Assembly (NCBI RefSeq): GCF_945882965.1
Contig: NZ_CAMCWY010000016.1
Span: 1 to 63,589 of the forward strand
Direction of reading: 5' to 3'
DNA length: 63,589 nt
Source: Sphingorhabdus sp. EL138
GTDB taxonomy: Bacteria; Pseudomonadota; Alphaproteobacteria; Sphingomonadales; Sphingomonadaceae
The notes under the pieces are model-generated. The model was not told where the DNA came from and did not search any database. It worked only from the letters and a program-made list of their open reading frames with translations. How positions within the stretch are numbered: the stretch's first letter is position 1; every line of letters begins with the position of its first letter. Made by a program: the position numbers and the translations under genes. Of the stretch, positions 1 through 63,589 are shown piece by piece.

Positions 1-2
1 TC

Positions 3-503
3 GCTTGGTTATCGCCCACCCGCACCACAGACCGTCCCTTGGCCAGTGCCGTCCTCCGGTTCCGCTTCGCTCCACCTACGGTCAACACTGGCCAAGGAGG
101 CAATCATGCACTAACAATCAAACCGGACCACTCAATGGGGGGCCTGTCACGTCTTGCCCGTCTGGCCCGGCACCAAATCTACAAGCAAGCCGTGACTGCG
201 AATGGTCCTTTCCCGACATCGGCCGTTCGACGTGGCGGGGATATCTTTGTGCAGTTTGAAGGAATTGACGGCCAGCTTGTAACGCGGAGTGCGTTGGAGC
301 CCATAGCTTTTGAAATTTGTCAGGAAGCATCCGACACATGCCGCTTTGCGAGCGTGTCTGTGCAAGGTGACGGCGTGGTAATCGCTGCACATGGCGTCAA
401 CAATGTGCAGCGGATACGTTATTGCTGGGGGGATGCACCTTTGTGTAATCTCTATGACAGCGCGGGCTTACCCGCAGGGCCTTTTGAGATCAGTGTGCGA
501 TAA
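3..503 (+). CDS. C-terminal part of a secreted sialate O-acetylesterase-like (SGNH/SASA) esterase, truncated by the window edge
   Basis: The reading frame is open from the first bases of the window to a TAA at 501-503, so the 5' part lies outside. The last ~100 residues have the C-terminal beta-sandwich pattern of sialate O-acetylesterase/acetylxylan-esterase proteins: a stretch reading IRYCWGDAPLCNLYDSAGLP followed by GPFE matches the usual 'vRYaWadnPv.NLyn..GLPAsPFR' ending. Such esterases remove acetyl groups from xylan or sialic acid in the periplasm. Next to xylose genes an acetyl-xylan role is an inference. The catalytic SGNH residues are not in the visible part, so activity cannot be judged. 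Confidence 0.7.
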   Translation, partial: AWLSPTRTTDRPLASAVLRFRFAPPTVNTGQGGNHALTIKPDHSMGGLSRLARLARHQIYKQAVTANGPFPTSAVRRGGDIFVQFEGIDGQLVTRSALEPIAFEICQEASDTCRFASVSVQGDGVVIAAHGVNNVQRIRYCWGDAPLCNLYDSAGLPAGPFEISVR

Positions 504-568
504 TCCGATGGCTGGCGGTTTCCCTTTTGCTGTTATCCGGGGCCGTTCATGCGAAGCCGTTGCAGTAA
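500..568 (+). pseudogene. Orphan signal-peptide-like remnant without start codon
   Basis: Directly overlapping the stop of the esterase, one frame reads IIRWLAVSLLLLSGAVHA followed by KPLQ and a stop at 566-568. This is a textbook Sec signal: an Arg, a hydrophobic core and an AxA-type cleavage site. There is no ATG, GTG or TTG before it (the first codon is ATA), and the frame closes four residues after the cleavage site. The simplest reading is the 5' stub of a deleted secreted-protein gene that once followed the esterase. It could also be chance, as the stretch is only 23 codons. Confidence 0.35.
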
Positions 569-933
569 GTTGAAGTTTTGTCGAAACGCTTGGATGACGG
601 GTTTTCCCCTCTTCAAGAAGATGACTTAGCTCAAGAGATCAAGGATTCCCGGGGAAAGCAAGCTACCTCCAATTTAAACGAGGACATTCTAGGGGTTTCG
701 GCAAGCCCCACGTAGTTGGACAGTTCGAGAGTGAGCAGAAAATGAAAGGCATTTGCCCTACAAGTCTCCATGATGAAATATTGGACAACCAACGCCAGAC
801 CAACCAGTATTCCACTTTGGGGAATTGATCCCCGTGTCGGTATCCAGCGCATAACTGTAATGCGTACCGACTTGCCAACGCTGAAGTTGGGACCGGTCCG
901 GTTTGCGCCACGTTGACCGGTCTCCATTTTCCT
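569..933. other. Gene-poor, probably decayed stretch
   Basis: This stretch lies between the remnant signal peptide and the end of xylA. Short frames on both strands can be read. One plus-strand frame ending at about 914 has a coherent run of about 45 residues (ending in GPVRFAPR), but none matches a family I recognise and none has a convincing ribosome site. No clear terminator for the converging genes is visible. I regard it as leftover sequence from the same deletion that removed the gene behind the orphan signal peptide. Confidence 0.4.
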
Positions 934-2250
934 TCAGATGTAACGGCTGACGATATTCTCGACATATTCCTGACGGCCCGAGCGTGGCTGCGGGTCGATC
1001 TTCGCGGCAACCGCCGCATCAGAAATGGCTTCAAGGTTCGAGCTTGCCGAGAGCAGAGCCTTGCCGGCATGGCTGTTCCATCCGGCGTAACGGTCGGTGA
1101 CCAGCGCAGCCAGATCACCGCCTTCGATCATCGCAGCAGCATTCAATAGGCTGCGGGCGAGTATGTCGACGCCGCCGATATGGCCGTGGAATAGGTCGGC
1201 AGCGTCGATGCTCTGGCGGCGCACCTTGGCGTCGAAATTGTTGCCACCATTCTGGAAGCCGCCGTTCTTCAGGATGTAATACATTGCAGTCGTAATTTCC
1301 CGAATGTCATTCGGAAATTGGTCAGTGTCCCAACCATTTTGCGGATCACCGCGGTTCATGTCGATCGATCCAAAAATACCCATATTGATCGCGCTGGCGA
1401 TTTCATGCTCAAAGCTATGCCCTGAAAGGGTCGCATGATTGGCTTCGATATTCATTTTGACTTCTTTTTCCAGCCCATTGGCAAGAAGGAAACCATAGAT
1501 GGTTTCGACATCGAAATCATATTGATGCTTGGTCGGCTCATGCGGTTTTGGTTCGATAAGGATGTCGCCCTTGAAACCGATTTTATGTTTATGCTCGACG
1601 ACCATCTGCAGGAAGCGACCAAACTGCGCCTTTTCCTGTTTGAGGTCGGTGTTGAGCAGGCAGTCATAGCCTTCACGGCCGCCCCACAACACATAGTTCT
1701 GGCCGCCCAAACGATTGGTTGCCTCGATACAGTGGCGCACCTGCGTTGCGGCAAATCGGAATACGTCGGGATCGGGATTGGTCGATGCACCGCCCATATA
1801 ACGCGGGTGGCTGAACATATTGGCGGTACCCCAAAGCAGCTTGACGCCGGTCGCAGCCATCTTGGCTTCGATCTTGTCGATGATGACCGCGAAATTACGC
1901 ACATGTTCGTCGATCGTTTCGGCATGGGCCATCACGTCAACATCGTGGAAACAGAAATAGGGCAAGCCAAGCCGGCTAAAAAATTCAAACGCTTCGTCAA
2001 GCTTATGGTCGGCGCGCGTTTGATCTATAGGCCCGCCATGCCATGGGCGGTTGAAAGTGCCAGCGCCAAAGACGTCGAAACCGTCCCAGCAGAATGTATG
2101 CCAATAGCAAACCGCCATGCGCAAATGCTCGGCCATGGTTTTGCCCATGACAACGCGGTCCTTGTCATAATAGCGGTAGGCAAGAGGGTTTTTGGATTCG
2201 ATGCCCTCGAATTTGATGGGTTCGATGTCGGCGAAATAGCTAGCTGACAT
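934..2250 (-). CDS. xylA: Xylose isomerase
   Basis: A 438-residue protein of normal class II xylose isomerase length. It converts D-xylose to D-xylulose in the cytoplasm. Visible signatures are the N-terminal CYWHTFCWDGFDVFG block, the active-site FHDVDV motif (His102, Asp105), and the metal-binding region NIEANHATLSGHSFEHE, all typical of XylA. It is the second gene of a minus-strand pair: xylB ends 11 bp away at 2262. Expression is probably driven from the 3708-3995 divergent promoter region carrying two LacI-type operators. An isomerase route rather than the oxidative Weimberg route of Caulobacter is therefore present. Confidence 0.97.
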   Translation of the reverse strand: MSASYFADIEPIKFEGIESKNPLAYRYYDKDRVVMGKTMAEHLRMAVCYWHTFCWDGFDVFGAGTFNRPWHGGPIDQTRADHKLDEAFEFFSRLGLPYFCFHDVDVMAHAETIDEHVRNFAVIIDKIEAKMAATGVKLLWGTANMFSHPRYMGGASTNPDPDVFRFAATQVRHCIEATNRLGGQNYVLWGGREGYDCLLNTDLKQEKAQFGRFLQMVVEHKHKIGFKGDILIEPKPHEPTKHQYDFDVETIYGFLLANGLEKEVKMNIEANHATLSGHSFEHEIASAINMGIFGSIDMNRGDPQNGWDTDQFPNDIREITTAMYYILKNGGFQNGGNNFDAKVRRQSIDAADLFHGHIGGVDILARSLLNAAAMIEGGDLAALVTDRYAGWNSHAGKALLSASSNLEAISDAAVAAKIDPQPRSGRQEYVENIVSRYI

Positions 2251-2261
2251 GATTTGTTCTC

Positions 2262-3707
2262 CTAATATGATGTTTTGAGATTTTGGTATAGCGAACGGAA
2301 TTTCAACACCCGCGCCGCGTATAGATCGACAAGCCGGTCGTCTGGCTCCTCAACGTGAAGAATGGTAGGGGCGGCGCAGACCGCCTCGATCGATGCGCTG
2401 GTGTCGGCTAGTTGCGCCAATCGCGCTGCACCATAAGCAGGGCCGACTTCTCCGCCGTCACGATAAATCAGTGGGCGGTTCAAAACCGACGCCAATATCT
2501 TACCCCAATAATGCGATTTCGCGCCGCCGCCGATGACTGTGATGCCATCGATATGCGCACCGCTGTCGGTCAATGCGTCCATTCCGTCGTTGAAGGCAAA
2601 CGCGACGCCTTCGAGTACGGCCTGCCCGATCGCCGCAGCATCGCTTTCATGGGTGAGGCCAAACAATACGCCCTTGGCATTGGGGTCGTTATGCGGCGTG
2701 CGCTCGCCCGATAGATAGGGCAGGAACATTTCGGTTGAGGCAGGCGCCCCACGTGTCTCGATGGCCGCAAACATCGCCGCTGCATCGGCCATCCCGCACA
2801 ATTTGACTGCCCAATCGACGCAACTTGCGGCGCTCAGGATGACAGACATCTGGTGCCAGCGCCCCGGTAGCGCATGGCAGAAGCTGTGAACGCCGCCACC
2901 CGGATTGGGTGTATAGCCGCCATTGGCGAGGAATATTACGCCCGAGGTGCCGAGCGATAGAAAGGCATCACCAGGGCGCACGACGCCCACCCCGACGGCG
3001 CCAGCGGCATTGTCACCGCCGCCCGCTGCAACTGGAACCCGCGCCATGCCCCAAGCTTCGGCGAGTTCTGCGCGAAGTTGGCCAGTAACCTGATTACCCT
3101 CAAACAGTTTTGGCATGTGGCTACGCTCGAGCCCCGTTGCTTCGAGCATCGCGTCTGACCAGTCGCGCTTGCCGACATCCATCCATAAAGTGCCAGAGCT
3201 GTCCGACATATCGGATGCAAGCTCGCCGGTCATCCGAAGGCGGACATAATCTTTCGGCAACAATACGGTTTTGATTTGCGAAAAAATCCCGGGTTCGTTT
3301 TCACGTATCCACTGCAATTTGGGCGCTGTAAAACCTGGCATCGCCCGATTGCCAGTGATCTCACCAAGGTCGGTGACGTCTGCCTCTAGCGCCGCGCATT
3401 GGTCTGCGCTTCGTCCGTCGTTCCATAAGATCGCAGGCCGTAGCGCTCGATTGTCCGACCCAAGCAACGTCGCACCATGCATCTGCCCTGACAGGCCGAT
3501 AGCCTTAACTGCATGCCTTTTTTGTAAATCGAGATCACTGACCGCGCTGTTGGTCGCGGCCCACCAATCGGCCGGGTCTTGCTCCGACCAAAGTTCGTGC
3601 GGGCGCGATACTGACAATGGAGCACTAGTGATTTCTAAGACTGTGCCTGCCTCGTCCATCAATATGGCTTTGATGCCGGACGTACCGATGTCGATTCCCA
3701 GATACAT
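2262..3707 (-). CDS. xylB: Xylulokinase
   Basis: A 481-residue FGGY-family sugar kinase that phosphorylates D-xylulose to xylulose 5-phosphate. The N-terminus LGIDIGTSGIKAILMDE is the phosphate-1 loop of the family. GLSGQMHGA follows at about residue 80, and the C-terminal IGGGAKSHYWG block is the adenosine motif of xylulokinases. It is placed immediately upstream of xylA and transcribed with it. The ATG at 3705-3707 lies about 50 bp from the first GGTAGCGCTAAC operator, consistent with repression by a XylR-type LacI protein. Confidence 0.96.
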   Translation of the reverse strand: MYLGIDIGTSGIKAILMDEAGTVLEITSAPLSVSRPHELWSEQDPADWWAATNSAVSDLDLQKRHAVKAIGLSGQMHGATLLGSDNRALRPAILWNDGRSADQCAALEADVTDLGEITGNRAMPGFTAPKLQWIRENEPGIFSQIKTVLLPKDYVRLRMTGELASDMSDSSGTLWMDVGKRDWSDAMLEATGLERSHMPKLFEGNQVTGQLRAELAEAWGMARVPVAAGGGDNAAGAVGVGVVRPGDAFLSLGTSGVIFLANGGYTPNPGGGVHSFCHALPGRWHQMSVILSAASCVDWAVKLCGMADAAAMFAAIETRGAPASTEMFLPYLSGERTPHNDPNAKGVLFGLTHESDAAAIGQAVLEGVAFAFNDGMDALTDSGAHIDGITVIGGGAKSHYWGKILASVLNRPLIYRDGGEVGPAYGAARLAQLADTSASIEAVCAAPTILHVEEPDDRLVDLYAARVLKFRSLYQNLKTSY

Positions 3708-3755
3708 AGACTCAAACCTCTTTCTCTTGACCCCAGCCGTTATCAGGAGACAAAA

Positions 3756-3767
3756 GGTAGCGCTAAC
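3756..3767. promoter_or_regulatory. LacI-type operator, GCGC core, before xylB
   Basis: GGTAGCGCTAAC is a near-perfect 12-bp dyad (one mismatch) centred on GCGC, 49 bp upstream of the xylB start. The same pattern recurs before the other xylan genes in this window. It resembles the XylR operator described for Caulobacter xylose genes, as I recall it. The cognate repressor is most plausibly the LacI protein starting at 34325. Confidence 0.75.
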
Positions 3768-3923
3768 ATTTTCATGGATATTGAGTTAAAATATTGGATT
3801 AATGTAGTTATTGTTTCGAACCTTGTTCGCTTCTTAGTCTTTGGCGTCGAAATAGCCTAGCCAGCAACCGTGGCCTAACCTCACAGCATTGACAGATGAA
3901 TGCTTTAACTGCACATCTTGTGC

Positions 3924-3935
3924 GGTAACGCTACC
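3924..3935. promoter_or_regulatory. LacI-type operator, ACGC core, before the xylose transporter
   Basis: GGTAACGCTACC is a 12-bp dyad of the same class as the one at 3756, centred 168 bp from it. It lies about 60 bp before the transporter start codon, where a repressor would block its promoter. Two operators in one divergent region could support looping, which is an inference. Confidence 0.7.
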
Positions 3936-3995
3936 ATAAGTGAATCAAAAATGGCTCGCCGGACATCGATACCGGCGTATGAGGAGAGGAATTTC

Positions 3996-5402
3996 ATGAC
4001 TGAGAAATCGGGAGAGCAGCTCAATATGCCGCTCATTGCCGCCATCGTGTGTGTTGCCACGATTGGCGGTTTTATGTTCGGGTATGATTCCGGCGCAATT
4101 AATGGAACGCAGGAAGGGCTAAAAACGACCTTTGGTTTGAGCGAAGGTGCGCTTGGCCTAACGGTTAGTGCGTTGTTGCCGGGCTGTGCTGTCGGCGCGT
4201 TCATGGCGGGGCGCCTTGCCGATAGCATGGGCCGCAAAAAGGTAATGTTGATCGCTGCAATTTTATTCATCATCAGTGCTTTTGCGTCGGGCGCTGCCAG
4301 CTCAGCGCTACTTCTTGCGGTTGCGCGTTTCTTTGCCGGGGCTGCCGTGGGCGCGGCCAGCGTATTGTCCCCAGCCTATATCAGCGAAGTAACGCCAGCA
4401 AATATTCGTGGGCGACTGTCGAGTGTACAACAGGTGATGATCATTGCCGGTCTGACAGGGGCCTTCCTAGCCAATTATTTTCTCGCACAATCAGCAGGGT
4501 CATCGCTTGGTGAGTTCTGGCTTGGCTATCCAGCATGGCGCTGGATGTTCTGGGTGCAGGCGGTTCCGGCTTTATTGTTTCTTGTCACCCTGCTTGTCAT
4601 CCCCGAAAGCCCTCGCTTTCTAGTCGCGAAGGGCCGTCTTACAGAGGCCGAACACGTGATGACGCGGCTGTTCGGATCTGCAGTTGCCAAGACTAAGGTG
4701 CAGGAAATCAAAGCGTCGCTTGCGGGCGATCATGAACCCAAATTGTCCGATCTCAACGATCCTAAAACTGGCAAATGGCGGAAAATCGTTTGGGTTGGCA
4801 TCGGCCTTGCCGTGTTCCAGCAACTCGTCGGCATCAACGTCGTGTTCTATTACGGCGCCGTGCTCTGGCAGGCGGTTGGCTTCAGTGAAGCAGACTCGCT
4901 CAAAATCAATATCCTCAGCGGAATGTTATCAATTGCTGCGTGCTTGGTGTCGATTGGCCTTATCGACAAGATCGGACGTAAACCTCTGTTGCTGATCGGT
5001 TCGATCGGCATGGCGGTGACACTCGGGATATTGACCATCTGCTTCGCAAGCGGAACATTTGTCGATGGCCAGTTGGTTTTGCCCGGCGGTGTGGGAACGG
5101 TCGCTTTGATCGCTGCCAATGTCTATGTGAGCTTCTTCAACTTCAGTTGGGGGCCAGTGATGTGGGTGATGCTGGGCGAAATGTTCCCCAACCAGATCCG
5201 TGGTTCAGGCTTAGCGGTAGCAGGGGCTGCGCAATGGACAGCGAACTTTGCGATTTCCATGAGCTTCCCGTGGCTCGCGGCGAATATCGGACTGCCGATC
5301 ACTTATGGCTTTTATGCGGCGTTCGCTTTCATCTCGATAATGTTCGTACTGAAATATGTTCATGAAACCAAAGGCACCGAGCTGGAAGATATGGTCGGCT
5401 GA
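3996..5402 (+). CDS. xylT: D-xylose:proton symporter, MFS sugar porter family
   Basis: A 468-residue transporter with 12 predicted membrane segments. Sugar-porter signatures are seen: GYDSGAINGTQ in TM1, GRLADSMGRKK in loop 2-3, PESPRFLVAKGR after TM6, QQLVGINVVFYYG in TM7 and a C-terminal HETKG motif. This is the XylE/GLUT pattern. The start is ATG 3996 because GAGGAGAGG lies 6 bases before it. An upstream in-frame GTG would extend into the operator. It is divergent from xylBA and should import xylose for XylA. Glucose or other pentoses cannot be excluded as substrates. A strong terminator follows. Confidence 0.9.
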   Translation: MTEKSGEQLNMPLIAAIVCVATIGGFMFGYDSGAINGTQEGLKTTFGLSEGALGLTVSALLPGCAVGAFMAGRLADSMGRKKVMLIAAILFIISAFASGAASSALLLAVARFFAGAAVGAASVLSPAYISEVTPANIRGRLSSVQQVMIIAGLTGAFLANYFLAQSAGSSLGEFWLGYPAWRWMFWVQAVPALLFLVTLLVIPESPRFLVAKGRLTEAEHVMTRLFGSAVAKTKVQEIKASLAGDHEPKLSDLNDPKTGKWRKIVWVGIGLAVFQQLVGINVVFYYGAVLWQAVGFSEADSLKINILSGMLSIAACLVSIGLIDKIGRKPLLLIGSIGMAVTLGILTICFASGTFVDGQLVLPGGVGTVALIAANVYVSFFNFSWGPVMWVMLGEMFPNQIRGSGLAVAGAAQWTANFAISMSFPWLAANIGLPITYGFYAAFAFISIMFVLKYVHETKGTELEDMVG

Positions 5403-5423
5403 ACTGCCATCAAACTAACTTTG

Positions 5424-5453
5424 AAAGAGGCCGTTTTACGGCCTCTTTTTTTT
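5424..5453 (+). terminator. Rho-independent terminator after the xylose transporter
   Basis: An 11-bp perfect stem (AAAGAGGCCGT / ACGGCCTCTTT) with a 3-base loop at 5435-5437 is followed by a run of eight T. It starts about 20 bp after the transporter stop and is the clearest intrinsic terminator in the window. Confidence 0.95.
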
Positions 5454-5546
5454 GCGGCACAGTGCCCGTTTATGAAATTGCGGCGTTATTCGCATTCGGT
5501 TGCGGCCGAAGCGCCTCGGGCACATGTGATCCTATCACTTTTTCAA

Positions 5547-5822
5547 GGTACGCATGATAGCTGCAAGTTCCTTTTGGTTTCGATCGAAGATGGCACTAGA
5601 ACGGACTGCCTTGCTCTGCGGTCTAGTAGACGCTCGGAAAAATGCCCGAAATCTATCGCCAATGACGTGCAGCAGCGGCTAGCGGACATCGGCGTGAAGG
5701 CGGTCCCCATCAATCGCGGCTGCTTATGGAAAAGCCGCTTTTATGGTGATTTGAATGGGTCAAGGTACGACGAACTGCTGAATGGCAAGATATTTATACG
5801 CAAACCGAGGCTCAGATCCTGA
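5547..5822 (+). pseudogene. IS3-family transposase (OrfB) fossil with internal deletion
   Basis: The frame reads SIEDGTRTDCLALRSSR, which matches the 'iVDEfTRECLAlrvaR' core of IS3 OrfB integrases. It then jumps directly to RSEKCPKSIANDVQQRLADI and CLWKSRFYGDLNGSRYDELL, counterparts of 'RSDNGPEFiAkavr.wl' and 'sPWENGy.EsfN.klRDELLnGEIF'. About 40 residues between the first and second block are missing. The second catalytic Asp has become Glu and the catalytic Glu has become Gly. No terminal inverted repeats were found. It is a dead remnant, marking an old insertion between the xylose and the next locus. Confidence 0.8.
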
Positions 5823-5920
5823 TCAAAGCTTGACGCTGGTACTGTAACGCGGAACAGCTTATTGGGTTATTGATAGTTGACGTGGCTTAGGTTGTCTGTC
5901 GTAAAATTTAGGAGAGACTT

Positions 5921-6937
5921 TTGTCAAACTCTACAATCGTGGAAGTAGCCAAGCTTGCTGGGGTTTCGGTTACTACTGTCTCAAGGTGCCTGAATTCACC
6001 AGAAAAGGTGGGCAAAAAGACGCTTGCAAGGGTCCGTCGAGTAATTGAAGAGATTAACTTCAGCCCTAACGTGCTGGCGCAAAACTTTCGCCGCGGTAAG
6101 ACCAACATTATCCTGGTTGTTGTTCATGAAATTGGTAGCTGGCTGTTCGCTGAAATTTTAGAGGGCATTCGGGCAGTTCTCGGCACTCGTTATTCAATCA
6201 TCCTGACAGAGTCGCGACCTGAGGTAAACGACAACAACTTTATTGAAATGTTGGTTGCCAAACAGGTTGAGGGCGTGATCCTCTTGTGCTCCACCTTGCC
6301 TTTCAGCAAGAAATTGATTGAAAAAAACAAATCCAAATCGCTCCCGATAGTTATCGGTCTGGAGCCTATCAGCGCTGACCTTGGTCAGTTTCCGAGTGTG
6401 CATATCGACAATTATCAGGCTGCATATGATGCAACGCAGTACCTTATCACCTCCGGTCATAAGGATATTGTATTTGTTTCAGGGCCAAAGCAATCCTTTG
6501 TCACGAAAGATCGAGAGTTGGGATTTTGTGCCGCAATTCAATCATCTAAACTACCCCTCGATGAAGCTAACATTGTTCATTCCGACCTGACGTCCAATGG
6601 AGGCGTCAATGCCGCCATAGAGATTTTCGCGCGATCAGTCATGCCGACGGCTATTTTTTGCGCCAACGATGACATGGCCCTTGGTGTTTTGGGTCTTGCC
6701 TCAAGGCGCGGCGTCAGGGTTCCAGAAGACTTGTCGATCATGGGCTTTGACGACACCCGATACGCAGCCATAGCTAACCCGCCGCTCTCGACGGTCCTTC
6801 AGCCCGCTAGGGACATTGGTATAGGCGCCGCGAAACGACTTCTGCGAGCGATCGATTCTCCTGAGGATAGTGCTGTAAAGGCGGAAATACTGCCTCACCG
6901 TCTGGTTATTCGAAGTTCGACGGGGCCGAGGGGTTGA
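5921..6937 (+). CDS. LacI-family transcriptional regulator
   Basis: A 338-residue LacI/GalR protein. The N-terminal helix-turn-helix is VAKLAGVSVTTVSRCLNSP, followed by the hinge and a periplasmic-binding-like sensor ending in the usual FCANDDMALG and IMGFDDTRYA motifs. The start codon is TTG at 5921, chosen because AGGAGAG is 5 bases upstream and no ATG precedes the HTH. It lies at the edge of the uronate-polysaccharide locus and points towards the convergent lyase gene. It is the best candidate to bind the AACGTT-core operator at 11319. Codon use is more AT-rich than its neighbours, which may hint at a separate origin. Confidence 0.9.
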   Translation: MSNSTIVEVAKLAGVSVTTVSRCLNSPEKVGKKTLARVRRVIEEINFSPNVLAQNFRRGKTNIILVVVHEIGSWLFAEILEGIRAVLGTRYSIILTESRPEVNDNNFIEMLVAKQVEGVILLCSTLPFSKKLIEKNKSKSLPIVIGLEPISADLGQFPSVHIDNYQAAYDATQYLITSGHKDIVFVSGPKQSFVTKDRELGFCAAIQSSKLPLDEANIVHSDLTSNGGVNAAIEIFARSVMPTAIFCANDDMALGVLGLASRRGVRVPEDLSIMGFDDTRYAAIANPPLSTVLQPARDIGIGAAKRLLRAIDSPEDSAVKAEILPHRLVIRSSTGPRG

Positions 6938-7124
6938 CCTCCATGGCTCCATAAAGCTCGCTGGTACAAGATGTAATTTGACGACGTCCGGGCTGGTCTT
7001 GAGCAGTATTGTTTGGGAAGTTGTTGAAAAACGACTCTTTTGATCGAATTGTTTAGACCATTGCCCTTTTTGGGCTTTCTTCCGCTGCCCAAGCGGCTCA
7101 TATTTCTAAGAAAAATGTCGATAG

Positions 7125-8312
7125 TCACCGTTCGTGGCTCGACGTGATCATCGGCGCCTTTGAATGGGTCAGGGTTTCATGGAATATGTTCAATTCCGAC
7201 ATCCCATCAGGTCTCACACGCTCGGAAATGAGTCTTTCGGTAAATGGCAAGGGCAGTCCCATGCGATGGTTGTAGTGGTTGAATCCTACTTCAAAAGTGT
7301 CAAATATATTGGCGGTCGCCATCGCACTCCTACAGGTCCCTTGCATGTTGCCTGTCAAAAGCTGACGAGCCATAAGCTCCATTGCCGCTGTGTACCGCCT
7401 CATATGAGGCGTGTATACATCGACACCTTGGTTCCACGCTATTTCGGCCGCGTGTAGGGCCGACGCTAACCCAAACTGGGCATGATGACCATTGTCGCGG
7501 CAGGTTTCCTGAGTAAGCCCATCGGCCCATTTAGTTGGGTGGAACCAAAACGCGGGACTATTGCCGCCATCACCTTCGATAGCAGCAGGGGTTAAATCCG
7601 ACTCTAGAAAAATGTAGGCCTTACTTCGGACTTCTAGCCTTTGAAGGCCGCGTTTGAATTCGTCCTTGTCATCGTTGAATACCGCGATCGTCATCAGCGC
7701 GTCAATCTGAGTTAGGTCGACATTCCCATTCCAGCGACTGGGGGTTGAAAGCTTAGGGTAGAAAGCGCGCCGAAACATAGTTTGGAAAGCGGCTATGTCG
7801 TCAGCCTTCCAATCTGGTGATGTTCGCATAATCTCGGCGGCCTCGCCGAATAACACACCAAGCCAGCCAGCGTGCAGCTTGTCTTGGTCGGTCGTCCCCA
7901 CGAAACCTCGAAAGTCCGCCCACATTCTCAGTATGGCGCTAGATTGGCGCGAATATCTCCTTTTGCCGGTGAGGCGCCATGCCAGAGCGTTTGCATAGGC
8001 TTTAACAGCGTCTGATTTGGAGGCGGCTGCCTGAGCTTGGTCGCCGGCATCGATCACCGCAAGCGCTGCGCTGGCCGGCAGTGCTTTTTGTTCAACTTCT
8101 TGTAGGGTGCTGGTCCAAGGCTCCTTGCCTTCGTCGATCTTTGCCTTGACCCAGTCAAGACTGGCGGCTGTATTCATTGCCCCGGGGTGGCGAAATGCTG
8201 AACCGACGTCCGCGGAAATCGGTGAGGCGAGGCCCAAAGCCAGAAGGCTCATTACAGTCAACCATATGCCGGCGTGCAATTGTGTAAAAATTTGTGCTGA
8301 ACCTAAAGTCAT
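7125..8312 (-). CDS. Secreted alginate-lyase-superfamily polysaccharide lyase (PL38-like)
   Basis: A 395-residue protein with an N-terminal hydrophobic segment (about residues 14-34, ending SPISA) expected to direct export. The rest has the alpha/alpha-toroid pattern of the Alginate_lyase family: GWLGVLFGEAAEIMR, WNGNVDLTQIDALM and DNGHHAQFGLASALHAAEIA. The Asn and His of these blocks are the expected active-site residues. Proteins of this type (PL38 and relatives) cut beta-1,4-linked uronates such as glucuronan by elimination, giving unsaturated ends. It is last of a minus-strand set with GH105, an aldo-keto reductase and GlcG. The exact polysaccharide is not determined from sequence. Confidence 0.7.
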   Translation of the reverse strand: MTLGSAQIFTQLHAGIWLTVMSLLALGLASPISADVGSAFRHPGAMNTAASLDWVKAKIDEGKEPWTSTLQEVEQKALPASAALAVIDAGDQAQAAASKSDAVKAYANALAWRLTGKRRYSRQSSAILRMWADFRGFVGTTDQDKLHAGWLGVLFGEAAEIMRTSPDWKADDIAAFQTMFRRAFYPKLSTPSRWNGNVDLTQIDALMTIAVFNDDKDEFKRGLQRLEVRSKAYIFLESDLTPAAIEGDGGNSPAFWFHPTKWADGLTQETCRDNGHHAQFGLASALHAAEIAWNQGVDVYTPHMRRYTAAMELMARQLLTGNMQGTCRSAMATANIFDTFEVGFNHYNHRMGLPLPFTERLISERVRPDGMSELNIFHETLTHSKAPMITSSHER

Positions 8313-8386
8313 AGAAGATATGGATGCTAGTAATGATAGACTTAGAGGGATGTCGTTGGTTCTAAATTCGGCAATGATTATGCCTT

Positions 8387-9637
8387 TTACCGAGACTTCT
8401 GTCGATCATTCTTGGCTTCCGACAAGTCTGCAACCGCCGAGGCAGCGAGTAGGAAGGCGCCAACGCCATAGATTTGTGTGTCGTCAAAAGTGTTCATTTC
8501 CGGCCGATCACTGATGGGTTGAACCCATCCCAGTTTGCCATTTTTATGGACTGCACGCGTTAAGGCTTGCCAGCCACGCTCAACATTTGGTTGGTAGACC
8601 AACGGATCGAGCAGACCGGAATTTATGCCCCAAGCCAGACCGTAAACGTAAAACGCTGTGCCACTTGACTCAGGTAAGGTGTCTTTTGGAGCACCAAGAA
8701 GCGATGCGTTCCAATAGCCATCGGTCTTTTGTATGGAGGCAAGCTTGGCCGCCATGGTCTGGAAAAGCCCCTCGAACCTCGCCCGATCTGGATCGGATTT
8801 CGGCAGATGCGTCAAAAGATTTGCTAGGCCAGCGAATACCCAGCCGTTGCCGCGGCTCCAGAATATCTTCTCGCCGTCCTTGCCCCGCCGTTCGAAAAAC
8901 CGGCTATCGCGAAAATACAGGCTGCTTTGTGCGTCCTGGAGATAGTCCGTCGCGGCCCAGAACTCAGATTTGGCAAACGCAGCATAACGCGGGTCGCCGG
9001 TTGCCTTGCTAAGTTCAACCAAGGCTGGGGGCGACATGAACAGGGCATCGCACCAGCACCACCGATCAAAGCATAGCGGATCCCCCGCACCGGCGGGGCG
9101 CTCGACAAAGGCGAGGTCTGTTTGTGACGGATAAGCTAAGATCAGATCAAAAGCCTTCCGCATAGGCGCGATAGCTTCTTGTCCTGCTCCATTACGTGCA
9201 GCCCATAGATAAGCTTGCCCAACTGCATGGTCATCGGCATGATACAGACGACGTCCCAATTCCCAGCGATTGCTCTCGCCCCGCGCCATGAGGAATTCCC
9301 GATACTGCGGTTTGAGACTGCGATCGGCGAGATGGGTCAGGCCGATGAAGAAAGCTCCCTGAACCCAGCCTTTTGGGTCGGTAGAATCGGCAGCGTTCCT
9401 TGGATGCACCTGACCAGCTGCAAGCATTGCAATCTGATGATCTGCGACCCTTTCCGCTATGGTTAGGACGCTTTGTCTTTTTACTGAGTGCGGCAAGCCG
9501 GAACGCGCCATTCCTGGATTTGACTTTGATACAGGATCAGTTCCGACCGGCGCTTCGGGCAGGCCATTGTTTGTGAAGCCGAGGCTTGCGAATGAAACGA
9601 TACTTGCGAGCAAAAGCCGGACGAGATTTGATTCCAT
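8387..9637 (-). CDS. GH105 unsaturated glycuronyl hydrolase
   Basis: A 416-residue GH88/GH105-family enzyme removing the unsaturated uronate left by polysaccharide lyases. An N-terminal signal segment covers about residues 5-22. The two family aspartates are visible: YHADDHAVGQ (Asp135/136, corresponding to YteR Asp88) and WCWCDALFM (Asp197, corresponding to YteR Asp143). FFERRGKDGEKIFWSRGNGW and DDTQIYGVGAFLLA are further family blocks. It is 75 bp before the lyase in the same direction, giving the standard lyase plus hydrolase pair. The product, unsaturated uronate, would feed the DhuI-KduD-KdgK genes at 48-51 kb. It is closely similar to the N-terminal half of the fusion at 14662. Confidence 0.88.
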   Translation of the reverse strand: MESNLVRLLLASIVSFASLGFTNNGLPEAPVGTDPVSKSNPGMARSGLPHSVKRQSVLTIAERVADHQIAMLAAGQVHPRNAADSTDPKGWVQGAFFIGLTHLADRSLKPQYREFLMARGESNRWELGRRLYHADDHAVGQAYLWAARNGAGQEAIAPMRKAFDLILAYPSQTDLAFVERPAGAGDPLCFDRWCWCDALFMSPPALVELSKATGDPRYAAFAKSEFWAATDYLQDAQSSLYFRDSRFFERRGKDGEKIFWSRGNGWVFAGLANLLTHLPKSDPDRARFEGLFQTMAAKLASIQKTDGYWNASLLGAPKDTLPESSGTAFYVYGLAWGINSGLLDPLVYQPNVERGWQALTRAVHKNGKLGWVQPISDRPEMNTFDDTQIYGVGAFLLAASAVADLSEAKNDRQKSR

Positions 9638-9698
9638 GATGCGTTCCTTCGTCTCATTCCCTGATAATGTGCTTTGAAGTGTTCTCTAAGCAAGGTGA

Positions 9699-10757
9699 CT
9701 ATAATACGACGCAATCCTTTAGCTCGGACGAAACGCTCCAGATGTTGAGACCGCCATCGCCGGCGTAAGTATCAATGTCGGCGAGCTCATCTTTGCTAAA
9801 TGCTAGGTTGCGCAGTGCTTTTAATGTGTCGGCAAGTTGGGCGACGGTGCGGGCTCCAACCAATGCTGAGGTCACACGCGGGTCGCGAAGAACCCACGCT
9901 ATAGCCATTTGCGCCAAGGTCTGCCCTCGCTGCTCCGCAATCCTATTCAAACCGTGTATCCGCTGCAAATTGTCTTCGGTCACCAAGTCGGGGCTAAATG
10001 ACCCAGCCTTGCCTGCACGAGCATCGGTAGGTACGCCATTCAGATACTTCTTAGTTAGAAATCCTTGCGCTAACGGCGAAAAAGCAATGCATCCAGTTCC
10101 CAAGTCATCCAGAGTTTCAAGGAGTTTGTCCTCGACCCAACGATTTAGCATCGAATAGGAGGGCTGGTGGATTAGGAGGGGAACATTATGACATGCTAGA
10201 ATTTCTGCAGCACGAGCTGTAAGCTCCGGAGAGTAAGAAGAAATGCCAACGTACAAAGCCTTGCCTTGTTGATGCAATGTAGCAAGCGCCCCCATGGTTT
10301 CCTCCAGTGGAGTGTCGACATCAACGCGATGGGAATAGAAGACGTCGACATAGTCAACGCCCATGCGTCTCAAACTCTGATCGCAAGAAGCAATCAAGTA
10401 TTTGCGCGACCCGCCAACATCACCATATGGCCCAGGCCACATGTCCCAGCCAGCCTTTGTCGAGATGATCAGTTCGTCGCGGTGCGATTTGAAATCAGTA
10501 GCCAGAACGCGGCCAAAATTATCCTCGGCTGAGCCGTATGGCGGGCCATAGTTGTTTGCGAGGTCGAAATGAGTGATCCCGTTATCGAATGCATAACGCA
10601 AGATCGACCTGCCTGTTTCAAAAACATCATCGCCGCCAAAATTCTGCCAAAGGCCCAGCGAGATGGCAGGCAGCTTCAGTCCACTGCGGCCGCAACGACG
10701 ATAAGGCATGGTATCGTATCTAGTGGAGGCAGCGGAATAAGGAACGGGAAAGGCCAT
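9699..10757 (-). CDS. Aldo-keto reductase (YghZ/Gpr type)
   Basis: A 352-residue NADPH-dependent aldo-keto reductase. The catalytic tetrad is complete: Asp65 and Tyr70 in FDLANNYG, Lys101 in STKAG and His143 in YSHRVD. The YGSAEDNFGR and YGDVGGSRKYL stretches are typical of the YghZ/L-glyceraldehyde-3-phosphate reductase and Kv-beta-like subgroup. ATG 10757 is preferred. It follows the GlcG-like gene stop by five bases, whereas the alternative TTG at 10766 would overlap it. No signal peptide is visible, so it is cytoplasmic. In this locus it may reduce a sugar or deoxy-keto-sugar intermediate, but the substrate cannot be deduced. Confidence 0.9.
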   Translation of the reverse strand: MAFPVPYSAASTRYDTMPYRRCGRSGLKLPAISLGLWQNFGGDDVFETGRSILRYAFDNGITHFDLANNYGPPYGSAEDNFGRVLATDFKSHRDELIISTKAGWDMWPGPYGDVGGSRKYLIASCDQSLRRMGVDYVDVFYSHRVDVDTPLEETMGALATLHQQGKALYVGISSYSPELTARAAEILACHNVPLLIHQPSYSMLNRWVEDKLLETLDDLGTGCIAFSPLAQGFLTKKYLNGVPTDARAGKAGSFSPDLVTEDNLQRIHGLNRIAEQRGQTLAQMAIAWVLRDPRVTSALVGARTVAQLADTLKALRNLAFSKDELADIDTYAGDGGLNIWSVSSELKDCVVL

Positions 10758-10762
10758 TTCAA

Positions 10763-11182
10763 TCAATCCAAAGAAGCAAGAATTGCAGCTACGCCGATTT
10801 GAGCGATTTCGAAGTCTTCTTCACCGGTCAGGCCACTGACACCGACAGACCCAATGCATGTCCCTTGGAAAAAGACCGGTGCCCCGCCCTCCCACCCGAG
10901 ATATCGGGAATCGCCATGATAATGAACGTCCCAACCGCCTTCCGCCGCGGCCTTGCCGAGATCACCACTGGGTTGGCGCAAGCGCGACGATGTGAATACC
11001 TTGTTGGTCGCGATGGTTGCCGTAGCGAAACCCGCGCCATTCATTCGTAATAGACCAACCAGCTCACCGTGACTGTCTGCAACAGCAACGCTTCCCGTTT
11101 TCTTGCGCGTCTTCAATTCGGCTATACACCGGTCAATAGCAATTCGCGCTTCGTCGTCGCCTAACTGGAAATAGGAATTCAT
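10763..11182 (-). CDS. GlcG/HbpS-like small protein
   Basis: A 139-residue protein of the GlcG/HbpS (haem-degrading) domain family, PF03928. It shows the opening helix LGDDEARIAIDRCIAELK, the VAVADSHGELVGLLRMNGA strand pair, ATNKVFTS, and the closing GGAPVF, IGSVGVSGLTGEEDFEIAQIG block. ATG 11182 is chosen because the extra upstream residues are non-homologous and hydrophobic and because an AGGGA site lies nearby. It is first in the minus-strand set and divergent from GH3. GlcG-like proteins accompany many oxidative catabolic clusters, with unknown biochemical role. Confidence 0.85.
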   Translation of the reverse strand: MNSYFQLGDDEARIAIDRCIAELKTRKKTGSVAVADSHGELVGLLRMNGAGFATATIATNKVFTSSRLRQPSGDLGKAAAEGGWDVHYHGDSRYLGWEGGAPVFFQGTCIGSVGVSGLTGEEDFEIAQIGVAAILASLD

Positions 11183-11318
11183 CAATAATGTCCCTGGTTG
11201 CGCTATCATTAGTTTGACTAACCAAAACATGAAAACGATGTCAATACTGCCGAGCTTCTTTATACCAAATCCATTGATAATCGCTTGCACTCGCTTTCAA
11301 TGTGGGGATATGTAGGAT

Positions 11319-11330
11319 GGAAACGTTACC
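11319..11330. promoter_or_regulatory. LacI-type operator with AACGTT core
   Basis: GGAAACGTTACC is a 12-bp dyad with one mismatch, 37 bp before the GH3 start and about 135 bp before the GlcG-like gene. The core differs from the GCGC/ACGC dyads of the xylan genes, fitting control by another LacI protein, probably the one at 5921. No second copy was found in this locus. Confidence 0.55.
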
Positions 11331-11367
11331 ATATAAATATCAATAGGTGCTGTGCGAGAGGGCAAAC

Positions 11368-13869
11368 ATGCGTACTAAAAGTTTGAAAATCCGCTTGTGG
11401 ATTATCGTGTCATCTCTTGCCCTAGTCGCGAGCACCTCTGCCGCAGAGTCCCGTCCTCGGTCCACGGCAACCGGCGCGACAGTCCATCCAAAGCTTTGGC
11501 CAGAAGCGAAGTCGCCCATTGGGCTCAGCGCATCGAAAGAGGCCAGGATCGGGCGCATGCTCGCCCAGATGAGCATTGAGGAAAAGGTCGGTCAGGTCAT
11601 TCAACCAGAGTGGAAGACTATTAAGCCCGAGGAAGTGACCAAATATCACATAGGCTCGATTGAGAACGGCGGCGGCGCTGTGCCGGGCGGTAACAAGCAT
11701 TCAACGGTCAAAGATTGGCTTGACTTGATAGAGCCCTATTATCAGGCGTCGGTTGTGCCAGGTAAGAAGGTCACTATACCCCTGATCTGGGCATCCGATG
11801 CAGTGCACGGTCATAATAATGTTTACGGCGCCACTCTCTTTCCGCACAATATCGGTCTCGGCGCTGCCCATGACCCTGAACTCTTGCGCCGCATAGGCGA
11901 AGTAACGGCTGCCGAAGTTCGATCAACGGGCATGGATTGGACGTTCGCTCCCACCATTGCTGTCGCGCGTGATGACCGCTGGGGGCGCAGCTACGAGAGC
12001 TATTCGGAAGACCCGAATATCGTTTCGCAGTATGCGGCCGCTATGGTTGCGGGCATACAGGGCACGGGGTCTGACTTCCTGGGGCCTGATCACGTTATTG
12101 CAACGGCCAAGCACTTCCTCGGCGACGGCTCTACGGATGGGGGCAGGGACCAAGGCGACTCCACAGTTTCGGAAGCGGACCTCTCCCGTCTGCATGGGGC
12201 GCCTTATGTTCAGGCCATCAATACCGGCACGCAATCTGTCATGGCCTCGTTCAATTCGTGGCACGGGGTCAAGTTGCACGCCAACAAGGCACTCCTGACT
12301 GACGTATTGAAGGGCAGGATGGGGTTCGACGGTTTTATCATGGGCGACTGGTTGGCTCACGGCCAGATACCCGGGTGCAGCAATTCTGATTGTTCGGTAG
12401 CTTTCAATGCTGGGCTGGACATATTTAACCAACCACAAGACTGGAAGGCTCTTTACGACAACTTAGTACGCCAGGTGAAGTCCGGTGAAATACCGAAGAG
12501 CCGTCTAGATGATGCGGTCCGGCGAATTCTGCGCGTTAAGTTTCGCATGGGCGTGTTTGATGCGCCGTCACCGGCCAATCGTGCGACGAGCCTCCAGCCC
12601 ATTGGGACGCCGGCGCATCGCGCTGTTGCTCGTGAAGCGGTTCGGAAATCCTTGGTCTTGCTCAAAAACAATGGTGTCCTTCCGATACGTCCGAACGCAA
12701 CCGTTCTTGTCGCTGGCGACGGTGCCAACAGCATCGCCATGCAATCCGGAGGCTGGACGTTGAGCTGGCAGGGTGCAGACAACGGTCCGAATGATTTTCC
12801 AGGTGCAACATCGATATATGAAGGCTTGAAGGCGCAGATCGAAGCTTCCGGCGGTCAAGCGCTACTAAGTCCGGATGGCACATCGCCTCAAAAGCCAGAT
12901 GTTGCCATCGTCGTTTTCGGTGAAAAGCCTTACGCGGAGTTCATGGGCGATCAGAGCGACGTGGCTTTGCATCACAATAACGTCGAAAGTCTGGAACTTA
13001 TCCGCAATCTCAAGAAGCAGGGTATACCAGTCGTCGCCGTCATGATGTCGGGGCGACCTCTGTACGTGAACCCCCAAATAAATGCAGCCGATGCGTTTGT
13101 GGAAGCGTGGCTGCCGGGCTCGGAGGGTGCTGGCGTTGCAGATGTTCTCTTGTCACGCCCTGACGGAACTCCCCAATATGATTTTCAAGGGCGGTTAAGC
13201 TTTTCGTGGCCCAAGCGCCCTGATCAAACGCCTCTGAACATCGGTGACGCAGCCTATGATCCTCAATTCGCTTATGGCTTTGGACTTTCTTACGCAACGC
13301 GGGTAGTAACGCCCATCTTGCCCGAGGTCGCCGACACGACGCGGTACGGCGAAAGGAACGTCTATTATACCAAAGGAGAAGTCTGGAACGGCTATAGGCT
13401 GTGGCTCGGCGACAGCAATGCGCCTCGCATGGACTATGTTGGAACCAAGACGACATTGTACGGTTCGGCAGGGTTAATGGCGGAGCCTCAAAGCGACGGG
13501 GCTGTGCACTTGGCTTGGAACGGCAAGTCCAAGGCTTGGGCAGAGATGGGCGCCAATAAACCATCAGACATTGCAAGAGAGGCCAACGGCGCCATGCTGC
13601 TTTCTCTCAACCTACGCATCAACGTGCCGCCGACGAGCGATGTCAGGCTCGGTGTGGGAAGCGCATCGGTACCAATTACTAGAGTTCTGAAAAGCCTTGC
13701 TCCTGGTGCTTACGCGACCATCGCGGTTCCATTGTCATGCTTCAAGGGGCAGGATTTGGCGGCCACTCCAACAATCTTGCACCTGGAAACAGGCGGTTCG
13801 CTTGACCTTTCTCTTGCTGACGTCAGGCTAACTGAAACCAAGGCGGGTGCCGCATGCCCCACGGAGTGA
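11368..13869 (+). CDS. Secreted GH3 exo-beta-glucosidase (ExoP-type)
   Basis: An 833-residue GH3 enzyme with signal peptide (about residues 1-29, ending STSAA). Features in order: the (beta/alpha)8 domain with SDAVHGHNNVYGATLFPHNIG, VARDDRWGRSYESYSEDP and KHFLGDGSTDGG; the nucleophile Asp327 in IMGDW; the alpha/beta sandwich with SGRPLYVNP and WLPGSEG; and a C-terminal beta-rich domain of about 170 residues as in ExoP glucan exohydrolases. Start ATG 11368 is taken for its signal peptide. The start of the next gene overlaps its last 16 bases. It has a close paralogue at 41018. The substrate is probably beta-glucan, gluco- or xylo-oligosaccharides. Confidence 0.92.
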   Translation: MRTKSLKIRLWIIVSSLALVASTSAAESRPRSTATGATVHPKLWPEAKSPIGLSASKEARIGRMLAQMSIEEKVGQVIQPEWKTIKPEEVTKYHIGSIENGGGAVPGGNKHSTVKDWLDLIEPYYQASVVPGKKVTIPLIWASDAVHGHNNVYGATLFPHNIGLGAAHDPELLRRIGEVTAAEVRSTGMDWTFAPTIAVARDDRWGRSYESYSEDPNIVSQYAAAMVAGIQGTGSDFLGPDHVIATAKHFLGDGSTDGGRDQGDSTVSEADLSRLHGAPYVQAINTGTQSVMASFNSWHGVKLHANKALLTDVLKGRMGFDGFIMGDWLAHGQIPGCSNSDCSVAFNAGLDIFNQPQDWKALYDNLVRQVKSGEIPKSRLDDAVRRILRVKFRMGVFDAPSPANRATSLQPIGTPAHRAVAREAVRKSLVLLKNNGVLPIRPNATVLVAGDGANSIAMQSGGWTLSWQGADNGPNDFPGATSIYEGLKAQIEASGGQALLSPDGTSPQKPDVAIVVFGEKPYAEFMGDQSDVALHHNNVESLELIRNLKKQGIPVVAVMMSGRPLYVNPQINAADAFVEAWLPGSEGAGVADVLLSRPDGTPQYDFQGRLSFSWPKRPDQTPLNIGDAAYDPQFAYGFGLSYATRVVTPILPEVADTTRYGERNVYYTKGEVWNGYRLWLGDSNAPRMDYVGTKTTLYGSAGLMAEPQSDGAVHLAWNGKSKAWAEMGANKPSDIAREANGAMLLSLNLRINVPPTSDVRLGVGSASVPITRVLKSLAPGAYATIAVPLSCFKGQDLAATPTILHLETGGSLDLSLADVRLTETKAGAACPTE

Positions 13870-14513
13870 AAATCGCAGGCCGCGCGGCCCCACCGATGCT
13901 TGCCCTGGCTCTGCTTGTTGGTCATGCGATCGCCGCAAACCCGGCCGCCGCCAAAGACCCGCAGGCGTCAAAGAATTCCTCTGGCCAACACCGCGTCGTG
14001 GTCTGGAATGGCGAAACCGCAAATGTGGGTGGCGGTTGGGTGAACCCGACGCGATCGACCTTTGGTCCACAAACAATAGAAGCGCATAGCGGATCTTCGG
14101 CGCTCGAATTCAAATTCTCGGGCGACAACGAGTGGATTGGCGCAGGCTGGAACTGGTTCAACTTCAAGACCGGTGACGACATAGGTACCGATGTTTCGGG
14201 GCTAGAAACCTTTAGCTTCTGGATAAAGGTTCGGGGCAAGCCCGTTCAGTTCCGGCTCAATCTGCAATGCAACGGGGCGGTGCTTGATACGCCCGAACAA
14301 CATTCCACGCGAATCGACGTCCTAACTTACGCGCCTGACATTTTTGACGACAATTGGCATGAAGTGCGAGTTCCACTTCGAGATTTAGTTGAGTCCAAAG
14401 GCTTCAACCCACACAACGTAAGTCAGATCCAACTTGATTTGACTGTTGGTGCTGACACGCAGAACAGCTTTTTCATCGACGACATCTCGTTCGACAATCG
14501 CCCATCCACGTAA
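13854..14513 (+). CDS. Secreted single-domain CBM-like (galactose-binding fold) protein
   Basis: A 219-residue protein with a signal peptide (about residues 1-27, hydrophobic MLALALLVGHAIA). The mature part is one beta-sandwich: GGGWVNPTRSTFG, SGSSALEFKFSGDNEW, LETFSFWIKVRGKPVQFRL, DNWHEVRVPL and FFIDDISFDN. This is the layout of CBM/CIA30-like jelly-roll domains with a final 'iDDI.f' strand. No catalytic domain is attached. It overlaps the GH3 gene by 16 bp and has AAGGCGGG before its ATG, so translation is probably coupled. It may anchor or present the polysaccharide to the neighbouring enzymes. Family number is not assigned. Confidence 0.75.
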   Translation: MPHGVKIAGRAAPPMLALALLVGHAIAANPAAAKDPQASKNSSGQHRVVVWNGETANVGGGWVNPTRSTFGPQTIEAHSGSSALEFKFSGDNEWIGAGWNWFNFKTGDDIGTDVSGLETFSFWIKVRGKPVQFRLNLQCNGAVLDTPEQHSTRIDVLTYAPDIFDDNWHEVRVPLRDLVESKGFNPHNVSQIQLDLTVGADTQNSFFIDDISFDNRPST

Positions 14514-14661
14514 TCAACAACTGCGCATGAAAGGCGTCGACATATTCGTTTTTATATTTGCACGGATCATTCACATGATCCGCCACATTGGAAAGATTGC
14601 CGGGCCGAGCAAGTTTGCCTGTCCACCCGGCGCGCTTGACGGTCCTTTCTGGGAGAAATGA

Positions 14662-16977
14662 ATGGCCATCTTTCGTAAAGCCGTTTCACTGGCATGCTGC
14701 GTATTGGCAGTCTGCGTGATGACCTCTGAGGTCCATTCGCGGGAACTTAGGCCCGCAAGCGCATCTGTGATTTCAGCGCCTTCAGCAATTCCTTGGAATC
14801 GACAAGAAGTTGTTGCACTGGCTGAAAAGGTCGGGAACTATCAATTGGCTACCATGGCAGCAGGCTTAAAGCCGAACCCCTCTGCCGCCTACCCCGACCC
14901 AAGAGGCTGGGAGCAGGGTGCACTGTTTGTCGGCCTCATGTCTTTGGCGGATCATTCGTCCCGGCCGGAATTCGCCGCAGTTATTCGCGCCCGAGGACAA
15001 GCCAACGGCTGGCGACTTGGTGACATGATCAATGACGCCGACGACCACATCATCGGATCGAGCTATTTCTGGGCATCGCGGCACGGTGCCGGTGACGCCG
15101 CGATTGTGCCGATGCGCGCGCGCCTCGACGAAATCCTGGCGAAGCCTCCGGTCAATGATCTAAACTTTGTTGGCAACGGTTTGACCTGCCGAGATCGCTG
15201 GTGCTGGAGTGATGCGCTATTCATGGCACCCCCTGTTTGGCTGGAAATGAGCAAGGTCACCGGCGATCTGCGTTACGCCAACTATGCAAAGAGAGAATTT
15301 CGCGCGACAACTGGCAAGCTCTATGACCCGGCATCGCACCTCTATTTCCGGGACAGCCGCTTTTTCGAGCGGCGCGGCATCAATGGAAAAAAGATATTCT
15401 GGAGCCTAGGCAACGGCTGGGTTTTCGCTGGTCTGGCGCGGATGATTTCGCTGCTTCCTGAAGGCGATGCGGACCGCACCTATATGGAACGCATCTTCAA
15501 AGAGATGGCAGTCGCGCTCATTGCACTTCAAAAGCCTGATGGTTTCTGGTCTCCGTCCTTGCTCGGCGATGCTGCGGTCAGTCCGCCCGAGTCAAGTGGT
15601 ACAGGCTTCTTCACGTACGGACTTGCGTGGGGTGTAAAAACTGGGTTGCTGGATCGATCCACGTACGAGCCCCATGTCCGCAAAGGATGGGCAGCTCTTG
15701 TTCGCTCCGTTCAACAGGATGGTAGACTCGGCTACGTCCAGTCGGTAAGCGACCGGCCCGAAGCTGTAGTTTATGATGATACCCAGCTATACGGTGTCGG
15801 TGCATTTTTGCTCGCTGCTGGTGAGGTGGCCGACCTTGACCTTCCGGCACCGCCTGTCGCTGCAAGCCTTGAAGTCCATAACCCTTCTCGCTTTGATCAG
15901 GGAGCGGCCCTTGCCCAGATCGCCATTGCACTGCCCGAAAGCGATGCTGGCGGATGGTCCATTGAGGCAGGCGGTATTGTCTATCCGGCGCAGTACGAAC
16001 GCGGGATCCTAAGCTTTGTCATGCCGATCAAGCAGCATCAAACGTTGCAGGTCAGCGTTCGGCCGCAACCCGCGCCTTTGCCCGAACTTGTCCACGCAAT
16101 ATTGAATGTACAAGACGGCGGGAAAATGGAAGCCGGATTGCTTAAGGGCGGGACTTTCCACCTGCGCAAGTCCTACCAAGTCCCCGCTGAACATTTTATC
16201 CATGATGGCCTGATCGCCTTTGAAGGCATAGGTTGGGAGTCGGACAAGGTTGCCTACAGGCTTTACTTGGATGAACGTAGCGTCACCGACATTTACGGCA
16301 AGAAATTACCTAGACCCATCCTGCCGTCCATAGGACAAAACGAAGGCGACTATCATGTAATGAATGATTGGGGGCAGGACATTTTTCAGGTCGACAAGAG
16401 CCTGGGGAGTGGTGGCATCGGCATCGTGAAAAACGGCAAGGCCGAACAAATCGGTCCATCGACTATTGCGGCCGAAGTTGCCAATACCGCAATTACAGGT
16501 CATGCAATCGTAACGCATTCCGACTTCGATTCCGGCGGAGGTTCGTTGCGTGCCCACTACAAGATTTCATACGGGCAGGCTCTTACCTTTGTCGATGCTG
16601 CAGCAACCGGATCAGTTTCTCCCTTTGCCGCAGGCTTCCGCCATCATCCAGGGGTTCTGCTACTGAAGGGTGGGAAGTCAGAAGCATGGAGCTATTTTGC
16701 TTCATGGGGCCAGCAGGCTCTTACGAATGATAATCTGGGCCTAGCCATTTTCTTCAAGCCAAAGGACACAACGGGAGACGTGCGAGACGATGGGCGAACC
16801 TATTTCGTGACATTTAAGGATCCAGGTCATGTGCGCTATGCTTTTGGCGCGACTTGGGTGCAGGACTTGAGCGGCGTGCGCGATCTGAACGGATTCAACG
16901 CCTGGCTTGACTCAACGGTCGACGGGCTAAATCATCCGGTTGTCGTAAAGTTACTCTCGAAACACGACAAGGATTAA
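14662..16977 (+). CDS. Two-domain GH105 unsaturated uronyl hydrolase fused to a DUF4861-like domain
   Basis: A 771-residue exported protein (signal about residues 1-27). Residues ~45-400 are GH105: NDADDHIIG (Asp127/128) and WCWSDALFM (Asp184) carry the two conserved aspartates, and FFERRGINGKKIFWSLGNGW is shared with the 416-residue GH105 at 8387. Residues ~410-771 form a second, beta-rich region with FEGIGWESDKVAYRLYLDER, YHVMNDWGQDIF and FRHHPG. This matches what I know of DUF4861 proteins, often found with GH88/GH105 and pectin or ulvan enzymes. GGGAGA precedes ATG 14662. The function of the C-terminal domain is unknown; a second uronate-active site is possible. Confidence 0.82.
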   Translation: MAIFRKAVSLACCVLAVCVMTSEVHSRELRPASASVISAPSAIPWNRQEVVALAEKVGNYQLATMAAGLKPNPSAAYPDPRGWEQGALFVGLMSLADHSSRPEFAAVIRARGQANGWRLGDMINDADDHIIGSSYFWASRHGAGDAAIVPMRARLDEILAKPPVNDLNFVGNGLTCRDRWCWSDALFMAPPVWLEMSKVTGDLRYANYAKREFRATTGKLYDPASHLYFRDSRFFERRGINGKKIFWSLGNGWVFAGLARMISLLPEGDADRTYMERIFKEMAVALIALQKPDGFWSPSLLGDAAVSPPESSGTGFFTYGLAWGVKTGLLDRSTYEPHVRKGWAALVRSVQQDGRLGYVQSVSDRPEAVVYDDTQLYGVGAFLLAAGEVADLDLPAPPVAASLEVHNPSRFDQGAALAQIAIALPESDAGGWSIEAGGIVYPAQYERGILSFVMPIKQHQTLQVSVRPQPAPLPELVHAILNVQDGGKMEAGLLKGGTFHLRKSYQVPAEHFIHDGLIAFEGIGWESDKVAYRLYLDERSVTDIYGKKLPRPILPSIGQNEGDYHVMNDWGQDIFQVDKSLGSGGIGIVKNGKAEQIGPSTIAAEVANTAITGHAIVTHSDFDSGGGSLRAHYKISYGQALTFVDAAATGSVSPFAAGFRHHPGVLLLKGGKSEAWSYFASWGQQALTNDNLGLAIFFKPKDTTGDVRDDGRTYFVTFKDPGHVRYAFGATWVQDLSGVRDLNGFNAWLDSTVDGLNHPVVVKLLSKHDKD

Positions 16978-16988
16978 GGAAGAGTAGG

Positions 16989-17477
16989 ATGATCACACTT
17001 TCGGTTAATGGCCAACCTCGACAACTTAAAGTACCAGACGAAATGCCCCTCCTTTGGGTGTTGCGGGACGAGCTGGATTTAAAGGGGACCAAATTCGGTT
17101 GCGGTGTTGCTCAGTGCGGTGCCTGTACGGTGCATATCGACGGAGAACCCGTGCGAGCGTGCATCACCCCGGTCGGCGGCATCGGTGACGGCAAAGTCGT
17201 GACTATAGAAGGCATAGCTGGAAACCGCCAGGGACGCGCCATTCAGGAAGCTTGGCTTGAACTCGACGTTATTCAGTGCGGCTATTGCCAGGCCGGTCAG
17301 ATTATGACCGCGACGGCTCTGTTGACCCAGAACCCCACACCTGACGACGCAGCCATTGACGTGGCGATGGAAGGCAATCTGTGTCGGTGCGCTACGTACA
17401 AGCGCATAAGGGCAGCGATCAAATCAGCATCTGGACAGCCCGTAGACGACACTCGCAACCGCGGCACGGAGGCCTGA
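16989..17477 (+). CDS. (2Fe-2S) small subunit of a xanthine-oxidase-family molybdenum oxidoreductase (IorA-like)
   Basis: A 162-residue iron-sulfur subunit. The plant-type cluster is bound by Cys38, Cys43, Cys46 and Cys58 (GCGVAQCGACTVHI...RAC). The second cluster uses Cys97, Cys100, Cys132 and Cys134 (QCGYCQAGQ...NLCRC). It transfers electrons from the molybdopterin subunit, whose gene begins one base after its stop. No own signal peptide is visible, so export would be by riding with the Tat-bearing partner, as in other IorAB/PaoABC-like enzymes. Eleven bases separate it from the GH105 fusion, so it belongs to the same operon. Confidence 0.93.
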   Translation: MITLSVNGQPRQLKVPDEMPLLWVLRDELDLKGTKFGCGVAQCGACTVHIDGEPVRACITPVGGIGDGKVVTIEGIAGNRQGRAIQEAWLELDVIQCGYCQAGQIMTATALLTQNPTPDDAAIDVAMEGNLCRCATYKRIRAAIKSASGQPVDDTRNRGTEA

Positions 17478-17478
17478 A

Positions 17479-19665
17479 ATGGAAACAACACGTCGGCTTT
17501 TTCTGAAATCTGGCGTCTTGGCCGGAGGAGGGCTTTTGCTCGGTTTCGGCTTGTCGGCCTGCACAGAAAAGGACGATCCAGGTCCAGTGACAGCAGTAAC
17601 CGATTATGTCGCTATCTCGTCTGACGGCATAGTGACCCTCATAGCCAAAAATCCTGAAATTGGCCAAGGGGTCATGACCAGCCTTCCCATGCTTATTGCC
17701 GAAGAACTAGATGTCCTTTGGGCCAATGTGAGGATAGAAACCGCCGCCTCCGATGACAAGCGCTTCGGCGCTCAGTTTGCTGGCGGCAGTATGGCGACCG
17801 CTCTGGAATACATGCCGATGCGCCAGGTCGGGGCTGCAGCGCGTTGGCTTCTGATCGAGGCGGCTGCAAGACGTATGAAAGCCACGCATGACGCCTTCAC
17901 AACAAAGGCTGGCAAAGTAAGGCACAAGGACGGCACAACGTTTGACTATGGTGAATTGGCCGCCGAAGCCGCGCTTCTGGCTCCACCCGATCCTACTAAG
18001 CTTACGCTAAAGGACCCTAAAAACTTTTTGCTAATTGGCAAGACGCAGAAAGGATATGACAATCCAAAAATCGTTAGGGGCGAACCGATTTTTGGCATCG
18101 ACGTGAGCTTGCCCGGTATGTTGTACGCGGTTTATTTGAAGTCACCAGTTTATGGCGCGCGGCTCATCTCGTGCGATCTTTCCGCTGCGAAGGCCGCCAA
18201 CGGCGTCAAAGACGTATTTGTGCTTAAGGGCACGGATATGCATGGGCTGAAGGATGGTATTGCAATTGTCGCCACTAGTTGGTGGTACGCGCAGGCTGCG
18301 CGCGCCCTGCTTTCACCGGTATGGGATGAAGCCGTCGGTAAATTGCACGACAGTGAAATCTATTCCCAAACCGCCAAGACGCTGTTGCTAGGCGAGGGCG
18401 AGGTCAAAGAAAAACGCGGCAATGCTGACGCTGCTTTGAGATCGGCTACCCACACTTTTGACGCCGAATACAACGTGCCATTTTTGGCCCACGTCCCGAT
18501 GGAACCGCAAAACTGTACAGCCGTGGTAAAAGCTGAGGGCGTGGAAATTTGGGCGCCGACGCAGCAACCTAATGACGGCAAGGCGCTCATTGCAAAGACG
18601 CTTTCCATCGATCCGGCCATCGTCACCGTCCATATGCGACGATGTGGGGGAGGCTTTGGTCGTCGGCTCGAGAACGACTACATGGCAGAAGCCGCTGCTA
18701 TTGCGCAAAAGGCAGGCGCACCAGTCAAACTGGTCTGGGCGCGCGAGGATGATGTCGCTCACGATTTCTTTCGCCCCGGAGGTTACTACCGTGTCCGTGC
18801 CGGCGTTGATGCATCAGGCAAGTTGGCAGCTTATATTAGCCACAGTGTGAACTTCACCCGTGAAGGCAAGATTGTACAAGGCGATGAGGTCGCAGGTAAC
18901 GCATTCGCTTTGACCGTCGCCCCACACACGCGTATTGAGTTCTCCAAGATTGAAACTACCATACCAACAGGTTACCTGCGTGCACCTGTTTCTAACGCGC
19001 TTGCTTTTGTGCACGAGACTTTTTGCGACGAGATCGCTCATGGTGCGGGCCAGGATCCGATTGCCTTCCGTCTGGCCCATCTCAATGCTCACATTGATGA
19101 TTACAACGGAGATCGGTTCGGGGGATACAATCCGTCGCGAATGCGCGCTGTCTTGAAGACTGTCGAGGAGCGTTCGGGCTGGAGAAGTAGGGCCTCCGGC
19201 AAAGGCGAGGGCATGGGCGTGGCAACCTATTTTAGCCACCATGGATATTTCGCTGAAGTTGCGAAGGTCAGAGTGACGGACGATGGCAAATGGCGCGTTC
19301 TCAAGGTCTGGGCGGTAGGGGATGTCGGAAACCAGATCGTCAATCCAAGCGCAGCCAAAAACCAAGTTGAGGGTGCCGTGATGGATGGTATTGGTTCTAT
19401 GTCGGCAGAAATTACGTTCTCAAAGGGGCGAGCGGTTCAGACGAACTTTCAAGATATTCCGATGATGCGTATGCCTCAAGCGCCTGAGGTTGACGTGCAG
19501 TTTGTGCTTAGTGAATTTCCGCCAACGGGCCTAGGTGAACCTGCCCTGCCGCCTGTCATTCCAGCCGTTGCCAACGCGATCTTCGCTGCATGTGGCGTGC
19601 GCCTGCGTCAACTTCCTTTAACAGAACAAGACTTAAGGGCAGCCATTGACACGGCACGTACTTGA
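17479..19665 (+). CDS. Tat-exported molybdopterin-binding aldehyde/sugar oxidoreductase large subunit (IorB-like)
   Basis: A 728-residue xanthine-oxidase-family catalytic subunit. The N-terminus TTRRLFLKSG is a Tat motif, and GLSAC (Cys28) could be a lipobox, giving a membrane-tethered periplasmic enzyme. Later blocks are PQNCTAVV, VHMRRCGGGFGRRLEND and the C-terminal GLGEPALPPVIPAVANAI with the catalytic Glu687. It belongs to the single-protein IorB group, which works with a small Fe-S subunit and usually a cytochrome c acceptor. No cytochrome or XdhC-like chaperone gene is nearby. In this operon it may oxidise sugar aldehydes from the polysaccharide, but the substrate is unknown. Confidence 0.9.
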   Translation: METTRRLFLKSGVLAGGGLLLGFGLSACTEKDDPGPVTAVTDYVAISSDGIVTLIAKNPEIGQGVMTSLPMLIAEELDVLWANVRIETAASDDKRFGAQFAGGSMATALEYMPMRQVGAAARWLLIEAAARRMKATHDAFTTKAGKVRHKDGTTFDYGELAAEAALLAPPDPTKLTLKDPKNFLLIGKTQKGYDNPKIVRGEPIFGIDVSLPGMLYAVYLKSPVYGARLISCDLSAAKAANGVKDVFVLKGTDMHGLKDGIAIVATSWWYAQAARALLSPVWDEAVGKLHDSEIYSQTAKTLLLGEGEVKEKRGNADAALRSATHTFDAEYNVPFLAHVPMEPQNCTAVVKAEGVEIWAPTQQPNDGKALIAKTLSIDPAIVTVHMRRCGGGFGRRLENDYMAEAAAIAQKAGAPVKLVWAREDDVAHDFFRPGGYYRVRAGVDASGKLAAYISHSVNFTREGKIVQGDEVAGNAFALTVAPHTRIEFSKIETTIPTGYLRAPVSNALAFVHETFCDEIAHGAGQDPIAFRLAHLNAHIDDYNGDRFGGYNPSRMRAVLKTVEERSGWRSRASGKGEGMGVATYFSHHGYFAEVAKVRVTDDGKWRVLKVWAVGDVGNQIVNPSAAKNQVEGAVMDGIGSMSAEITFSKGRAVQTNFQDIPMMRMPQAPEVDVQFVLSEFPPTGLGEPALPPVIPAVANAIFAACGVRLRQLPLTEQDLRAAIDTART

Positions 19666-19973
19666 TAAAGTTCCTGTCGCCATCTACCGCGAATTTTTCC
19701 TTAGCGATGTTGCCGCGTACACTGGCCCTCAGCAGTTCCTGCGAGGCCTCCGAATTGGTGTGATTGGCGATAGCTTATGGCCTTGAGGTTGCGGTGCAGA
19801 CCCCCGGGAACGAACTATTGTTGACCCTTCTCTTAAAACCTTGTTCGTTTCATCATCTGCAACTCCCTTAAGCTAGACGCTAATCGTGCTTGGAGGAGAG
19901 CAGTTGATTAAAACGGCGCCGCCTGAGCGGGTCAGACGGCGCCATTATATTGCGATATCGTCACCAATCCGGC
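19666..19973. other. Intergenic stretch between convergent genes
   Basis: The 308 bp between the molybdenum subunit and the TonB receptor hold no coding frame I can support. The only clear structure is the stem-loop at 19915-19943. An AGGAGAG-like sequence at about 19894 is not followed by a sensible gene. Confidence 0.7.
19915..19943 (-). terminator. Terminator stem-loop of the TonB receptor gene
   Basis: GGCGCCGCCTGA and TCAGACGGCGCC form a 12-bp stem with one mismatch, which becomes a G-U pair in the minus-strand transcript, around a 5-base loop. On the minus strand it is followed by GTTTTAA, so it fits a modest intrinsic terminator about 30 bp after the TonB receptor stop. Confidence 0.75.
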
Positions 19974-22900
19974 TTAGAAATTCGCCCGCGCGATGAACGA
20001 GAAGCGGCGGTCGTTCATGAAGTAGGAACGCGGTGCCAGTAGACTGGGGTTACCGGTATAGGCCTGCGAAGTCTTGGTCACCTCATTAAGCAGGTTAACG
20101 CCTTGGACCCCGATCTTAATGTTATCAGTCACGCTAAAGAATGCCGACGCATCCAACTGTCCAGTCGCTTCGTTGAAGATCGAATAATATGGGAAAATCA
20201 CATCCGATGCAGTCAGTAAGAAGCGTGAGCGCCAGTTATAAGCCGCACGGAGCGAGACTGGCCCCTTTTCATAGAAGACAGCGGCGTTCACATTATGCTT
20301 CGATAGCTGCTCAAGCGGCAGATTGCCGAGAGGTACTGTGGAGTTAGCGGCCAGATTGCCGCCGTTTAGGAACGTATTCGGAAGCCCCTTGCTCTTGATG
20401 TAAGTATAGTTGGCCGAAGTACCAAGACCGTCCAGAAATCCGGGGAGGAAATCATAGGTCTGCTGATGGGCAATTTCGAAACCTTTTACTTTACCCTTCC
20501 CGTCAAAGTTGGCCGGGCCGCGCACTAGGACATTCTGCGTAACGCCGTTGTTGGTAATCGAACGGTCGGTTACTGCCTGATAAAAGAAGTTTCGGATATC
20601 CTTGTAGAAGACATCCAAGGTAAGCGATCCAACCCGTGCGAAATACCATTCTGCAGTGAGGTCGAATTGCCAAGCAGTTGCGGGCTTCAGGAAAGGATTG
20701 CCAGTTTCGGCCGTCAAATTGCCCGCACCATCCAAGCCGGTGTTCAGGAAGTTCCGCAGATAGGCATTGTCGGGCCGGGTAAGAACTTTCGATGCGGCAA
20801 AGCGAAAATTAACGTCGTCCGACACGGCCAGTTTTGCGTTAAAGCTAGGCAACAGATAATTATAGTCGTTTTTGGCCGAATCAAATGCGTTTGATCCATC
20901 TGCAAATGTCTGAAGCGCCTCATACTGTGTCGAGTTCAACGTACTGCACAAACCGCCCGCAGGAACAGTACCTACTCCTCCTGGACCAGGTACGGGAGCG
21001 CAGCGAACGCTATAAGGCTGCGCAATACCCAGTTGCGCCTTGCTGCCGACGCTGATGTTGCCATCAGACCTAATGTCCGATGAAACATACCGCACGCCGA
21101 TATTCCCAGATAGCCGCATCCCGCCAAAGTCCTCGGAACCGAATTTCGCCTGCAGGTACAAAGCCGTGTCCTGCTGGCTGACCGGTTGGATTTCTGAGGG
21201 CAGGAATGCTGTGCCAGCTACCACACCATCGCGCTCCGCAAGCGGAACCCAACCGGCATTGCCGCCATTGGCAACCCAAGCAGCATTGACCGATTTAGCA
21301 AAGGTCGAAGATCCGGCATAATCGCCAATCAGATCGCCATTATAGTAGTACGCGCCAGCCGGCCCAGGTGACTGTCCGCGAAAGAAGTCCGGAAAGGCGT
21401 AGAAGTCAGCATTGCCGCTGCCGACCTGACTTACCGAAACCGGACTGCCCGCCCACACTTCGCTCAGCACGCCCCAGTTATATGTGGTGTAGCGAACAGT
21501 CTGATCGCGGTCCGCATATCGAGCACCGAACTTGAGCTGACGTAGGAAAGAAGTCTCGTCAAAGTCATAGGCCAGATCACCACGGAACTGAAATTCCGAA
21601 CCGGTACTATTTTCGATATGGTCCATTGCCGAGCGCCAGAATTGAACGCGCTTGTCAGCAAAATATTGCGCATCTGACATTGCCCCAAGCGTCGGGTTTG
21701 GTCCCGCCCAGCTGTACCCAAGATAGTTCGGTTTGTGCGGGATCACCACTGGGAGATCGCCGGTCAGGTCCAGCTCTTGATCCGCCCAGGTTGAACCCAT
21801 TATGCTGACATCGAGGTTTTTCTTTTCCGACTTTGTGTAGTCCGCGTCGAGGCTAAGGCTCAGTCTGTCCGTCAGCTTCGTCTGCATGTTAAGCGCATAA
21901 TCGGTGTTGGTACTTTCTTCGTCAACTTCGCGACGTGCAGCAACCTGCTGCAATCCACCAATTGGGACGAACGTATTTGGATTGCCGCGCCAGCCGTCAC
22001 TTGGATTAGTTATATATCCCTTTTGGAACAGATTATTCTCATCATAGGTGTAGTTCTGGAAACTGGAGCCAATCGGGCATTCTGCCCGGGTCGTGCCGTC
22101 GCCAAATGTACCATCGGCCCTCAGTTCAGCTGGCCCCCGGTTGTTTTGCAAGCAGCCGATTGGCTGAGTGCCATATTCCGAGAGATCCGAGCCTGTTTCG
22201 AATGTACGCTCACCCCATTTGTTGGTCGTGTGCGACCGAAGGAATTGCGCGGTGACTAAAGTATTGCGATCTGTTGATTCGAACTGGAAGGCAAGCGCCT
22301 GACCGTCACGTGTACGGTCGAATTCTTGTGTGCGGAATTGACCTCCAAGCGGCGCATAAGCCAGCGAACGCAGATCTGCGAAACCATCTGCGCCGGTTGT
22401 TTGTGCCGCATTACAGTTGTTGGACTGGGCGGGTAAAAGTGTTGTGTTGTCGCTGCTAGGAAGACGATTGCGGCATATTTGTGTGCCGCCGGCATTTGCC
22501 TTTAAGACATAGGCGCCGTCTCTTGTCTGGAAATTCGAAATCTGCAGGCCATCAGCACGGCTTTTGATGCGCGAGTAGGAAAGATTGCCCAAGAGGCCAA
22601 AGGTACCAATGCCGGTTTCCCAGGTGTTGCTTAGTAGAAGTGAACCTGTGGGCGTCCATTTTTTGCGGAAATCGCCATAATTGGCCTCAAGGTTCAAACC
22701 GATATGAAAGCCCTTGTTATCAAATGGCTTACGGGTGTTAAGGTTGACCGTTCCAGCAAGCCCGCCTTCAATCATGTCAGCCGTCGCATTTTTGCTGACA
22801 ATGACTGAGCCTAACAACTCGGATGGAACATCCGCAAAGTTCAAGGCCTGTCCGCCAACACCTGCTGCAAACGAATCACGCCCGTTGAATTCCGAGCGCA

Positions 22901-23312
22901 CAAAGTTCAGGCCGCGAATGACGACACCCGATCCCTCTACCGAGAAGTGGTCTGGATCATTCGAACCAGCAAAGCGGTTAATCGCTACACCAGGAAGCCG
23001 TTGGAGTGCCTCAGTTACGGAACGGTCGGGCAGAGCGCCGATGTCTTCCGCGGTAATGGCATCCACAATTGTGTCTGAATTCTTTTTGATGCTCTGCGCG
23101 TTTGCAAGGCTGGCGCGGATACCTGTGACAACAATGGCGTCTCCATTGTCTTCCGTCTCAACCGCTGCCGCATCTTGCGCATAGGACGGAGCGCTGGTCA
23201 GCAGCACACAAACCGCAAGCATTGATACACTTGCCTTCAAAGGCGATATCGGCACCTGCCCACATCCCAGTGCGCGAATCGACTCAAACAAATTCAATGA
23301 TGGCTGTTCCAT
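19974..23312 (-). CDS. TonB-dependent outer-membrane receptor for glycan fragments
   Basis: A 1112-residue TonB receptor of the large CirA/'TIGR01782' type common in sphingomonads and Caulobacter. It has a signal sequence (to about SAPSYAQ, residue 46), a TonB box near DAIVVTG, and a plug with DIGALPDRSVTEALQRLPGV and GGLAGTVNLNTRKPFD. A long beta-barrel ends RRFSFIARANF with the terminal aromatic. GGAAGGA lies 7 bases before ATG 23312. It is monocistronic, with a terminator behind it and two xylose-type operators in front. It probably imports xylan-derived oligosaccharides. The substrate is inferred from the operators and neighbours. Confidence 0.93.
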   Translation of the reverse strand: MEQPSLNLFESIRALGCGQVPISPLKASVSMLAVCVLLTSAPSYAQDAAAVETEDNGDAIVVTGIRASLANAQSIKKNSDTIVDAITAEDIGALPDRSVTEALQRLPGVAINRFAGSNDPDHFSVEGSGVVIRGLNFVRSEFNGRDSFAAGVGGQALNFADVPSELLGSVIVSKNATADMIEGGLAGTVNLNTRKPFDNKGFHIGLNLEANYGDFRKKWTPTGSLLLSNTWETGIGTFGLLGNLSYSRIKSRADGLQISNFQTRDGAYVLKANAGGTQICRNRLPSSDNTTLLPAQSNNCNAAQTTGADGFADLRSLAYAPLGGQFRTQEFDRTRDGQALAFQFESTDRNTLVTAQFLRSHTTNKWGERTFETGSDLSEYGTQPIGCLQNNRGPAELRADGTFGDGTTRAECPIGSSFQNYTYDENNLFQKGYITNPSDGWRGNPNTFVPIGGLQQVAARREVDEESTNTDYALNMQTKLTDRLSLSLDADYTKSEKKNLDVSIMGSTWADQELDLTGDLPVVIPHKPNYLGYSWAGPNPTLGAMSDAQYFADKRVQFWRSAMDHIENSTGSEFQFRGDLAYDFDETSFLRQLKFGARYADRDQTVRYTTYNWGVLSEVWAGSPVSVSQVGSGNADFYAFPDFFRGQSPGPAGAYYYNGDLIGDYAGSSTFAKSVNAAWVANGGNAGWVPLAERDGVVAGTAFLPSEIQPVSQQDTALYLQAKFGSEDFGGMRLSGNIGVRYVSSDIRSDGNISVGSKAQLGIAQPYSVRCAPVPGPGGVGTVPAGGLCSTLNSTQYEALQTFADGSNAFDSAKNDYNYLLPSFNAKLAVSDDVNFRFAASKVLTRPDNAYLRNFLNTGLDGAGNLTAETGNPFLKPATAWQFDLTAEWYFARVGSLTLDVFYKDIRNFFYQAVTDRSITNNGVTQNVLVRGPANFDGKGKVKGFEIAHQQTYDFLPGFLDGLGTSANYTYIKSKGLPNTFLNGGNLAANSTVPLGNLPLEQLSKHNVNAAVFYEKGPVSLRAAYNWRSRFLLTASDVIFPYYSIFNEATGQLDASAFFSVTDNIKIGVQGVNLLNEVTKTSQAYTGNPSLLAPRSYFMNDRRFSFIARANF

Positions 23313-23330
23313 GGCGTATCCTTCCCAATT

Positions 23331-23342
23331 GAGAGCGCTATC
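23331..23342. promoter_or_regulatory. Second, weaker xylose-type operator before the TonB receptor
   Basis: GAGAGCGCTATC keeps the GCGC core and most of the flanks of the xylose operators. It lies 19 bp before the TonB receptor start codon, and its centre is 33 bp (about three helix turns) from the perfect dyad at 23364, which fits binding of two repressors on one face of DNA. Confidence 0.5.
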
Positions 23343-23363
23343 GTTTTTAAATATTGCGCTTAT

Positions 23364-23375
23364 GGTAGCGCTACC
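23364..23375. promoter_or_regulatory. Perfect xylose-type LacI operator, TonB receptor/flavin enzyme divergent region
   Basis: GGTAGCGCTACC is an exact 12-bp palindrome, the best match to the operator class in the window. It lies between the TonB receptor (minus) and the first halogenase-like gene (plus), about 90 bp from the latter, and so could control both. Confidence 0.85.
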
Positions 23376-23463
23376 TATATTGCCATTTGGCAGTTGGCAA
23401 GACCTGAATTAACATACAAAAGCGACCGAGAGGATTGTTTGGAAGTGGGTGCAAAAAAGTCAC

Positions 23464-24999
23464 ATGAGCAATGAAAATCATGCAATCCGCGATATTGTAA
23501 TCGTTGGCGGCGGCACCGCTGGCTGGATGGCCGCGGCGGCTTTTGGTCGTTTTTTGGATAATGGCCAACGCAAAATAACTGTTATCGAATCAGATGAAAT
23601 TGGCACTGTTGGCGTGGGTGAGGCGACCATTCCGGCGATCCTGAATTTCAACCGCATGCTCGATATCGATGAAAATGAATTTTTACGGGAAACGCAGGGT
23701 ACATTCAAACTGGGCATCGAGTTTGTAAATTGGGGTAGGCTGGGCGAAAGCTATTTCCACCCGTTTGGGCATTACGGTCAGGACCTACATGGCATCAATT
23801 TCCATCAGCTATATCTGCGCGAATATGCCCGCGGCGACCACCGGTCGATTTCCGAATACTGCATGTCGGCCATGGCGGCAAAGCTGGGGAAGTTCGGACG
23901 GGCCAATGCGACCGCACGTTCGCCGGTTTCCGAGTTATTCTACGCCTTTCATTTTGACGCATCCCTTTATGCGAAGTTTTTGCGCCGTCACGCTGAGGCC
24001 AATCGGGTTGTTCGGCAGGAGGGCAAGATTGTCCGCGTTCATCGCCGCGACAGCGACGGTTTTGTCGAATCCGTAGAGTTGGCCGACGGAACGAAAATCG
24101 CAGGTGAGTTGTTCATCGACTGCTCTGGCTTTCGCGGTCTGTTGATCGGCGACACGCTGGGTGTAGGTTATGAGGACTGGAGCCACTGGCTGCCGATGGA
24201 TCGCGCGATTGCCGTTCCGACCGCCAATATCGGCCCTCCTGACCCGTTCACCCGGTCAACCGCGCGGACTGCAGGTTGGCAATGGCGTATTCCGCTGCAG
24301 CACCGCAGCGGCAACGGGCATGTTTATTCGAGCCAATATCTCGACGATGACGCGGCCGAGGCGGTGCTGATGGCCAATCTCGAGGGCGAAGCTTTGGCGG
24401 ATCCGCGCCGGCTGCGTTTTACCACCGGAAGGCGTGAACTCAGCTGGAGCCATAATGTCGTGGCGCTTGGGCTTTCTGGTGGCTTTCTCGAACCGCTGGA
24501 ATCAACCAGCATCCACCTGATCCAGAACGGCATTGCGCGGCTGTTTGCTCTGTTTCCAGACAAAAACTTCAATCCGCTCGAACGCGACGAATATAATCGC
24601 GGGATGCGCGATCTTTATGAGGATATCCGGGATTTCATCATCCTGCATTACAAGGCGACGCAGCGCGATGACACTCCGTTCTGGTGCTATGTCCGCGATA
24701 TGGACATACCCGAGCCGCTAGCGCGCAAAATGGAATTGTTCAAAACACGGGGGCGAGTGTTCCGCGAGAATGCAGAGCTGTTTAGCATGCCGAGTTGGGT
24801 TGCGGTGATGTTGGGCCAGAACATCTGGCCCGAACACTGGGACACGCTGACCGATGCGCTCGATGAAAAGCGCGTAAGCGAAGCGATGGCGCAGATGCGT
24901 CGAGGCTATACTGCGACCGCCGATGCGCTGCCCACGCACGAGGAATTTTTGCGAAAGGCCGGGGCATGGGCTGCATCGGACGTCCGGATCGTGCCATGA
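23464..24999 (+). CDS. Flavin-dependent tryptophan-halogenase-like enzyme 1
   Basis: A 511-residue PrnA-type flavin enzyme. FAD is bound by VGGGTAGWMAA near the N-terminus. The catalytic Lys is present (Lys82 in GTFKLGIEF), as are GWQWRIPLQHR (the WxWxIP halogenase signature) and FLEPLESTSIHL (carrying the catalytic Glu-Ser). On known chemistry it would form hypohalous acid from FADH2 and halide. In this family next to TonB receptors the substrate is not known. ATG 23464 is preferred by alignment with its tandem partner. A GTG at 23449 is possible and has a poorly placed GGAAG. First gene of a three-gene operon with overlapping junctions. Confidence 0.9.
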   Translation: MSNENHAIRDIVIVGGGTAGWMAAAAFGRFLDNGQRKITVIESDEIGTVGVGEATIPAILNFNRMLDIDENEFLRETQGTFKLGIEFVNWGRLGESYFHPFGHYGQDLHGINFHQLYLREYARGDHRSISEYCMSAMAAKLGKFGRANATARSPVSELFYAFHFDASLYAKFLRRHAEANRVVRQEGKIVRVHRRDSDGFVESVELADGTKIAGELFIDCSGFRGLLIGDTLGVGYEDWSHWLPMDRAIAVPTANIGPPDPFTRSTARTAGWQWRIPLQHRSGNGHVYSSQYLDDDAAEAVLMANLEGEALADPRRLRFTTGRRELSWSHNVVALGLSGGFLEPLESTSIHLIQNGIARLFALFPDKNFNPLERDEYNRGMRDLYEDIRDFIILHYKATQRDDTPFWCYVRDMDIPEPLARKMELFKTRGRVFRENAELFSMPSWVAVMLGQNIWPEHWDTLTDALDEKRVSEAMAQMRRGYTATADALPTHEEFLRKAGAWAASDVRIVP

Positions 25000-26522
25000 A
25001 TGACTATGCCATCCGCAAAATGGTGATCGTCGGCGGTGGTACCGCCGGATGGATGACGGCTGCGGCATTTTCTCGAGTGTTCGGCGCGCTGCCGGGGCTG
25101 CATATTGAGCTTGTCGAATCCGACGCCATTGGCACTGTCGGTGTTGGCGAAGCAAGCATCCCTGATATCTGCCTGTTCAACAACTTGCTCGGCATCGATG
25201 AAAATGAGTTCGTGCGCCAAACCGGGGCGACCTATAAGCTCGGCATTGAGTTTGTCGACTGGACGCGGTTGGGGCATCGTTACGTTCACCCCTTTGGCCA
25301 TTATGGCATCGATATGATGGGTATCGAATTCCAACATTTCTGGCTTAAGGGCAAAGGGCTTGGCGACAACAGCCTGCTCGACGCCTATTCGATGGCGGCG
25401 GTGGCGGGTAAAGCAGGCCGGTTCATGCGACCGCAGTCGGACCAGCCCAATTCGCCGCTCTCCAAATTCAGCTATGCCTTTCAGTTCGATGCGGGCCGTT
25501 ATGCGAAATATCTGCGCGCTCGCGCAGAGGCGCAGGGCGTCAAGCGGACAGAAGGCAAAATCACAAAGGTCGAGCAGGATAATGAGAGCGGTTTTGTCAC
25601 TGCCGTCGTTCTTGAAAACGGCACGCATGTCACGGGCGACCTGTTCATAGACTGCTCGGGCTTTCGCAGCCTGTTGATTGGTGAAACGCTCGGCGTCGGG
25701 TTCGAGGACTGGACGCCGTGGTTGCCCTGCGACCGAGCGGTCGCCATTCCCTGCACGCATCCGGAAGGCGAATTGAGCGAACCGCTTACCCGCAGCACTG
25801 CGCGGCCCGCTGGCTGGCAATGGCGTATTCCGTTGCAGCACCGGATCGGCAATGGCCATGTTTATTCAAGCATGCATATGTCTTCTGACGAGGCAACTTC
25901 CTTATTACTTGCCAATCTTGACGGCGAACCGCTGGCCGACCCCAACTATATCCGTTTCACTGCCGGACATCGGCACAAGGCGTGGGAGAAGAATGTGGTT
26001 GCGTTGGGTTTGGCAGGTGGCTTTTTGGAGCCACTTGAATCGACTGCGATCCATCTGGTTCAGGCAGGCATTGCCCGACTGATGACGCTATTCCCAACTC
26101 GCGAATTTCGCCGCGAGGAAATCGACCGCTTTAACCGCGAGTCGATTGAAGATTATTCGGAAATTCGCGATTTCCTTGTGCTGCACTACAAAGCAACCGA
26201 ACGCAACGATTCCGCCTTTTGGGACTATTGCCGTACGCTGGAGCCGCCGCCTGGGCTGGCGGACAAGCTAGCAATGTTCCGTTCGTCGGGCAGGGTGTTC
26301 CGCGAGAATAACGAGCTGTTTACTGAGACGAGTTGGCTGTCGGTGATGGTGGGGCAAGGCATGGAGTCAGACGGCTATCACCCCGCAGCCGATTTACTGC
26401 CAGATAATGAAACGATGAACCGTCTTGCGCATATCCGTAGCGTTGTTCAAGGCACGGCGGATGCGATGCCAACGCAGTCCGAATTTCTCATCCAACAGGG
26501 TAGTGTGATGGTGAAGGGGTGA
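24996..26522 (+). CDS. Flavin-dependent tryptophan-halogenase-like enzyme 2
   Basis: A 508-residue paralogue of the preceding enzyme. All functional landmarks are intact: VGGGTAGWM, Lys81 in ATYKLGIEF, AGWQWRIPLQHR and FLEPLESTAIHL. ATG 24996 overlaps the previous stop as ATGA, and an upstream ATG at 24966 would create a non-homologous extension. Tandem duplication with divergence suggests either two substrates or a heteromeric role. No flavin reductase gene is in the window, so FADH2 must come from elsewhere. Confidence 0.9.
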   Translation: MNDYAIRKMVIVGGGTAGWMTAAAFSRVFGALPGLHIELVESDAIGTVGVGEASIPDICLFNNLLGIDENEFVRQTGATYKLGIEFVDWTRLGHRYVHPFGHYGIDMMGIEFQHFWLKGKGLGDNSLLDAYSMAAVAGKAGRFMRPQSDQPNSPLSKFSYAFQFDAGRYAKYLRARAEAQGVKRTEGKITKVEQDNESGFVTAVVLENGTHVTGDLFIDCSGFRSLLIGETLGVGFEDWTPWLPCDRAVAIPCTHPEGELSEPLTRSTARPAGWQWRIPLQHRIGNGHVYSSMHMSSDEATSLLLANLDGEPLADPNYIRFTAGHRHKAWEKNVVALGLAGGFLEPLESTAIHLVQAGIARLMTLFPTREFRREEIDRFNRESIEDYSEIRDFLVLHYKATERNDSAFWDYCRTLEPPPGLADKLAMFRSSGRVFRENNELFTETSWLSVMVGQGMESDGYHPAADLLPDNETMNRLAHIRSVVQGTADAMPTQSEFLIQQGSVMVKG

Positions 26523-27532
26523 CGTGGCTGTCCGAGCCAGTAGCGATTGCCGAAACCGGTAAAGCTGGTTTTACTGAATTTCACGAACATATCCGTCCTG
26601 CGGCAAAGCCTTTGGTGATGCGCGGTTTGGTCGCCGACTGGTCATGTGTAGCTGCCGGACAACGAGGCGATAGAGCGATGGTCGCCTATCTGAACGAATG
26701 TGGCACGACCCGCCCGGTAACCGCGCTCGCGGCGGCTCCGTCCGAGCAGGGGCGGCTTTTCTACAACCCGCAATTGACCGGATTTAACTTCATCAAGGGG
26801 CAGGGCCAACTGGCCAAATTCTTGGGCGACCTGATGGATGAAAATGCCAAAGACATGCCGCACGCAATGTCCGTCCAGTCGGAAGTCCTGCGCATCGTAT
26901 CGCCGCGCTTTGCGCAAGCGAACCGGCTTGATCTGTTACCCGATGTTGAAGGCCGCATCTGGCTCGGCAATCGCGTTCGGACGGCAACGCATTACGACCT
27001 GAGCGAAAATGTCGCCTGCAATGTAGCGGGCCGCCGCCGCTTCATATTGTTTCCGCCCGAGCAGATTTCTAACCTATATCTGGGGCCGCTCGAACTTACC
27101 CCTGCGGGAACGCCGACCAGCCTCGTTGACCCAATAAATCCTGACTTGGAGATCTATCCGCGTTTTGCAGAAGCATGGAAATATGCGCAAACCGCAACGC
27201 TCGAACCCGGCGATGCGATCTACATCCCCTATGGCTGGTGGCATGCGGTAGATAGCCTAGATACACTGAACATCCTCGTCAATTACTGGTGGAACAACCC
27301 GCATGAGGTTATGGCTCCGCCTTATGATGCGCTACTTCACATGATTGCGGCCTTCCGGCATCTGAACCCCGAACAGCGAGAGGTCTGGCGCAATATCGCC
27401 GAGTATTTTGCCTTTGGCGAGCATGATCCAGGCGCGCATTTGCCAGACGGATCGAAGGGCATGCTTGGGCCGTTTTCGCCGAACCTAATCAGCAAGATGA
27501 TGGCCTACATCAGAGCCTCGATGCAGCGTTAA
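26519..27532 (+). CDS. Cupin-like/JmjC-type 2-oxoglutarate-Fe(II) dioxygenase homologue
   Basis: A 337-residue Cupin_8 (JmjC-like) protein. The iron triad is visible: His158 and Asp160 in THYDLSENV and His242 in YIPYGWWHAV. The core follows the FIH/hydroxylase pattern, with RRRFILFPPEQ after the HxD. Start is GTG 26519, overlapping the previous TGA as GTGA, so it is translationally coupled. Such cupin proteins commonly sit beside halogenase-like genes and TonB receptors in alphaproteobacteria. They may hydroxylate a protein or peptide residue, but the target is unknown. The gene ends four bases into the convergent degenerate paralogue. Confidence 0.88.
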   Translation: MTWLSEPVAIAETGKAGFTEFHEHIRPAAKPLVMRGLVADWSCVAAGQRGDRAMVAYLNECGTTRPVTALAAAPSEQGRLFYNPQLTGFNFIKGQGQLAKFLGDLMDENAKDMPHAMSVQSEVLRIVSPRFAQANRLDLLPDVEGRIWLGNRVRTATHYDLSENVACNVAGRRRFILFPPEQISNLYLGPLELTPAGTPTSLVDPINPDLEIYPRFAEAWKYAQTATLEPGDAIYIPYGWWHAVDSLDTLNILVNYWWNNPHEVMAPPYDALLHMIAAFRHLNPEQREVWRNIAEYFAFGEHDPGAHLPDGSKGMLGPFSPNLISKMMAYIRASMQR

Positions 27533-29031
27533 ACACCAGGCTGCGGCAATACAGACTCCAGCCATTCGCCATAAGGCGGCGCTGCATCTACCGCTGCGCG
27601 CGCCGCATTTTCCGCCTGCTGCGTCAACGAGCGGTTCCGTTCAGCCGACTGGGCTAGCGCGTGGGCTGAGGGTGACGAGGATATGCCCAGCGCCAGCAGC
27701 ATAGCGCTCCACTCCGATGGCAGCACCGGCGCTTCTTCGAAAAAGGGCATCCGACCATGTCGCCGGTGCATGTCGATCAGCAGGTTGAACGACGGCGAAT
27801 ATGTGAGTTGCGACACACGCGCCGTAAACGGCGTGCCGGGCATTCCGAGCGCGGCATAATGGCTAGTCAACCAATCACGCAGCGACGAAGCCATCAGCTC
27901 CGCGCGGCGGTTATACTCTTCGCGTTCGCGTGGTTCGACGTTGCGCCCTGGGAGCAGTTCGAGCAACAAAGACAACTGTCGGTGGGCGAGATCCAGATTT
28001 GTACCGCCAATTGGCTCGAAACTCGCCGCTGCGTCGCCCAAGGCAACGACATTGCCGACAAAGGGCCGGACGAGTGCGCCGGGATGAATTGCCGCGGCGA
28101 TGGCAGCGGAAGCGCCTGCCCCTATTAGATGCGCTTCCGCGTCGGCACTGCCCAGCGATGCGGGGAATGCAAATATCCGCTGCACCCCGTCACGCCCGCC
28201 AATCTCGTTCAACCAGCCATGCGGGGTCAGGGTCATCCGATCTTCGAGCGCCAAAACTGGTTCACCCGGCGCGGCGATCAACACTCGATCGCAGGGCAGA
28301 TTTTCTCTCCAGCTGTCAAGCGTCGCGCCTGCCATCCTGCTCATCAACCAGCGCATAGGACCGCTGCAATCGATAAACAGGTCGGCGGCAATCGCTCCAG
28401 CATGGTCGTCAAGAATGACTGCAGCGATATCACCCCGTGCGCTATATTGCACATCAGCGGGCAATTTTGGTGCATATTGAATGCCAAGCTGCATCGCCTT
28501 TGCAATCAGCAGATTGCGATAGGCCTCGACATTCCATCGGAGCGCGTAATCAATAGTGGCGAGCGGTGAGTTGGGGTCGCCATCGGGTGGGCAAAAACGG
28601 CCCGTAGCAGCAAGCGCCGCGGCGGGTGTTAAAATCCTTGCTTCGGCTGCCCGACCGGGACTGCGGACGGCCTCAAAATGTCCCGTAAACGCATTGCCAA
28701 GCGCCGGGTTACCACTGCCATAACCGCTAATGCCCTCATGGGTCTCACTTGCCCAGCCGCGATAGCGAGTAACTAACCGGTGGCTCGCTCCAGCCCTTTG
28801 CACCAAATCCATTTCGGATATGCCGAGCCGGTCATGCAGCCGGTTCGTAAAGGGCATTGCTGTGCCAATACGGTCGGCAAAAGCAGCGTGATCTGCCGGA
28901 CTGGGAATTACAGTTACCGTCGTGGTCGGTAGTGCCTGGCGCAGGGCGATGGCGGTCAGTATGCCTACCTGTCCGTCGCCAACCACCAGAATGGCGTGCG
29001 GCAGTTCGCGGGGCTGAGCAGCATGATTCAT
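27529..29031 (-). CDS. Degenerate halogenase-like flavoprotein lacking catalytic residues
   Basis: A 500-residue relative of the three halogenase-like proteins. The fold is kept (NADLFIDCSG-type block AADLFIDCSGPMRW, closing PPYGEWL). The FAD loop is altered to VGDGQVGILTA. The catalytic Lys position reads Arg85 in ASHRLVTRY. The WxWxIP block is replaced by GWLNEIGG, and the Glu-Ser of EPLES reads EPIGG. It therefore should not halogenate. The gene is intact with no stops and starts by ATGA overlap with the upstream halogenase, which argues for a kept, different function such as a partner or sensor. Confidence 0.85.
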   Translation of the reverse strand: MNHAAQPRELPHAILVVGDGQVGILTAIALRQALPTTTVTVIPSPADHAAFADRIGTAMPFTNRLHDRLGISEMDLVQRAGASHRLVTRYRGWASETHEGISGYGSGNPALGNAFTGHFEAVRSPGRAAEARILTPAAALAATGRFCPPDGDPNSPLATIDYALRWNVEAYRNLLIAKAMQLGIQYAPKLPADVQYSARGDIAAVILDDHAGAIAADLFIDCSGPMRWLMSRMAGATLDSWRENLPCDRVLIAAPGEPVLALEDRMTLTPHGWLNEIGGRDGVQRIFAFPASLGSADAEAHLIGAGASAAIAAAIHPGALVRPFVGNVVALGDAAASFEPIGGTNLDLAHRQLSLLLELLPGRNVEPREREEYNRRAELMASSLRDWLTSHYAALGMPGTPFTARVSQLTYSPSFNLLIDMHRRHGRMPFFEEAPVLPSEWSAMLLALGISSSPSAHALAQSAERNRSLTQQAENAARAAVDAAPPYGEWLESVLPQPGV

Positions 29032-30551
29032 AGCTGCGGTGCCAGTCGCTCGCTGCGCGAATGCAGATAGGCGCGATGGTCCGGCATGGTCGCGACTTCC
29101 ATGTCAATTGCATGCTTCAGCGAAGACAGAGCGCGTGCCATACCGCCCGGGTCGGGAACCGAAACGCGCGGGTCGATGCCGTTGGGAAGGATGTTCTGCC
29201 CTAGAAAGACCGCTATCCAGCTGGCATCATAAAACAACCCTTCAGAATATTTGGCAATACGTCCGGTCCGTTTCCAAAGTTCTATCTTGCCTGCCAGACT
29301 GTCTGGCACCTGCATCGTACGAACGTGATCCCAAAATGGGGAATCGTCACGCGTTGTGGCGTGGTAATGCAGGATCAGGAAATCGCGGATGCGGTCATAT
29401 TCCATGTCAACGAGTCGGTTGAACTCGGCGCGGTCCGCGTTCTCAATCTTGCCGTCCTTGGGGAATAATTCGATCAAATAGGTGATAGCCATTTGCGCGA
29501 GATAGATACTGGTCGATTCGAGTGGCTCAAGGAATCCGCTTGCCAGCCCGACGCCGATGACGTTTTTGACGAAGCTGTTCTTGCGACGCCCGGCCCTGAA
29601 TTTCAGGATCCGGGGGTCTGCTAACGAAGTGCCTTCGACCGCAGCGACAATCGCATCCGCCGCTTTTTCGTCGTCGATGAAGCTGCTTGCGTAGACATAG
29701 CCGTTACCGACACGGTGCTGCAATGGAATGCGCCAACGCCAGCCAGCGGGCATGGCTATTGCGCGCGTGTAGGGTTCTATTATCTCGCTAGCCGCAGCGC
29801 AGGGCATGGCTACCGCGCGGTCGCACGGTAGCCAGTGCGACCAGTCCTCCCACTCCGCGCCGACAGCTTCTCCTAGCAGCATGCTGCGGAAACCAGAACA
29901 ATCGACAAACAGGTCGCCATTGATGCACTGTCCGTTGTCTAAGAGTAGCGTGGTGACATTGCCCGTTTCAGTGTCTTTCTGGACCTCGATAACTTTGCCT
30001 TCGATTCGCTCAACGCCTTTGCTGATGGCGAATGTGCGCATATACGGACCAAACAAAGTCGCGTCGAACTGATAGGCGTAGCCATAGGCTGAACCAAGCG
30101 TATGATCGTTTGCGGGTGGACGAAAACGGTTTGCGACCGCTGCTGCAACGCCCATTGAATAGTCGCTAATCGGACCAGCATCACCCCTTTGCTGCGCGGC
30201 GAGCCAATAATGGTGGAATGATATCCCCGCCAGCTCTTCACCGAAGCTACCGAATGGGTGGATATAGCTGTCGCCAATCTTACCGAAATCGCGGAAATCG
30301 ATGCCCAGCTTGTAGGTAGCGTGCGTCTCCCGCATGAAGTCGGATTCGTTAATACCAAGGCTTTCGACAAAGCTGCGTAGGTGCGGCAACGTAGCCTCTC
30401 CAACACCGACAATGCCGATATCTTCGGATTCAACGAGGGTCACGCGAACTTGTTCCCCAAGCATGACCGCAACGCCGGTTGCCGCCATCCAGCCCGCTGT
30501 GCCGCCGCCAAGTACTATGACATGGATGGGTTTTGCGCCACCGTTACTCAT
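29028..30551 (-). CDS. Flavin-dependent tryptophan-halogenase-like enzyme 3
   Basis: A 507-residue PrnA-type flavin enzyme with intact LGGGTAGWMAA, Lys81 in ATYKLGIDF, AGWRWRIPLQHR and FLEPLESTSIYL. ATG 30551 is chosen because GGGGAAGGA lies 7 bases upstream. The leader GGGAAGGATAC is the same as that before the TonB receptor. It is the third gene of a minus-strand operon (GH3, GH10, this, degenerate paralogue), directly tying the flavin enzymes to xylan breakdown. Confidence 0.9.
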   Translation of the reverse strand: MSNGGAKPIHVIVLGGGTAGWMAATGVAVMLGEQVRVTLVESEDIGIVGVGEATLPHLRSFVESLGINESDFMRETHATYKLGIDFRDFGKIGDSYIHPFGSFGEELAGISFHHYWLAAQQRGDAGPISDYSMGVAAAVANRFRPPANDHTLGSAYGYAYQFDATLFGPYMRTFAISKGVERIEGKVIEVQKDTETGNVTTLLLDNGQCINGDLFVDCSGFRSMLLGEAVGAEWEDWSHWLPCDRAVAMPCAAASEIIEPYTRAIAMPAGWRWRIPLQHRVGNGYVYASSFIDDEKAADAIVAAVEGTSLADPRILKFRAGRRKNSFVKNVIGVGLASGFLEPLESTSIYLAQMAITYLIELFPKDGKIENADRAEFNRLVDMEYDRIRDFLILHYHATTRDDSPFWDHVRTMQVPDSLAGKIELWKRTGRIAKYSEGLFYDASWIAVFLGQNILPNGIDPRVSVPDPGGMARALSSLKHAIDMEVATMPDHRAYLHSRSERLAPQL

Positions 30552-30627
30552 AAAAGTATCCTTCCCCAATGGCCGTACTTAGGTCACTCCGCTATACTGC
30601 CGTTAGATAACGGCCGCGCCAGTTTAT

Positions 30628-31788
30628 TTATCGTGCCGATGCCGTCTGAAGTGCCGCGGCCAGTTTCGAGTGCAGTGGTTTGGGTGCAAAATCGGCACTA
30701 TAAGGGCAGGCACGTTTAGCAAGTCCATCAGTGCGGAGCGGTTTGAACTCCTGCAACCATGAATATGAATCACACATGCCCCATGCAAGCACATCCTTGA
30801 GTTGCGGATAGTCCAACATGACTTCGAAATAGGCTTTAGCGTAGTCCGCAACCGACCGGTCCCGCGCCGAAAAATCCCCGGGCAAAGCCTGATCGTTTAC
30901 GTCGAATTCGGTGATCAATATATCGTAATTCATAGCCACCACCTCATCGAGAAATTTACGCCATTCCCGTTCCTGCCTCGGCCCAGTTCCTGTGGAGGGA
31001 TCATATGTATCGATCCTGATATGCGATTGGATGCCTAGCGCATCGACTGGCACACCGCGCGCCCTGAACCCTTCGAGCAGCTTGAGCACGCCCGCTCGGT
31101 GTTTTTCATTGCCTGGTTCCCAACTCATGTAGTCATTGTAAACGAGCTGGGCATCTGGCAGTTGTGCGCGTGCGGTTTGGAAGGCGAGATCGACCAGCGT
31201 CTCGGTGCCGCCAATGGCCCGGGAAATTGCGGTTTGTGCCAGCGTTGAGTCTTCCATCACTGTCTCATTGACAACATCATAGCTCAAGATGCGGCCGCGA
31301 TAACGGTCGGTGACTGTCGTAATGTGCGTGGTCAGCAAGCGTGCTGCTTCAGTTGCCGGGTTGGTACCAAAGTCATAGGCCTCCAACCAGCTCGGCTGCC
31401 ATTGCGGACGATGCCACATTAATGTGTGACCGCGCGTTGCCATATTATTTTTCTCGGCAAAGGCCAGTATCTCGTCAAATGGCGCAAAGTTGAAAGACAA
31501 TGGGTCGGGGCGTAACGACTGCCACTTCATTTCATTCTCGGCGACCAATATGCCGCAGTCGCGTTTCAGCAGCGACGCATAGCCTGTGTTTCGGAACGAG
31601 CCTGAACCGCTATGCCCCGCTCCAACCGCTGAGCCGAACCGCATACCTTTGGCCTTCGCAAGCTTATGTAGACTGTCGATTGTGGACGCAGCGCCAACAG
31701 AATTGACAGGCGAGCTGTAGTTTCCTGAGCAAGCCGTTGTCGCCAGCGCCAGCACCGCCGCCAGACCCTCACGCCGTGTCATTTCCAT
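30628..31788 (-). CDS. GH10 endo-1,4-beta-xylanase
   Basis: A 386-residue GH10 xylanase. The catalytic pair is clear: acid/base Glu175 in DVVNETV and nucleophile Glu294 in ITEFDVND. WHRPQWQPSW and AENEMKWQSL are further family motifs. The N-terminus MTRREGLAAVLALATTACSG has twin arginines and a lipobox-like TTAC (Cys20), so an exported, possibly lipid-anchored enzyme is likely. It cleaves xylan or xylo-oligosaccharide main chains, and the short catalytic-only form fits periplasmic or surface work. It starts 15 bp after GH3 with GGGGAGAA as ribosome site. Confidence 0.95.
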   Translation of the reverse strand: MEMTRREGLAAVLALATTACSGNYSSPVNSVGAASTIDSLHKLAKAKGMRFGSAVGAGHSGSGSFRNTGYASLLKRDCGILVAENEMKWQSLRPDPLSFNFAPFDEILAFAEKNNMATRGHTLMWHRPQWQPSWLEAYDFGTNPATEAARLLTTHITTVTDRYRGRILSYDVVNETVMEDSTLAQTAISRAIGGTETLVDLAFQTARAQLPDAQLVYNDYMSWEPGNEKHRAGVLKLLEGFRARGVPVDALGIQSHIRIDTYDPSTGTGPRQEREWRKFLDEVVAMNYDILITEFDVNDQALPGDFSARDRSVADYAKAYFEVMLDYPQLKDVLAWGMCDSYSWLQEFKPLRTDGLAKRACPYSADFAPKPLHSKLAAALQTASAR

Positions 31789-31803
31789 TTGGATTCTCCC
31801 CGA

Positions 31804-34185
31804 TCAAGGCGTGACGGTAAGCGTCACCGTTTTTAAATTGGCAGAGTCTGGACCCGCCATAATGTCGAACTCGCCCGGCTCCACGACGCGCTCCATCTTG
31901 TTATTCCACATCTGGAAAGTTTCGGGCGTGAGCGTGAAAATGACATTTCTGCTCTCGCCAGCGGCCAAAGTTACCCGTTTGAATGCCTTCAAGTCTTTGA
32001 CCGAACGTGTGACCGAGCTAACTTTGTCGCGGACATAGATTTGCACGGTTTCGTCACCTGCGCGGTCGCTGGTGTTCTTAACCGGAACAGTGACGGCGAC
32101 GGTGCCGTTTGTGGCAATTGTCGCCGATGAAAGCGTCGGTGCGCTAAGCTCAAATGTTGAATAGCTCATGCCAAAACCGAACGGGTAAAGCGGAGCCTTT
32201 TCGTCAAACAGATAGCCGCGCCGTGCGGTTGGTTTATGGTTGTAATAGAATGGCAATTGCCCAGCGTTGCGCGGGAACGTGACGGGCAGTTTCCCCCCAG
32301 GATTGATGTCGCCGAACAGCACATCGGCTAATGCATTGCCGCCCTGCTCGCCCAGATACCAGCCTTCAATTATTGCATTGGCGTCAGTGGCAATCTTTAC
32401 GATCGAAGGTGGCCGGCCATTTATAAGCACTACCGCAATTGGTTTGCCAGTCGCCTTCAGCGCATCGAACAATTCCTGTTGCTCGCCCACTAGATCAAGG
32501 CTGCTGCGGTCACCTAAATGGTTTTCTGCCCACCCCTCGCGGCTGGTCTGTTCGGTATCGCCCAGCGTTAGAATGATCTGGTCGGCATTCTTTGCGGTCT
32601 TAACTGCTTCGGCAATCAGCTTGCGGTTAGCTGCCGGATCGGCAAGCTTGACCTCATCACCCCACCAATCGTCATCTTCGGTGATCTTCACGCCTTGCGC
32701 AAAAACAACATTGGCGTGTGTGCCGGCCTTGGCCTTGATACCGTCTAGAATTGAGACGGTCACCGCCGGCTGGCCGTAATAGCCACCAAGCCGCGCCACG
32801 GCGGCACTTGGGCCGATTACTGCAATTGTTGCAGCCTTTGATGTTAGGCTCAAAGGCAGCATACCATCATTCTTGAGGAGCGTGATCGAACGCTGCGCCG
32901 CTTTCAATGCCAGCACCTTTGCCGCCGCGTTGTTGGTAATCTTGACCGCAGCATCGGCATCGGCATAGGGATTTTCAAACAGCCCGGCGCGGAACTTCAT
33001 TGCCAGTATCCGGCCTACAGCCTGATTTATAGCCGCTTCGGAAACCTTTCCTTCGCGCACCGATGTAATCAATGTCGAGTAGGCTGCTCCTGTTGGCAAA
33101 TCAGAATCCACGCCGGCCGCAAGCGCGAGTATCGCAGCCTCGGTTTTGTCCTTTGCAATGCTATGCCGACCGGCCAACTCATCAATCGCATAATAGTCAC
33201 TGACCACGGCGCCTTTGAAACCCCATTCCCCGCGCAGTACATCGCCCAGCAGCCATTTGCTGGCATGGCTTGGGACGCCGTCGATTTCGTTATAGGAAGC
33301 CATAACCGCTTGAATGCCAGTACGCTTGACCACCTGCTCAAAAGGTGGGAAAAAATACTCGCGCAGCACGCGTTCGGAGATGGAAGCAGGGCCGATATTG
33401 GTTCCGCTTTCTGGCTGGCCGTGGCCCGTCAGGTGCTTCAGTGTTGCAAACACTTTGCCTGGAGCAAGCGTCGTGACCCTGCCAGTGCCTTGCAAGCCTT
33501 CGACGGCTGCTACGCCCAATTCGGCTGTGAGATAGGGGTCTTCGCCAAAAGTTTCCTCGATCCGGCCCCAGCGTGGGTCGCGGGCAATATCGACCACCGG
33601 TGACAATGCGAGGCTAACGCCGCGAGCGCGGATTTCGCGGCCAATGACGACGTTGATCTCTCGTATCAAGCCGGGGTCCCACGACGAAGCGAGGGCAATA
33701 GCCTGCGGGAAGCTCGTAGCGTCTAGTGCTGCGTATCCGTGCAAGCCTTCTTCGTGCATCAATATAGGAATGCCCAGTCGGGTTTGCGTCATCGCATGCT
33801 TTTGCAGCGCATTCACAAGGCGCACGGTGCCACGTACATCACGCCCCTTGACCTTGCGGGGTGACACTGGACCTGATGCGTCAGACGGACGAGCAAATTG
33901 GCCGATGCCATAGGGGAATTTGGCTGACATTTTCACAGCGTCAAACTCGCCTTTGGCATCGAAGACTTCGGCCTTTGCATCCCAAACAGTCATGGTTTGG
34001 GCGACTTTTTCTTCCAATGTCATTTTCGCCAGCAGGTCATTTACTCGCGCGTCGACCGGCGCTTTGGCGTCTTTGTAAAGCGCTTCCGCTTCAACGGCCT
34101 CTGTGGCAGAAGCACGCTCGGGGTAGATTGCGGTTGCCGCGATCTCAGCGGTACATAGCAATAATGCGGCGGCACCAGATTTCAT
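31804..34185 (-). CDS. Secreted GH3 beta-xylosidase/beta-glucosidase with FnIII-like C-terminus (BglX-type)
   Basis: A 793-residue GH3 enzyme: signal peptide (about 1-27), TIM barrel with LMHEEGLHGY, DPRWGRIEETFGEDP and KHLTGHGQPESG, nucleophile Asp330 in VVSDYYAID, sandwich domain with INGRPPSI and WYLGEQGG, then the fibronectin-III-like domain (GDETVQIYVRD). This is the XynB/BglX layout used for xylo-oligosaccharides. ATG 34185 gives a signal peptide and has GGGAAG upstream. First gene of the GH3-GH10-halogenase operon, with an operator 29-40 bp before the start. Confidence 0.92.
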   Translation of the reverse strand: MKSGAAALLLCTAEIAATAIYPERASATEAVEAEALYKDAKAPVDARVNDLLAKMTLEEKVAQTMTVWDAKAEVFDAKGEFDAVKMSAKFPYGIGQFARPSDASGPVSPRKVKGRDVRGTVRLVNALQKHAMTQTRLGIPILMHEEGLHGYAALDATSFPQAIALASSWDPGLIREINVVIGREIRARGVSLALSPVVDIARDPRWGRIEETFGEDPYLTAELGVAAVEGLQGTGRVTTLAPGKVFATLKHLTGHGQPESGTNIGPASISERVLREYFFPPFEQVVKRTGIQAVMASYNEIDGVPSHASKWLLGDVLRGEWGFKGAVVSDYYAIDELAGRHSIAKDKTEAAILALAAGVDSDLPTGAAYSTLITSVREGKVSEAAINQAVGRILAMKFRAGLFENPYADADAAVKITNNAAAKVLALKAAQRSITLLKNDGMLPLSLTSKAATIAVIGPSAAVARLGGYYGQPAVTVSILDGIKAKAGTHANVVFAQGVKITEDDDWWGDEVKLADPAANRKLIAEAVKTAKNADQIILTLGDTEQTSREGWAENHLGDRSSLDLVGEQQELFDALKATGKPIAVVLINGRPPSIVKIATDANAIIEGWYLGEQGGNALADVLFGDINPGGKLPVTFPRNAGQLPFYYNHKPTARRGYLFDEKAPLYPFGFGMSYSTFELSAPTLSSATIATNGTVAVTVPVKNTSDRAGDETVQIYVRDKVSSVTRSVKDLKAFKRVTLAAGESRNVIFTLTPETFQMWNNKMERVVEPGEFDIMAGPDSANLKTVTLTVTP

Positions 34186-34213
34186 CGTCGCTGTCTTCCC
34201 TGGCGCTTGAAAT

Positions 34214-34225
34214 GATAACGCTACC
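34214..34225. promoter_or_regulatory. Xylose-type LacI operator before the GH3-GH10-halogenase operon
   Basis: GATAACGCTACC, an ACGC-core dyad (one mismatch) flanked as AT...AT, 29 bp before the GH3 start on the minus strand. Same class as those at 3924 and 40985. Confidence 0.7.
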
Positions 34226-34303
34226 ATGAAACAAGTCGAAGGCGTCGTCAATCTCTGACATTGTGTTCACATCGCACTTAAAAAGTATTGCGGAGCTTGG
34301 CTT

Positions 34304-34315
34304 TATAGCGTTAGA
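34304..34315. promoter_or_regulatory. Possible weak operator before the LacI gene
   Basis: TATAGCGTTAGA is a weak relative of the xylose-type dyad, ending 9 bp before the LacI start codon. It may give autorepression; the match is poor enough to be chance. Confidence 0.3.
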
Positions 34316-34324
34316 GTTTTCACA

Positions 34325-35395
34325 GTGAAAATAGGCGACGACATAAATCAGAAATCACAACGTGGGCATCAAGGGGGTGCCACGATAGCCGATGTCGCTC
34401 GCGAATCCGGGTTCTCGCCTATGACTGTATCGCGGGTCATCAATGGTGAGAAAAATGTTAAGGATTCAACCCGCGAAGCAGTTCTTGCCGCCCTGAAAAA
34501 ATTGCAATATTCTCCTAACCTTGCAGCCAGATCGCTTGCTGGAGCTGAACCCATCCGGATTGTGATGCTCTACGGAAACCCAAGCGTCGCCTATCTCAGC
34601 CGCTTGCTCGTCGGCACTTTGGAGCAAGCCAGAAAAAGCCACGTCCAGTTGATCATTGAGCAATGCGATAGCGAGAAGGGCATCCGCGACGTTTTCAATG
34701 ACCTTGTCGAAGGCGCCGTTGACGGTATTATCTTGTCCGCCCCGCTGTCCGACTCGGCGACCGTTCAGGAATTGCTGGAAAAAACGGACATTCCATGCGT
34801 CGCGGTCAACAGCTGGTCCCCGCTCGGTAAAATGTCGGTGGTCCATATCGACGATGTTGAAGCAGCTGCCACGATGACGCGGCACCTTACGTCGCTGGGG
34901 CATAAACGCATCGGCTTTGTTAAAGGGAACCCCGAACATAACGCCAGCCTGCAGCGCCTGAAAGGCTTCGAAGTGGCGATGGCAGAGGCAGGATTGCCCG
35001 TTGACCCCGCATTGGTGGTCGATGGCCTGTTTACATACCGGTCCGGTTTGCAAGCAGCTGAGCAACTGCTAGATCTTCCTGATCCGCCGTCAGCCATTTT
35101 TGCGAGTAATGACGACATGGCAGCGGCCGTCATAACGGTTGCTCATCGGCGGCATTTGGATGTTCCACGAGACCTGACGGTTTGTGGATTTGATGACACC
35201 GACTTTGCATTGTCGATTTGGCCGGAACTCACCACGATACATCAGCCGATTGCTGAGATGTCGCGGGCAGCAGTAGAAATACTGGTTGAACGTATTCGCG
35301 AAAAGCGGTCAGGACGGACACCAAAACGCGAGCAGAGGTTGCTCGATTTCACGTTCGTTCGGCGTGAATCGGATGGTGCACCACCTTCAAAGTGA
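34325..35395 (+). CDS. LacI-family regulator, probable xylose/xylan repressor (XylR-like)
   Basis: A 356-residue LacI protein. The HTH is IADVARESGFSPMTVSRVING (from about residue 20) with hinge LQYSPNLAARSLAG, and the sensor ends FASNDDMAAAV and CGFDDTDFALS. The start is GTG 34325, with only a weak AGAG ribosome site. No better start precedes the HTH. It is divergent from the GH3-GH10-halogenase operon, and the operators around it share the GCGC/ACGC dyad, so it is the best candidate for the window-wide xylose regulator. Its 3' end overlaps the convergent GH43 gene by 9 bp. Confidence 0.88.
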   Translation: MKIGDDINQKSQRGHQGGATIADVARESGFSPMTVSRVINGEKNVKDSTREAVLAALKKLQYSPNLAARSLAGAEPIRIVMLYGNPSVAYLSRLLVGTLEQARKSHVQLIIEQCDSEKGIRDVFNDLVEGAVDGIILSAPLSDSATVQELLEKTDIPCVAVNSWSPLGKMSVVHIDDVEAAATMTRHLTSLGHKRIGFVKGNPEHNASLQRLKGFEVAMAEAGLPVDPALVVDGLFTYRSGLQAAEQLLDLPDPPSAIFASNDDMAAAVITVAHRRHLDVPRDLTVCGFDDTDFALSIWPELTTIHQPIAEMSRAAVEILVERIREKRSGRTPKREQRLLDFTFVRRESDGAPPSK

Positions 35396-37021
35396 TGGTG
35401 GGCCAGCATAAGGCCCGATAATTGTTCCGGTGAATAGCAATCCGTTGAACTCAGTCGCAAGAACACGCCCATCGGCGTCGGCAAGCAAAGTCTGCCATTC
35501 GCCGTCATTGACGGAATAGGTAAAGTCATAAGCGGCGCCTTTGGCCGTGATGCGCAGCCGAAGACTTGTCCCGCCCTCGAACGATGTCTCAGCAAGAACG
35601 CGGTCCTTTCCCGCATCGTGATGGCCGCTGCGGACTGCAATGATTAATCGCGTGCCGTCTAATCCAAAGAAATATTTGTGCTGTTCATCGGCAATGGCAG
35701 CCAAGCCTGCGCGCTCGCCATCCTTGAGCAATCTCGAACGTAACCCCGTTTCAATTGTCGCATAAGCATGCCGTTGGCGCCGTCCGACAAAAGACGGTTT
35801 GCCGTCGGCGCCTATCGTCAAGGCACCTGGCGTTGAACTCAGGTCGATCCATTCGTCGGTCGGACCGCGCCGCATAAGCCAATCATGGCCAAGCGATTTA
35901 CCGGTAAATTCGTCGCGCCATTGCGACCAATTTGAATTCTTGGGCGCCGCTCCTAACTTAGGTCGCCGTGTGACGTGGGGCACCGCCTGGCCTTGGGCTA
36001 ATATCACCGGCCACTCGCCGCTCCAATCGACCGGTAGCAGGAAGGTTTCGCGCCCCAAATTGGTAAGCCAACCTTCATATGGCCGGTTGCCGAGGAATAC
36101 AGACCACCACTCACCGTTTGGCAGTTGCACAAAGTCAGCGTGGCCGGTTGCTGTAACAGGGAATGGTCGTTTGGGGTCAAGGTCGCGCTGAGTTAGGATT
36201 GGGTTGTTCGGTCCCGCCACATATGGTCCGGTTACCGATTTGCTGCGGAACACCGTCTGTGAATGTTCGCCCGAAGTCCCGCCTTCCGCCGCGATCAGGT
36301 AATACCAGCCACCTTTCTTGATGATGTGGGGCCCTTCGGTCCAAATCGGCTTTTCCCAGGGAGATACACCCTTATCGACGATGACGCGGCGTGGCGCGAT
36401 AAGCCGCTTCGCCAGGAGGTCATATTCTTGGATCCATAAGGCCCGGTGGCCTTCATAGTCTGGGGCGCTCTCGGGCGGACCGTTGTAAGTAATCCATACC
36501 CGGCCATCGCCGTCAAAAAAGATGTCCGGGTCGATGCCATCAATCTCCTTGAGCCAGACCGGGTCGGACCAGGGCCCTTTTGGATCTCGCGCGGTGATGA
36601 TGAAATTGGATCCGCAATCGATGCAGGTGTTGATGATATAGAAAAGCCCCATGTGCCAGCGGATTGTCGGCGCAAACAAACCCCGATTTATGCCAACGCT
36701 TTCGATGTCAAACATGCCAGGCCGGTTAATTGCATTGCCGATCTGCTGCCAAGTGACGAGATCGCGGCTATGGTAGATTGGCAGACCAGGAAACCAGCCG
36801 AACGTTGAATTGACCAGATAATAGTCTTCGCCGACGCGGACGAGGCTGGGGTCGGGATGGAATCCAGGTATAATTGGATTGCGGTAATCCCCGGATGTGA
36901 CGGGAATGGCGTCCTCGACTGGATCTCGGCCCTGATAGGACACATAGTCGAACATGGCTTGCGCGTGTCCGCGGGACGCAACTAGCAGCGCCGCTAAGCC
37001 GACTATCGAACGTTTAATCAT
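35387..37021 (-). CDS. GH43 beta-xylosidase/arabinofuranosidase with C-terminal concanavalin-like domain
   Basis: A 544-residue GH43 enzyme with signal peptide (residues 1-20). The five-blade propeller bears the three acidic residues: Asp57 in GFHPDPS (base), Asp164 in GIDPDIFF (modulator) and Glu229 in WTEGPHI (acid). A C-terminal beta-sandwich of about 190 residues (WRDEFTGKSLGHDW ... TIIGPYAG) is the XynB/GH43_C2-like domain that completes the active site of xylosidases. It releases xylose or arabinose from xylan fragments. Last gene of a five-gene operon, joined by ATGA overlap to the mutarotase. Confidence 0.93.
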   Translation of the reverse strand: MIKRSIVGLAALLVASRGHAQAMFDYVSYQGRDPVEDAIPVTSGDYRNPIIPGFHPDPSLVRVGEDYYLVNSTFGWFPGLPIYHSRDLVTWQQIGNAINRPGMFDIESVGINRGLFAPTIRWHMGLFYIINTCIDCGSNFIITARDPKGPWSDPVWLKEIDGIDPDIFFDGDGRVWITYNGPPESAPDYEGHRALWIQEYDLLAKRLIAPRRVIVDKGVSPWEKPIWTEGPHIIKKGGWYYLIAAEGGTSGEHSQTVFRSKSVTGPYVAGPNNPILTQRDLDPKRPFPVTATGHADFVQLPNGEWWSVFLGNRPYEGWLTNLGRETFLLPVDWSGEWPVILAQGQAVPHVTRRPKLGAAPKNSNWSQWRDEFTGKSLGHDWLMRRGPTDEWIDLSSTPGALTIGADGKPSFVGRRQRHAYATIETGLRSRLLKDGERAGLAAIADEQHKYFFGLDGTRLIIAVRSGHHDAGKDRVLAETSFEGGTSLRLRITAKGAAYDFTYSVNDGEWQTLLADADGRVLATEFNGLLFTGTIIGPYAGPPSL

Positions 37022-37893
37022 GCGTTGACTGCCTTCAAGAGGATGGTCGCTGTGAAGTATTCACCAGGCGCCACGATCGGCATTGTGGGTAGTTCTCCGG
37101 GTAGATTGAGTGCGTTGTTGACATGCGGCACAGGCTCGAAACAAAAGGCACTACCGTCCTTTGGCACATAGACGACTGCTGCTTCCATATCTGCTGTGAT
37201 CTCGAGTGCGAGCTGTCGTCCCGTCCAATGAATGCGGGTTTTGCCATCCCAACCGGCATAGCAATGGTCGATACTGCGCCCCGCAACTTTGCTGTCAGTG
37301 CTGAAATCGAACTCGCCATTGGGTGTTATGGCCTCGTATGGCATGGCGTCTTCGCCCGACATAAGCACGCGTGCGGCGGTGAAAGTTACGTGTGCGCCAT
37401 CCATATCAAAATAGGGATGATGGCCAAATGCGAGCGGGGCAGGTTCATCCGATAGATTGATTGCGATAAGTTTCAATTCCAACATACCGGCACTTAGCGT
37501 GAATCTCTGTGTAGCTTCAAAAGGCCAAGGCCAGCGGGCGTCCGCATCGTGTTGCAGCTCGAGCACGCAATATGCATCGCTTCGCTCGGCTATCGTCCAA
37601 GCTTGTTTCCACCCCGTGCCATGGATCGCATGCGGTTCAGGCGCGAAATTGGGGGTTATTTGGATTTCGCGCCCTTTCCAAATAAACTGCGCATTGCCGA
37701 TCCGGTTCGAGAACGGCACGAGCGGAAACGAGGCCATTGCAAGTGGATCGCCCGATGCGATGGCGTCGGCATCTGCGCGCCTTAACATTTCTTGTTCACC
37801 GACTGACCAGCCGATGATGCTCCCCCCGAGAGCAGGGCAAATGGCGGAGATATTGTCGCCGCAGACGATGCTGACTAGTTCAGGCAGAACCAT
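37018..37893 (-). CDS. Aldose 1-epimerase (mutarotase)
   Basis: A 291-residue galactose-mutarotase-like protein without signal peptide. It shows FPLVPFSNRIGNAQF, HAIHGTGWKQAW, the catalytic-His block FGHHPYFD and the Glu-containing FCFEPVPHVNNALN. It interconverts anomers of xylose or other sugars so that XylA receives the right form. Its stop overlaps the GH43 ATG and its own start overlaps the stop of the tandem CBM gene by one base. Confidence 0.92.
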   Translation of the reverse strand: MVLPELVSIVCGDNISAICPALGGSIIGWSVGEQEMLRRADADAIASGDPLAMASFPLVPFSNRIGNAQFIWKGREIQITPNFAPEPHAIHGTGWKQAWTIAERSDAYCVLELQHDADARWPWPFEATQRFTLSAGMLELKLIAINLSDEPAPLAFGHHPYFDMDGAHVTFTAARVLMSGEDAMPYEAITPNGEFDFSTDSKVAGRSIDHCYAGWDGKTRIHWTGRQLALEITADMEAAVVYVPKDGSAFCFEPVPHVNNALNLPGELPTMPIVAPGEYFTATILLKAVNA

Positions 37894-39023
37894 TATTGGT
37901 TGCTGCTAGGTGTCAGCTTCGATGTGTTAATGACAAACACTTGGCCGACTTCGATCGCCTGCGCTGCTGCACCGAAATACAATGCTAGTACACCCTTGCC
38001 CGCGTCAATTGCCGTTTTTGCCTGGGTCTTGACTTGTAGCAGTCGCCAAGTAGGCCCCAGCGTCAGGACATTTTCGCCAAAACCAGGGTAGGGCGGATCA
38101 TTCGCCTGCACCCGGATGCCGAGTTTGCTCGTGCCATCGGGTGAGCCACCAGGCGCGGTGCGGGCGAGTATACCGATCAGTATGACGTCGCCTTCGGCAA
38201 TTGAATCGGTAATCGGAACGATCGCGCCAATCTCAAAAGCATTTGCGGCAGCTGCGGCGGTCCGAACTAGCAACGCAGTGCCGCCGGTTCCTGGAATGTT
38301 AGGTGACGGAACCGTCTGATGCGTTGCGCCCGGACCGTAGACCGCCCAATCCTTGTCCGCTGGGTTGCTGATCAATTTACCTTTGCCTTGCAGTTGAGGC
38401 AAGATGTCGGTGGTCGCCGATTGTTCTGTCTTGCCCGACTTGGTTGTGAGGGACGTTGTGCCGGATGCAACAATCGTCTGGCCAATTTCGATCACCTGTT
38501 TGGCTCCCGACAATTGGAAACCAACAGCTGCCTGACCCCTGGGAATGCTAATGTTGGCCTTCGCTGCGACCTGATAAAGCTTCCAGTCTTTTTCGATCAA
38601 TATCGTGGTGTCGCCAAAGCCGGAATAAGGCGGGACATTTTGATTGAAACGCACGCCTATCCGGCCTCTGCCGTCGCTCGTTTCGGCAGAAACTGTCCGA
38701 GCATAAAATGCGACAACGACGTCGGTGCCGGACTTTATTCCCGCAGTTATTGGTGCGTTGGCGCCCGCTTCAAACAAAGTTGCTCCAGCCTTTGCAATCG
38801 TGATCTGCGTTGCGGCTTTGCCGCCCGGAATGTTCTCACCCTTTACCGGCTTGCTGGTTTGGTCTGCGCCAAATATCTGCCAGTCGAGCCGCGTTGGGTC
38901 GTTGATGAGTGTTCCTGGAAGCGCGTCATCTAGTGCCTGCAATTCCGCCGTTGGTTGATCGGCCAAAACCGGGGCAGAAACCGAAACGACTGCCGCGACG
39001 GCCCAAAGTGCAAATTTATGCAT
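37893..39023 (-). CDS. Secreted protein made of two tandem CBM-like domains
   Basis: A 376-residue protein: signal peptide (about 1-22, ending PVLA) then two homologous beta-rich domains of about 155 residues (about 30-190 and 215-370). Repeat pairs are obvious: INDPTRLDWQIFG / ISNPADKDWAVYG, NIPGGKAATQI / NIPGTGGTALL, RIGVRFNQNVPPYSGFGD / KLGIRVQANDPPYPGFGE and VIEIGQTIV / AIEVGQVFV. The pattern resembles CBM4/9-like glycan-binding modules. No catalytic residues are seen. ATG 39023 follows AAGGAAAG. In an operon with GH5 and GH43 it probably binds xylan or glucan; the family is not assigned. Confidence 0.8.
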   Translation of the reverse strand: MHKFALWAVAAVVSVSAPVLADQPTAELQALDDALPGTLINDPTRLDWQIFGADQTSKPVKGENIPGGKAATQITIAKAGATLFEAGANAPITAGIKSGTDVVVAFYARTVSAETSDGRGRIGVRFNQNVPPYSGFGDTTILIEKDWKLYQVAAKANISIPRGQAAVGFQLSGAKQVIEIGQTIVASGTTSLTTKSGKTEQSATTDILPQLQGKGKLISNPADKDWAVYGPGATHQTVPSPNIPGTGGTALLVRTAAAAANAFEIGAIVPITDSIAEGDVILIGILARTAPGGSPDGTSKLGIRVQANDPPYPGFGENVLTLGPTWRLLQVKTQAKTAIDAGKGVLALYFGAAAQAIEVGQVFVINTSKLTPSSNQ

Positions 39024-39038
39024 CTCGAACACTTTCCT

Positions 39039-40034
39039 TTACTCCTTCAACCCCATCGCATCGCGCATTCCGGGCACCCATGCCTTCTTTTCCTGATCCC
39101 ACAACGGGAAGGTGTTGGTATATGCCCATGCGCACATTCCGATGCCTATCTGGTCGAACGCGACGCGTATCGTTTTCTGATAATTCACACGATCTTCAAT
39201 AGACACTGTGCTGTAGGCGCCGAATTCGCCCATGAAAGGCGTCTTGCCAGTGCGCGCTACGTAATCGCGGACTTTCTGCAGATCATTTTGCAGCAGTTTC
39301 TGGTCTTCAGGCCCACCATATTTGCGACCCAGGGGTGGCGAAGGGTCGACCCAGGTTGCGCCCTGATGCGTGAAATTGAAAGGGTCATAGTAATGGAAGG
39401 TCGGCACGATGTTGGGATCATCGGGCAGCTTCAATGTCTTGAGCGAATTGACCCCGCTCCAGAACTCGCCGCCGATGATAACAGGCCGGGTTGGATTGCT
39501 CTTGCGGATTTCGGCGAGCGCCGGGTTGAGCACTTTCAGTAGGTTGCTGTCGTTGAACTTGTCATGCGGTTCGTTTTCGATTTCGAACCACAAATTGGAC
39601 TCAGGTTGGTCGGCGAACGCGGTAGCTATTTGGGTCCACATGCCTGCAAGCTTTGCAATATTGGCGTCGCTTGGGTCTTTGTGGATTTCTTCGAAATGAT
39701 GGCTGTTGAGAATGACGTTAAGTCCAACTTTACGGGCGTCATCGACAACTGTCTTCACCCGGGCCATGAACGCTGGATCAATTGAATACGGCGCAGTATC
39801 GCTCGCCCGTGTTGACCAGCGCACTGGCAGCCTAATCGTATTAAATCCGGCGTCGGCTATCCGCTTGAAATCGGCTGCATCGATCTTCTTTCCGCCCCAT
39901 GCTCCTTCGGTCGGTGTTTCTAGGCTGTTGCCCATATTTACGCAGCGGCCAATGGGAAGGCTATCGGTTTTGGCGAGTGCTGGAGCCGCGACGCCCGATA
40001 TTAATAGGGCTGCGAGAATATATTTTGGCTTCAT
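39039..40034 (-). CDS. GH5 endo-beta-glucanase (cellulase)
   Basis: A 331-residue secreted GH5 enzyme with signal peptide (1-21, ending PALA). GINxxxR-type strands are seen as FNTIRLPVRW. The acid/base Glu155 lies in EIENEPH and the nucleophile Glu270 in FMGEFGAYS. WAYTNTFPLWD closes the barrel. It cuts internal beta-1,4 bonds of glucan or related polymers. It starts 2 bp after the upstream isomerase-like gene, so it is in the same transcript. Presence with GH43 and ExoP-like GH3 suggests use of mixed hemicelluloses, not only xylan. Confidence 0.92.
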   Translation of the reverse strand: MKPKYILAALLISGVAAPALAKTDSLPIGRCVNMGNSLETPTEGAWGGKKIDAADFKRIADAGFNTIRLPVRWSTRASDTAPYSIDPAFMARVKTVVDDARKVGLNVILNSHHFEEIHKDPSDANIAKLAGMWTQIATAFADQPESNLWFEIENEPHDKFNDSNLLKVLNPALAEIRKSNPTRPVIIGGEFWSGVNSLKTLKLPDDPNIVPTFHYYDPFNFTHQGATWVDPSPPLGRKYGGPEDQKLLQNDLQKVRDYVARTGKTPFMGEFGAYSTVSIEDRVNYQKTIRVAFDQIGIGMCAWAYTNTFPLWDQEKKAWVPGMRDAMGLKE

Positions 40035-40036
40035 GG

Positions 40037-40915
40037 TCAGGGCTTCCTTTCGATTGATTGAATGTATTCTATACCAAGGCGCAACGTCTCAAATGGCTCG
40101 CTCGCCTCGTCGCGCTCGACAAATTTGTGGAGAAAATCTCGCTTTCCGGCCGAGGCAAAAATGGAAGGAAAATCGATCCGGCCATCGCCAACATCCGCCA
40201 TGTCTGTGCTCGTTCTTTGCATGTCTTTTAAATGCGCCAGAGGAAAGCGGCCGGGATGCTGGCGAAGCAACGCGATAGGATCGCCGCCGCCTTTGACTGT
40301 CCAGTAAATATCCATTTCGAAATTCACGAATCTGGGGTCGAGCTGTTCAAGCAGTAAATCGATTGGTCGTACGCCGCCGATTGCTCGATACTCGAAATCA
40401 TGTGCATGGAAGAGTAATACAACGTCTTCGGCCGCGGCAGTCTCGCCAACTTTGTTTAGCTGCGCAACCCACCAGCGCCATTGCTCAATCGTTTGACGTT
40501 CTTCGCGCGGTAGCCATGCCAGCACCAGATATTTTGCCCCCAAAGACTTTGCATCTCGGATCGCCATTTCTGGGTCATCACGCAACTGTCGCCAATCAGC
40601 ATGCGTTGCGACAGCGTCCAATTGATATCGGTCCAGCAACGCGCGAACCTCGCTCGGGTCGTGGCCATAAAGTCCGGCAAACTCAACTTCGCGATATCCG
40701 ATTTGCGCAATACGGCATAAGCTGCCCTCGAAATCCTGCTCCATCGCAACGCGGATAGTATAGAGTTGCGCGCCGTAGGGCTTCCCCAGCGGGGCATCGG
40801 GTGTCCGGCAGTCCAAAGCGGTGTTCTTATCGCTGGCCTGAACTACGCCCAAAGGAATGGCGGATACCAAAAGGCAGGCGGAAAAATGTAAGCCAGTCCG
40901 GACAAGCAGCGACAT
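40037..40915 (-). CDS. Exported xylose-isomerase-like TIM-barrel protein (AP endonuclease 2 family)
   Basis: A 292-residue protein of the sugar-phosphate isomerase/epimerase fold (PF01261), with a clear signal peptide (about 1-31, ending VVQAS). Metal-ligand candidates lie in EVEFAGLYG, LFHAHDFEY, NFEMDIYWTVKGG and HLKDM, so the metal site seems complete. Isomerases acting on phosphorylated sugars cannot use phosphosugars outside the cytoplasm, so the reaction is something else. Related folds act on keto-glycosides in C-deglycosylases. GGAGGG precedes ATG 40915. It heads the five-gene GH5-GH43 operon. Confidence 0.85.
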   Translation of the reverse strand: MSLLVRTGLHFSACLLVSAIPLGVVQASDKNTALDCRTPDAPLGKPYGAQLYTIRVAMEQDFEGSLCRIAQIGYREVEFAGLYGHDPSEVRALLDRYQLDAVATHADWRQLRDDPEMAIRDAKSLGAKYLVLAWLPREERQTIEQWRWWVAQLNKVGETAAAEDVVLLFHAHDFEYRAIGGVRPIDLLLEQLDPRFVNFEMDIYWTVKGGGDPIALLRQHPGRFPLAHLKDMQRTSTDMADVGDGRIDFPSIFASAGKRDFLHKFVERDEASEPFETLRLGIEYIQSIERKP

Positions 40916-40984
40916 CCAACCCTCCTTCGGAATCAATTTGAACCCTACAACATGCGCTAGCGTCTTGACGCGCCCCTCAATTAT

Positions 40985-40996
40985 GATAGCGCTACC
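40985..40996. promoter_or_regulatory. Xylose-type LacI operator between two hemicellulase transcripts
   Basis: GATAGCGCTACC, GCGC-core dyad with one mismatch, 22 bp before GH3 (plus) and 70 bp before the isomerase-like gene (minus). One repressor could block both. Confidence 0.8.
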
Positions 40997-41017
40997 ACAA
41001 TAACGAGGAGAGATTCA

Positions 41018-43516
41018 ATGCGTAAATTTGTGGTGGCAGCATTGCTGTGTACGGCAGCATTTTCAGTAGCTGCGAACGGCAAAAGTGAACGTTCACGAAG
41101 TGGTGCGGCCAATCCCGCAATCTGGCCGGGGGTAAAAAATCCGGTTGCAGTGGACCCTGTTATCGAAGCGCGAATCACTGACTTTTTGCGCCGAATGTCG
41201 CTTGAGCAAAAAGTAGGGCAAGTGATTCAGGCCGACCTTGGCAGCGTTACGCCGGAGGATGTTTATAAATACCATCTCGGTTCGGTATTGAATGGCGGCA
41301 ATAGTGCGCCGGGTGGTAAACAATGGGCGCCCGCTGCTGAATGGCTTGCCGATGCCGACCGCTTTTACGATGCCTCTGTCAGGCCGCACGGCGATCTGCC
41401 GATCATCCCGATTACGTGGGGGAGCGATGCCGTACACGGGCACAACAATGTCACCGGCGCCACACTGTTTCCGCATAACATTGGCCTTGGCGCGATGCGT
41501 AATCCAGAATTGATGCGCAAAATCGGTGCAGCAACGGCAATCGAGATGCGGGTGACTGGCCTCGATTGGACCTTCGCGCCTACACTAGCTGTAGCGCGCG
41601 ATGATCGGTGGGGGCGGACCTACGAAAGCTATTCCGAGAATCCCGAAGTCGTTGCAGCATATGCAGGCCCCTTAGTTGAAGGTTTGCAAGGCAGAGTTGG
41701 ATCTACAGACTGGCTGAGAGGAACGCATATTGTCGCTACCGCTAAGCATTTTGTAGGTGACGGCGGAACTGACGGCGGCAAAGATCAGGGCGACAATGTT
41801 TCTAGCGAAGAGGATCTTCGCGACATTCAGGCCGCGGGATATCGACCCGCTATCGAGGCTGGTATCCAATCGGTCATGGCAAGCTACAACAGCTGGCATG
41901 GCGAGAAAATGCACGGCAACAAGTCGCTCTTGACAGATATATTGCGCGGACGGATGAACTTTACCGGCTATACTGTCGGCGACTGGAACGGCCACGGCCA
42001 AGTTGCGGGTTGCAAAGCCACCAGCTGTGCCGCTGCCTTCAATGCCGGGCTCGACCTCTTCATGGCGCCCGACAGCTGGAAAGGGCTCTATGAGAATACC
42101 CTTGCGCAAGTAAAGGACGGCACCATTTCGGTAGTCCGTCTCGATGAAGCCGTCGCGCGTATCCTGCGGGTAAAATTGCGTGCCGGTCTATTTGAATCCG
42201 GTCGGCCCTCTTCACGCCCGCTGGCTGGAGATTTTCGTAAAATAGGGTCGCCGGAGCACCGAGCAATTGCCCGACAGGCGGTGAGAGAATCGCTTGTATT
42301 ATTGAAGAACGAGGGAACTGTGCTGCCTTTGAAGGCTGGCCAAAGGTTACTAATCGCAGGCGATGGCGCAACCAGTTATATGAAACAATCAGGCGGCTGG
42401 ACCCTGTCGTGGCAGGGTACGGGGTTGGCTGATTCCGAATTTCCAGGTGCGACAACGATTGGCAATGCGCTGTTCGAAGCAGCTGGGGGGAATGCTGTAA
42501 TCACCAGAGACGGCAAATACGTCCAAAAGCCAGATGTTGCGGTGGTAGTGTTTGGCGAAGATCCCTATGCCGAATTTCAGGGTGATGTCCCCGACCTGAT
42601 CTTCCGCGATAAATCTGACAATCTCGCCTTACTCAAAAAATATAAAGCAGAAGGGATAAAGACCGTGTCGGTATTTCTGTCGGGCAGACCGATGTGGGTC
42701 AATAGCCATCTAAATGCGTCTGACGCATTTGTAGCGGCATGGCTGCCGGGTTCCGAAGGCGGAGGTGTTGCCGATCTTTTGTTCGGTAAAGCTGATTTCA
42801 AAGGAAAGTTGCCTTTCAGTTGGCCGAAACTAGCGACGCAATATGTGCTGAATATAGGCGATACAGATTACGACCCGCTTTTCACTTATGGCTATGGGCT
42901 GAGTTATGCGCGACCAGGCAAGGTCGGCGTGCTGAGCGAAGAAAGCGGACTGCCACCGGGATCCGACCTCCCCGTCGGAACATGGTTCGACCGCGGCAAA
43001 ACCGGACAGTCGCTCGATTTCTACCTGACATCGAGTGGCGGTCTAGAAAAGCTCCGCACTGGAATTGGCACAAACAGTGACTTGGTGCGCGCCTTTTCAG
43101 TCGATCGTAACCGTCAGGAAGATGCGCGACGATTCATTTGGCTCGGCGGTGGCAATGCTACCGTCGCCTTGGCCGCAAACGTGCCGCTCGATTTGAGCCG
43201 CGAGACCAACGGCGCGGTGGCGGTCGAAATCGATTATCGCTTAGATGCGCTAGGGGTGGGGGCTGTAAAACTGCTTGCTTTTAACGAAGGTCTGAAGCCT
43301 GCAGGCACGGGGCTGGATGTAACGGCCCTGTTTAAAGCTGCAAAAGGCAAAGGCTGGCAGACGATGTCGGTTCCGCTGTCCTGTTTCGCCAAGGCTGGTC
43401 TCGACATGACAAAGGCACAGGTGCCGGTAAGCATAAACACATCCGTCAATCTTGATCTTTCAATCTCTAGGATTGCCTTAGGTACGTCGGCTGCGGGAAT
43501 GGTCACCTGTCCATGA
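41018..43516 (+). CDS. Secreted GH3 exo-beta-glycosidase (ExoP-type), paralogue of the one at 11368
   Basis: An 832-residue GH3 enzyme, signal peptide about 1-22. It shares SDAVHGHNNVTGATLFPHNIG, VARDDRWGRTYESYSE, KHFVGDGGTDGG, nucleophile Asp322 in TVGDW, SGRPMWVN and WLPGSEG with the GH3 at 11368, and has the same C-terminal beta-rich domain ending near PLSCF. GAGGAGAGA precedes the ATG. The operator 22 bp away places it under xylose-type control, unlike its paralogue. Likely attacks gluco- or xylo-oligosaccharides from the non-reducing end. Confidence 0.92.
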   Translation: MRKFVVAALLCTAAFSVAANGKSERSRSGAANPAIWPGVKNPVAVDPVIEARITDFLRRMSLEQKVGQVIQADLGSVTPEDVYKYHLGSVLNGGNSAPGGKQWAPAAEWLADADRFYDASVRPHGDLPIIPITWGSDAVHGHNNVTGATLFPHNIGLGAMRNPELMRKIGAATAIEMRVTGLDWTFAPTLAVARDDRWGRTYESYSENPEVVAAYAGPLVEGLQGRVGSTDWLRGTHIVATAKHFVGDGGTDGGKDQGDNVSSEEDLRDIQAAGYRPAIEAGIQSVMASYNSWHGEKMHGNKSLLTDILRGRMNFTGYTVGDWNGHGQVAGCKATSCAAAFNAGLDLFMAPDSWKGLYENTLAQVKDGTISVVRLDEAVARILRVKLRAGLFESGRPSSRPLAGDFRKIGSPEHRAIARQAVRESLVLLKNEGTVLPLKAGQRLLIAGDGATSYMKQSGGWTLSWQGTGLADSEFPGATTIGNALFEAAGGNAVITRDGKYVQKPDVAVVVFGEDPYAEFQGDVPDLIFRDKSDNLALLKKYKAEGIKTVSVFLSGRPMWVNSHLNASDAFVAAWLPGSEGGGVADLLFGKADFKGKLPFSWPKLATQYVLNIGDTDYDPLFTYGYGLSYARPGKVGVLSEESGLPPGSDLPVGTWFDRGKTGQSLDFYLTSSGGLEKLRTGIGTNSDLVRAFSVDRNRQEDARRFIWLGGGNATVALAANVPLDLSRETNGAVAVEIDYRLDALGVGAVKLLAFNEGLKPAGTGLDVTALFKAAKGKGWQTMSVPLSCFAKAGLDMTKAQVPVSINTSVNLDLSISRIALGTSAAGMVTCP

Positions 43517-43863
43517 AATTTTCCGCCGACATGGCAGAAATCGGGGATATTTAGGAACTGACGGCAACGGGCTTTCTAGACAGCGTGGCTTCATCGAGAT
43601 GACGCGTTAGATTTGTGCCCTGACCTGTGGCAAAGCCGGTGAGACTTAGAACCCACGGGTTCGGGTAGAGGCGAAGCGCGGACGCCTTCATGGCCGCTAA
43701 TCCCAATGGGAACTAACACCATACCCGTTTTACCTGGCGTGCATTCTGACCAACACCAAACTCCATTATAAGCCATCACTGGCTGGAAAAACTCTGGGTC
43801 ATCCGGCACGGCAAGAGCTCGGGCAGTGTCGCGCGAGATGCTGGTCCATTGATGCCCGACTGA
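43517..43863. other. Intergenic stretch between convergent genes
   Basis: 347 bp between GH3 and a LacI gene. Overlapping minus-strand frames exist. One of 46 codons runs from ATG 43691 to a stop at 43551-43553 and contains YPNPWVLSLTGFATGQG. It has no recognised family and no good ribosome site. No terminator hairpin with a T tract was found. Confidence 0.5.
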
Positions 43864-44859
43864 TCAGCGCGCGGCGGTAGACTCCCGCACTATAAGCTCA
43901 TGCGGCAACAGTCTTTGTTCAATTTTGTCGGGCAATTGGAATAACAGGTCCGCCGCGGCATACCCTAATGCCTGCACCGGTTGGCGAATGGTCGTGAGCG
44001 GTGGCCAGACGACCTGCGCAAGATCGGTATCGTCAAAGCCTGCAACCGAAAGCTGTGCAGGGATAGATACACTCAACCGGTGCGCCGCCGCCAAAACGCC
44101 CGCGGCCATATCATCATTGCTGGCAAATATAGCAGTCGGCGGATCTTCGAGGGCGAGCAAATCAGTAGCGGCCGCAGAACCCGATTCAAAATCGAATTGA
44201 CCCGGGCGAACGAGAGTTGCGTCATAGTCTAACCCAGCTTTATAAAGCGCTTTGCGGTATCCTGCCTTCCGCTGGCCGCTTGCGGCATAGCGAGTATCTC
44301 CCTCGATAAAGCCGATCCGGCGATGGCCAAGGCTGACCAGATAAGTTGTCATATCTTCCGCCGCTTGCACATTATCGATAAAGGCCGCAGCCACGGCACC
44401 ATCCAGCGTTGCGGGTGACAAGGTAACAAAGGAAATTTCCCGCCTTGCGAGTTCGGCACGGATTGCCGGATTATCGGTAAAGGGTGGTGTCAGGATGATG
44501 CCATCCAGCATTGTTTGATCAATCAGCCCGCACAGCTCCTTGAGCAACGTCGCGGACCCCGCATCCGAGGGTTGGGAAATCATCCGGCACCCCCCCTCTA
44601 TGCATCGCCCCTTGACGCCTGCCTGCACGTTTTGTGCATTATAGGGACTGGGATTATCATATATGAGCGCTATTTGAAAAGAACGGCGCCCGGCCAGTGC
44701 CCGCGCCGCGAAATTGGGATGATAGCCTAGCTTCGCTGCGGCCGCCTCAACCCGTGCGCGTGTCTCCTTCGCGACATATTTTTCCTTGTTAAGCACTCGC
44801 GAAACGGTCTTGATCGACACGCCTGCTGCTTCAGAAACGTCACGAATTTTTATGCTCAT
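43864..44859 (-). CDS. LacI-family regulator in the ExuT operon
   Basis: A 331-residue LacI protein: HTH IRDVSEAAGVSIKTVSRVLNK at the very N-terminus, hinge LGYHPNFAARALAG, sensor with FASNDDMAAGV and AGFDDTDLAQV. Its ATG overlaps the stop of a 37-codon frame (ATGA), so it is co-translated at the end of the hydratase-ExuT operon. It probably responds to a uronate intermediate. The operator at 47134 is a plausible target, shared or contested with the LacI at 47211. Confidence 0.9.
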   Translation of the reverse strand: MSIKIRDVSEAAGVSIKTVSRVLNKEKYVAKETRARVEAAAAKLGYHPNFAARALAGRRSFQIALIYDNPSPYNAQNVQAGVKGRCIEGGCRMISQPSDAGSATLLKELCGLIDQTMLDGIILTPPFTDNPAIRAELARREISFVTLSPATLDGAVAAAFIDNVQAAEDMTTYLVSLGHRRIGFIEGDTRYAASGQRKAGYRKALYKAGLDYDATLVRPGQFDFESGSAAATDLLALEDPPTAIFASNDDMAAGVLAAAHRLSVSIPAQLSVAGFDDTDLAQVVWPPLTTIRQPVQALGYAAADLLFQLPDKIEQRLLPHELIVRESTAAR

Positions 44860-44969
44860 GCGCTGCCTTCATATGCAGCGCATTCAGCGATGTTGCTCCC
44901 CGCCTCTAGGCCGACCAAGGCGATGGTAACGGCGCCGTTAGGATGGGCAAGGAGCGATGCCGCAGCCAT
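44856..44969 (-). CDS. Possible 37-residue small ORF, perhaps an aldo-keto reductase C-terminal fossil
   Basis: An ATG three bases after the ExuT stop opens a 37-codon frame that ends in the ATGA start of the LacI gene, an exact operon fit. The product begins MAAASLLAHPNGAVTIALVG and continues LEAGSNIAECAAYEGSA. This resembles the 'AL.FplaHPAVtsvi.G..s.aEv..N.aa' ending of fucose-dehydrogenase-type aldo-keto reductases. It may be a leftover tail that preserves translational coupling, or a real small protein. Confidence 0.35.
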   Translation of the reverse strand: MAAASLLAHPNGAVTIALVGLEAGSNIAECAAYEGSA

Positions 44970-44972
44970 GGA

Positions 44973-46259
44973 TTAGATCGTTTCGACCCGCGCGAGCTTT
45001 GGCGAGAGCAGGTGGATGGCGAGCACAGCAATGAAATAGGTCACAGTGCAGGCGGAAAAGATCAGCGTATAATTGCCGCCGGTCGCATCAAGCACTAGCC
45101 CTGTCGACTTGGCCATGATCATCCCGCCAACGCCACCACAAAAGCCACCAAGGCCAATAACAGACGCAACCGCCCGCTTTGGGAACATATCGGGTGGGAT
45201 CGAAAGCAGGTTGGATGAAAAGGCCTGATGTCCGGCGAGTGCAATGCCGATGAGTGCAACGGCCAGCCACATATTCTCCAGCCCCGACACAAACAGCAAT
45301 GGCAGTACGCCCAGTCCGGCGATGATCGCCGTCGTCTTGCGCGCGAAATTGACGCTTTTACCGCGCTGGATTAGCTTGGAGGACAGCCAGCCTCCTGCAA
45401 TGCTGCCGACATCGGAAATAAGGTAAATGATGATCATCGGCAGTAGCACGACTTTCAGATCGACATTATAGGTCGATGCAAAATACTTCGGCAGCCAGAA
45501 TAGCATCAGGAACCAGACCGGATCAGTCAAAAATTTGGCTGTGGCAAATGCCCAGGCTTCGCGGGTTGAAACAACTTTTACCCATCCGATCTTTTCGACT
45601 GCTTCGGGGGGATCATGTTCGATCCACGCCAGTTCCGCTTCGCTGACCTTGCCGCTTTCGCGCGGGTTGCTGTAGAGCCAAAGCCACAGTATGAGCAGCA
45701 GCGCGCCAAACAGGCCGGTGACGAAAAATGTCTCCCGCCAATTGAAGCCGAATGTTACCGTGAACAACGCAACCGTCGGTGCGGTCAGGATCACGCCGAT
45801 TGTTGTGGCGCTGTTGACCCAGCCGATAGCATAGGCGCGTTCCTTTTGCGGAAACCATTCGCTGCTGGCGCGGACGACCGAAGGAAAATGCCCAGCTTCG
45901 CCTACACCAAGCATCACCCGTGCGGCCATGAACGAGGCGACCGAGCCTGCAAAACCATGGGCGACATGGCCGATGGTCCAGATGCAGATCGCGATCGTAT
46001 AGCCGATTTTTGGTCCAAACTTGTCAATCAGCCAGCCCATGAGAAGGAAACCGCACGCATAAGCCGCCTGAAACGCGGTGACAATGTTGCCATAGTCATT
46101 TTCGTTCCAGCTGAGTTCCTTGCCCAAATCCGGCGCGAGCAGGCCGAGCATGGTCCGATCAATATAGTTGACGGTGGTAGCTGCGAACAGCAGTGCGACA
46201 ATCGCCCAGCGATAGCGGCCTGTTTTGGGGACGGCGCTTGCCGTTTCACGCGCTGCCAT
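44973..46259 (-). CDS. exuT: Hexuronate MFS transporter (ExuT-like, anion:cation symporter family)
   Basis: A 428-residue carrier with 12 membrane segments. ACS-family motifs are NYIDRTMLGLLAPDLGKEL in TM1, GWLIDKFGPKIGY after TM2, GVGEAGHFPSVVRASSEWFPQKERA around TM4-5 and FLTDPVWFLMLFWLPKYF in TM7. This is the ExuT/GudP pattern for glucuronate, galacturonate or related sugar acids. It follows the hydratase by 28 bp and should bring in uronates, including unsaturated ones, for DhuI/KduD/KdgK encoded divergently. Confidence 0.88.
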   Translation of the reverse strand: MAARETASAVPKTGRYRWAIVALLFAATTVNYIDRTMLGLLAPDLGKELSWNENDYGNIVTAFQAAYACGFLLMGWLIDKFGPKIGYTIAICIWTIGHVAHGFAGSVASFMAARVMLGVGEAGHFPSVVRASSEWFPQKERAYAIGWVNSATTIGVILTAPTVALFTVTFGFNWRETFFVTGLFGALLLILWLWLYSNPRESGKVSEAELAWIEHDPPEAVEKIGWVKVVSTREAWAFATAKFLTDPVWFLMLFWLPKYFASTYNVDLKVVLLPMIIIYLISDVGSIAGGWLSSKLIQRGKSVNFARKTTAIIAGLGVLPLLFVSGLENMWLAVALIGIALAGHQAFSSNLLSIPPDMFPKRAVASVIGLGGFCGGVGGMIMAKSTGLVLDATGGNYTLIFSACTVTYFIAVLAIHLLSPKLARVETI

Positions 46260-46287
46260 TTTCGCCCTCCTCGTTCAGCACGACCGT

Positions 46288-47094
46288 TCAGGCCGTCGCA
46301 TATTTTATCGTGCATTCTATCCGGCCAAAATTGTCAAAGTGCACTTCAAAATGCTGGCCATCGGTGATTTCATGTACGCCGGATACCGCTCCCGTTGAAA
46401 CCAGCATGCCCGGCGTAATCGTAATCCCCCGGGCGATCAAATTTTCGAGCAGAAACTGCACCGAGCCCAACGGCCCATCGGGAAAGGCGCTGGCCTGTCC
46501 CTGGCCGACCGATTGCCCGTCGATTTGTGCTTCGACCAACCAGCTTTCTAACCCACTTTCGCGCCAATCGGGAATTTCTTCACCAATGATCAGGCCATTA
46601 TTGTCGCCGAAATCTGAAATGGTAACGAGTGGACCGAGCGAGTTGATCCCGGGAAATGGCGAGCTAGCGACTTCAATGCCGATAAACACCGAATCGATCA
46701 GGTCAGCCGCTTCGGTCAAGGAGAAGCTGGTTTTGCCGGCTTCTGGGGTGCGGCCAATGCGGAATAGAAACTCTGCCTCTACCGCGCCAAAGCCATCGCG
46801 AAAGATATTGCCGGTGACCGGGCTGTCAGCAACGCCGTTTTTCACATGGCTGGCAAAGATCGGCCCTGCGAGGCGGTTCACGCTCAGCCGCTCGAGCCAA
46901 GGGGTGTTGATCCGTCCGACCTTCCAGCCAACAGGCGCTCCACCGCGCAATGCGATGGCGGCGTCTTGAATGGCGTAAGCCTGTTCCAGATCGCTCGGCA
47001 GCTTACCGGGATAGGAAGAAAATCCGCGCGCCTTTTGGCGAGCCGCAACAAATACCTCGGCAATACTTTGTGCATCGGCAAAAGTCGTTAACAC
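46288..47094 (-). CDS. 2-keto-4-pentenoate hydratase/FAH-family protein
   Basis: A 268-residue member of the MhpD/fumarylacetoacetate-hydrolase superfamily. It shows GWKVGRINTPWLERL, GAVEAEFLFRIG with the metal-ligand Glu residues, FIGIEVASSPF and VSTGAVSGVHEITDGQHFEVHF. The start is GTG 47094, since AAGGGGAG lies 5 bases before it. Members hydrate or cleave 2-keto acids. As first gene with a uronate carrier it may act on a dehydrated keto-deoxy-sugar acid, but no known step in the DhuI-KduD-KdgK route needs it. Confidence 0.85.
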   Translation of the reverse strand: MLTTFADAQSIAEVFVAARQKARGFSSYPGKLPSDLEQAYAIQDAAIALRGGAPVGWKVGRINTPWLERLSVNRLAGPIFASHVKNGVADSPVTGNIFRDGFGAVEAEFLFRIGRTPEAGKTSFSLTEAADLIDSVFIGIEVASSPFPGINSLGPLVTISDFGDNNGLIIGEEIPDWRESGLESWLVEAQIDGQSVGQGQASAFPDGPLGSVQFLLENLIARGITITPGMLVSTGAVSGVHEITDGQHFEVHFDNFGRIECTIKYATA

Positions 47095-47133
47095 ACATTC
47101 TCCCCTTCATCATGCGGTGGGGTTCTGGTATGG

Positions 47134-47145
47134 GATACCGGTGTC
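47134..47145. promoter_or_regulatory. ACCGGT-core operator between the hydratase and LacI genes
   Basis: GATACCGGTGTC, a 12-bp dyad with one mismatch, in the divergent region 40 bp before the hydratase and 66 bp before the LacI gene. The 11-mer ACCGGTGTCAT is repeated exactly (reverse strand) before the DhuI-like gene, supporting a uronate regulon distinct from the xylose one. Confidence 0.65.
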
Positions 47146-47210
47146 ATTTGCAAGAATGCTAGGGTGCTGGACGTAAAATTATCGCTATGCACCCCGAAAA
47201 TAGGGGGTTA

Positions 47211-48239
47211 ATGCGAGCCACGATGAAGCCGACAATCAACGATATTGCCCGCTTGGCCGGTGTTTCGAAGAAGACGGTAAGCCGCGTGATCAATGATTCG
47301 CCGCTGCTGACTGAAGAGACGCGGGATAAGGTCAAGCTGGTGATTGCTGAGCATGACTATGTCCCAAATCCGCAGGCACGGGCGTTGGCACTGGGGCGTA
47401 ATTTCCTGATCGCGTTGCTCCACGACAACCCCAATGCGCAGATGATCCTCAACATGCAGCAGGGCATATTGGAAGGATTGCGCGACACTGAATTCGCAAT
47501 GGTGGTGCAACCTGTTAACCGCAGCTCGCCGACACTGATCGAGGATATGCGGGAGTTTATCGTACGGCAGCGGCTCTATGGCATAGTCATTTTGCCGCCG
47601 ATTTCTGAGAATGATGCGGTTGCCAAAATGTGCCAGGAGGCTGGATGTCGCTATGTCCGCATGGGATCGGCAGTGCTTGATGATAGGGCGCATATGGTGG
47701 CATCGAACGACCGAGACGCCGTGCGCGACGCGACGGAATATCTTATAGAGCAAGGGCATAGTCGCATAGCGATTGTAACTGGGCCGCAAGGATTCCGTTC
47801 AGCTGCGGAAAGGCTCGCGGGTTTTGAGGAAGCGCTGGCTGAGGCTAAAATCAAACTGCCACGCAGCTTTCGCGCACAGGGGGAATATACGTTCGATTCC
47901 GGTCTGGCAGCAACCGAGAAGCTGCTTGATCTGTCGCCGCGCCCGACCGCGATCTTTGCGTCGAACGATGAAATGGCGGCGGCGGTGCTCTATGCTGCGC
48001 GTCTGCGGGGCCTCAAGGTGCCGGAAGAATTGTCGATCATTGGCTTCGACGATACACCGATTGCTTCGCGCGTCTGGCCTCCGCTCACCACTGTGCGCTG
48101 GCCGATCGTCGCGATGGGCCGGTCCGCCGCGCACAAGTTGATTGCCGGTGCCATTGCAGAGGTGGATACCGAAAATGAGCCATCGGAATTCCTTTCCACA
48201 CTCATTCGACGCGGGTCTGTTGCCCCACCCAAGCAATGA
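47211..48239 (+). CDS. LacI-family regulator of uronate catabolism (KdgR-like)
   Basis: A 342-residue LacI protein: HTH INDIARLAGVSKKTVSRVIND, hinge DYVPNPQARALALG, sensor with FASNDEMAAAVLYAARL and IIGFDDTPIAS. ATG 47211 is chosen because AGGGGG lies 4-5 bases upstream. ATGs at 47187 and 47223 lack a site. It heads the plus-strand set and is followed by an operator and dhuI-kduD-kdgK. It probably senses 2-keto-3-deoxygluconate or a precursor. Confidence 0.9.
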   Translation: MRATMKPTINDIARLAGVSKKTVSRVINDSPLLTEETRDKVKLVIAEHDYVPNPQARALALGRNFLIALLHDNPNAQMILNMQQGILEGLRDTEFAMVVQPVNRSSPTLIEDMREFIVRQRLYGIVILPPISENDAVAKMCQEAGCRYVRMGSAVLDDRAHMVASNDRDAVRDATEYLIEQGHSRIAIVTGPQGFRSAAERLAGFEEALAEAKIKLPRSFRAQGEYTFDSGLAATEKLLDLSPRPTAIFASNDEMAAAVLYAARLRGLKVPEELSIIGFDDTPIASRVWPPLTTVRWPIVAMGRSAAHKLIAGAIAEVDTENEPSEFLSTLIRRGSVAPPKQ

Positions 48240-48256
48240 GCCTTGCATCGCGTAAT

Positions 48257-48268
48257 GACACCGGTTAC
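48257..48268. promoter_or_regulatory. ACCGGT-core operator before the uronate operon
   Basis: GACACCGGTTAC lies 18 bp after the LacI stop and 47 bp before the DhuI-like start. Its outer part ATGACACCGGT is the exact reverse complement of the motif at 47137-47147. This suggests that dhuI-kduD-kdgK has its own regulated promoter. Confidence 0.6.
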
Positions 48269-48314
48269 CTAGATCAATGATTTTTGAGCTTCAAACATTC
48301 ATCGAGAGGTATTT

Positions 48315-48953
48315 ATGAAGGTCGCACTGATCATTGAAAACAGCCAGGCTGCCAAAAACGACATCATCCATGACGCATTGAAAGCGGTTGCCGAGCCGCT
48401 CGGCCATCAAGTTTCCAACTATGGCATGTATTCGACGGAAGATGTCGCTTCGCTTACTTATGTTATGAACGGTTTGCTGGCCGGCATCTTGCTCAATTCA
48501 AAGGCGGCGGATTTCGTGGTGACGGGTTGTGGCACCGGTATGGGTTCAATGCTCGCTTGCAACGCGATGCCGGGCGTATTTTGCGGCCTCGTCGTAGACC
48601 CTATCGATGCATTTCTTTTTAACCAAATCAACGACGGCAATGCAATGTCGATGCCCTATGCCAAGGGCTTTGGTTGGGCGGCAGAGCTCAACCTGCAGGA
48701 TTGTTACCGCAAAATTTTCGAAAATGAGGGTGGTGCGGGCTATCCCAAGGAACGGGCGCACTTTATGGCCGCCAACCGCAGCATCCTGAAGGATGTGAAG
48801 GCCGCGTCGTGCCGCGATATGCTGACCGTGATCAAGACAGTGGATCAGGATTTGCTGAAGGCCGCGGTTGCGGGCGAACATTTCGCCGAGTATTTCTATG
48901 CAAATTGTCAGGACGATGAGATCGCAGCCTATCTGCGGGGCGTCACGGGTTGA
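48315..48953 (+). CDS. RpiB/LacAB-family sugar isomerase, probable DhuI-type 4-deoxy-5-hexosulose-uronate isomerase
   Basis: A 212-residue RpiB/LacA/LacB-fold protein. Seen are an N-terminal VALIIENSQAAKNDII, AADFVVTGCGTGMGSMLACN (the sugar-binding GTG loop and active-site Cys) and a longer C-terminal part than RpiB (about 150). It is followed after one base by a KduD-type dehydrogenase. Streptococcal DhuI, which isomerises the open form of unsaturated uronate, belongs to this LacAB_RpiB family and pairs with DhuD. The same pairing here suggests the DhuI reaction in place of KduI. Ribose- or galactose-phosphate isomerisation is less likely given the context. Confidence 0.75.
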   Translation: MKVALIIENSQAAKNDIIHDALKAVAEPLGHQVSNYGMYSTEDVASLTYVMNGLLAGILLNSKAADFVVTGCGTGMGSMLACNAMPGVFCGLVVDPIDAFLFNQINDGNAMSMPYAKGFGWAAELNLQDCYRKIFENEGGAGYPKERAHFMAANRSILKDVKAASCRDMLTVIKTVDQDLLKAAVAGEHFAEYFYANCQDDEIAAYLRGVTG

Positions 48954-48954
48954 T

Positions 48955-49710
48955 ATGGCGATATCCTTTGATCTGACAGGTAAGGCGGCGCTCGTTACAG
49001 GCGCGAATACCGGCATCGGGCAGGCGATAGCGTTGGCGCTGTCCGAAGCCGGTGCGGACGTTGCGGTTGCGGGACGGAGCGAGCCAAGCGAGACGCTTGC
49101 CGCCATCGCCGCGACCGGGCGTAAAGCTTTGAACATCAAGGCTGATCTGGGTTCGACCGAGCCGGTACAACGTTTAGTGGATGAGGCGCTCGCAGGACTG
49201 CGGCGGATAGATATTCTCGTCAATAATGCCGGGATCATCCGCCGCGACGATTTGCTCGATTTCAGCGAGGCAGATTGGGATGCGGTGATTGATACCAATC
49301 TGAAGGTGCTATTTTTCCTGAGCCAAGCAGCAGCGCGGCATATGGCAGAGCGTGGCTCTGGTAAGATCATCAACATTGCCTCTTTGCTTACGTTTCAGGG
49401 CGGCATTCGCGTGCCAAGTTATGCGGCGGCGAAATCGGGCGTGGGTGGGGTGACCAAGGCGATGGCCAATGAACTCGCGCCCAAAGGCGTGCAGGTCAAC
49501 GCGATTGCGCCGGGCTATATCAGCACTAACAACACCGCCGCTTTACAAAGCGATGAAACGCGCAACCGGCAGATATTGGAACGCATCCCGTCCGGACGCT
49601 GGGGCAAACCAGAGGATATTGCTGGGGCGGCTGTGTTCCTTGCCGCGCCCGCATCAGACTATGTGACAGGGCAAATCTTGGCAGTCGACGGCGGCTGGCT
49701 GGCGCGCTAG
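48955..49710 (+). CDS. kduD: 2-dehydro-3-deoxy-D-gluconate 5-dehydrogenase (KduD, SDR family)
   Basis: A 251-residue classical short-chain dehydrogenase: cofactor loop TGANTGIGQA, NNAG at about 90, catalytic Ser143, Tyr156 and Lys160 (IAS...YAAAK) and a C-terminal DGGWLAR typical of KduD. It interconverts 3-deoxy-glycero-2,5-hexodiulosonate and 2-keto-3-deoxygluconate with NAD(H). ATG 48955 sits one base after the isomerase stop. The order isomerase-kduD-kdgK fixes the pathway. Confidence 0.9.
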   Translation: MAISFDLTGKAALVTGANTGIGQAIALALSEAGADVAVAGRSEPSETLAAIAATGRKALNIKADLGSTEPVQRLVDEALAGLRRIDILVNNAGIIRRDDLLDFSEADWDAVIDTNLKVLFFLSQAAARHMAERGSGKIINIASLLTFQGGIRVPSYAAAKSGVGGVTKAMANELAPKGVQVNAIAPGYISTNNTAALQSDETRNRQILERIPSGRWGKPEDIAGAAVFLAAPASDYVTGQILAVDGGWLAR

Positions 49711-49720
49711 CCTTAGCCCG

Positions 49721-50731
49721 ATGACCAAGCCCATTGTCTTTTTCGGTGAACTGCTGATCCGCCTGTCTGCACCCAGCAATGAATTGCTGATGCAGTCGTC
49801 CAGCCTGAACCTGCATGTCGGTGGGGCGGAGGCCAATGTCGCCATCGGGCTTGCCAATCTAGGCTATGAATGCCGGATGGTGAGTGTCGTTCCAGACAAT
49901 GCGCTGGGTCGCGGAGCGGTGTCAGCGGTGCTGAAGCATGGGGTGGACTGTTCGGGCGTTGCCAAGGTTTCGGGGCGGATGGGGCTCTATTTCCTTGCAG
50001 TTGGTGCCGGGTTGCGCGCGTCTGAGATTGTGTATGACCGCGCGGGCTCGAGCTTTGCGCAGGCACGTGCAGATGATTTTGATTGGGATACACATTTGGC
50101 CGGTGCTGGGTTGCTGCATTTGTCGGGCATTACGCCAGCACTCGGGATGCAATCGTCCGAGGCTGCTCTGGCGGCGGCGCAGGCGGCGAAGCGGTTGGGC
50201 GTGCCAATCAGTTTTGATGGCAATTACCGTGCTATGCTGTGGGAAGCATGGGATAGCGATCCACGCGCGGTGCTGTCCAAACTCATTGGCATGACAGACA
50301 TACTTTTCGGCAATCATAGTGATTTGTCGCTCGTGCTGGGCAAGAATTTCTTGGGCGAAGGCGCAGAGCGGCGGCGCGAGGCGGCGGAGGCTGGCCTTGC
50401 GGCCTTCCCTGGTTTGAAACTCATCGCTTCCACCGCGCGGCGTACTGTGAGCGCAGACTATCACCGCATTGCGGCGCGAGTTGACCTGCGTGATAGCGGG
50501 CATCAGACTGACGAGATCGACGTTAGCGGCATTGTCGACCGGATCGGCGCAGGCGATGCCTTTGCGGCGGGCGTGCTTCACGCGCATCTAGGAGGCGGCG
50601 ATGCCAAGGCGATGGCGCAGACGGGCCTCGCGCTCGCCTGTCTCAAACATTCGCTCCCGGGGGATGCGAGCCTTTTCCAGCAAGTCGATATCGACGCCTT
50701 CAACAAAGGCGGGTTAGATGTCCGGCGCTAA
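49721..50731 (+). CDS. kdgK: 2-keto-3-deoxygluconate kinase (PfkB family)
   Basis: A 336-residue PfkB-type sugar kinase: N-terminal GELLIRLSAP, the GGAEANVAIGLANLG block near 35 and the anion-hole motif DRIGAGDAFAAGVLHA with the catalytic Asp. It phosphorylates 2-keto-3-deoxygluconate to KDPG. KDPG aldolase is not in this window. It is last in the operon, 10 bp after kduD. Confidence 0.9.
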   Translation: MTKPIVFFGELLIRLSAPSNELLMQSSSLNLHVGGAEANVAIGLANLGYECRMVSVVPDNALGRGAVSAVLKHGVDCSGVAKVSGRMGLYFLAVGAGLRASEIVYDRAGSSFAQARADDFDWDTHLAGAGLLHLSGITPALGMQSSEAALAAAQAAKRLGVPISFDGNYRAMLWEAWDSDPRAVLSKLIGMTDILFGNHSDLSLVLGKNFLGEGAERRREAAEAGLAAFPGLKLIASTARRTVSADYHRIAARVDLRDSGHQTDEIDVSGIVDRIGAGDAFAAGVLHAHLGGGDAKAMAQTGLALACLKHSLPGDASLFQQVDIDAFNKGGLDVRR

Positions 50732-51095
50732 CATTTGTGAGTGGCGGTCCGCCGGAGCGGCAGGCTTCGGCATTTCTTCAGCGTTATATAAAGCAGGGGG
50801 CAGCGCTGAGACTGTTTCAGCAAAAGCGGACGCATTCTGCGCTTTGCTAAAATGCAATCAGTCTAATCTTGAGTTGCTTCCAAATGGCTGAGCTTTGACA
50901 AACTAGAGCTGCTTTGGGCAGCAAGCGATTGCCATTCTTTCGGCGCGACTGAGTGTAGGATCTCGATGATTAGTCGATCGGTGAGCTGGGATACCTGTTT
51001 TAAGTCTTTGTGAAATGGCGCATTGCTCAAACTAGCCCGGCGCGCTCATTCTCCCAAACGGTTTTTGCTCTGACAACGCCTTCATTCGTGATCTG
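50732..51095. other. Intergenic stretch with one possible small ORF
   Basis: 364 bp between convergent kdgK and the PEP-carboxylase-like gene. A weak hairpin (GCCGGA/TTCGGC) near 50754 could end kdgK. The only coherent frame is the small minus-strand one at 50863-51030, listed separately. Confidence 0.5.
50863..51030 (-). CDS. Possible 55-residue small ORF of unknown function
   Basis: A minus-strand frame from TTG 51030 to a stop at 50863-50865, 66 bp downstream of the PEP-carboxylase-like gene. The residues look protein-like and helical: HKDLKQVSQLTDRLIIEIL, then HSVAPKEWQSLAAQ and a Ser-rich tail. No ribosome site or ATG is seen, so it may equally be the C-terminal fossil of a lost gene. 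Confidence 0.25.
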   Translation of the reverse strand: MSNAPFHKDLKQVSQLTDRLIIEILHSVAPKEWQSLAAQSSSSLSKLSHLEATQD

Positions 51096-53882
51096 CTACC
51101 CATGTGCGCCAAAATGATTGGCGATAGCTGCCCCGATGCGCAAAACTAGCGCATAGGCATGTTCTATGGGAGCGATGTAAAGCGTTTCTATCTCCGCATA
51201 GGCTTGGGTTTCGCCATCGGGATAATCAGTGGGCGCTAAGACTTGGTAATCGGCAACGTCAGGCAAGGAAACCGGAAAGGCTCGGCGCAGTTGAGTGAGG
51301 GCATCCTCAATTCTGAGCGTGAAGACCATTTCCAGCACGTCGTCCCGACTAATATCATTGGAGCGTGCAAAGGCTGGAAGCTGCACGGCCTTTAAAAACA
51401 TATGCTGGAGGAGTGCCAGGCGCAACGCGTGGAGTGCGCCAAGCGAGCGGCGCAGATCTTCCCTGTCAGATGGCGGCGTCGCTTCCTGCGGAATGTGATC
51501 AAGCAGGCGATGGAGATGTAGCCCATCCACGCGAAGGCGGGACGCGAGCCTTCGAAACACACCCGCCCTGTCATCCTTCGTGAGGTGCTCCGCCAGCGCA
51601 AGGCAGGCGTTAGCGAGATGGTTTTCCGTTCCCCGATAGGGACGGCTTGCCCAATAGGCAGAGTTGAACAACTCTCCATAGGCGGCGACCGATTTGATGC
51701 TGGCCAACCGATCCGCCGCGCGGATCATACGAACAAGAGACTGGCCGCGCCGTGAGGCGGTAAGGACCTCTGCCACGCTCTCCAAATCCTCACTGGCCGC
51801 CGATCCGACACCTGCAAGGATATTCACGGGATAGCCGAGCTGCTGAAGGATTGCGTTGTGGGGAATTGCGCGGATCTGCCGCAGGTTCATATCCCAGTCC
51901 GCCGTTAGGTCTGACTGCCTACGCGACCTTCGAGAGCCCGTTTCATTGAGCAGACCAAGGCCAAAGGCCGTAACGGCTCTGGGATAGGTTTTGGAACCGA
52001 GATGCTCCCGCTGCACACGTCGGATACCGCGATAGAAATCGAGACTAATGTCAGTGCGCGTATAAAACGGGTCATTCTCGGAGCAGGGCGCGGCGATTTC
52101 AACCTCGGCAATGCGGGCAAGTGTTGCCAAGGCCAGGGCGTCGTTGCGGAAGAAGAGATAGCCATCACCGCCCTGAAAGCTAGCTTCGAGTTCCAACCTT
52201 ATGCCGCTTTGGGAAAATTGGGCCCGTGCCCAGCTGCTCATGGGATAATGCAACCGATCTTCAATTGAGGTCGGGTGCGCCCCTCTGCCCATGGACTCGC
52301 CATGCGTATTAAAGATCAGCGCCGAGACGTCTGTCAGGCCATGCCGCGCCATTATGCGCGCTAGGCTGCCGTGCAGCCGCTCAATGGCAAGGGCGGCGGG
52401 AAGCTGTCCCACAAACCGGCCCGCGTCGGAAAAGCCAGTCTGTATTGAGACGCGTCCGCGCACCCGAGCATAGGCTTGGTACATCGGCTCACGAAGCAGG
52501 GCCTCAAGAAACCGCGCCCCATGCTCCATCGCTGTCTCTGTTTCAAATAGGGGCGAGACATCGACTTTCCCGTCAATGCCGAAGAGCTTTGCAAAATACA
52601 GTGCCGAAAGAACCGTCTGCGGCTGCTCACATTCGGCAATGAGCATACGGATGGGCGTATCGGAATCCACATGATGCAGAATTTGCGCCATCGCGATGAA
52701 CTGCCGAACCGCCGTTGTGCTCTCGCTTGCCAGCGCGGCGAAGTTGGACCGCAATGGCCGCACATCTGAAAGCAATTCTCGAAGCCGCTTGAGTGCCGTG
52801 CGACTTCCAAGGTCTAGGGTGTTGTCCGGGTCGATCCGGCGCCGAATGGCATTGTGCAATTGTGATGCGTTGACCCGAAAATGGACCCACCCCATACCCA
52901 GCCCATCGCTCTGCATAGCAGAAGCGAGCGTTATTAGAGCCTTTGCCTGATTCGGGCTCTCGCAGTTTTTTGCCTCCGCTCTCAGTGCATCAATAATAGG
53001 GGCAAGCGACAAAAGCTTTGCGGGATGATCTGCTGTCAAGTGATTGGCCGCGGCAGAGACAGCCTCAGGCTCTGACACATCTCCTGCGAACAACGAGGCC
53101 ATCTGCTGGCTGTGCTCTTCTGCCGCCCGGAGCTGACCGATCAGGGGGTGCTTCGGGGCGGCTGCCTCCAGCATATGTGCATAGAGGCCTAAGCGCTGGG
53201 CTTTTTCAGCGAGCCGATATCTTAAACTTGTTGCCCAACCAATATCGGTGCGGCCATCCATATCATAGCCGACCCAAGTCGCGAGCCGATACGGCTGAGG
53301 CAATAAGTTCCTCCACAAGTCCGGCCAACGACTTGCCGCTGCCTCCAGTGTCGTGTTAACGAGACGGTTGCGCGCGCCCTGTGCGCGTTGCATGGCGGCC
53401 ATTGCTTCTTCATGCTCCCAGTCGAGCGTGACGGCCCGCCGAGGTGTTTCCTCGCATATATCCACTGTGCCGTCTGACATGTTGCTAGCCGCCTGAGCAA
53501 CGGCGTCGCTCTGTGCGCCAGAGAGTAAAAAAGTCGGATGCGCGGTGAAGACAATGTGAAGCAGTGGGCGCTCGACACGATCGGCAAAACGATCAAAATC
53601 ACCCTCTGCCTGGTTCCATATCGCTCGCCATCTGAGGAGATTATCTGCATCCTCCACAGGGCTCAACAGCTGCTGCAGCCGACGTGACCGGCTGTTCAGC
53701 GCTTCGTGATAGAAATCGCTGACTAGCGACCCAATATCCCCCAATGTCAGCGCGCCATTCTCAAGCTCCCGAGAAATGTCATGGCCCAATTGGAATACGG
53801 GGTTGAAGAGCGGCGTCTCTGCGGTCTGCTGATGCAGATACTGGAGCCGGGCGCGTAGGTCACTTATCGTGCTCAATTCCAT
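51096..53882 (-). CDS. Divergent phosphoenolpyruvate-carboxylase-like protein
   Basis: A 928-residue PEPC-family protein, about the usual length. TAHPT with the catalytic-type His115 is kept (VFTAHPTFLL), but the usual Glu after TAHPT is Phe. The family GYSDSxKDAG reads GFSDAGRFVGQLPAALAI, losing the Lys. The glycine-rich loop HGRGGxxGRGGGP reads THGESMGRGAHP. These are key PEP/bicarbonate loops, so ordinary PEP carboxylase activity is doubtful. ATG 53882 with GGAAG upstream is preferred to a GTG at 53975. It stands alone between convergent kdgK and a downstream antiporter. Confidence 0.8.
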   Translation of the reverse strand: MELSTISDLRARLQYLHQQTAETPLFNPVFQLGHDISRELENGALTLGDIGSLVSDFYHEALNSRSRRLQQLLSPVEDADNLLRWRAIWNQAEGDFDRFADRVERPLLHIVFTAHPTFLLSGAQSDAVAQAASNMSDGTVDICEETPRRAVTLDWEHEEAMAAMQRAQGARNRLVNTTLEAAASRWPDLWRNLLPQPYRLATWVGYDMDGRTDIGWATSLRYRLAEKAQRLGLYAHMLEAAAPKHPLIGQLRAAEEHSQQMASLFAGDVSEPEAVSAAANHLTADHPAKLLSLAPIIDALRAEAKNCESPNQAKALITLASAMQSDGLGMGWVHFRVNASQLHNAIRRRIDPDNTLDLGSRTALKRLRELLSDVRPLRSNFAALASESTTAVRQFIAMAQILHHVDSDTPIRMLIAECEQPQTVLSALYFAKLFGIDGKVDVSPLFETETAMEHGARFLEALLREPMYQAYARVRGRVSIQTGFSDAGRFVGQLPAALAIERLHGSLARIMARHGLTDVSALIFNTHGESMGRGAHPTSIEDRLHYPMSSWARAQFSQSGIRLELEASFQGGDGYLFFRNDALALATLARIAEVEIAAPCSENDPFYTRTDISLDFYRGIRRVQREHLGSKTYPRAVTAFGLGLLNETGSRRSRRQSDLTADWDMNLRQIRAIPHNAILQQLGYPVNILAGVGSAASEDLESVAEVLTASRRGQSLVRMIRAADRLASIKSVAAYGELFNSAYWASRPYRGTENHLANACLALAEHLTKDDRAGVFRRLASRLRVDGLHLHRLLDHIPQEATPPSDREDLRRSLGALHALRLALLQHMFLKAVQLPAFARSNDISRDDVLEMVFTLRIEDALTQLRRAFPVSLPDVADYQVLAPTDYPDGETQAYAEIETLYIAPIEHAYALVLRIGAAIANHFGAHG

Positions 53883-54240
53883 GTTGCCACTACTTCCCAA
53901 CACTGCTTTCCGACCTAACGTTGGTAAGCTTTTCCGTCTGTTAATCAATGGCTGTGCATACCAATTCAGAGCCACAGACGTCAGGCGAGCTGCTGCGGGT
54001 CAGTAACTAGAATTCAGACGCTAGCGTTGCCATTTTGGTAAGCATGAATTGTCTGAACTTCGAAAAGGATGGCAGCGCCACTTCGGCTCGCCTCAAAAAA
54101 ATCGAACAGCGGATCAATGCGCCGAGTAATGGCCTGACAACGGTGTGATATCGAAAGCCCGCTCCGACGCAGCACTCCTTATTAGCGTTAGAACCCATAT
54201 AGACGCGACTTCAATATTCAGTTCATAGAAAGGCGGCGGT
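53883..54240. other. Intergenic stretch
   Basis: 358 bp upstream of the PEPC-like gene and downstream of the antiporter. If the alternative GTG start of the PEPC-like gene is used, 93 bp of it is coding. A 34-codon plus-strand frame from ATG 54043 (MNCLNFEKDGSATSARLKKI and on) has protein-like composition but no family. Nothing else is supported. Confidence 0.5.
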
Positions 54241-55617
54241 TCAATCGGCGAGAACCACATCCTTTTTACCCAGTGCCCCTAGTTCGCCTGATTCACGAGC
54301 TTTTCGGCCGTATACTAACTCGAACAATGGGCTTGCCATCATCGTGGTGACAATCGCCATAAGCACCAGCATTGAGAACAATGTCGGTCCTATTATGCCT
54401 TTTTGCAGGCCGATGTTGATAATGATGAGTTCCATTAAACCACGCGAGTTCATCAGAGCACCGATACCCAAAGCGGTGCGATTGTCTTCGCCTGCAACCC
54501 GCGCCGCGACGTAGCAAGCACCAAATTTTGCGACGATTGATCCCGCCAGAATTACCAGTGCGATCAGCAGCAACGGAACCGTGTTGACCATATCCATGCG
54601 AGTGTTGAGCCCAGAATAGGTGAAGAACATCGGCAGCAATAGAACGACTGCAAGCGGTTCAACCTTTTTCTTTAACTCTTCAACAAAAAGGCCGCGGGGC
54701 ATAACCACTCCCAGAATGAAGCCGCCGAAAATTGCATGGATCCCAACTGCGTCCATGATGAACGCTGAAAGACAGAATGCAGCGATGGTTATGCCAAGCA
54801 TAGTCATGCTCATTTCGCCCTCGCGCTCGACCATCCGGCCCAGCGGCGCGAAAATTTTGCGACCAAACAGGATGATAAATGTCGCGTAGAGCAGCCCACC
54901 ACCGATTGCGAGAACGGCAACTCCGGGACCCGCGCCAAAGGTTGCCAGCACCACTGCCAGCACACACCAGGATACAGCGTCGTCAAATGCACCAGCCGCA
55001 AGCGACAATGTACCGAGCGAAGTTTTTGCCAATCCGCGTTCATTGATAATGCGCGCTAACATCGGAAATGCGGTAAGCGCGATGCAGGCTCCCATGAACA
55101 AAGTCGCGCTTGATTGCGAAATTCCTGGTGTAAATAGACCCGGAACAGTTAGCAGCCATGGGGTTATCAATACTGCAATCAAAAACGGAGCCGCAATGCC
55201 AGCTAACGATACGCTTATCGCGCTCTTTGCTTTCGATTTGAAATGGTCAAGTTGCAAGGTTGTGCCTACCAAAAACATGTACAGACCGACGCCAAGTTGT
55301 GCGCCCGCATAAAGTACGTTTTTAGTTGGTCCGGGGAAAACCGTTGCCTGTGCATCAGCCAAAAAATAGCCAAATAATGATGGCCCGAGGATCACGCCCG
55401 CGATCATTTCACCAACAACCTGAGGTTGCCCCAGAAACTTTTGGCCCAGTTTGCCGACGATCCGGCAGGTTAGTATGATGATGGCTAACTGCAGAAAGAA
55501 GTGGACGCTAAAATCTGTTGGCGTGAAGCTACTAGTAGTCGCGGCCTGGGCAGGGCCATTAGGATCCAGCACTTTGGAAAGCGTATCTATTGCGCCTGCT
55601 AACAATTCAGAAAACAT
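54241..55617 (-). CDS. CPA2-family cation:proton antiporter (Kef/NapA type)
   Basis: A 458-residue membrane protein with about 12-13 segments. QPQVVGEMIAGVILGPSLFG is the hallmark of Kef-type transporters. SLAAGAFDDAVSWCVLA carries the Asp-Asp pair of electrogenic CPA2 exchangers. MNSRGLMELIIINIGL is the other family block. There is no TrkA-N domain, so it is not a full KefB/C. ATG 55617 follows GGAGGG by 7 bases. Likely a Na+ or K+/H+ exchanger for pH or ion balance; unrelated to the glycan genes. Confidence 0.9.
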   Translation of the reverse strand: MFSELLAGAIDTLSKVLDPNGPAQAATTSSFTPTDFSVHFFLQLAIIILTCRIVGKLGQKFLGQPQVVGEMIAGVILGPSLFGYFLADAQATVFPGPTKNVLYAGAQLGVGLYMFLVGTTLQLDHFKSKAKSAISVSLAGIAAPFLIAVLITPWLLTVPGLFTPGISQSSATLFMGACIALTAFPMLARIINERGLAKTSLGTLSLAAGAFDDAVSWCVLAVVLATFGAGPGVAVLAIGGGLLYATFIILFGRKIFAPLGRMVEREGEMSMTMLGITIAAFCLSAFIMDAVGIHAIFGGFILGVVMPRGLFVEELKKKVEPLAVVLLLPMFFTYSGLNTRMDMVNTVPLLLIALVILAGSIVAKFGACYVAARVAGEDNRTALGIGALMNSRGLMELIIINIGLQKGIIGPTLFSMLVLMAIVTTMMASPLFELVYGRKARESGELGALGKKDVVLAD

Positions 55618-56236
55618 ACCATTCACCCTCCATGGATCTGAAACGCTCATAAGTAGATCCACATTTATTGATCGTGTGTGGACCGGAAACATTGCCGTAA
55701 GGCAACACAGAACACGCTAGCAATAGCACGGCATAGTGCATTATTTTGGTACTGTGGTGGAAAAGTAATAAGGTAGCACGCAATTCAGAAGTGCTGGGAC
55801 GCCTTTCCACACGCTCTCTGGCGTTCGACCCTTTCCGGAATTATTCTGCCTTCAGGCTGTTCCGAGGCGCAGGCAGTTGCCCTTTTGTAGCCGTTAATTG
55901 TCTGCACACAGCTTATCCTGACCCGGCTAAATGTGCAACTTATCGGCCTTCGTTGGCCTGCCTTGACCATTTACCGATTTTCAAGGGCTGCCCCCTTTTT
56001 GATCGACTATAGGAAGCGGTTGATTGTCGCTTCTGGAACGCCTTCGACATTAAGGGCCTAAATCGCGGGGATCAGGTTGTAACCAAGCTCATACGCAAGG
56101 TTGCTTGCCGGTTTGAACGTTCATGATGGCAAGGTGACCAGCCAAGCCGTTGCAGAAAGCCTCAATCTCGAATTTGTCGCACCCGCAACCGCGCTCGCTG
56201 CGTGACTTGACCGCGCGCCGGTGCTAACGGCACCGC
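55618..56236. other. Intergenic stretch with a gene fossil
   Basis: 619 bp between divergent genes. Nothing coding is supported in 55618-56030. From about 56030 the plus strand carries the decayed alanine-dehydrogenase tail listed separately. At 56220-56234 lies the inverted repeat GGTGC-N5-GCACC, just before the next start codon. Confidence 0.6.
56083..56205 (+). pseudogene. Alanine dehydrogenase C-terminal fossil
   Basis: After an in-frame stop at 56080-56082 the frame reads LLAGLNVHDGKVTSQAVAES followed by LNLEFVAPATALAA and a stop. This matches the end of alanine dehydrogenases ('l..GLNvh.GkVTy.aVAealgl.y.p...al'). Further upstream, past two stops, TPSTLRA resembles 'RTSTlAL' of the same enzyme. 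There is no start codon for the fragment. Only a shortened, broken 3' end of ald remains. Confidence 0.6.
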
Positions 56237-57253
56237 ATGGGTAAAGAAGGACGCATTACTGCGCATCAGATTGCGGCGATGCTTGGGGTGTCACAGCCGA
56301 CAGTATCGCGCGCCTTGCGTGGTGATAAGCAAGTCGCCGAAACCACGCGCGCGCGAATTGTCGCACTGGCCAATGAGCTCAATTATTCCGTTGACCACAA
56401 TGCCCTTCGCCTGCGCACACAGCAAACCAATTCCATCGCGCTCGTCATTTTGTGTAGGCGCGGCGAGAACAAAGCGAATATCAACCCGTTTTATCTGTCG
56501 CTGCTCGGTTGCATCGCGGCATCGGCATCCGAACGCGGTTATAATCTGATTATCTCTTTTCAGGATTCCCCCGCCAACTTCTTTGCCAACTACACGGGCA
56601 GCCGGCAGGCCGATGGCCTCATCGTCATCGGCAGCGGGCAGAATGTCGAAGGCTGGCAGTTTTTTGGCGAATATGCGCGGCGCGAGACCCCAATGATCTG
56701 CTGGGGCGCGAGCAAAGAAGACCTTATTTCTGTTAAAAGCGACAATGTCCAAGGCGCGCGGCTGGCGATTGACCATTTGCTGCAAAACGGTTGTAAGCAT
56801 ATTGCATATATCGGCCCGACCAACAGCGAACAGCCGCAGTTTCAGGATCGGCTGACGACATATATGGACGAAATGGCCAATAAGGCTATGCAGCCCATTT
56901 GTCCGCCCCTGCCCGAAAATGCCGTGCGGGAGGACCAAGGCTATGCCGCGGTCAAGGGCCTGATCCAGGACAAAATCGCGTTCGATAGTTTGTTTTGTGC
57001 AAACGACTTTATCGCGCTGGGCGCCATGCGGGCGCTTGACGAGCACAGCATTGTCATTGGCAAGAATGTCCGCGTTATCGGCTTTGATGGCATCGCAACG
57101 GGCGCCTATGCGCAACCGCCGCTTACGACAATCGAGCAAGATTACGTCCAAGCCGGCGAAATGCTCGTGGAGGCGTTGATCGCTGTGTTGAACGGCGAAA
57201 GGCCCAACACCACTCCTGTTTCGGTAAAGTTACTTAGGCGCGGAACAGCCTAG
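56237..57253 (+). CDS. Orphan LacI-family regulator
   Basis: A 338-residue LacI protein: HTH AHQIAAMLGVSQPTVSRALRG, sensor with CANDFIALGAMRAL and VIGFDGIATGA. The ATG at 56237 is fixed by the HTH beginning 8 residues later, yet it has no Shine-Dalgarno sequence: the preceding bases form the inverted repeat GGTGC-TAACG-GCACC. It may be leaderless or self-regulated. No obvious target gene adjoins it, since only a fossil precedes it and the ccm operon follows after 425 bp, so its ligand is unknown. Confidence 0.88.
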   Translation: MGKEGRITAHQIAAMLGVSQPTVSRALRGDKQVAETTRARIVALANELNYSVDHNALRLRTQQTNSIALVILCRRGENKANINPFYLSLLGCIAASASERGYNLIISFQDSPANFFANYTGSRQADGLIVIGSGQNVEGWQFFGEYARRETPMICWGASKEDLISVKSDNVQGARLAIDHLLQNGCKHIAYIGPTNSEQPQFQDRLTTYMDEMANKAMQPICPPLPENAVREDQGYAAVKGLIQDKIAFDSLFCANDFIALGAMRALDEHSIVIGKNVRVIGFDGIATGAYAQPPLTTIEQDYVQAGEMLVEALIAVLNGERPNTTPVSVKLLRRGTA

Positions 57254-57678
57254 GGTCTGCCTTTTTCTTGCGTGCGCCTCATTTGAGTGCGAAACCGCGA
57301 CGCAAACCAAACCTCAAAACGAGATGCAACAGATAAGGCTGACGGGAACTTAGATGTCATTGAAGTGGGAAAATGGGATCATGGCACGCAGTTATTCTAG
57401 CGGTATGTTGCAAGGGCTGCCCAGATGAGGATCCCAAGCATTCTGCTGTGGCACGATGAATGTCTTTTACAACCGCTAGCGCGGAAGGCTTTGAGTGTTT
57501 TGTGTGATGAAGGATCTTTGCTTGCCACGCTCGTGGCGGCAATAGCTTAGCTGCATATGACATAATGCATGTCGCAGTAGATACTTGCAGCCTACGCGCT
57601 TTGCGTCATATTGAAAATGCAGATGATCGTAAATCCATTGGCGTAACGTTTTAGCGATGCTAAAGGCGCTGACTAATC
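57254..57678. other. Intergenic stretch before the ccm operon
   Basis: 425 bp. A 41-codon plus-strand frame from ATG 57425 to TAG 57548-57550 (starting MRIPSILLWHDECLLQPLAR) has protein-like composition but no recognised family or ribosome site; probably chance or a fossil. The ccm promoter should lie in the last 150 bp. I see no convincing -35/-10 pair. Confidence 0.5.
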
Positions 57679-58395
57679 ATGCATCGCTTCGCCAATCCCG
57701 CCCGATTCTTGCGTATTGCAAAGCCGCTTACCCCGGCATTGTTCTGGCCAGGGCTGTTGCTCACATTATTTGCATGCATATGGGGCTTGTTTTTTACCCC
57801 GACCGAACGGTTAATGGGCGATACCGTCAAAATCCTTTTCGTCCATGTTCCCGCCGCATGGCTTAGTATGGGGGGATGGACGGGCATTGCGATTGCAAGC
57901 ATTGTGCAATTGGTATGGCGGCACCCGTTGGCGGGCGTTGCGGCGCGTGCCATCGCCGTTCCTGGCGCTACCTTTGCGGCGATCTGCCTTATTACAGGTT
58001 CCATCTGGGGAAGGCCGACATGGGGCACTTGGTGGGTCTGGGATGGTCGCCTGACGTCGATGTTAGTGCTGTTTTTCCTATATCTTGGCTACATCGCGCT
58101 GTCTAATGCCTCAAGCGAGAAAGGCGACACGAGCCGCGTTGCTGCTGTGTTTGGTGTCATTGGCGCGATCAATATCCCGATCATCAACCGTTCAGTTATC
58201 TGGTGGGAAAGCCAGCATCAAAAGGCGAGCATTACCTTTAGTGGCTCATCCATAGACTCGGCTTATCTGGCGCCATTGTTTGTTGCTGTCGCGGGTTTCA
58301 GCCTTTTGTTCGGAGCGCTTGTCCTGATGCGGATGCGCGCAGCACTGGCGGAGATGCGGATTGAAGCGCGGATGCGCCGGATGGCGGAAGGCTGA
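57679..58395 (+). CDS. ccmC: Haem exporter subunit CcmC
   Basis: A 238-residue inner-membrane protein with six segments. The tryptophan-rich WWD motif is present as WGTWWVWDGRLTS, flanked by His residues in VHVPAAWLS and ESQHQKAS that ligate haem. It delivers haem to CcmE. It is first visible gene of ccmCDEFGHI. ccmA and ccmB are not in front of it here. Its stop overlaps the ccmD start (TGATG). Confidence 0.97.
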   Translation: MHRFANPARFLRIAKPLTPALFWPGLLLTLFACIWGLFFTPTERLMGDTVKILFVHVPAAWLSMGGWTGIAIASIVQLVWRHPLAGVAARAIAVPGATFAAICLITGSIWGRPTWGTWWVWDGRLTSMLVLFFLYLGYIALSNASSEKGDTSRVAAVFGVIGAINIPIINRSVIWWESQHQKASITFSGSSIDSAYLAPLFVAVAGFSLLFGALVLMRMRAALAEMRIEARMRRMAEG

Positions 58396-58526
58396 TGCCG
58401 CACGCTCCTTTCGTCATCGCGTCATTCGCTGTTACCGGCGTCGGCATGCTTTGGCTTGTCCTTTCGAGCTATCTTTCCATGTGCCGGGCTGAGGCTTCGG
58501 CAGATGCATTGCGGGAGCAGCCATGA
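58395..58526 (+). CDS. ccmD: Haem exporter accessory protein CcmD
   Basis: A 43-residue protein easily missed by size filters. It begins MPHAPFVIASFAVTGVGMLW, has one membrane segment and ends in a short charged tail. Length, single segment and position between ccmC and ccmE are those of CcmD, which helps release holo-CcmE. Both ends overlap neighbours (TGATG with ccmC, ATGA with ccmE). Confidence 0.93.
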   Translation: MPHAPFVIASFAVTGVGMLWLVLSSYLSMCRAEASADALREQP

Positions 58527-58972
58527 AACCTAAACATCAACGCTTGTTATTGGCATTGATCGCTGTGGTGGCATTGGTGAGCGCGGGGCTGATTGCGGCC
58601 TCTGCCTTGCGCGAGGAAGCATCGTATTTCTATACGCCCACAACTTTGGCAGCCGCTAATGTAGAGCCCGGAAAGGCCATCCGCTTAGGCGGCATGGTGC
58701 AAAAGGGGTCCATCGTGCGTGGCGGCGACGGCGTATCAATAACCTTCATTGTGCAGGACCAAGAACGCAGTCAGAAGGTCGCTTATCGCGGGATTACCCC
58801 TGACCTGTTTGTCGAAGGCTCTGGCGTCGTTGCCGATGGCCGCCTTAGGCCTGACCGCGTGTTTGTCGCCGAAAGTTTGCTGGCGAAACATGACGAAAAC
58901 TACGTGCCCAAGGAATTGGCGGACATTGATATGAACGCGGCCGCCTATACGAAGGACACGCTTGCACCATGA
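58523..58972 (+). CDS. ccmE: Haem chaperone CcmE
   Basis: A 149-residue periplasmic protein anchored by one N-terminal segment (about 8-28). The OB-fold contains RLGGMVQKGSI and VEGSGVVADGRL. The covalent haem-binding motif HxxxY is His123-Tyr127 in AKHDENYVPKEL. It carries haem from CcmC to CcmF. Start overlaps the ccmD stop. Confidence 0.97.
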   Translation: MKPKHQRLLLALIAVVALVSAGLIAASALREEASYFYTPTTLAAANVEPGKAIRLGGMVQKGSIVRGGDGVSITFIVQDQERSQKVAYRGITPDLFVEGSGVVADGRLRPDRVFVAESLLAKHDENYVPKELADIDMNAAAYTKDTLAP

Positions 58973-58999
58973 CGACATTGGCAAAATGAGGGCTTTTAC

Positions 59000-60931
59000 A
59001 TGATTGCAGAAGCCGGATTAGCGGCACTTTGGCTCGCGGCGTCGATGGCGCTTATTCAGTTCATTGCTGGGTTAACGTTGTTGCGCGCTTGCAATGGGCT
59101 GCTGGTGCCGCTCATAAAACCTGCTGCGTATGTGCAGGGTGCCTTGTGTACCTTTGCGTTCTTCACACTTATGTGGTTGTTTTATGTTACTGATTTGTCT
59201 GTGCTTTTGGTCGCAAACAACAGCCATATTGATAAGCCGCTCATTTTCAAACTCGCTGGCACTTGGGGTAATCATGAAGGCTCAATGCTTTTATGGGTAA
59301 CGATATTGTCTGTTTCCGGCTCTGCGATTGCATTTCTGGAAAAACGTATTGAGGCAAAGACGCTTTCCGCCACCTTGGCCGTGCAAGGTTTTCTTGCACT
59401 TGGTTTTTTTGCGTTTTTGCTGTTTTCCTCAAACCCCTTTGAACGTCTTGTTCCTGCGCCGATAGCGGGTGCTGGCCTCAACCCGTTACTTCAGGACGTG
59501 GGCCTCGCGTTCCACCCGCCAACATTATATTTCGGCTATGTGGGCCTTTCGATCGCATTCTCTTTCGCGGTTGGCGCATTGCTGACCAATCAGGTCGGGC
59601 CAGCCTTCGCCCGTGCTATGCGGCCATGGGTGTTGGGCGCATGGATTTTCCTGACTATTGGTATCGCTGCAGGCAGTTATTGGGCCTATTACGAGTTGGG
59701 CTGGGGTGGCTGGTGGTTTTGGGATCCAGTTGAAAACGCATCGCTTATGCCTTGGCTCGCGGCGACTGCCCTGTTGCATTCGGTCAGCGTTCTTGCATCG
59801 CGCAACGCGTTACGCGCGTGGACCATCATGCTTGCTCTGGTGGCCTTTGCGATGTCGATGGCAGGCACGTTCCTTGTGCGCTCTGGCATATTAACCAGCG
59901 TTCATGCCTTTGCCGTCGACCCGGAACGTGGCTCGTTCATTCTAGCGCTGATGCTTCTTTACACTGGCCTTGCGTTTGTCATTTTTGCCTTGTGTATCGG
60001 GACGGTAAAGCAGGGTGAACCTTTCCAACTGCTCAGCCGTGAAGGTGGAATTGTCGCAAATAACATATTCCTCAGTGTTATTTTGGCCGTCGTGTTGATT
60101 GGAACGCTCTACCCACTTGCGGCAGAGGCAGTGGGCGACAAGATATCCGTCGGCCCGCCATATTTTAACAAGGCGACGGTTCCGATCGCCGTCCTTTTGA
60201 TGCTGGCTTTGTTGGTGGGGCCCCTATTGCGGTGGCGCCGCGATGATCTCGGCCGTCTAAAATATTGGTTCATTGGTGCCGCGGCCATCCTATTGATGAG
60301 TTGCCTTGCTATATGGAAATGTGCCCCAGAAATCGGCATATTCCCGCTTTTGGGTATCGCATTGTCCATCGCCCTCGCAGTAGCGGCATGGATGCCGCTT
60401 AGGGGCCGCAAGCTGCTGCGAACGCCTGCACCGGTATTTGGCATGGTCATCGCGCATTTTGGTTTAGCTGTCAGTGTATTTGGCATGGCAGCGGAATCAG
60501 GCTTTTCGTCTGAAACCCTAACTGCGCTCGCACCTGGCGAAAGCGCGAAGGTCGCTGGTTGGGAAGTTAAGCTTAACGACGTCAACCCCATTGCCGGTGA
60601 CAATTGGGTTGCGGTAGAAGGCGATATGGTAGCTGCAAAAAATGGCAATGAATTCGTGCTTCATCCGCAGTCACGCCACTTCTTCACGCCTCCAATGCAG
60701 ACGAGCGAGGCGGCGTTGCTGACCCGATGGAATGGCCAATTATATGCCGTTATTGCCCAGCCCGACCAAGAGGGTGATGGCCGCTGGCAGGTGCGTTTAT
60801 GGTGGAAACCGTTCGTGACGTTCATTTGGTTCGGTGCATTATTGATTGCTCTCGGCGGCGCTATTGCGCTTTTGGGTCGCATGTTCCGTCCGACCAAAAA
60901 ACTAGCTAGAAACGCGTGGCAAGCCGAATGA
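59000..60931 (+). CDS. ccmF: Cytochrome c haem lyase subunit CcmF
   Basis: A 643-residue membrane protein of normal length. The WWD domain reads GWGGWWFWDPVENASLMPWL. Haem-ligand histidines lie in NNSHIDKP, TWGNHEGSMLLW and LLHSVSVL. It ligates haem to apocytochromes together with CcmH and CcmI. It starts 27 bp after ccmE, the only real gap in the operon. Confidence 0.97.
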   Translation: MIAEAGLAALWLAASMALIQFIAGLTLLRACNGLLVPLIKPAAYVQGALCTFAFFTLMWLFYVTDLSVLLVANNSHIDKPLIFKLAGTWGNHEGSMLLWVTILSVSGSAIAFLEKRIEAKTLSATLAVQGFLALGFFAFLLFSSNPFERLVPAPIAGAGLNPLLQDVGLAFHPPTLYFGYVGLSIAFSFAVGALLTNQVGPAFARAMRPWVLGAWIFLTIGIAAGSYWAYYELGWGGWWFWDPVENASLMPWLAATALLHSVSVLASRNALRAWTIMLALVAFAMSMAGTFLVRSGILTSVHAFAVDPERGSFILALMLLYTGLAFVIFALCIGTVKQGEPFQLLSREGGIVANNIFLSVILAVVLIGTLYPLAAEAVGDKISVGPPYFNKATVPIAVLLMLALLVGPLLRWRRDDLGRLKYWFIGAAAILLMSCLAIWKCAPEIGIFPLLGIALSIALAVAAWMPLRGRKLLRTPAPVFGMVIAHFGLAVSVFGMAAESGFSSETLTALAPGESAKVAGWEVKLNDVNPIAGDNWVAVEGDMVAAKNGNEFVLHPQSRHFFTPPMQTSEAALLTRWNGQLYAVIAQPDQEGDGRWQVRLWWKPFVTFIWFGALLIALGGAIALLGRMFRPTKKLARNAWQAE

Positions 60932-61458
60932 ACCGGTCATGGCTTTTATGGGCACCGCTTGCGGTCACGGCATGCATTGGCGGGCTGGCGACTTACGGTC
61001 TGGTCGTGCCGAAAGACGAACAAGTCCGTTCGGCAATGATTGGGCAAAAGCTTCCTGAATTTGCTTTACCCCCCGCGACACAGGGCGTTTTGCCATTATC
61101 AAACACAGATATGGGTGATGGGAAACCACGGCTGCTCAACATTTTTGCCAGCTGGTGCATCCCTTGCAAAGCCGAAGCGCCGCAGCTTGAGGCGTTAGAA
61201 GCCGCTGGGGTCGAGATTGACGGGATCGCTATTCGCGATCGTCCAGAAGATGTCGCTGCTTTTTTGGACGAATTTGGCAATCCCTATCGCCGCATTGGGA
61301 GCGATAGCGAAATGGCGGTCCAGCTTAAACTGGGGTCGTCGGGTGTACCTGAAACTTATGTAATCGCCGCCGATGGCACGATATTGTTCCAGCACATCGG
61401 AGACATCCGCACAGAGCATGTTCCGATGCTCATCGAAAAATTGAAGGCGACTAGATGA
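60928..61458 (+). CDS. ccmG: Thiol:disulfide interchange protein CcmG (DsbE)
   Basis: A 176-residue membrane-anchored thioredoxin. The redox pair is Cys77-Cys80 in FASWCIPCKAEAP, and the cis-proline loop is SSGVPETYVIAADG. It keeps the CXXCH of apocytochromes reduced. ATG 60928 overlaps the ccmF stop (ATGA). An ATG 12 bases earlier lies inside ccmF and is less likely. Confidence 0.96.
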   Translation: MNRSWLLWAPLAVTACIGGLATYGLVVPKDEQVRSAMIGQKLPEFALPPATQGVLPLSNTDMGDGKPRLLNIFASWCIPCKAEAPQLEALEAAGVEIDGIAIRDRPEDVAAFLDEFGNPYRRIGSDSEMAVQLKLGSSGVPETYVIAADGTILFQHIGDIRTEHVPMLIEKLKATR

Positions 61459-61856
61459 AAATATTCGTCGCTATTTTGCTGATGTTAGCGGCACCCGCTT
61501 TTTCCCAAGGCATTGGGCCAACGCCTGCCTTGGCAAACCGTCAGCTTCCCGATCCCGCGAAAGAGGCCGAGGCCACGCGCCTGATGCATAGTTTGCGCTG
61601 TATCCAGTGCCAAGGCCAGTCCATCGCCGACAGCGACGCGTCGATGGCCGCAACGATGCGTGCCGAAGTGCGCCAACAAATTGTCGCCGGACAAAAGCCC
61701 GAGGCTATCCGTGTCTGGATGATTGAACGTTATGGCGAGTGGGTTAGCTTTGAACCCGATTTCAAGGGCGCTGGGCTGTTGCTCTGGCTTACACCAATTC
61801 TCTTGCTCTTTGTGTCGTTTTGGCTAGCGCGCGGGCTGTTTCGGAGGCGGACATGA
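61455..61856 (+). CDS. ccmH: Cytochrome c maturation protein CcmH (CycL)
   Basis: A 133-residue protein: signal peptide (to about AFSQG), redox motif Cys49-Cys52 in LRCIQCQGQSIADSDA, and a C-terminal membrane segment. This is the short CcmH form, separate from CcmI. It binds apocytochrome at the haem lyase. Overlaps ccmG and ccmI by four bases each. Confidence 0.96.
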   Translation: MKIFVAILLMLAAPAFSQGIGPTPALANRQLPDPAKEAEATRLMHSLRCIQCQGQSIADSDASMAATMRAEVRQQIVAGQKPEAIRVWMIERYGEWVSFEPDFKGAGLLLWLTPILLLFVSFWLARGLFRRRT

Positions 61857-62503
61857 ACGGTTGGATTGTACTTGGCCTCTTGTCCGTCCTCAGTCTGTCA
61901 GTGCTCACCTGGTTTGTGCGTTCGTCAAAGGGGCTTTGGCAAATTGCCGCTGCCGCCGTGTTATTGGGCATGACAGGCTATGCTCTGCAGGGGCGCCCAT
62001 CAGCACCATCTTCACCCGCCAAGTCCCTAGCGGCTAGTGAGGTCGGTGCAACGCAGCTTATCGATATCCGCGCTGACATGGACCAAAGTTTCGGTGGCGC
62101 AAAACGCTGGTTAGTCACTGCCGATTCCTTTGCTAAGCAAGGGGATTATGCATCGGCTGCATCATATATTCAGTCGGGACTTCGCAGTGACCCAAAAAAT
62201 TCGGATCTTTGGTCTGCGCTTGGGCTGCAGCTGATGCTGGCGAGTGAGGGACAAATGTCCCCTCCGGCGCAGTTGGCCTTCGACAAAGCGCTCGCCATCC
62301 GACCCAATCATCCCGCACCATATTATTTCACAGGCCTTGCCCGTATGATTAGCGGTGACCTGAATGGCGGTGTCCTCCTGTGGGAAAAAACCCTGTCGCT
62401 CGCGACGCCGGATGCGAAATGGAAAGTCAGCATCGAGTCCCAATTACAGGCTGCCAAAGCTTTGCAGGTAGAATCCGAGCAGACGCAGCAAATAGCCAAA
62501 TAA
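61853..62503 (+). CDS. ccmI: TPR-containing cytochrome c maturation protein CcmI (CycH), short form
   Basis: A 216-residue protein with two N-terminal membrane segments and a TPR region (SAASYIQSGLRSDPKNSDLW, AFDKALAIRPNHPAPYYFTG). CcmI chaperones apocytochrome c. At 216 residues it is shorter than many CcmI proteins (about 400), lacking a second TPR stretch, as in several alphaproteobacteria. ATG 61853 overlaps the ccmH stop. Confidence 0.92.
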   Translation: MNGWIVLGLLSVLSLSVLTWFVRSSKGLWQIAAAAVLLGMTGYALQGRPSAPSSPAKSLAASEVGATQLIDIRADMDQSFGGAKRWLVTADSFAKQGDYASAASYIQSGLRSDPKNSDLWSALGLQLMLASEGQMSPPAQLAFDKALAIRPNHPAPYYFTGLARMISGDLNGGVLLWEKTLSLATPDAKWKVSIESQLQAAKALQVESEQTQQIAK

Positions 62504-62565
62504 TTAACTGAACAAATTGTAGTTTATAACAATTCGACATAACATTGCTTTGTTGTGAAGGTGGC

Positions 62566-62586
62566 GGTGGCAATGTTATTGCCACC
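62566..62586. other. Perfect 8-bp hairpin after the ccm operon
   Basis: GGTGGCAA and TTGCCACC with a 5-base loop, 60 bp after ccmI. No T tract follows directly on either strand, so an intrinsic terminator is not shown. It could end either converging transcript with Rho or act in RNA stability. Confidence 0.5.
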
Positions 62587-62731
62587 GACCCGACCACTTT
62601 TAATTTTGCTGTTAGGTTTAAGGTCGGGGATCCAAGATAGGTGGACCGCAAGCCTTGCTTTACTTGCGTTGATCAACCTTCAAACCGCTGGAGCAAAGTA
62701 GACTTCGTCTTTGTATCGCCGGATGCGAACC

Positions 62732-63589
62732 CTACATCGCAAGTCCGAGTATCGAATAACGCGGGGTGCCTATGCTCTTAAGAGCGGGCGCCGGTGTCAC
62801 GCGCGTTGTCGTGAAAATCTCGGGACTTAGCTGTTGTAGGGCCCCTTTCGCTTGCGAGACGGCTGCAGTAATTTCCGTCTGTCCAGACGCCAACTGCAAG
62901 ATGGGGTCACTTTGATCCGCAGGATCGGACGGCGTAGGATCTGGCTGGGTGGCAACCGGAGAAGGTGGGCTGCTCTCGACCCGTTGGGCTGCAACCGCCA
63001 CAACGGCCACTGGGGGCGGGGCGCTGGCAATTGCTGAGGGCGCTTCCACTGTTGGAGGGGCAGGTTGACTGGCAGCAGGAGGTGAAGCGGAGGGGGGAGC
63101 TGGCGCGGGGGTCGCTGCTGGCGCTGGCGCGTCGGCGGCTGGCGCTGGTGCGTCGTTGGCTGGTGCTGGTGCCGGCGCTGCAGCCGGTTCTGGCGCTGGC
63201 GCTGGCGCTATTTCTGGTGCTGGCGCTGGTGTTGCAACTGGTGTAACCGGCGTGGGCGGCTTTGGCGCCGGTGTTGCAATTGGCGCAACTGGTGCGGGCG
63301 GCTTTGGCGCAGTAATGTTGCTGATCAGAGAGTTAACCGAAGGGATTGGCTGGCTGATGACGAGATCGGCGCCGGTGTAATTGATGCTGTAGTTGTTGCC
63401 GGCTGATAGCGTGCCCAGACCTATGGCATAGCGCCCCGCGTCGATACCAGGCGCGCGGTTGAGAGCACCGGTGAGCAGGCTGGCGCTGTCGGTGCCGACA
63501 AACCCCTGGCTGGCAAAGGTCAGCGCCGGGATCGCTGCGCCATACACGCTGCTCAACGCATCGGCGACGATCGCCAGCGTTGCCGGCGT
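62732..63589 (-). CDS. C-terminal part of an MBG-repeat, Pro/Ala-rich surface exoprotein, truncated by the window edge
   Basis: The frame is open to the last base of the window, so the N-terminal bulk is missing. The first ~95 visible residues are an MBG-type repeat: SSVYGAAIPALTF, then GALNRAPGIDAGRYAIGLGT and LSAGNNYSINYTGADLVIS, as in two-partner-secretion haemagglutinins and other large adhesins. A Pro/Ala-rich linker of about 120 residues (PAPAPE-type) follows, then a 60-residue tail ending YSILGLAM. Probably a surface adhesin with an extended stalk. The low-complexity linker also makes spurious frames on the plus strand. Confidence 0.8.
   Translation of the reverse strand, partial: TPATLAIVADALSSVYGAAIPALTFASQGFVGTDSASLLTGALNRAPGIDAGRYAIGLGTLSAGNNYSINYTGADLVISQPIPSVNSLISNITAPKPPAPVAPIATPAPKPPTPVTPVATPAPAPEIAPAPAPEPAAAPAPAPANDAPAPAADAPAPAATPAPAPPSASPPAASQPAPPTVEAPSAIASAPPPVAVVAVAAQRVESSPPSPVATQPDPTPSDPADQSDPILQLASGQTEITAAVSQAKGALQQLSPEIFTTTRVTPAPALKSIGTPRYSILGLAM

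Follow-up and report, generated by a model that had tools for sequence, protein, structure and literature searches.

Gene content of the locus

The window, the whole 63,589-nucleotide stretch of Sphingorhabdus sp. EL138 DNA that was analysed, contains four Trp_halogenase (PF04820) genes, H1 to H4, the only ones found by profile search in this genome (38 contigs, 99.85% complete). Together with a cupin gene, CUP, they are placed between a TonB-dependent receptor (TBDR) of the TIGR01782 (Xanth-Caul) subfamily (19974..23312, minus strand; 660 bits to NCBIfam TIGR01782 against a cut-off of 310) and GH10 and GH3 genes. Barrel-family (TBDR) matches in this genome number 24. H1 (23464..24999; PF04820 649 bits, PDB 6y1w 526 bits), H2 (24966..26522; PF04820 614 bits, 54% identity to H1) and CUP (26519..27532) lie on the plus strand. 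The start of H1 is the ATG at 23464, with the frame also open from a GTG at 23449; that of H2 is an ATG at 24966 or 24996. On the minus strand a GH3 glycosidase (31804..34251; PF00933/PF01915), a GH10 xylanase (30628..31788; PF00331), H3 (29028..30551; PF04820 595 bits; PDB 9luq/6frl) and H4 (27529..29031) form one same-strand run in which H3 and H4 overlap by 4 bp; H3 starts at the ATG at 30551, its frame being open from a TTG at 30569 as well. An earlier, sequence-only reading had described three intact halogenase-like genes and a cupin between a TonB receptor and GH3/GH10, which the PF04820 and Cupin_8 matches bear out. It had also put one gene inside the GH3-GH10 operon: H3 and H4 do belong to the same-strand run, after GH3 and GH10, but H3 lies downstream of GH10, not between the two.

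Further genes for sugar use are a LacI-family regulator (34325..35395, plus; PF00356/PF13377), a GH43 xylosidase-like gene (35387..37021, minus; Pfam scan), a GH3 gene with an Exop_C domain (41018..43516, plus; Pfam and motif search), a xylose-isomerase-like gene with an FGGY sugar kinase (934..3707, minus) and a sugar MFS transporter (3918..5402, plus), relatives of which lie directly 5' of H3-H4 in several other genera. The motif TAGCGCTACC has three sites in the genome (whole-genome motif search), all inside the window. A perfect palindrome, GGTAGCGCTACC (23364..23375), a candidate LacI-type operator, separates the divergent TBDR and H1; copies lie upstream of the GH3-Exop_C gene (GATAGCGCTACC, 40985..40996) and in the gap from which the FGGY kinase and sugar MFS genes diverge (GGTAGCGCTAAC, 3756..3767). 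In related genera, copies of TAGCGCTA are found at the TBDR-halogenase junction and near the MFS-H3-H4 arm. The density of the motif is 0.25 per 10 kb in the halogenase set and 0.08 in controls, a fairer comparison than its occurrence in 0 of 20 controls, which carries little weight, the control windows having hardly any TBDR or halogenase gene. H1, H2 and CUP accordingly appear to be xylose-regulated, through a candidate xylose-type operator that they would have in common with the receptor. With its TBDR, CAZymes, sugar regulator, transporter and common candidate operator, the region fits a carbohydrate-utilisation (CUT/PUL-like) locus. The Xanthomonas xylan CUT locus and the Caulobacter carbohydrate TBDRs, as described in PMC1790865, likewise have a TBDR in a xylan-use cluster and sugar induction; the word "halogenase" occurs 0 times in the main text of that paper.

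Three halogenase homologues, a pseudohalogenase and a cupin

By their motifs, and in the case of H1 and H3 also by their closest structures, H1, H2 and H3 are homologues of the BrvH/Xcc4156-type flavin-dependent halogenases. All three keep GxGxxG, Lys87 (H1 numbering), WxWxIP and Glu351-Ser352 (motif and alignment check), so that the catalytic Lys, Glu-Ser and WxWxIP seen in the sequence-only reading are confirmed. In a PDB sequence search with H1 and H3, the best-scoring solved relatives were 6frl (BrvH), 6y1w (Xcc4156) and 9luq, with similarity over approximately the full length and all motifs in common. The PrnA/RebH-type tryptophan halogenases share the Pfam family, the catalytic Lys and Glu, and WxWxIP with H1-H3; in the same search their scores are ~190-300 bits, whereas the three BrvH-type entries reach 439-526. 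PF04820 on its own is unspecific (an E. coli control exceeds its cut-off), and strong matches to H1-H3 were therefore used for surveys. Among 275 relatives scoring >500 bits, the Lys is kept in 256, the Glu in 263 and the second Trp in 264; some receptor-linked PF04820 relatives do without the catalytic residues.

H4 is an intact gene of 500 amino acids in which the catalytic Lys (now Arg) and Glu (now Gly) are both missing and WxWxIP is gone. In the best 120 of its 496 relatives, the Lys is replaced by Arg in 119 and the Glu is absent from all 120, while 80 positions are conserved at ≥97% (15 H4 alignment rows come from what are probably 14 genomes, as the loci L041 and L056, each on a contig of 120,373 bp, appear to be from one genome). 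The alignments show H4 to represent a conserved family whose active site is remodelled. A decaying pseudogene is thereby rejected, and "degenerate paralogue", as H4 had been called, is a misnomer: the active-site losses are common to its subfamily, as judged from the best 120 relatives.

CUP, the only Cupin_8 match in this genome (profile search; PF13621), is an FIH-like JmjC protein; FIH and JMJD5, its nearest PDB relatives by sequence, are protein hydroxylases. It shares with them the cupin domain and the HxD...H iron triad (H158-x-D160...H242), which is invariant in 49 of 49 alignment rows. It differs from them in being bacterial and in carrying Arg173 (49/49 rows) and Arg174 (46/49) near the presumed place of the 2-oxoglutarate-binding Lys of FIH.

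Linkage to carbohydrate receptors across bacteria

The sequence-only reading had suggested surveying genomes for the flavin enzyme-cupin pair next to GH10-linked TonB receptors. Co-occurrence of halogenase and TonB receptor contradicts random placement. In a phylum sample of 46 halogenase loci, 39 have a TBDR inside the fetched window (~6 kb per side), as against 1 of 20 controls, whose windows (19.9 kb) are larger than most of the test windows (~13.5 kb); seven of the 46 have no TBDR within that span. No more than six candidates were scored per genome in this sample, a further strong match (G376:C1:178908-180383) being left out. The receptor directly adjoins the halogenase at 27 of 45 phylum loci, and at 36 of 45 when adjacency through module genes is counted (the halogenase of locus L191 was lost in our own gene calling, hence 45 rather than 46); at 19 of 20 loci in a chosen family set; and at 63 of 80 named loci, these being the best out of at least 586. 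The two genes are co-directional in 62 cases, divergent in 51 and convergent in 2, and receptor-linked loci are conserved in alpha-, beta- and gammaproteobacteria. Taken from the receptor side, 18 of 60 loci have a halogenase, a low estimate because the 60 omit most receptors already fetched next to one. The sets overlap slightly (133 distinct of 134 linked receptors; L041 and L056 again).

By appearance, the 80 named loci, again the best out of at least 586, include 18 of xylan type and 17 of maltodextrin type; the latter have GH13 and lack both GH10 and GH43. Ten GH labels were used for this count, one of which, GH74, was guessed from sequence and is not a Pfam result. The link is thus to the receptor and not to xylan alone, and a function limited to xylan is rejected. 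A xylan locus of Xanthomonas and a maltodextrin locus of Caulobacter presumably carry halogenase genes as well. Caulobacter vibrioides is among the control genomes named in the PF04820, TIGR01782, Cupin_8 and SapC profile searches. Receptor and halogenase are co-inherited (Mantel r 0.649, versus 0.22 in within-genome shuffles, 0/1000). In 32 loci, TBDR-halogenase co-inheritance (0.607) is not above that of TBDR and LacI (0.559; bootstrap difference -0.10 to 0.22), which speaks for genes that travel as a cluster, not for contact between their products.

Searches for a modification site on the receptor (AF2 model, pLDDT 79.5) gave at most suggestive results. W613, W620 and W688 of the receptor lie together in one loop. 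A Trp pair in one long, inferred extracellular loop follows halogenase number, being present in 0/51, 15/62, 21/26, 21/22 and 14/14 receptors with 0, 1, 2, 3 and 4 or more halogenase genes (>450 bits); the correlation comes from one receptor clade, with two changes on the tree and zero informative independent pairs. After phylogenetic correction, the enrichment of Trp with halogenase number drops to r 0.15 (p 0.043 without adjustment for the 16 residues compared). In the receptor alignment, no aromatic column is common to all linked receptors yet missing in unlinked ones.

What the enzymes may do

The reading that we favour, at a probability of roughly 45%, sees in H1-H3, H4 and CUP a set of cytoplasmic helper enzymes devoted to the carbohydrate TonB receptor encoded beside them, probably modifying its polypeptide. 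That the receptor is what they modify is our leading guess as to substrate. In the presence of xylan or xylose, a LacI-type repressor would leave the operator, and receptor and enzymes would be produced together. The flavin enzymes, with their open pockets, and the FIH-like oxygenase would then modify aromatic and other polypeptide side chains, most likely those of the receptor before its export, thereby tuning its ligand-binding surface; H4 may pair with H3, binding FAD but contributing no catalysis. The timing follows from the lack of an evident signal peptide in H1-H3 (judged by eye), which restricts any modification of the receptor to the time before its export. The structures of BrvH and Xcc4156 have open active sites, for which their authors propose larger substrates, possibly peptides in the case of Xcc4156 (PMC5945002, PMC7336383); native substrates are given there as unknown, and free Trp is not halogenated by BrvH (PMC5945002). 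A second halogenase gene neighbours brvH, as here (PMC5945002). "TonB" occurs 0 times in the main texts of the two papers (PMC5945002, PMC7336383), whereas the genes of the present locus are linked with those for a receptor, a cupin and a pseudohalogenase.

A small aromatic compound, imported with the polysaccharide or freed from it (feruloyl or other phenolic decorations) and then detoxified or opened, is a rather unlikely substrate. The TBDR, GH10, GH43 and sugar MFS genes in one region with common operator copies would suit it, as would the slow turnover of free indole by BrvH (PMC5945002). Enzymes of the same kind nevertheless occur at the 17 maltodextrin-type loci, where no aromatic is obvious, and this weakens the earlier suggestion of phenolic xylan decorations; a Pfam scan of the 39 window proteins (3 without a Pfam match) also found no esterase or ring-cleavage family. 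To our knowledge, maltodextrin carries no ferulate. LodB and QhpG, maturases of quinone enzymes, are flavoenzymes acting on protein Trp residues, with an FAD-binding part related to that of the present enzymes. That the chemistry of the flavin enzymes is hydroxylation or cross-linking of aromatic side chains, as in these maturases, and not halogenation is less probable again: the weak profile similarity (H1/H3 to LodB, H2/H3 to QhpG) and the linked relatives lacking catalytic residues point that way, but the best scores, 27 bits for LodB and 31 for QhpG, fall far under the NCBIfam cut-offs of 400 and 240, and H1-H3 retain WxWxIP, a motif believed to block monooxygenase chemistry (PMC5945002).

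Many characterised halogenases sit in biosynthetic clusters (PMC8269204), and on those grounds the enzymes might have been expected to serve a halogenated signal or antibiotic that is synthesised elsewhere, secreted, and turned on during feeding; we consider this improbable. The same survey puts 83 of 103 bacterial-genome halogenases outside such clusters (PMC8269204), and in the presumed BrvH host genome one cluster was found, for a bacteriocin (PMC5945002). The sequence-only reading saw no natural-product genes, and the Pfam scan of the 39 window proteins agrees; with scaffold-making genes absent from that set, a natural-product cluster at the locus is rejected. The receptor, moreover, adjoins the halogenase at 63 of those best 80 named loci. 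Chance placement in a gene-dense sugar region has in its favour the abundance of TBDRs in genomes of this kind, with 24 barrel-family matches in the present one; like decay of H4, it is scarcely credible, being already contradicted by the 39/46 versus 1/20 count and by the common active-site losses in H4 relatives otherwise conserved. The role tied to glycan uptake and the TonB receptor that the sequence-only reading had proposed is upheld by this non-random placement and by the xylose-type candidate operator at H1-H2-CUP and the receptor.

Dedication of the enzymes to the receptor admits a tentative generalisation, to which we give rather less credence: BrvH-type halogenases, pseudohalogenases, FIH-like cupins, DUF6445 and SapC may constitute a receptor-maturation system that modifies TIGR01782-class carbohydrate TonB receptors. 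(DUF6445 is 2-oxoglutarate-oxygenase-like.) Oxidative or halogen modification of the receptor polypeptide by such a system could, with the same reserve, be the natural function of this large clade of orphan halogenases.

Implications

Should the receptor prove to be the substrate, this would add to outer-membrane nutrient receptors an extra layer of side-chain chemistry, one that was not found in the open-licence literature searched. The receptor linkage gives the BrvH/Xcc4156 clade a concrete, testable partner, and it could account for "tryptophan halogenase" annotations in genomes without a known halogenated product.

Gene Set and Closest Relatives

The gene for the TonB-dependent receptor (TBDR, TIGR01782 class) at 19974-23312, on the minus strand, is one border of a gene set that extends to the GH10/GH3 genes, where the sequence-only reading had rightly placed the halogenase-like and cupin genes: H1, H2 and CUP on the plus strand, followed by H4 and H3 on the minus strand, convergent with CUP. 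H1, H2 and H3 are intact flavin-dependent halogenase homologues, H4 is a divergent fourth PF04820 gene, and CUP encodes an FIH-like JmjC/Cupin_8 protein. The Pfam scan scores of H1 to H4 for PF04820 are 649, 614, 595 and 196 bits, and identity to H1 is 54% for H2, 45% for H3 and 25% for H4. The 2.36 Mb genome has no PF04820 match beyond these four, and CUP is its only Cupin_8 match. Of the genome's receptors (24 TBDR-barrel matches) two, including the window's TBDR, pass the TIGR01782 cut-off.

In PDB sequence searches the best solved relatives of H1 and H3 are Xcc4156, 9luq and BrvH (439-526 bits), whereas PrnA/RebH-type entries score about 190-300 bits; H1 and H3 are nearer to the BrvH/Xcc4156 type. 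The BrvH paper (PMC5945002) describes bromination of indole and not of tryptophan and an open active site that its authors compare to that of MibH; they doubt that indole is the natural substrate. For Xcc4156, the authors (PMC7336383) propose larger substrates, possibly peptides. PDB matches of CUP include FIH and JMJD5, and its residues H158, D160 and H242 are invariant (49/49 rows, the window's included).

Linkage to TonB Receptors

A scan of GTDB genomes yielded at least 586 loci, of which the best 80 (the named loci) come from records whose titles include Sphingomonas, Caulobacter, Brevundimonas, Asticcacaulis, Massilia, Undibacterium, Aestuariibacter and Gilvimarinus. Of these 80 loci, 68 contain a TBDR, which in 63 directly adjoins a halogenase. 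In the phylum sample, the H1-H3 profile has matches in 24/249 genomes (the window's included); the 46 strong phylum loci are the strong locus groups new to the sets, one such group being left out. Placement near TonB receptors, on which the sequence-only reading had made its proposal depend, is non-random: in 39/46 strong and 4/8 weak-match loci a TBDR lies within about 6 kb on either side, and 1/20 control windows elsewhere in the same genomes contains one. TBDR-halogenase borders are divergent (51), co-directional (62) or convergent (2), and trees of 175 receptors show just 7 to 10 changes between the halogenase-linked and the unlinked state. Two loci with Gram-positive titles, L060 (Arthrobacter sp. 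TPD3018) and L065 (Bacillus sp. 2B10), carry Sphingomonas-like receptors and halogenases; their genomes are probably misnamed or contaminated.

The supposed xylan link holds in part: GH10 or GH43 occurs in 18 of the best 80 loci, but GH13 occurs in 17, other listed families in 20 and none in 25 (ten families listed; the GH74 label is a guess). Halogenases average 3.1 per GH10/GH43 locus vs 1.35 per GH13 locus. With some loci ending at contig edges, one of the ten GH families is present in 55, as against the 68 with a TBDR; the receptor is the steadier neighbour. The window itself has a second polysaccharide region (7125-19665; alginate-lyase-like, two GH88, GH3, aldo-keto reductase, HbpS-like and molybdopterin-binding genes), suggestive of use of a uronate-containing glycan. 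Sizeable ORFs without Pfam matches (1e-5 or 1e-6) lie in or beside the sugar regions at 13854-14513, 37893-39032 and 46288-47094.

Beyond the window's family, many loci have a gene for a protein of about 245 residues between receptor and cupin/halogenase; this is SapC (PF07277; 7/7 tested), and DUF6445 (PF20043) is likewise recurrent. SapC occurs in 11/46 phylum, 2/80 named, 0/20 family and 0/20 control loci, DUF6445 in 7/46, 3/80, 0/20 and 0/20. DUF6445 has an HxD...H pattern and a conserved Arg (12/12 rows, L159:5344-6027 among them), as is typical of 2-oxoglutarate-dependent oxygenases; no such pattern was seen in SapC. SapC genes lie at L077:13071-13811, G000:C8:79036-79695 and G000:C2:150612-151277; the window's genome has two, away from the halogenase set. 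The AF2 model of the L077 protein is very confident (pLDDT 95), and Foldseek against the PDB gave no clear match.

A Conserved Pseudohalogenase

H4 had been taken for a degenerate paralogue. The best 120 of 496 relatives from a protein search carry the same losses: the catalytic Lys is Arg in 119/120, and the catalytic Glu and the Pro of WxWxIP are missing in 120/120. The GxGxxG glycines are retained in 117-119, and conservation is 97% or higher at 80 positions. Losses common to relatives, with other positions conserved, rule out a decaying gene. Besides the window's own, 149 family genomes hold 12 H4 relatives (43-51% identity; one with an in-frame TGA, one ended by a contig edge). An H3 relative adjoins H4 in all 11 that have the flank in the data, and CUP follows convergently in 10/12. 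We read H4 as a conserved pseudohalogenase that would work with H3, because the genes are adjacent and overlap by 4 bp; it may still bind FAD. Among 59 lower-scoring PF04820 relatives (200-500 bits) in these loci, Lys is kept in 35, Glu in 31 and the WxWxIP Pro in 22; there may be more pseudohalogenase lines in this range.

Apparent Sugar Regulation

The TBDR and H1 genes diverge, and a candidate operator, GGTAGCGCTACC, sits in the gap that separates them; it resembles the Caulobacter XylR operator. With up to two mismatches it has six matches in the window (1.94 expected; 1/100 shuffles reach six). The pattern TAGCGCTACC has three sites in the genome, all inside the window (the FGGY kinase/sugar MFS gap, the TBDR/H1 gap and ahead of a GH3 gene), vs 27 for the reversed control pattern. 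Copies of TAGCGCTA in related genera lie at the TBDR-halogenase border and near the arm in which a sugar MFS transporter gene directly precedes H3-H4; they precede a TBDR or halogenase gene in 26/155 halogenase-set vs 1/60 receptor-centred loci, at densities per 10 kb of 0.25 (halogenase set), 0.05 (receptor set) and 0.08 (controls). Together with the xylose-isomerase-like, kinase, GH43, GH5 and GH3 genes, the operator copies suggest a xylose/xylan regulon taking in H1, H2 and CUP. H3-H4 come after GH3-GH10, near which the best operator match, at 34214, has two mismatches. The window encodes five LacI-family regulators (5921-6937, 34325-35395, 43864-44859, 47187-48239 and 56237-57253), one of which would read the GGTAGCGCTACC site.

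The Receptor as a Possible Substrate

That the enzymes act on the receptor itself is argued for by the correlation of receptor and halogenase distances (r 0.558, 130 pairs; nearest relatives at the same locus in 55/130), which in multi-pair genomes or records (40 pairs, 15 genomes or records) is 0.649 vs 0.22 for within-genome shuffles, 0/1000 reaching 0.649. It is also argued for by tryptophan: linked receptors (134) contain 1.30% Trp vs 0.89% in unlinked ones (41), and W688 is present in 61% vs 15%. W613 and W620 (YNWGxLSExW) are each found in 72/74 xylan-type receptors, and the Trp pair of this segment tracks the number of halogenase genes above 450 bits: 0/51 receptors with none, 15/62 with one, 21/26 with two, 21/22 with three and 14/14 with four or more. 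In the TBDR model (pLDDT 79.5) the pair is predicted to lie in the long loop that joins a strand with its end near 607 to one that begins near 707; by the usual barrel rule this loop would be extracellular. Against this, the Trp pair changes only twice on the tree, with zero informative independent pairs, the correlation of Trp number with halogenase number is weak after correction, and LacI co-inheritance with the receptor is as strong as that of the halogenase, within error.

A literature search limited to open-licence papers found none describing the halogenase-receptor link, and "halogenase" has 0 occurrences in the main text of two sugar-regulon papers (PMC2996990, PMC4052901). It is quite possible that the co-location has been mentioned in print, without a function, since subscription work on the Xanthomonas xylan system lies beyond that search. 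There is good support for a set of oxidative enzymes that is conserved, linked to the receptor and apparently under sugar control. Our best guess, to which we give slightly less than an even chance, is that these enzymes have the receptor polypeptide as their substrate.
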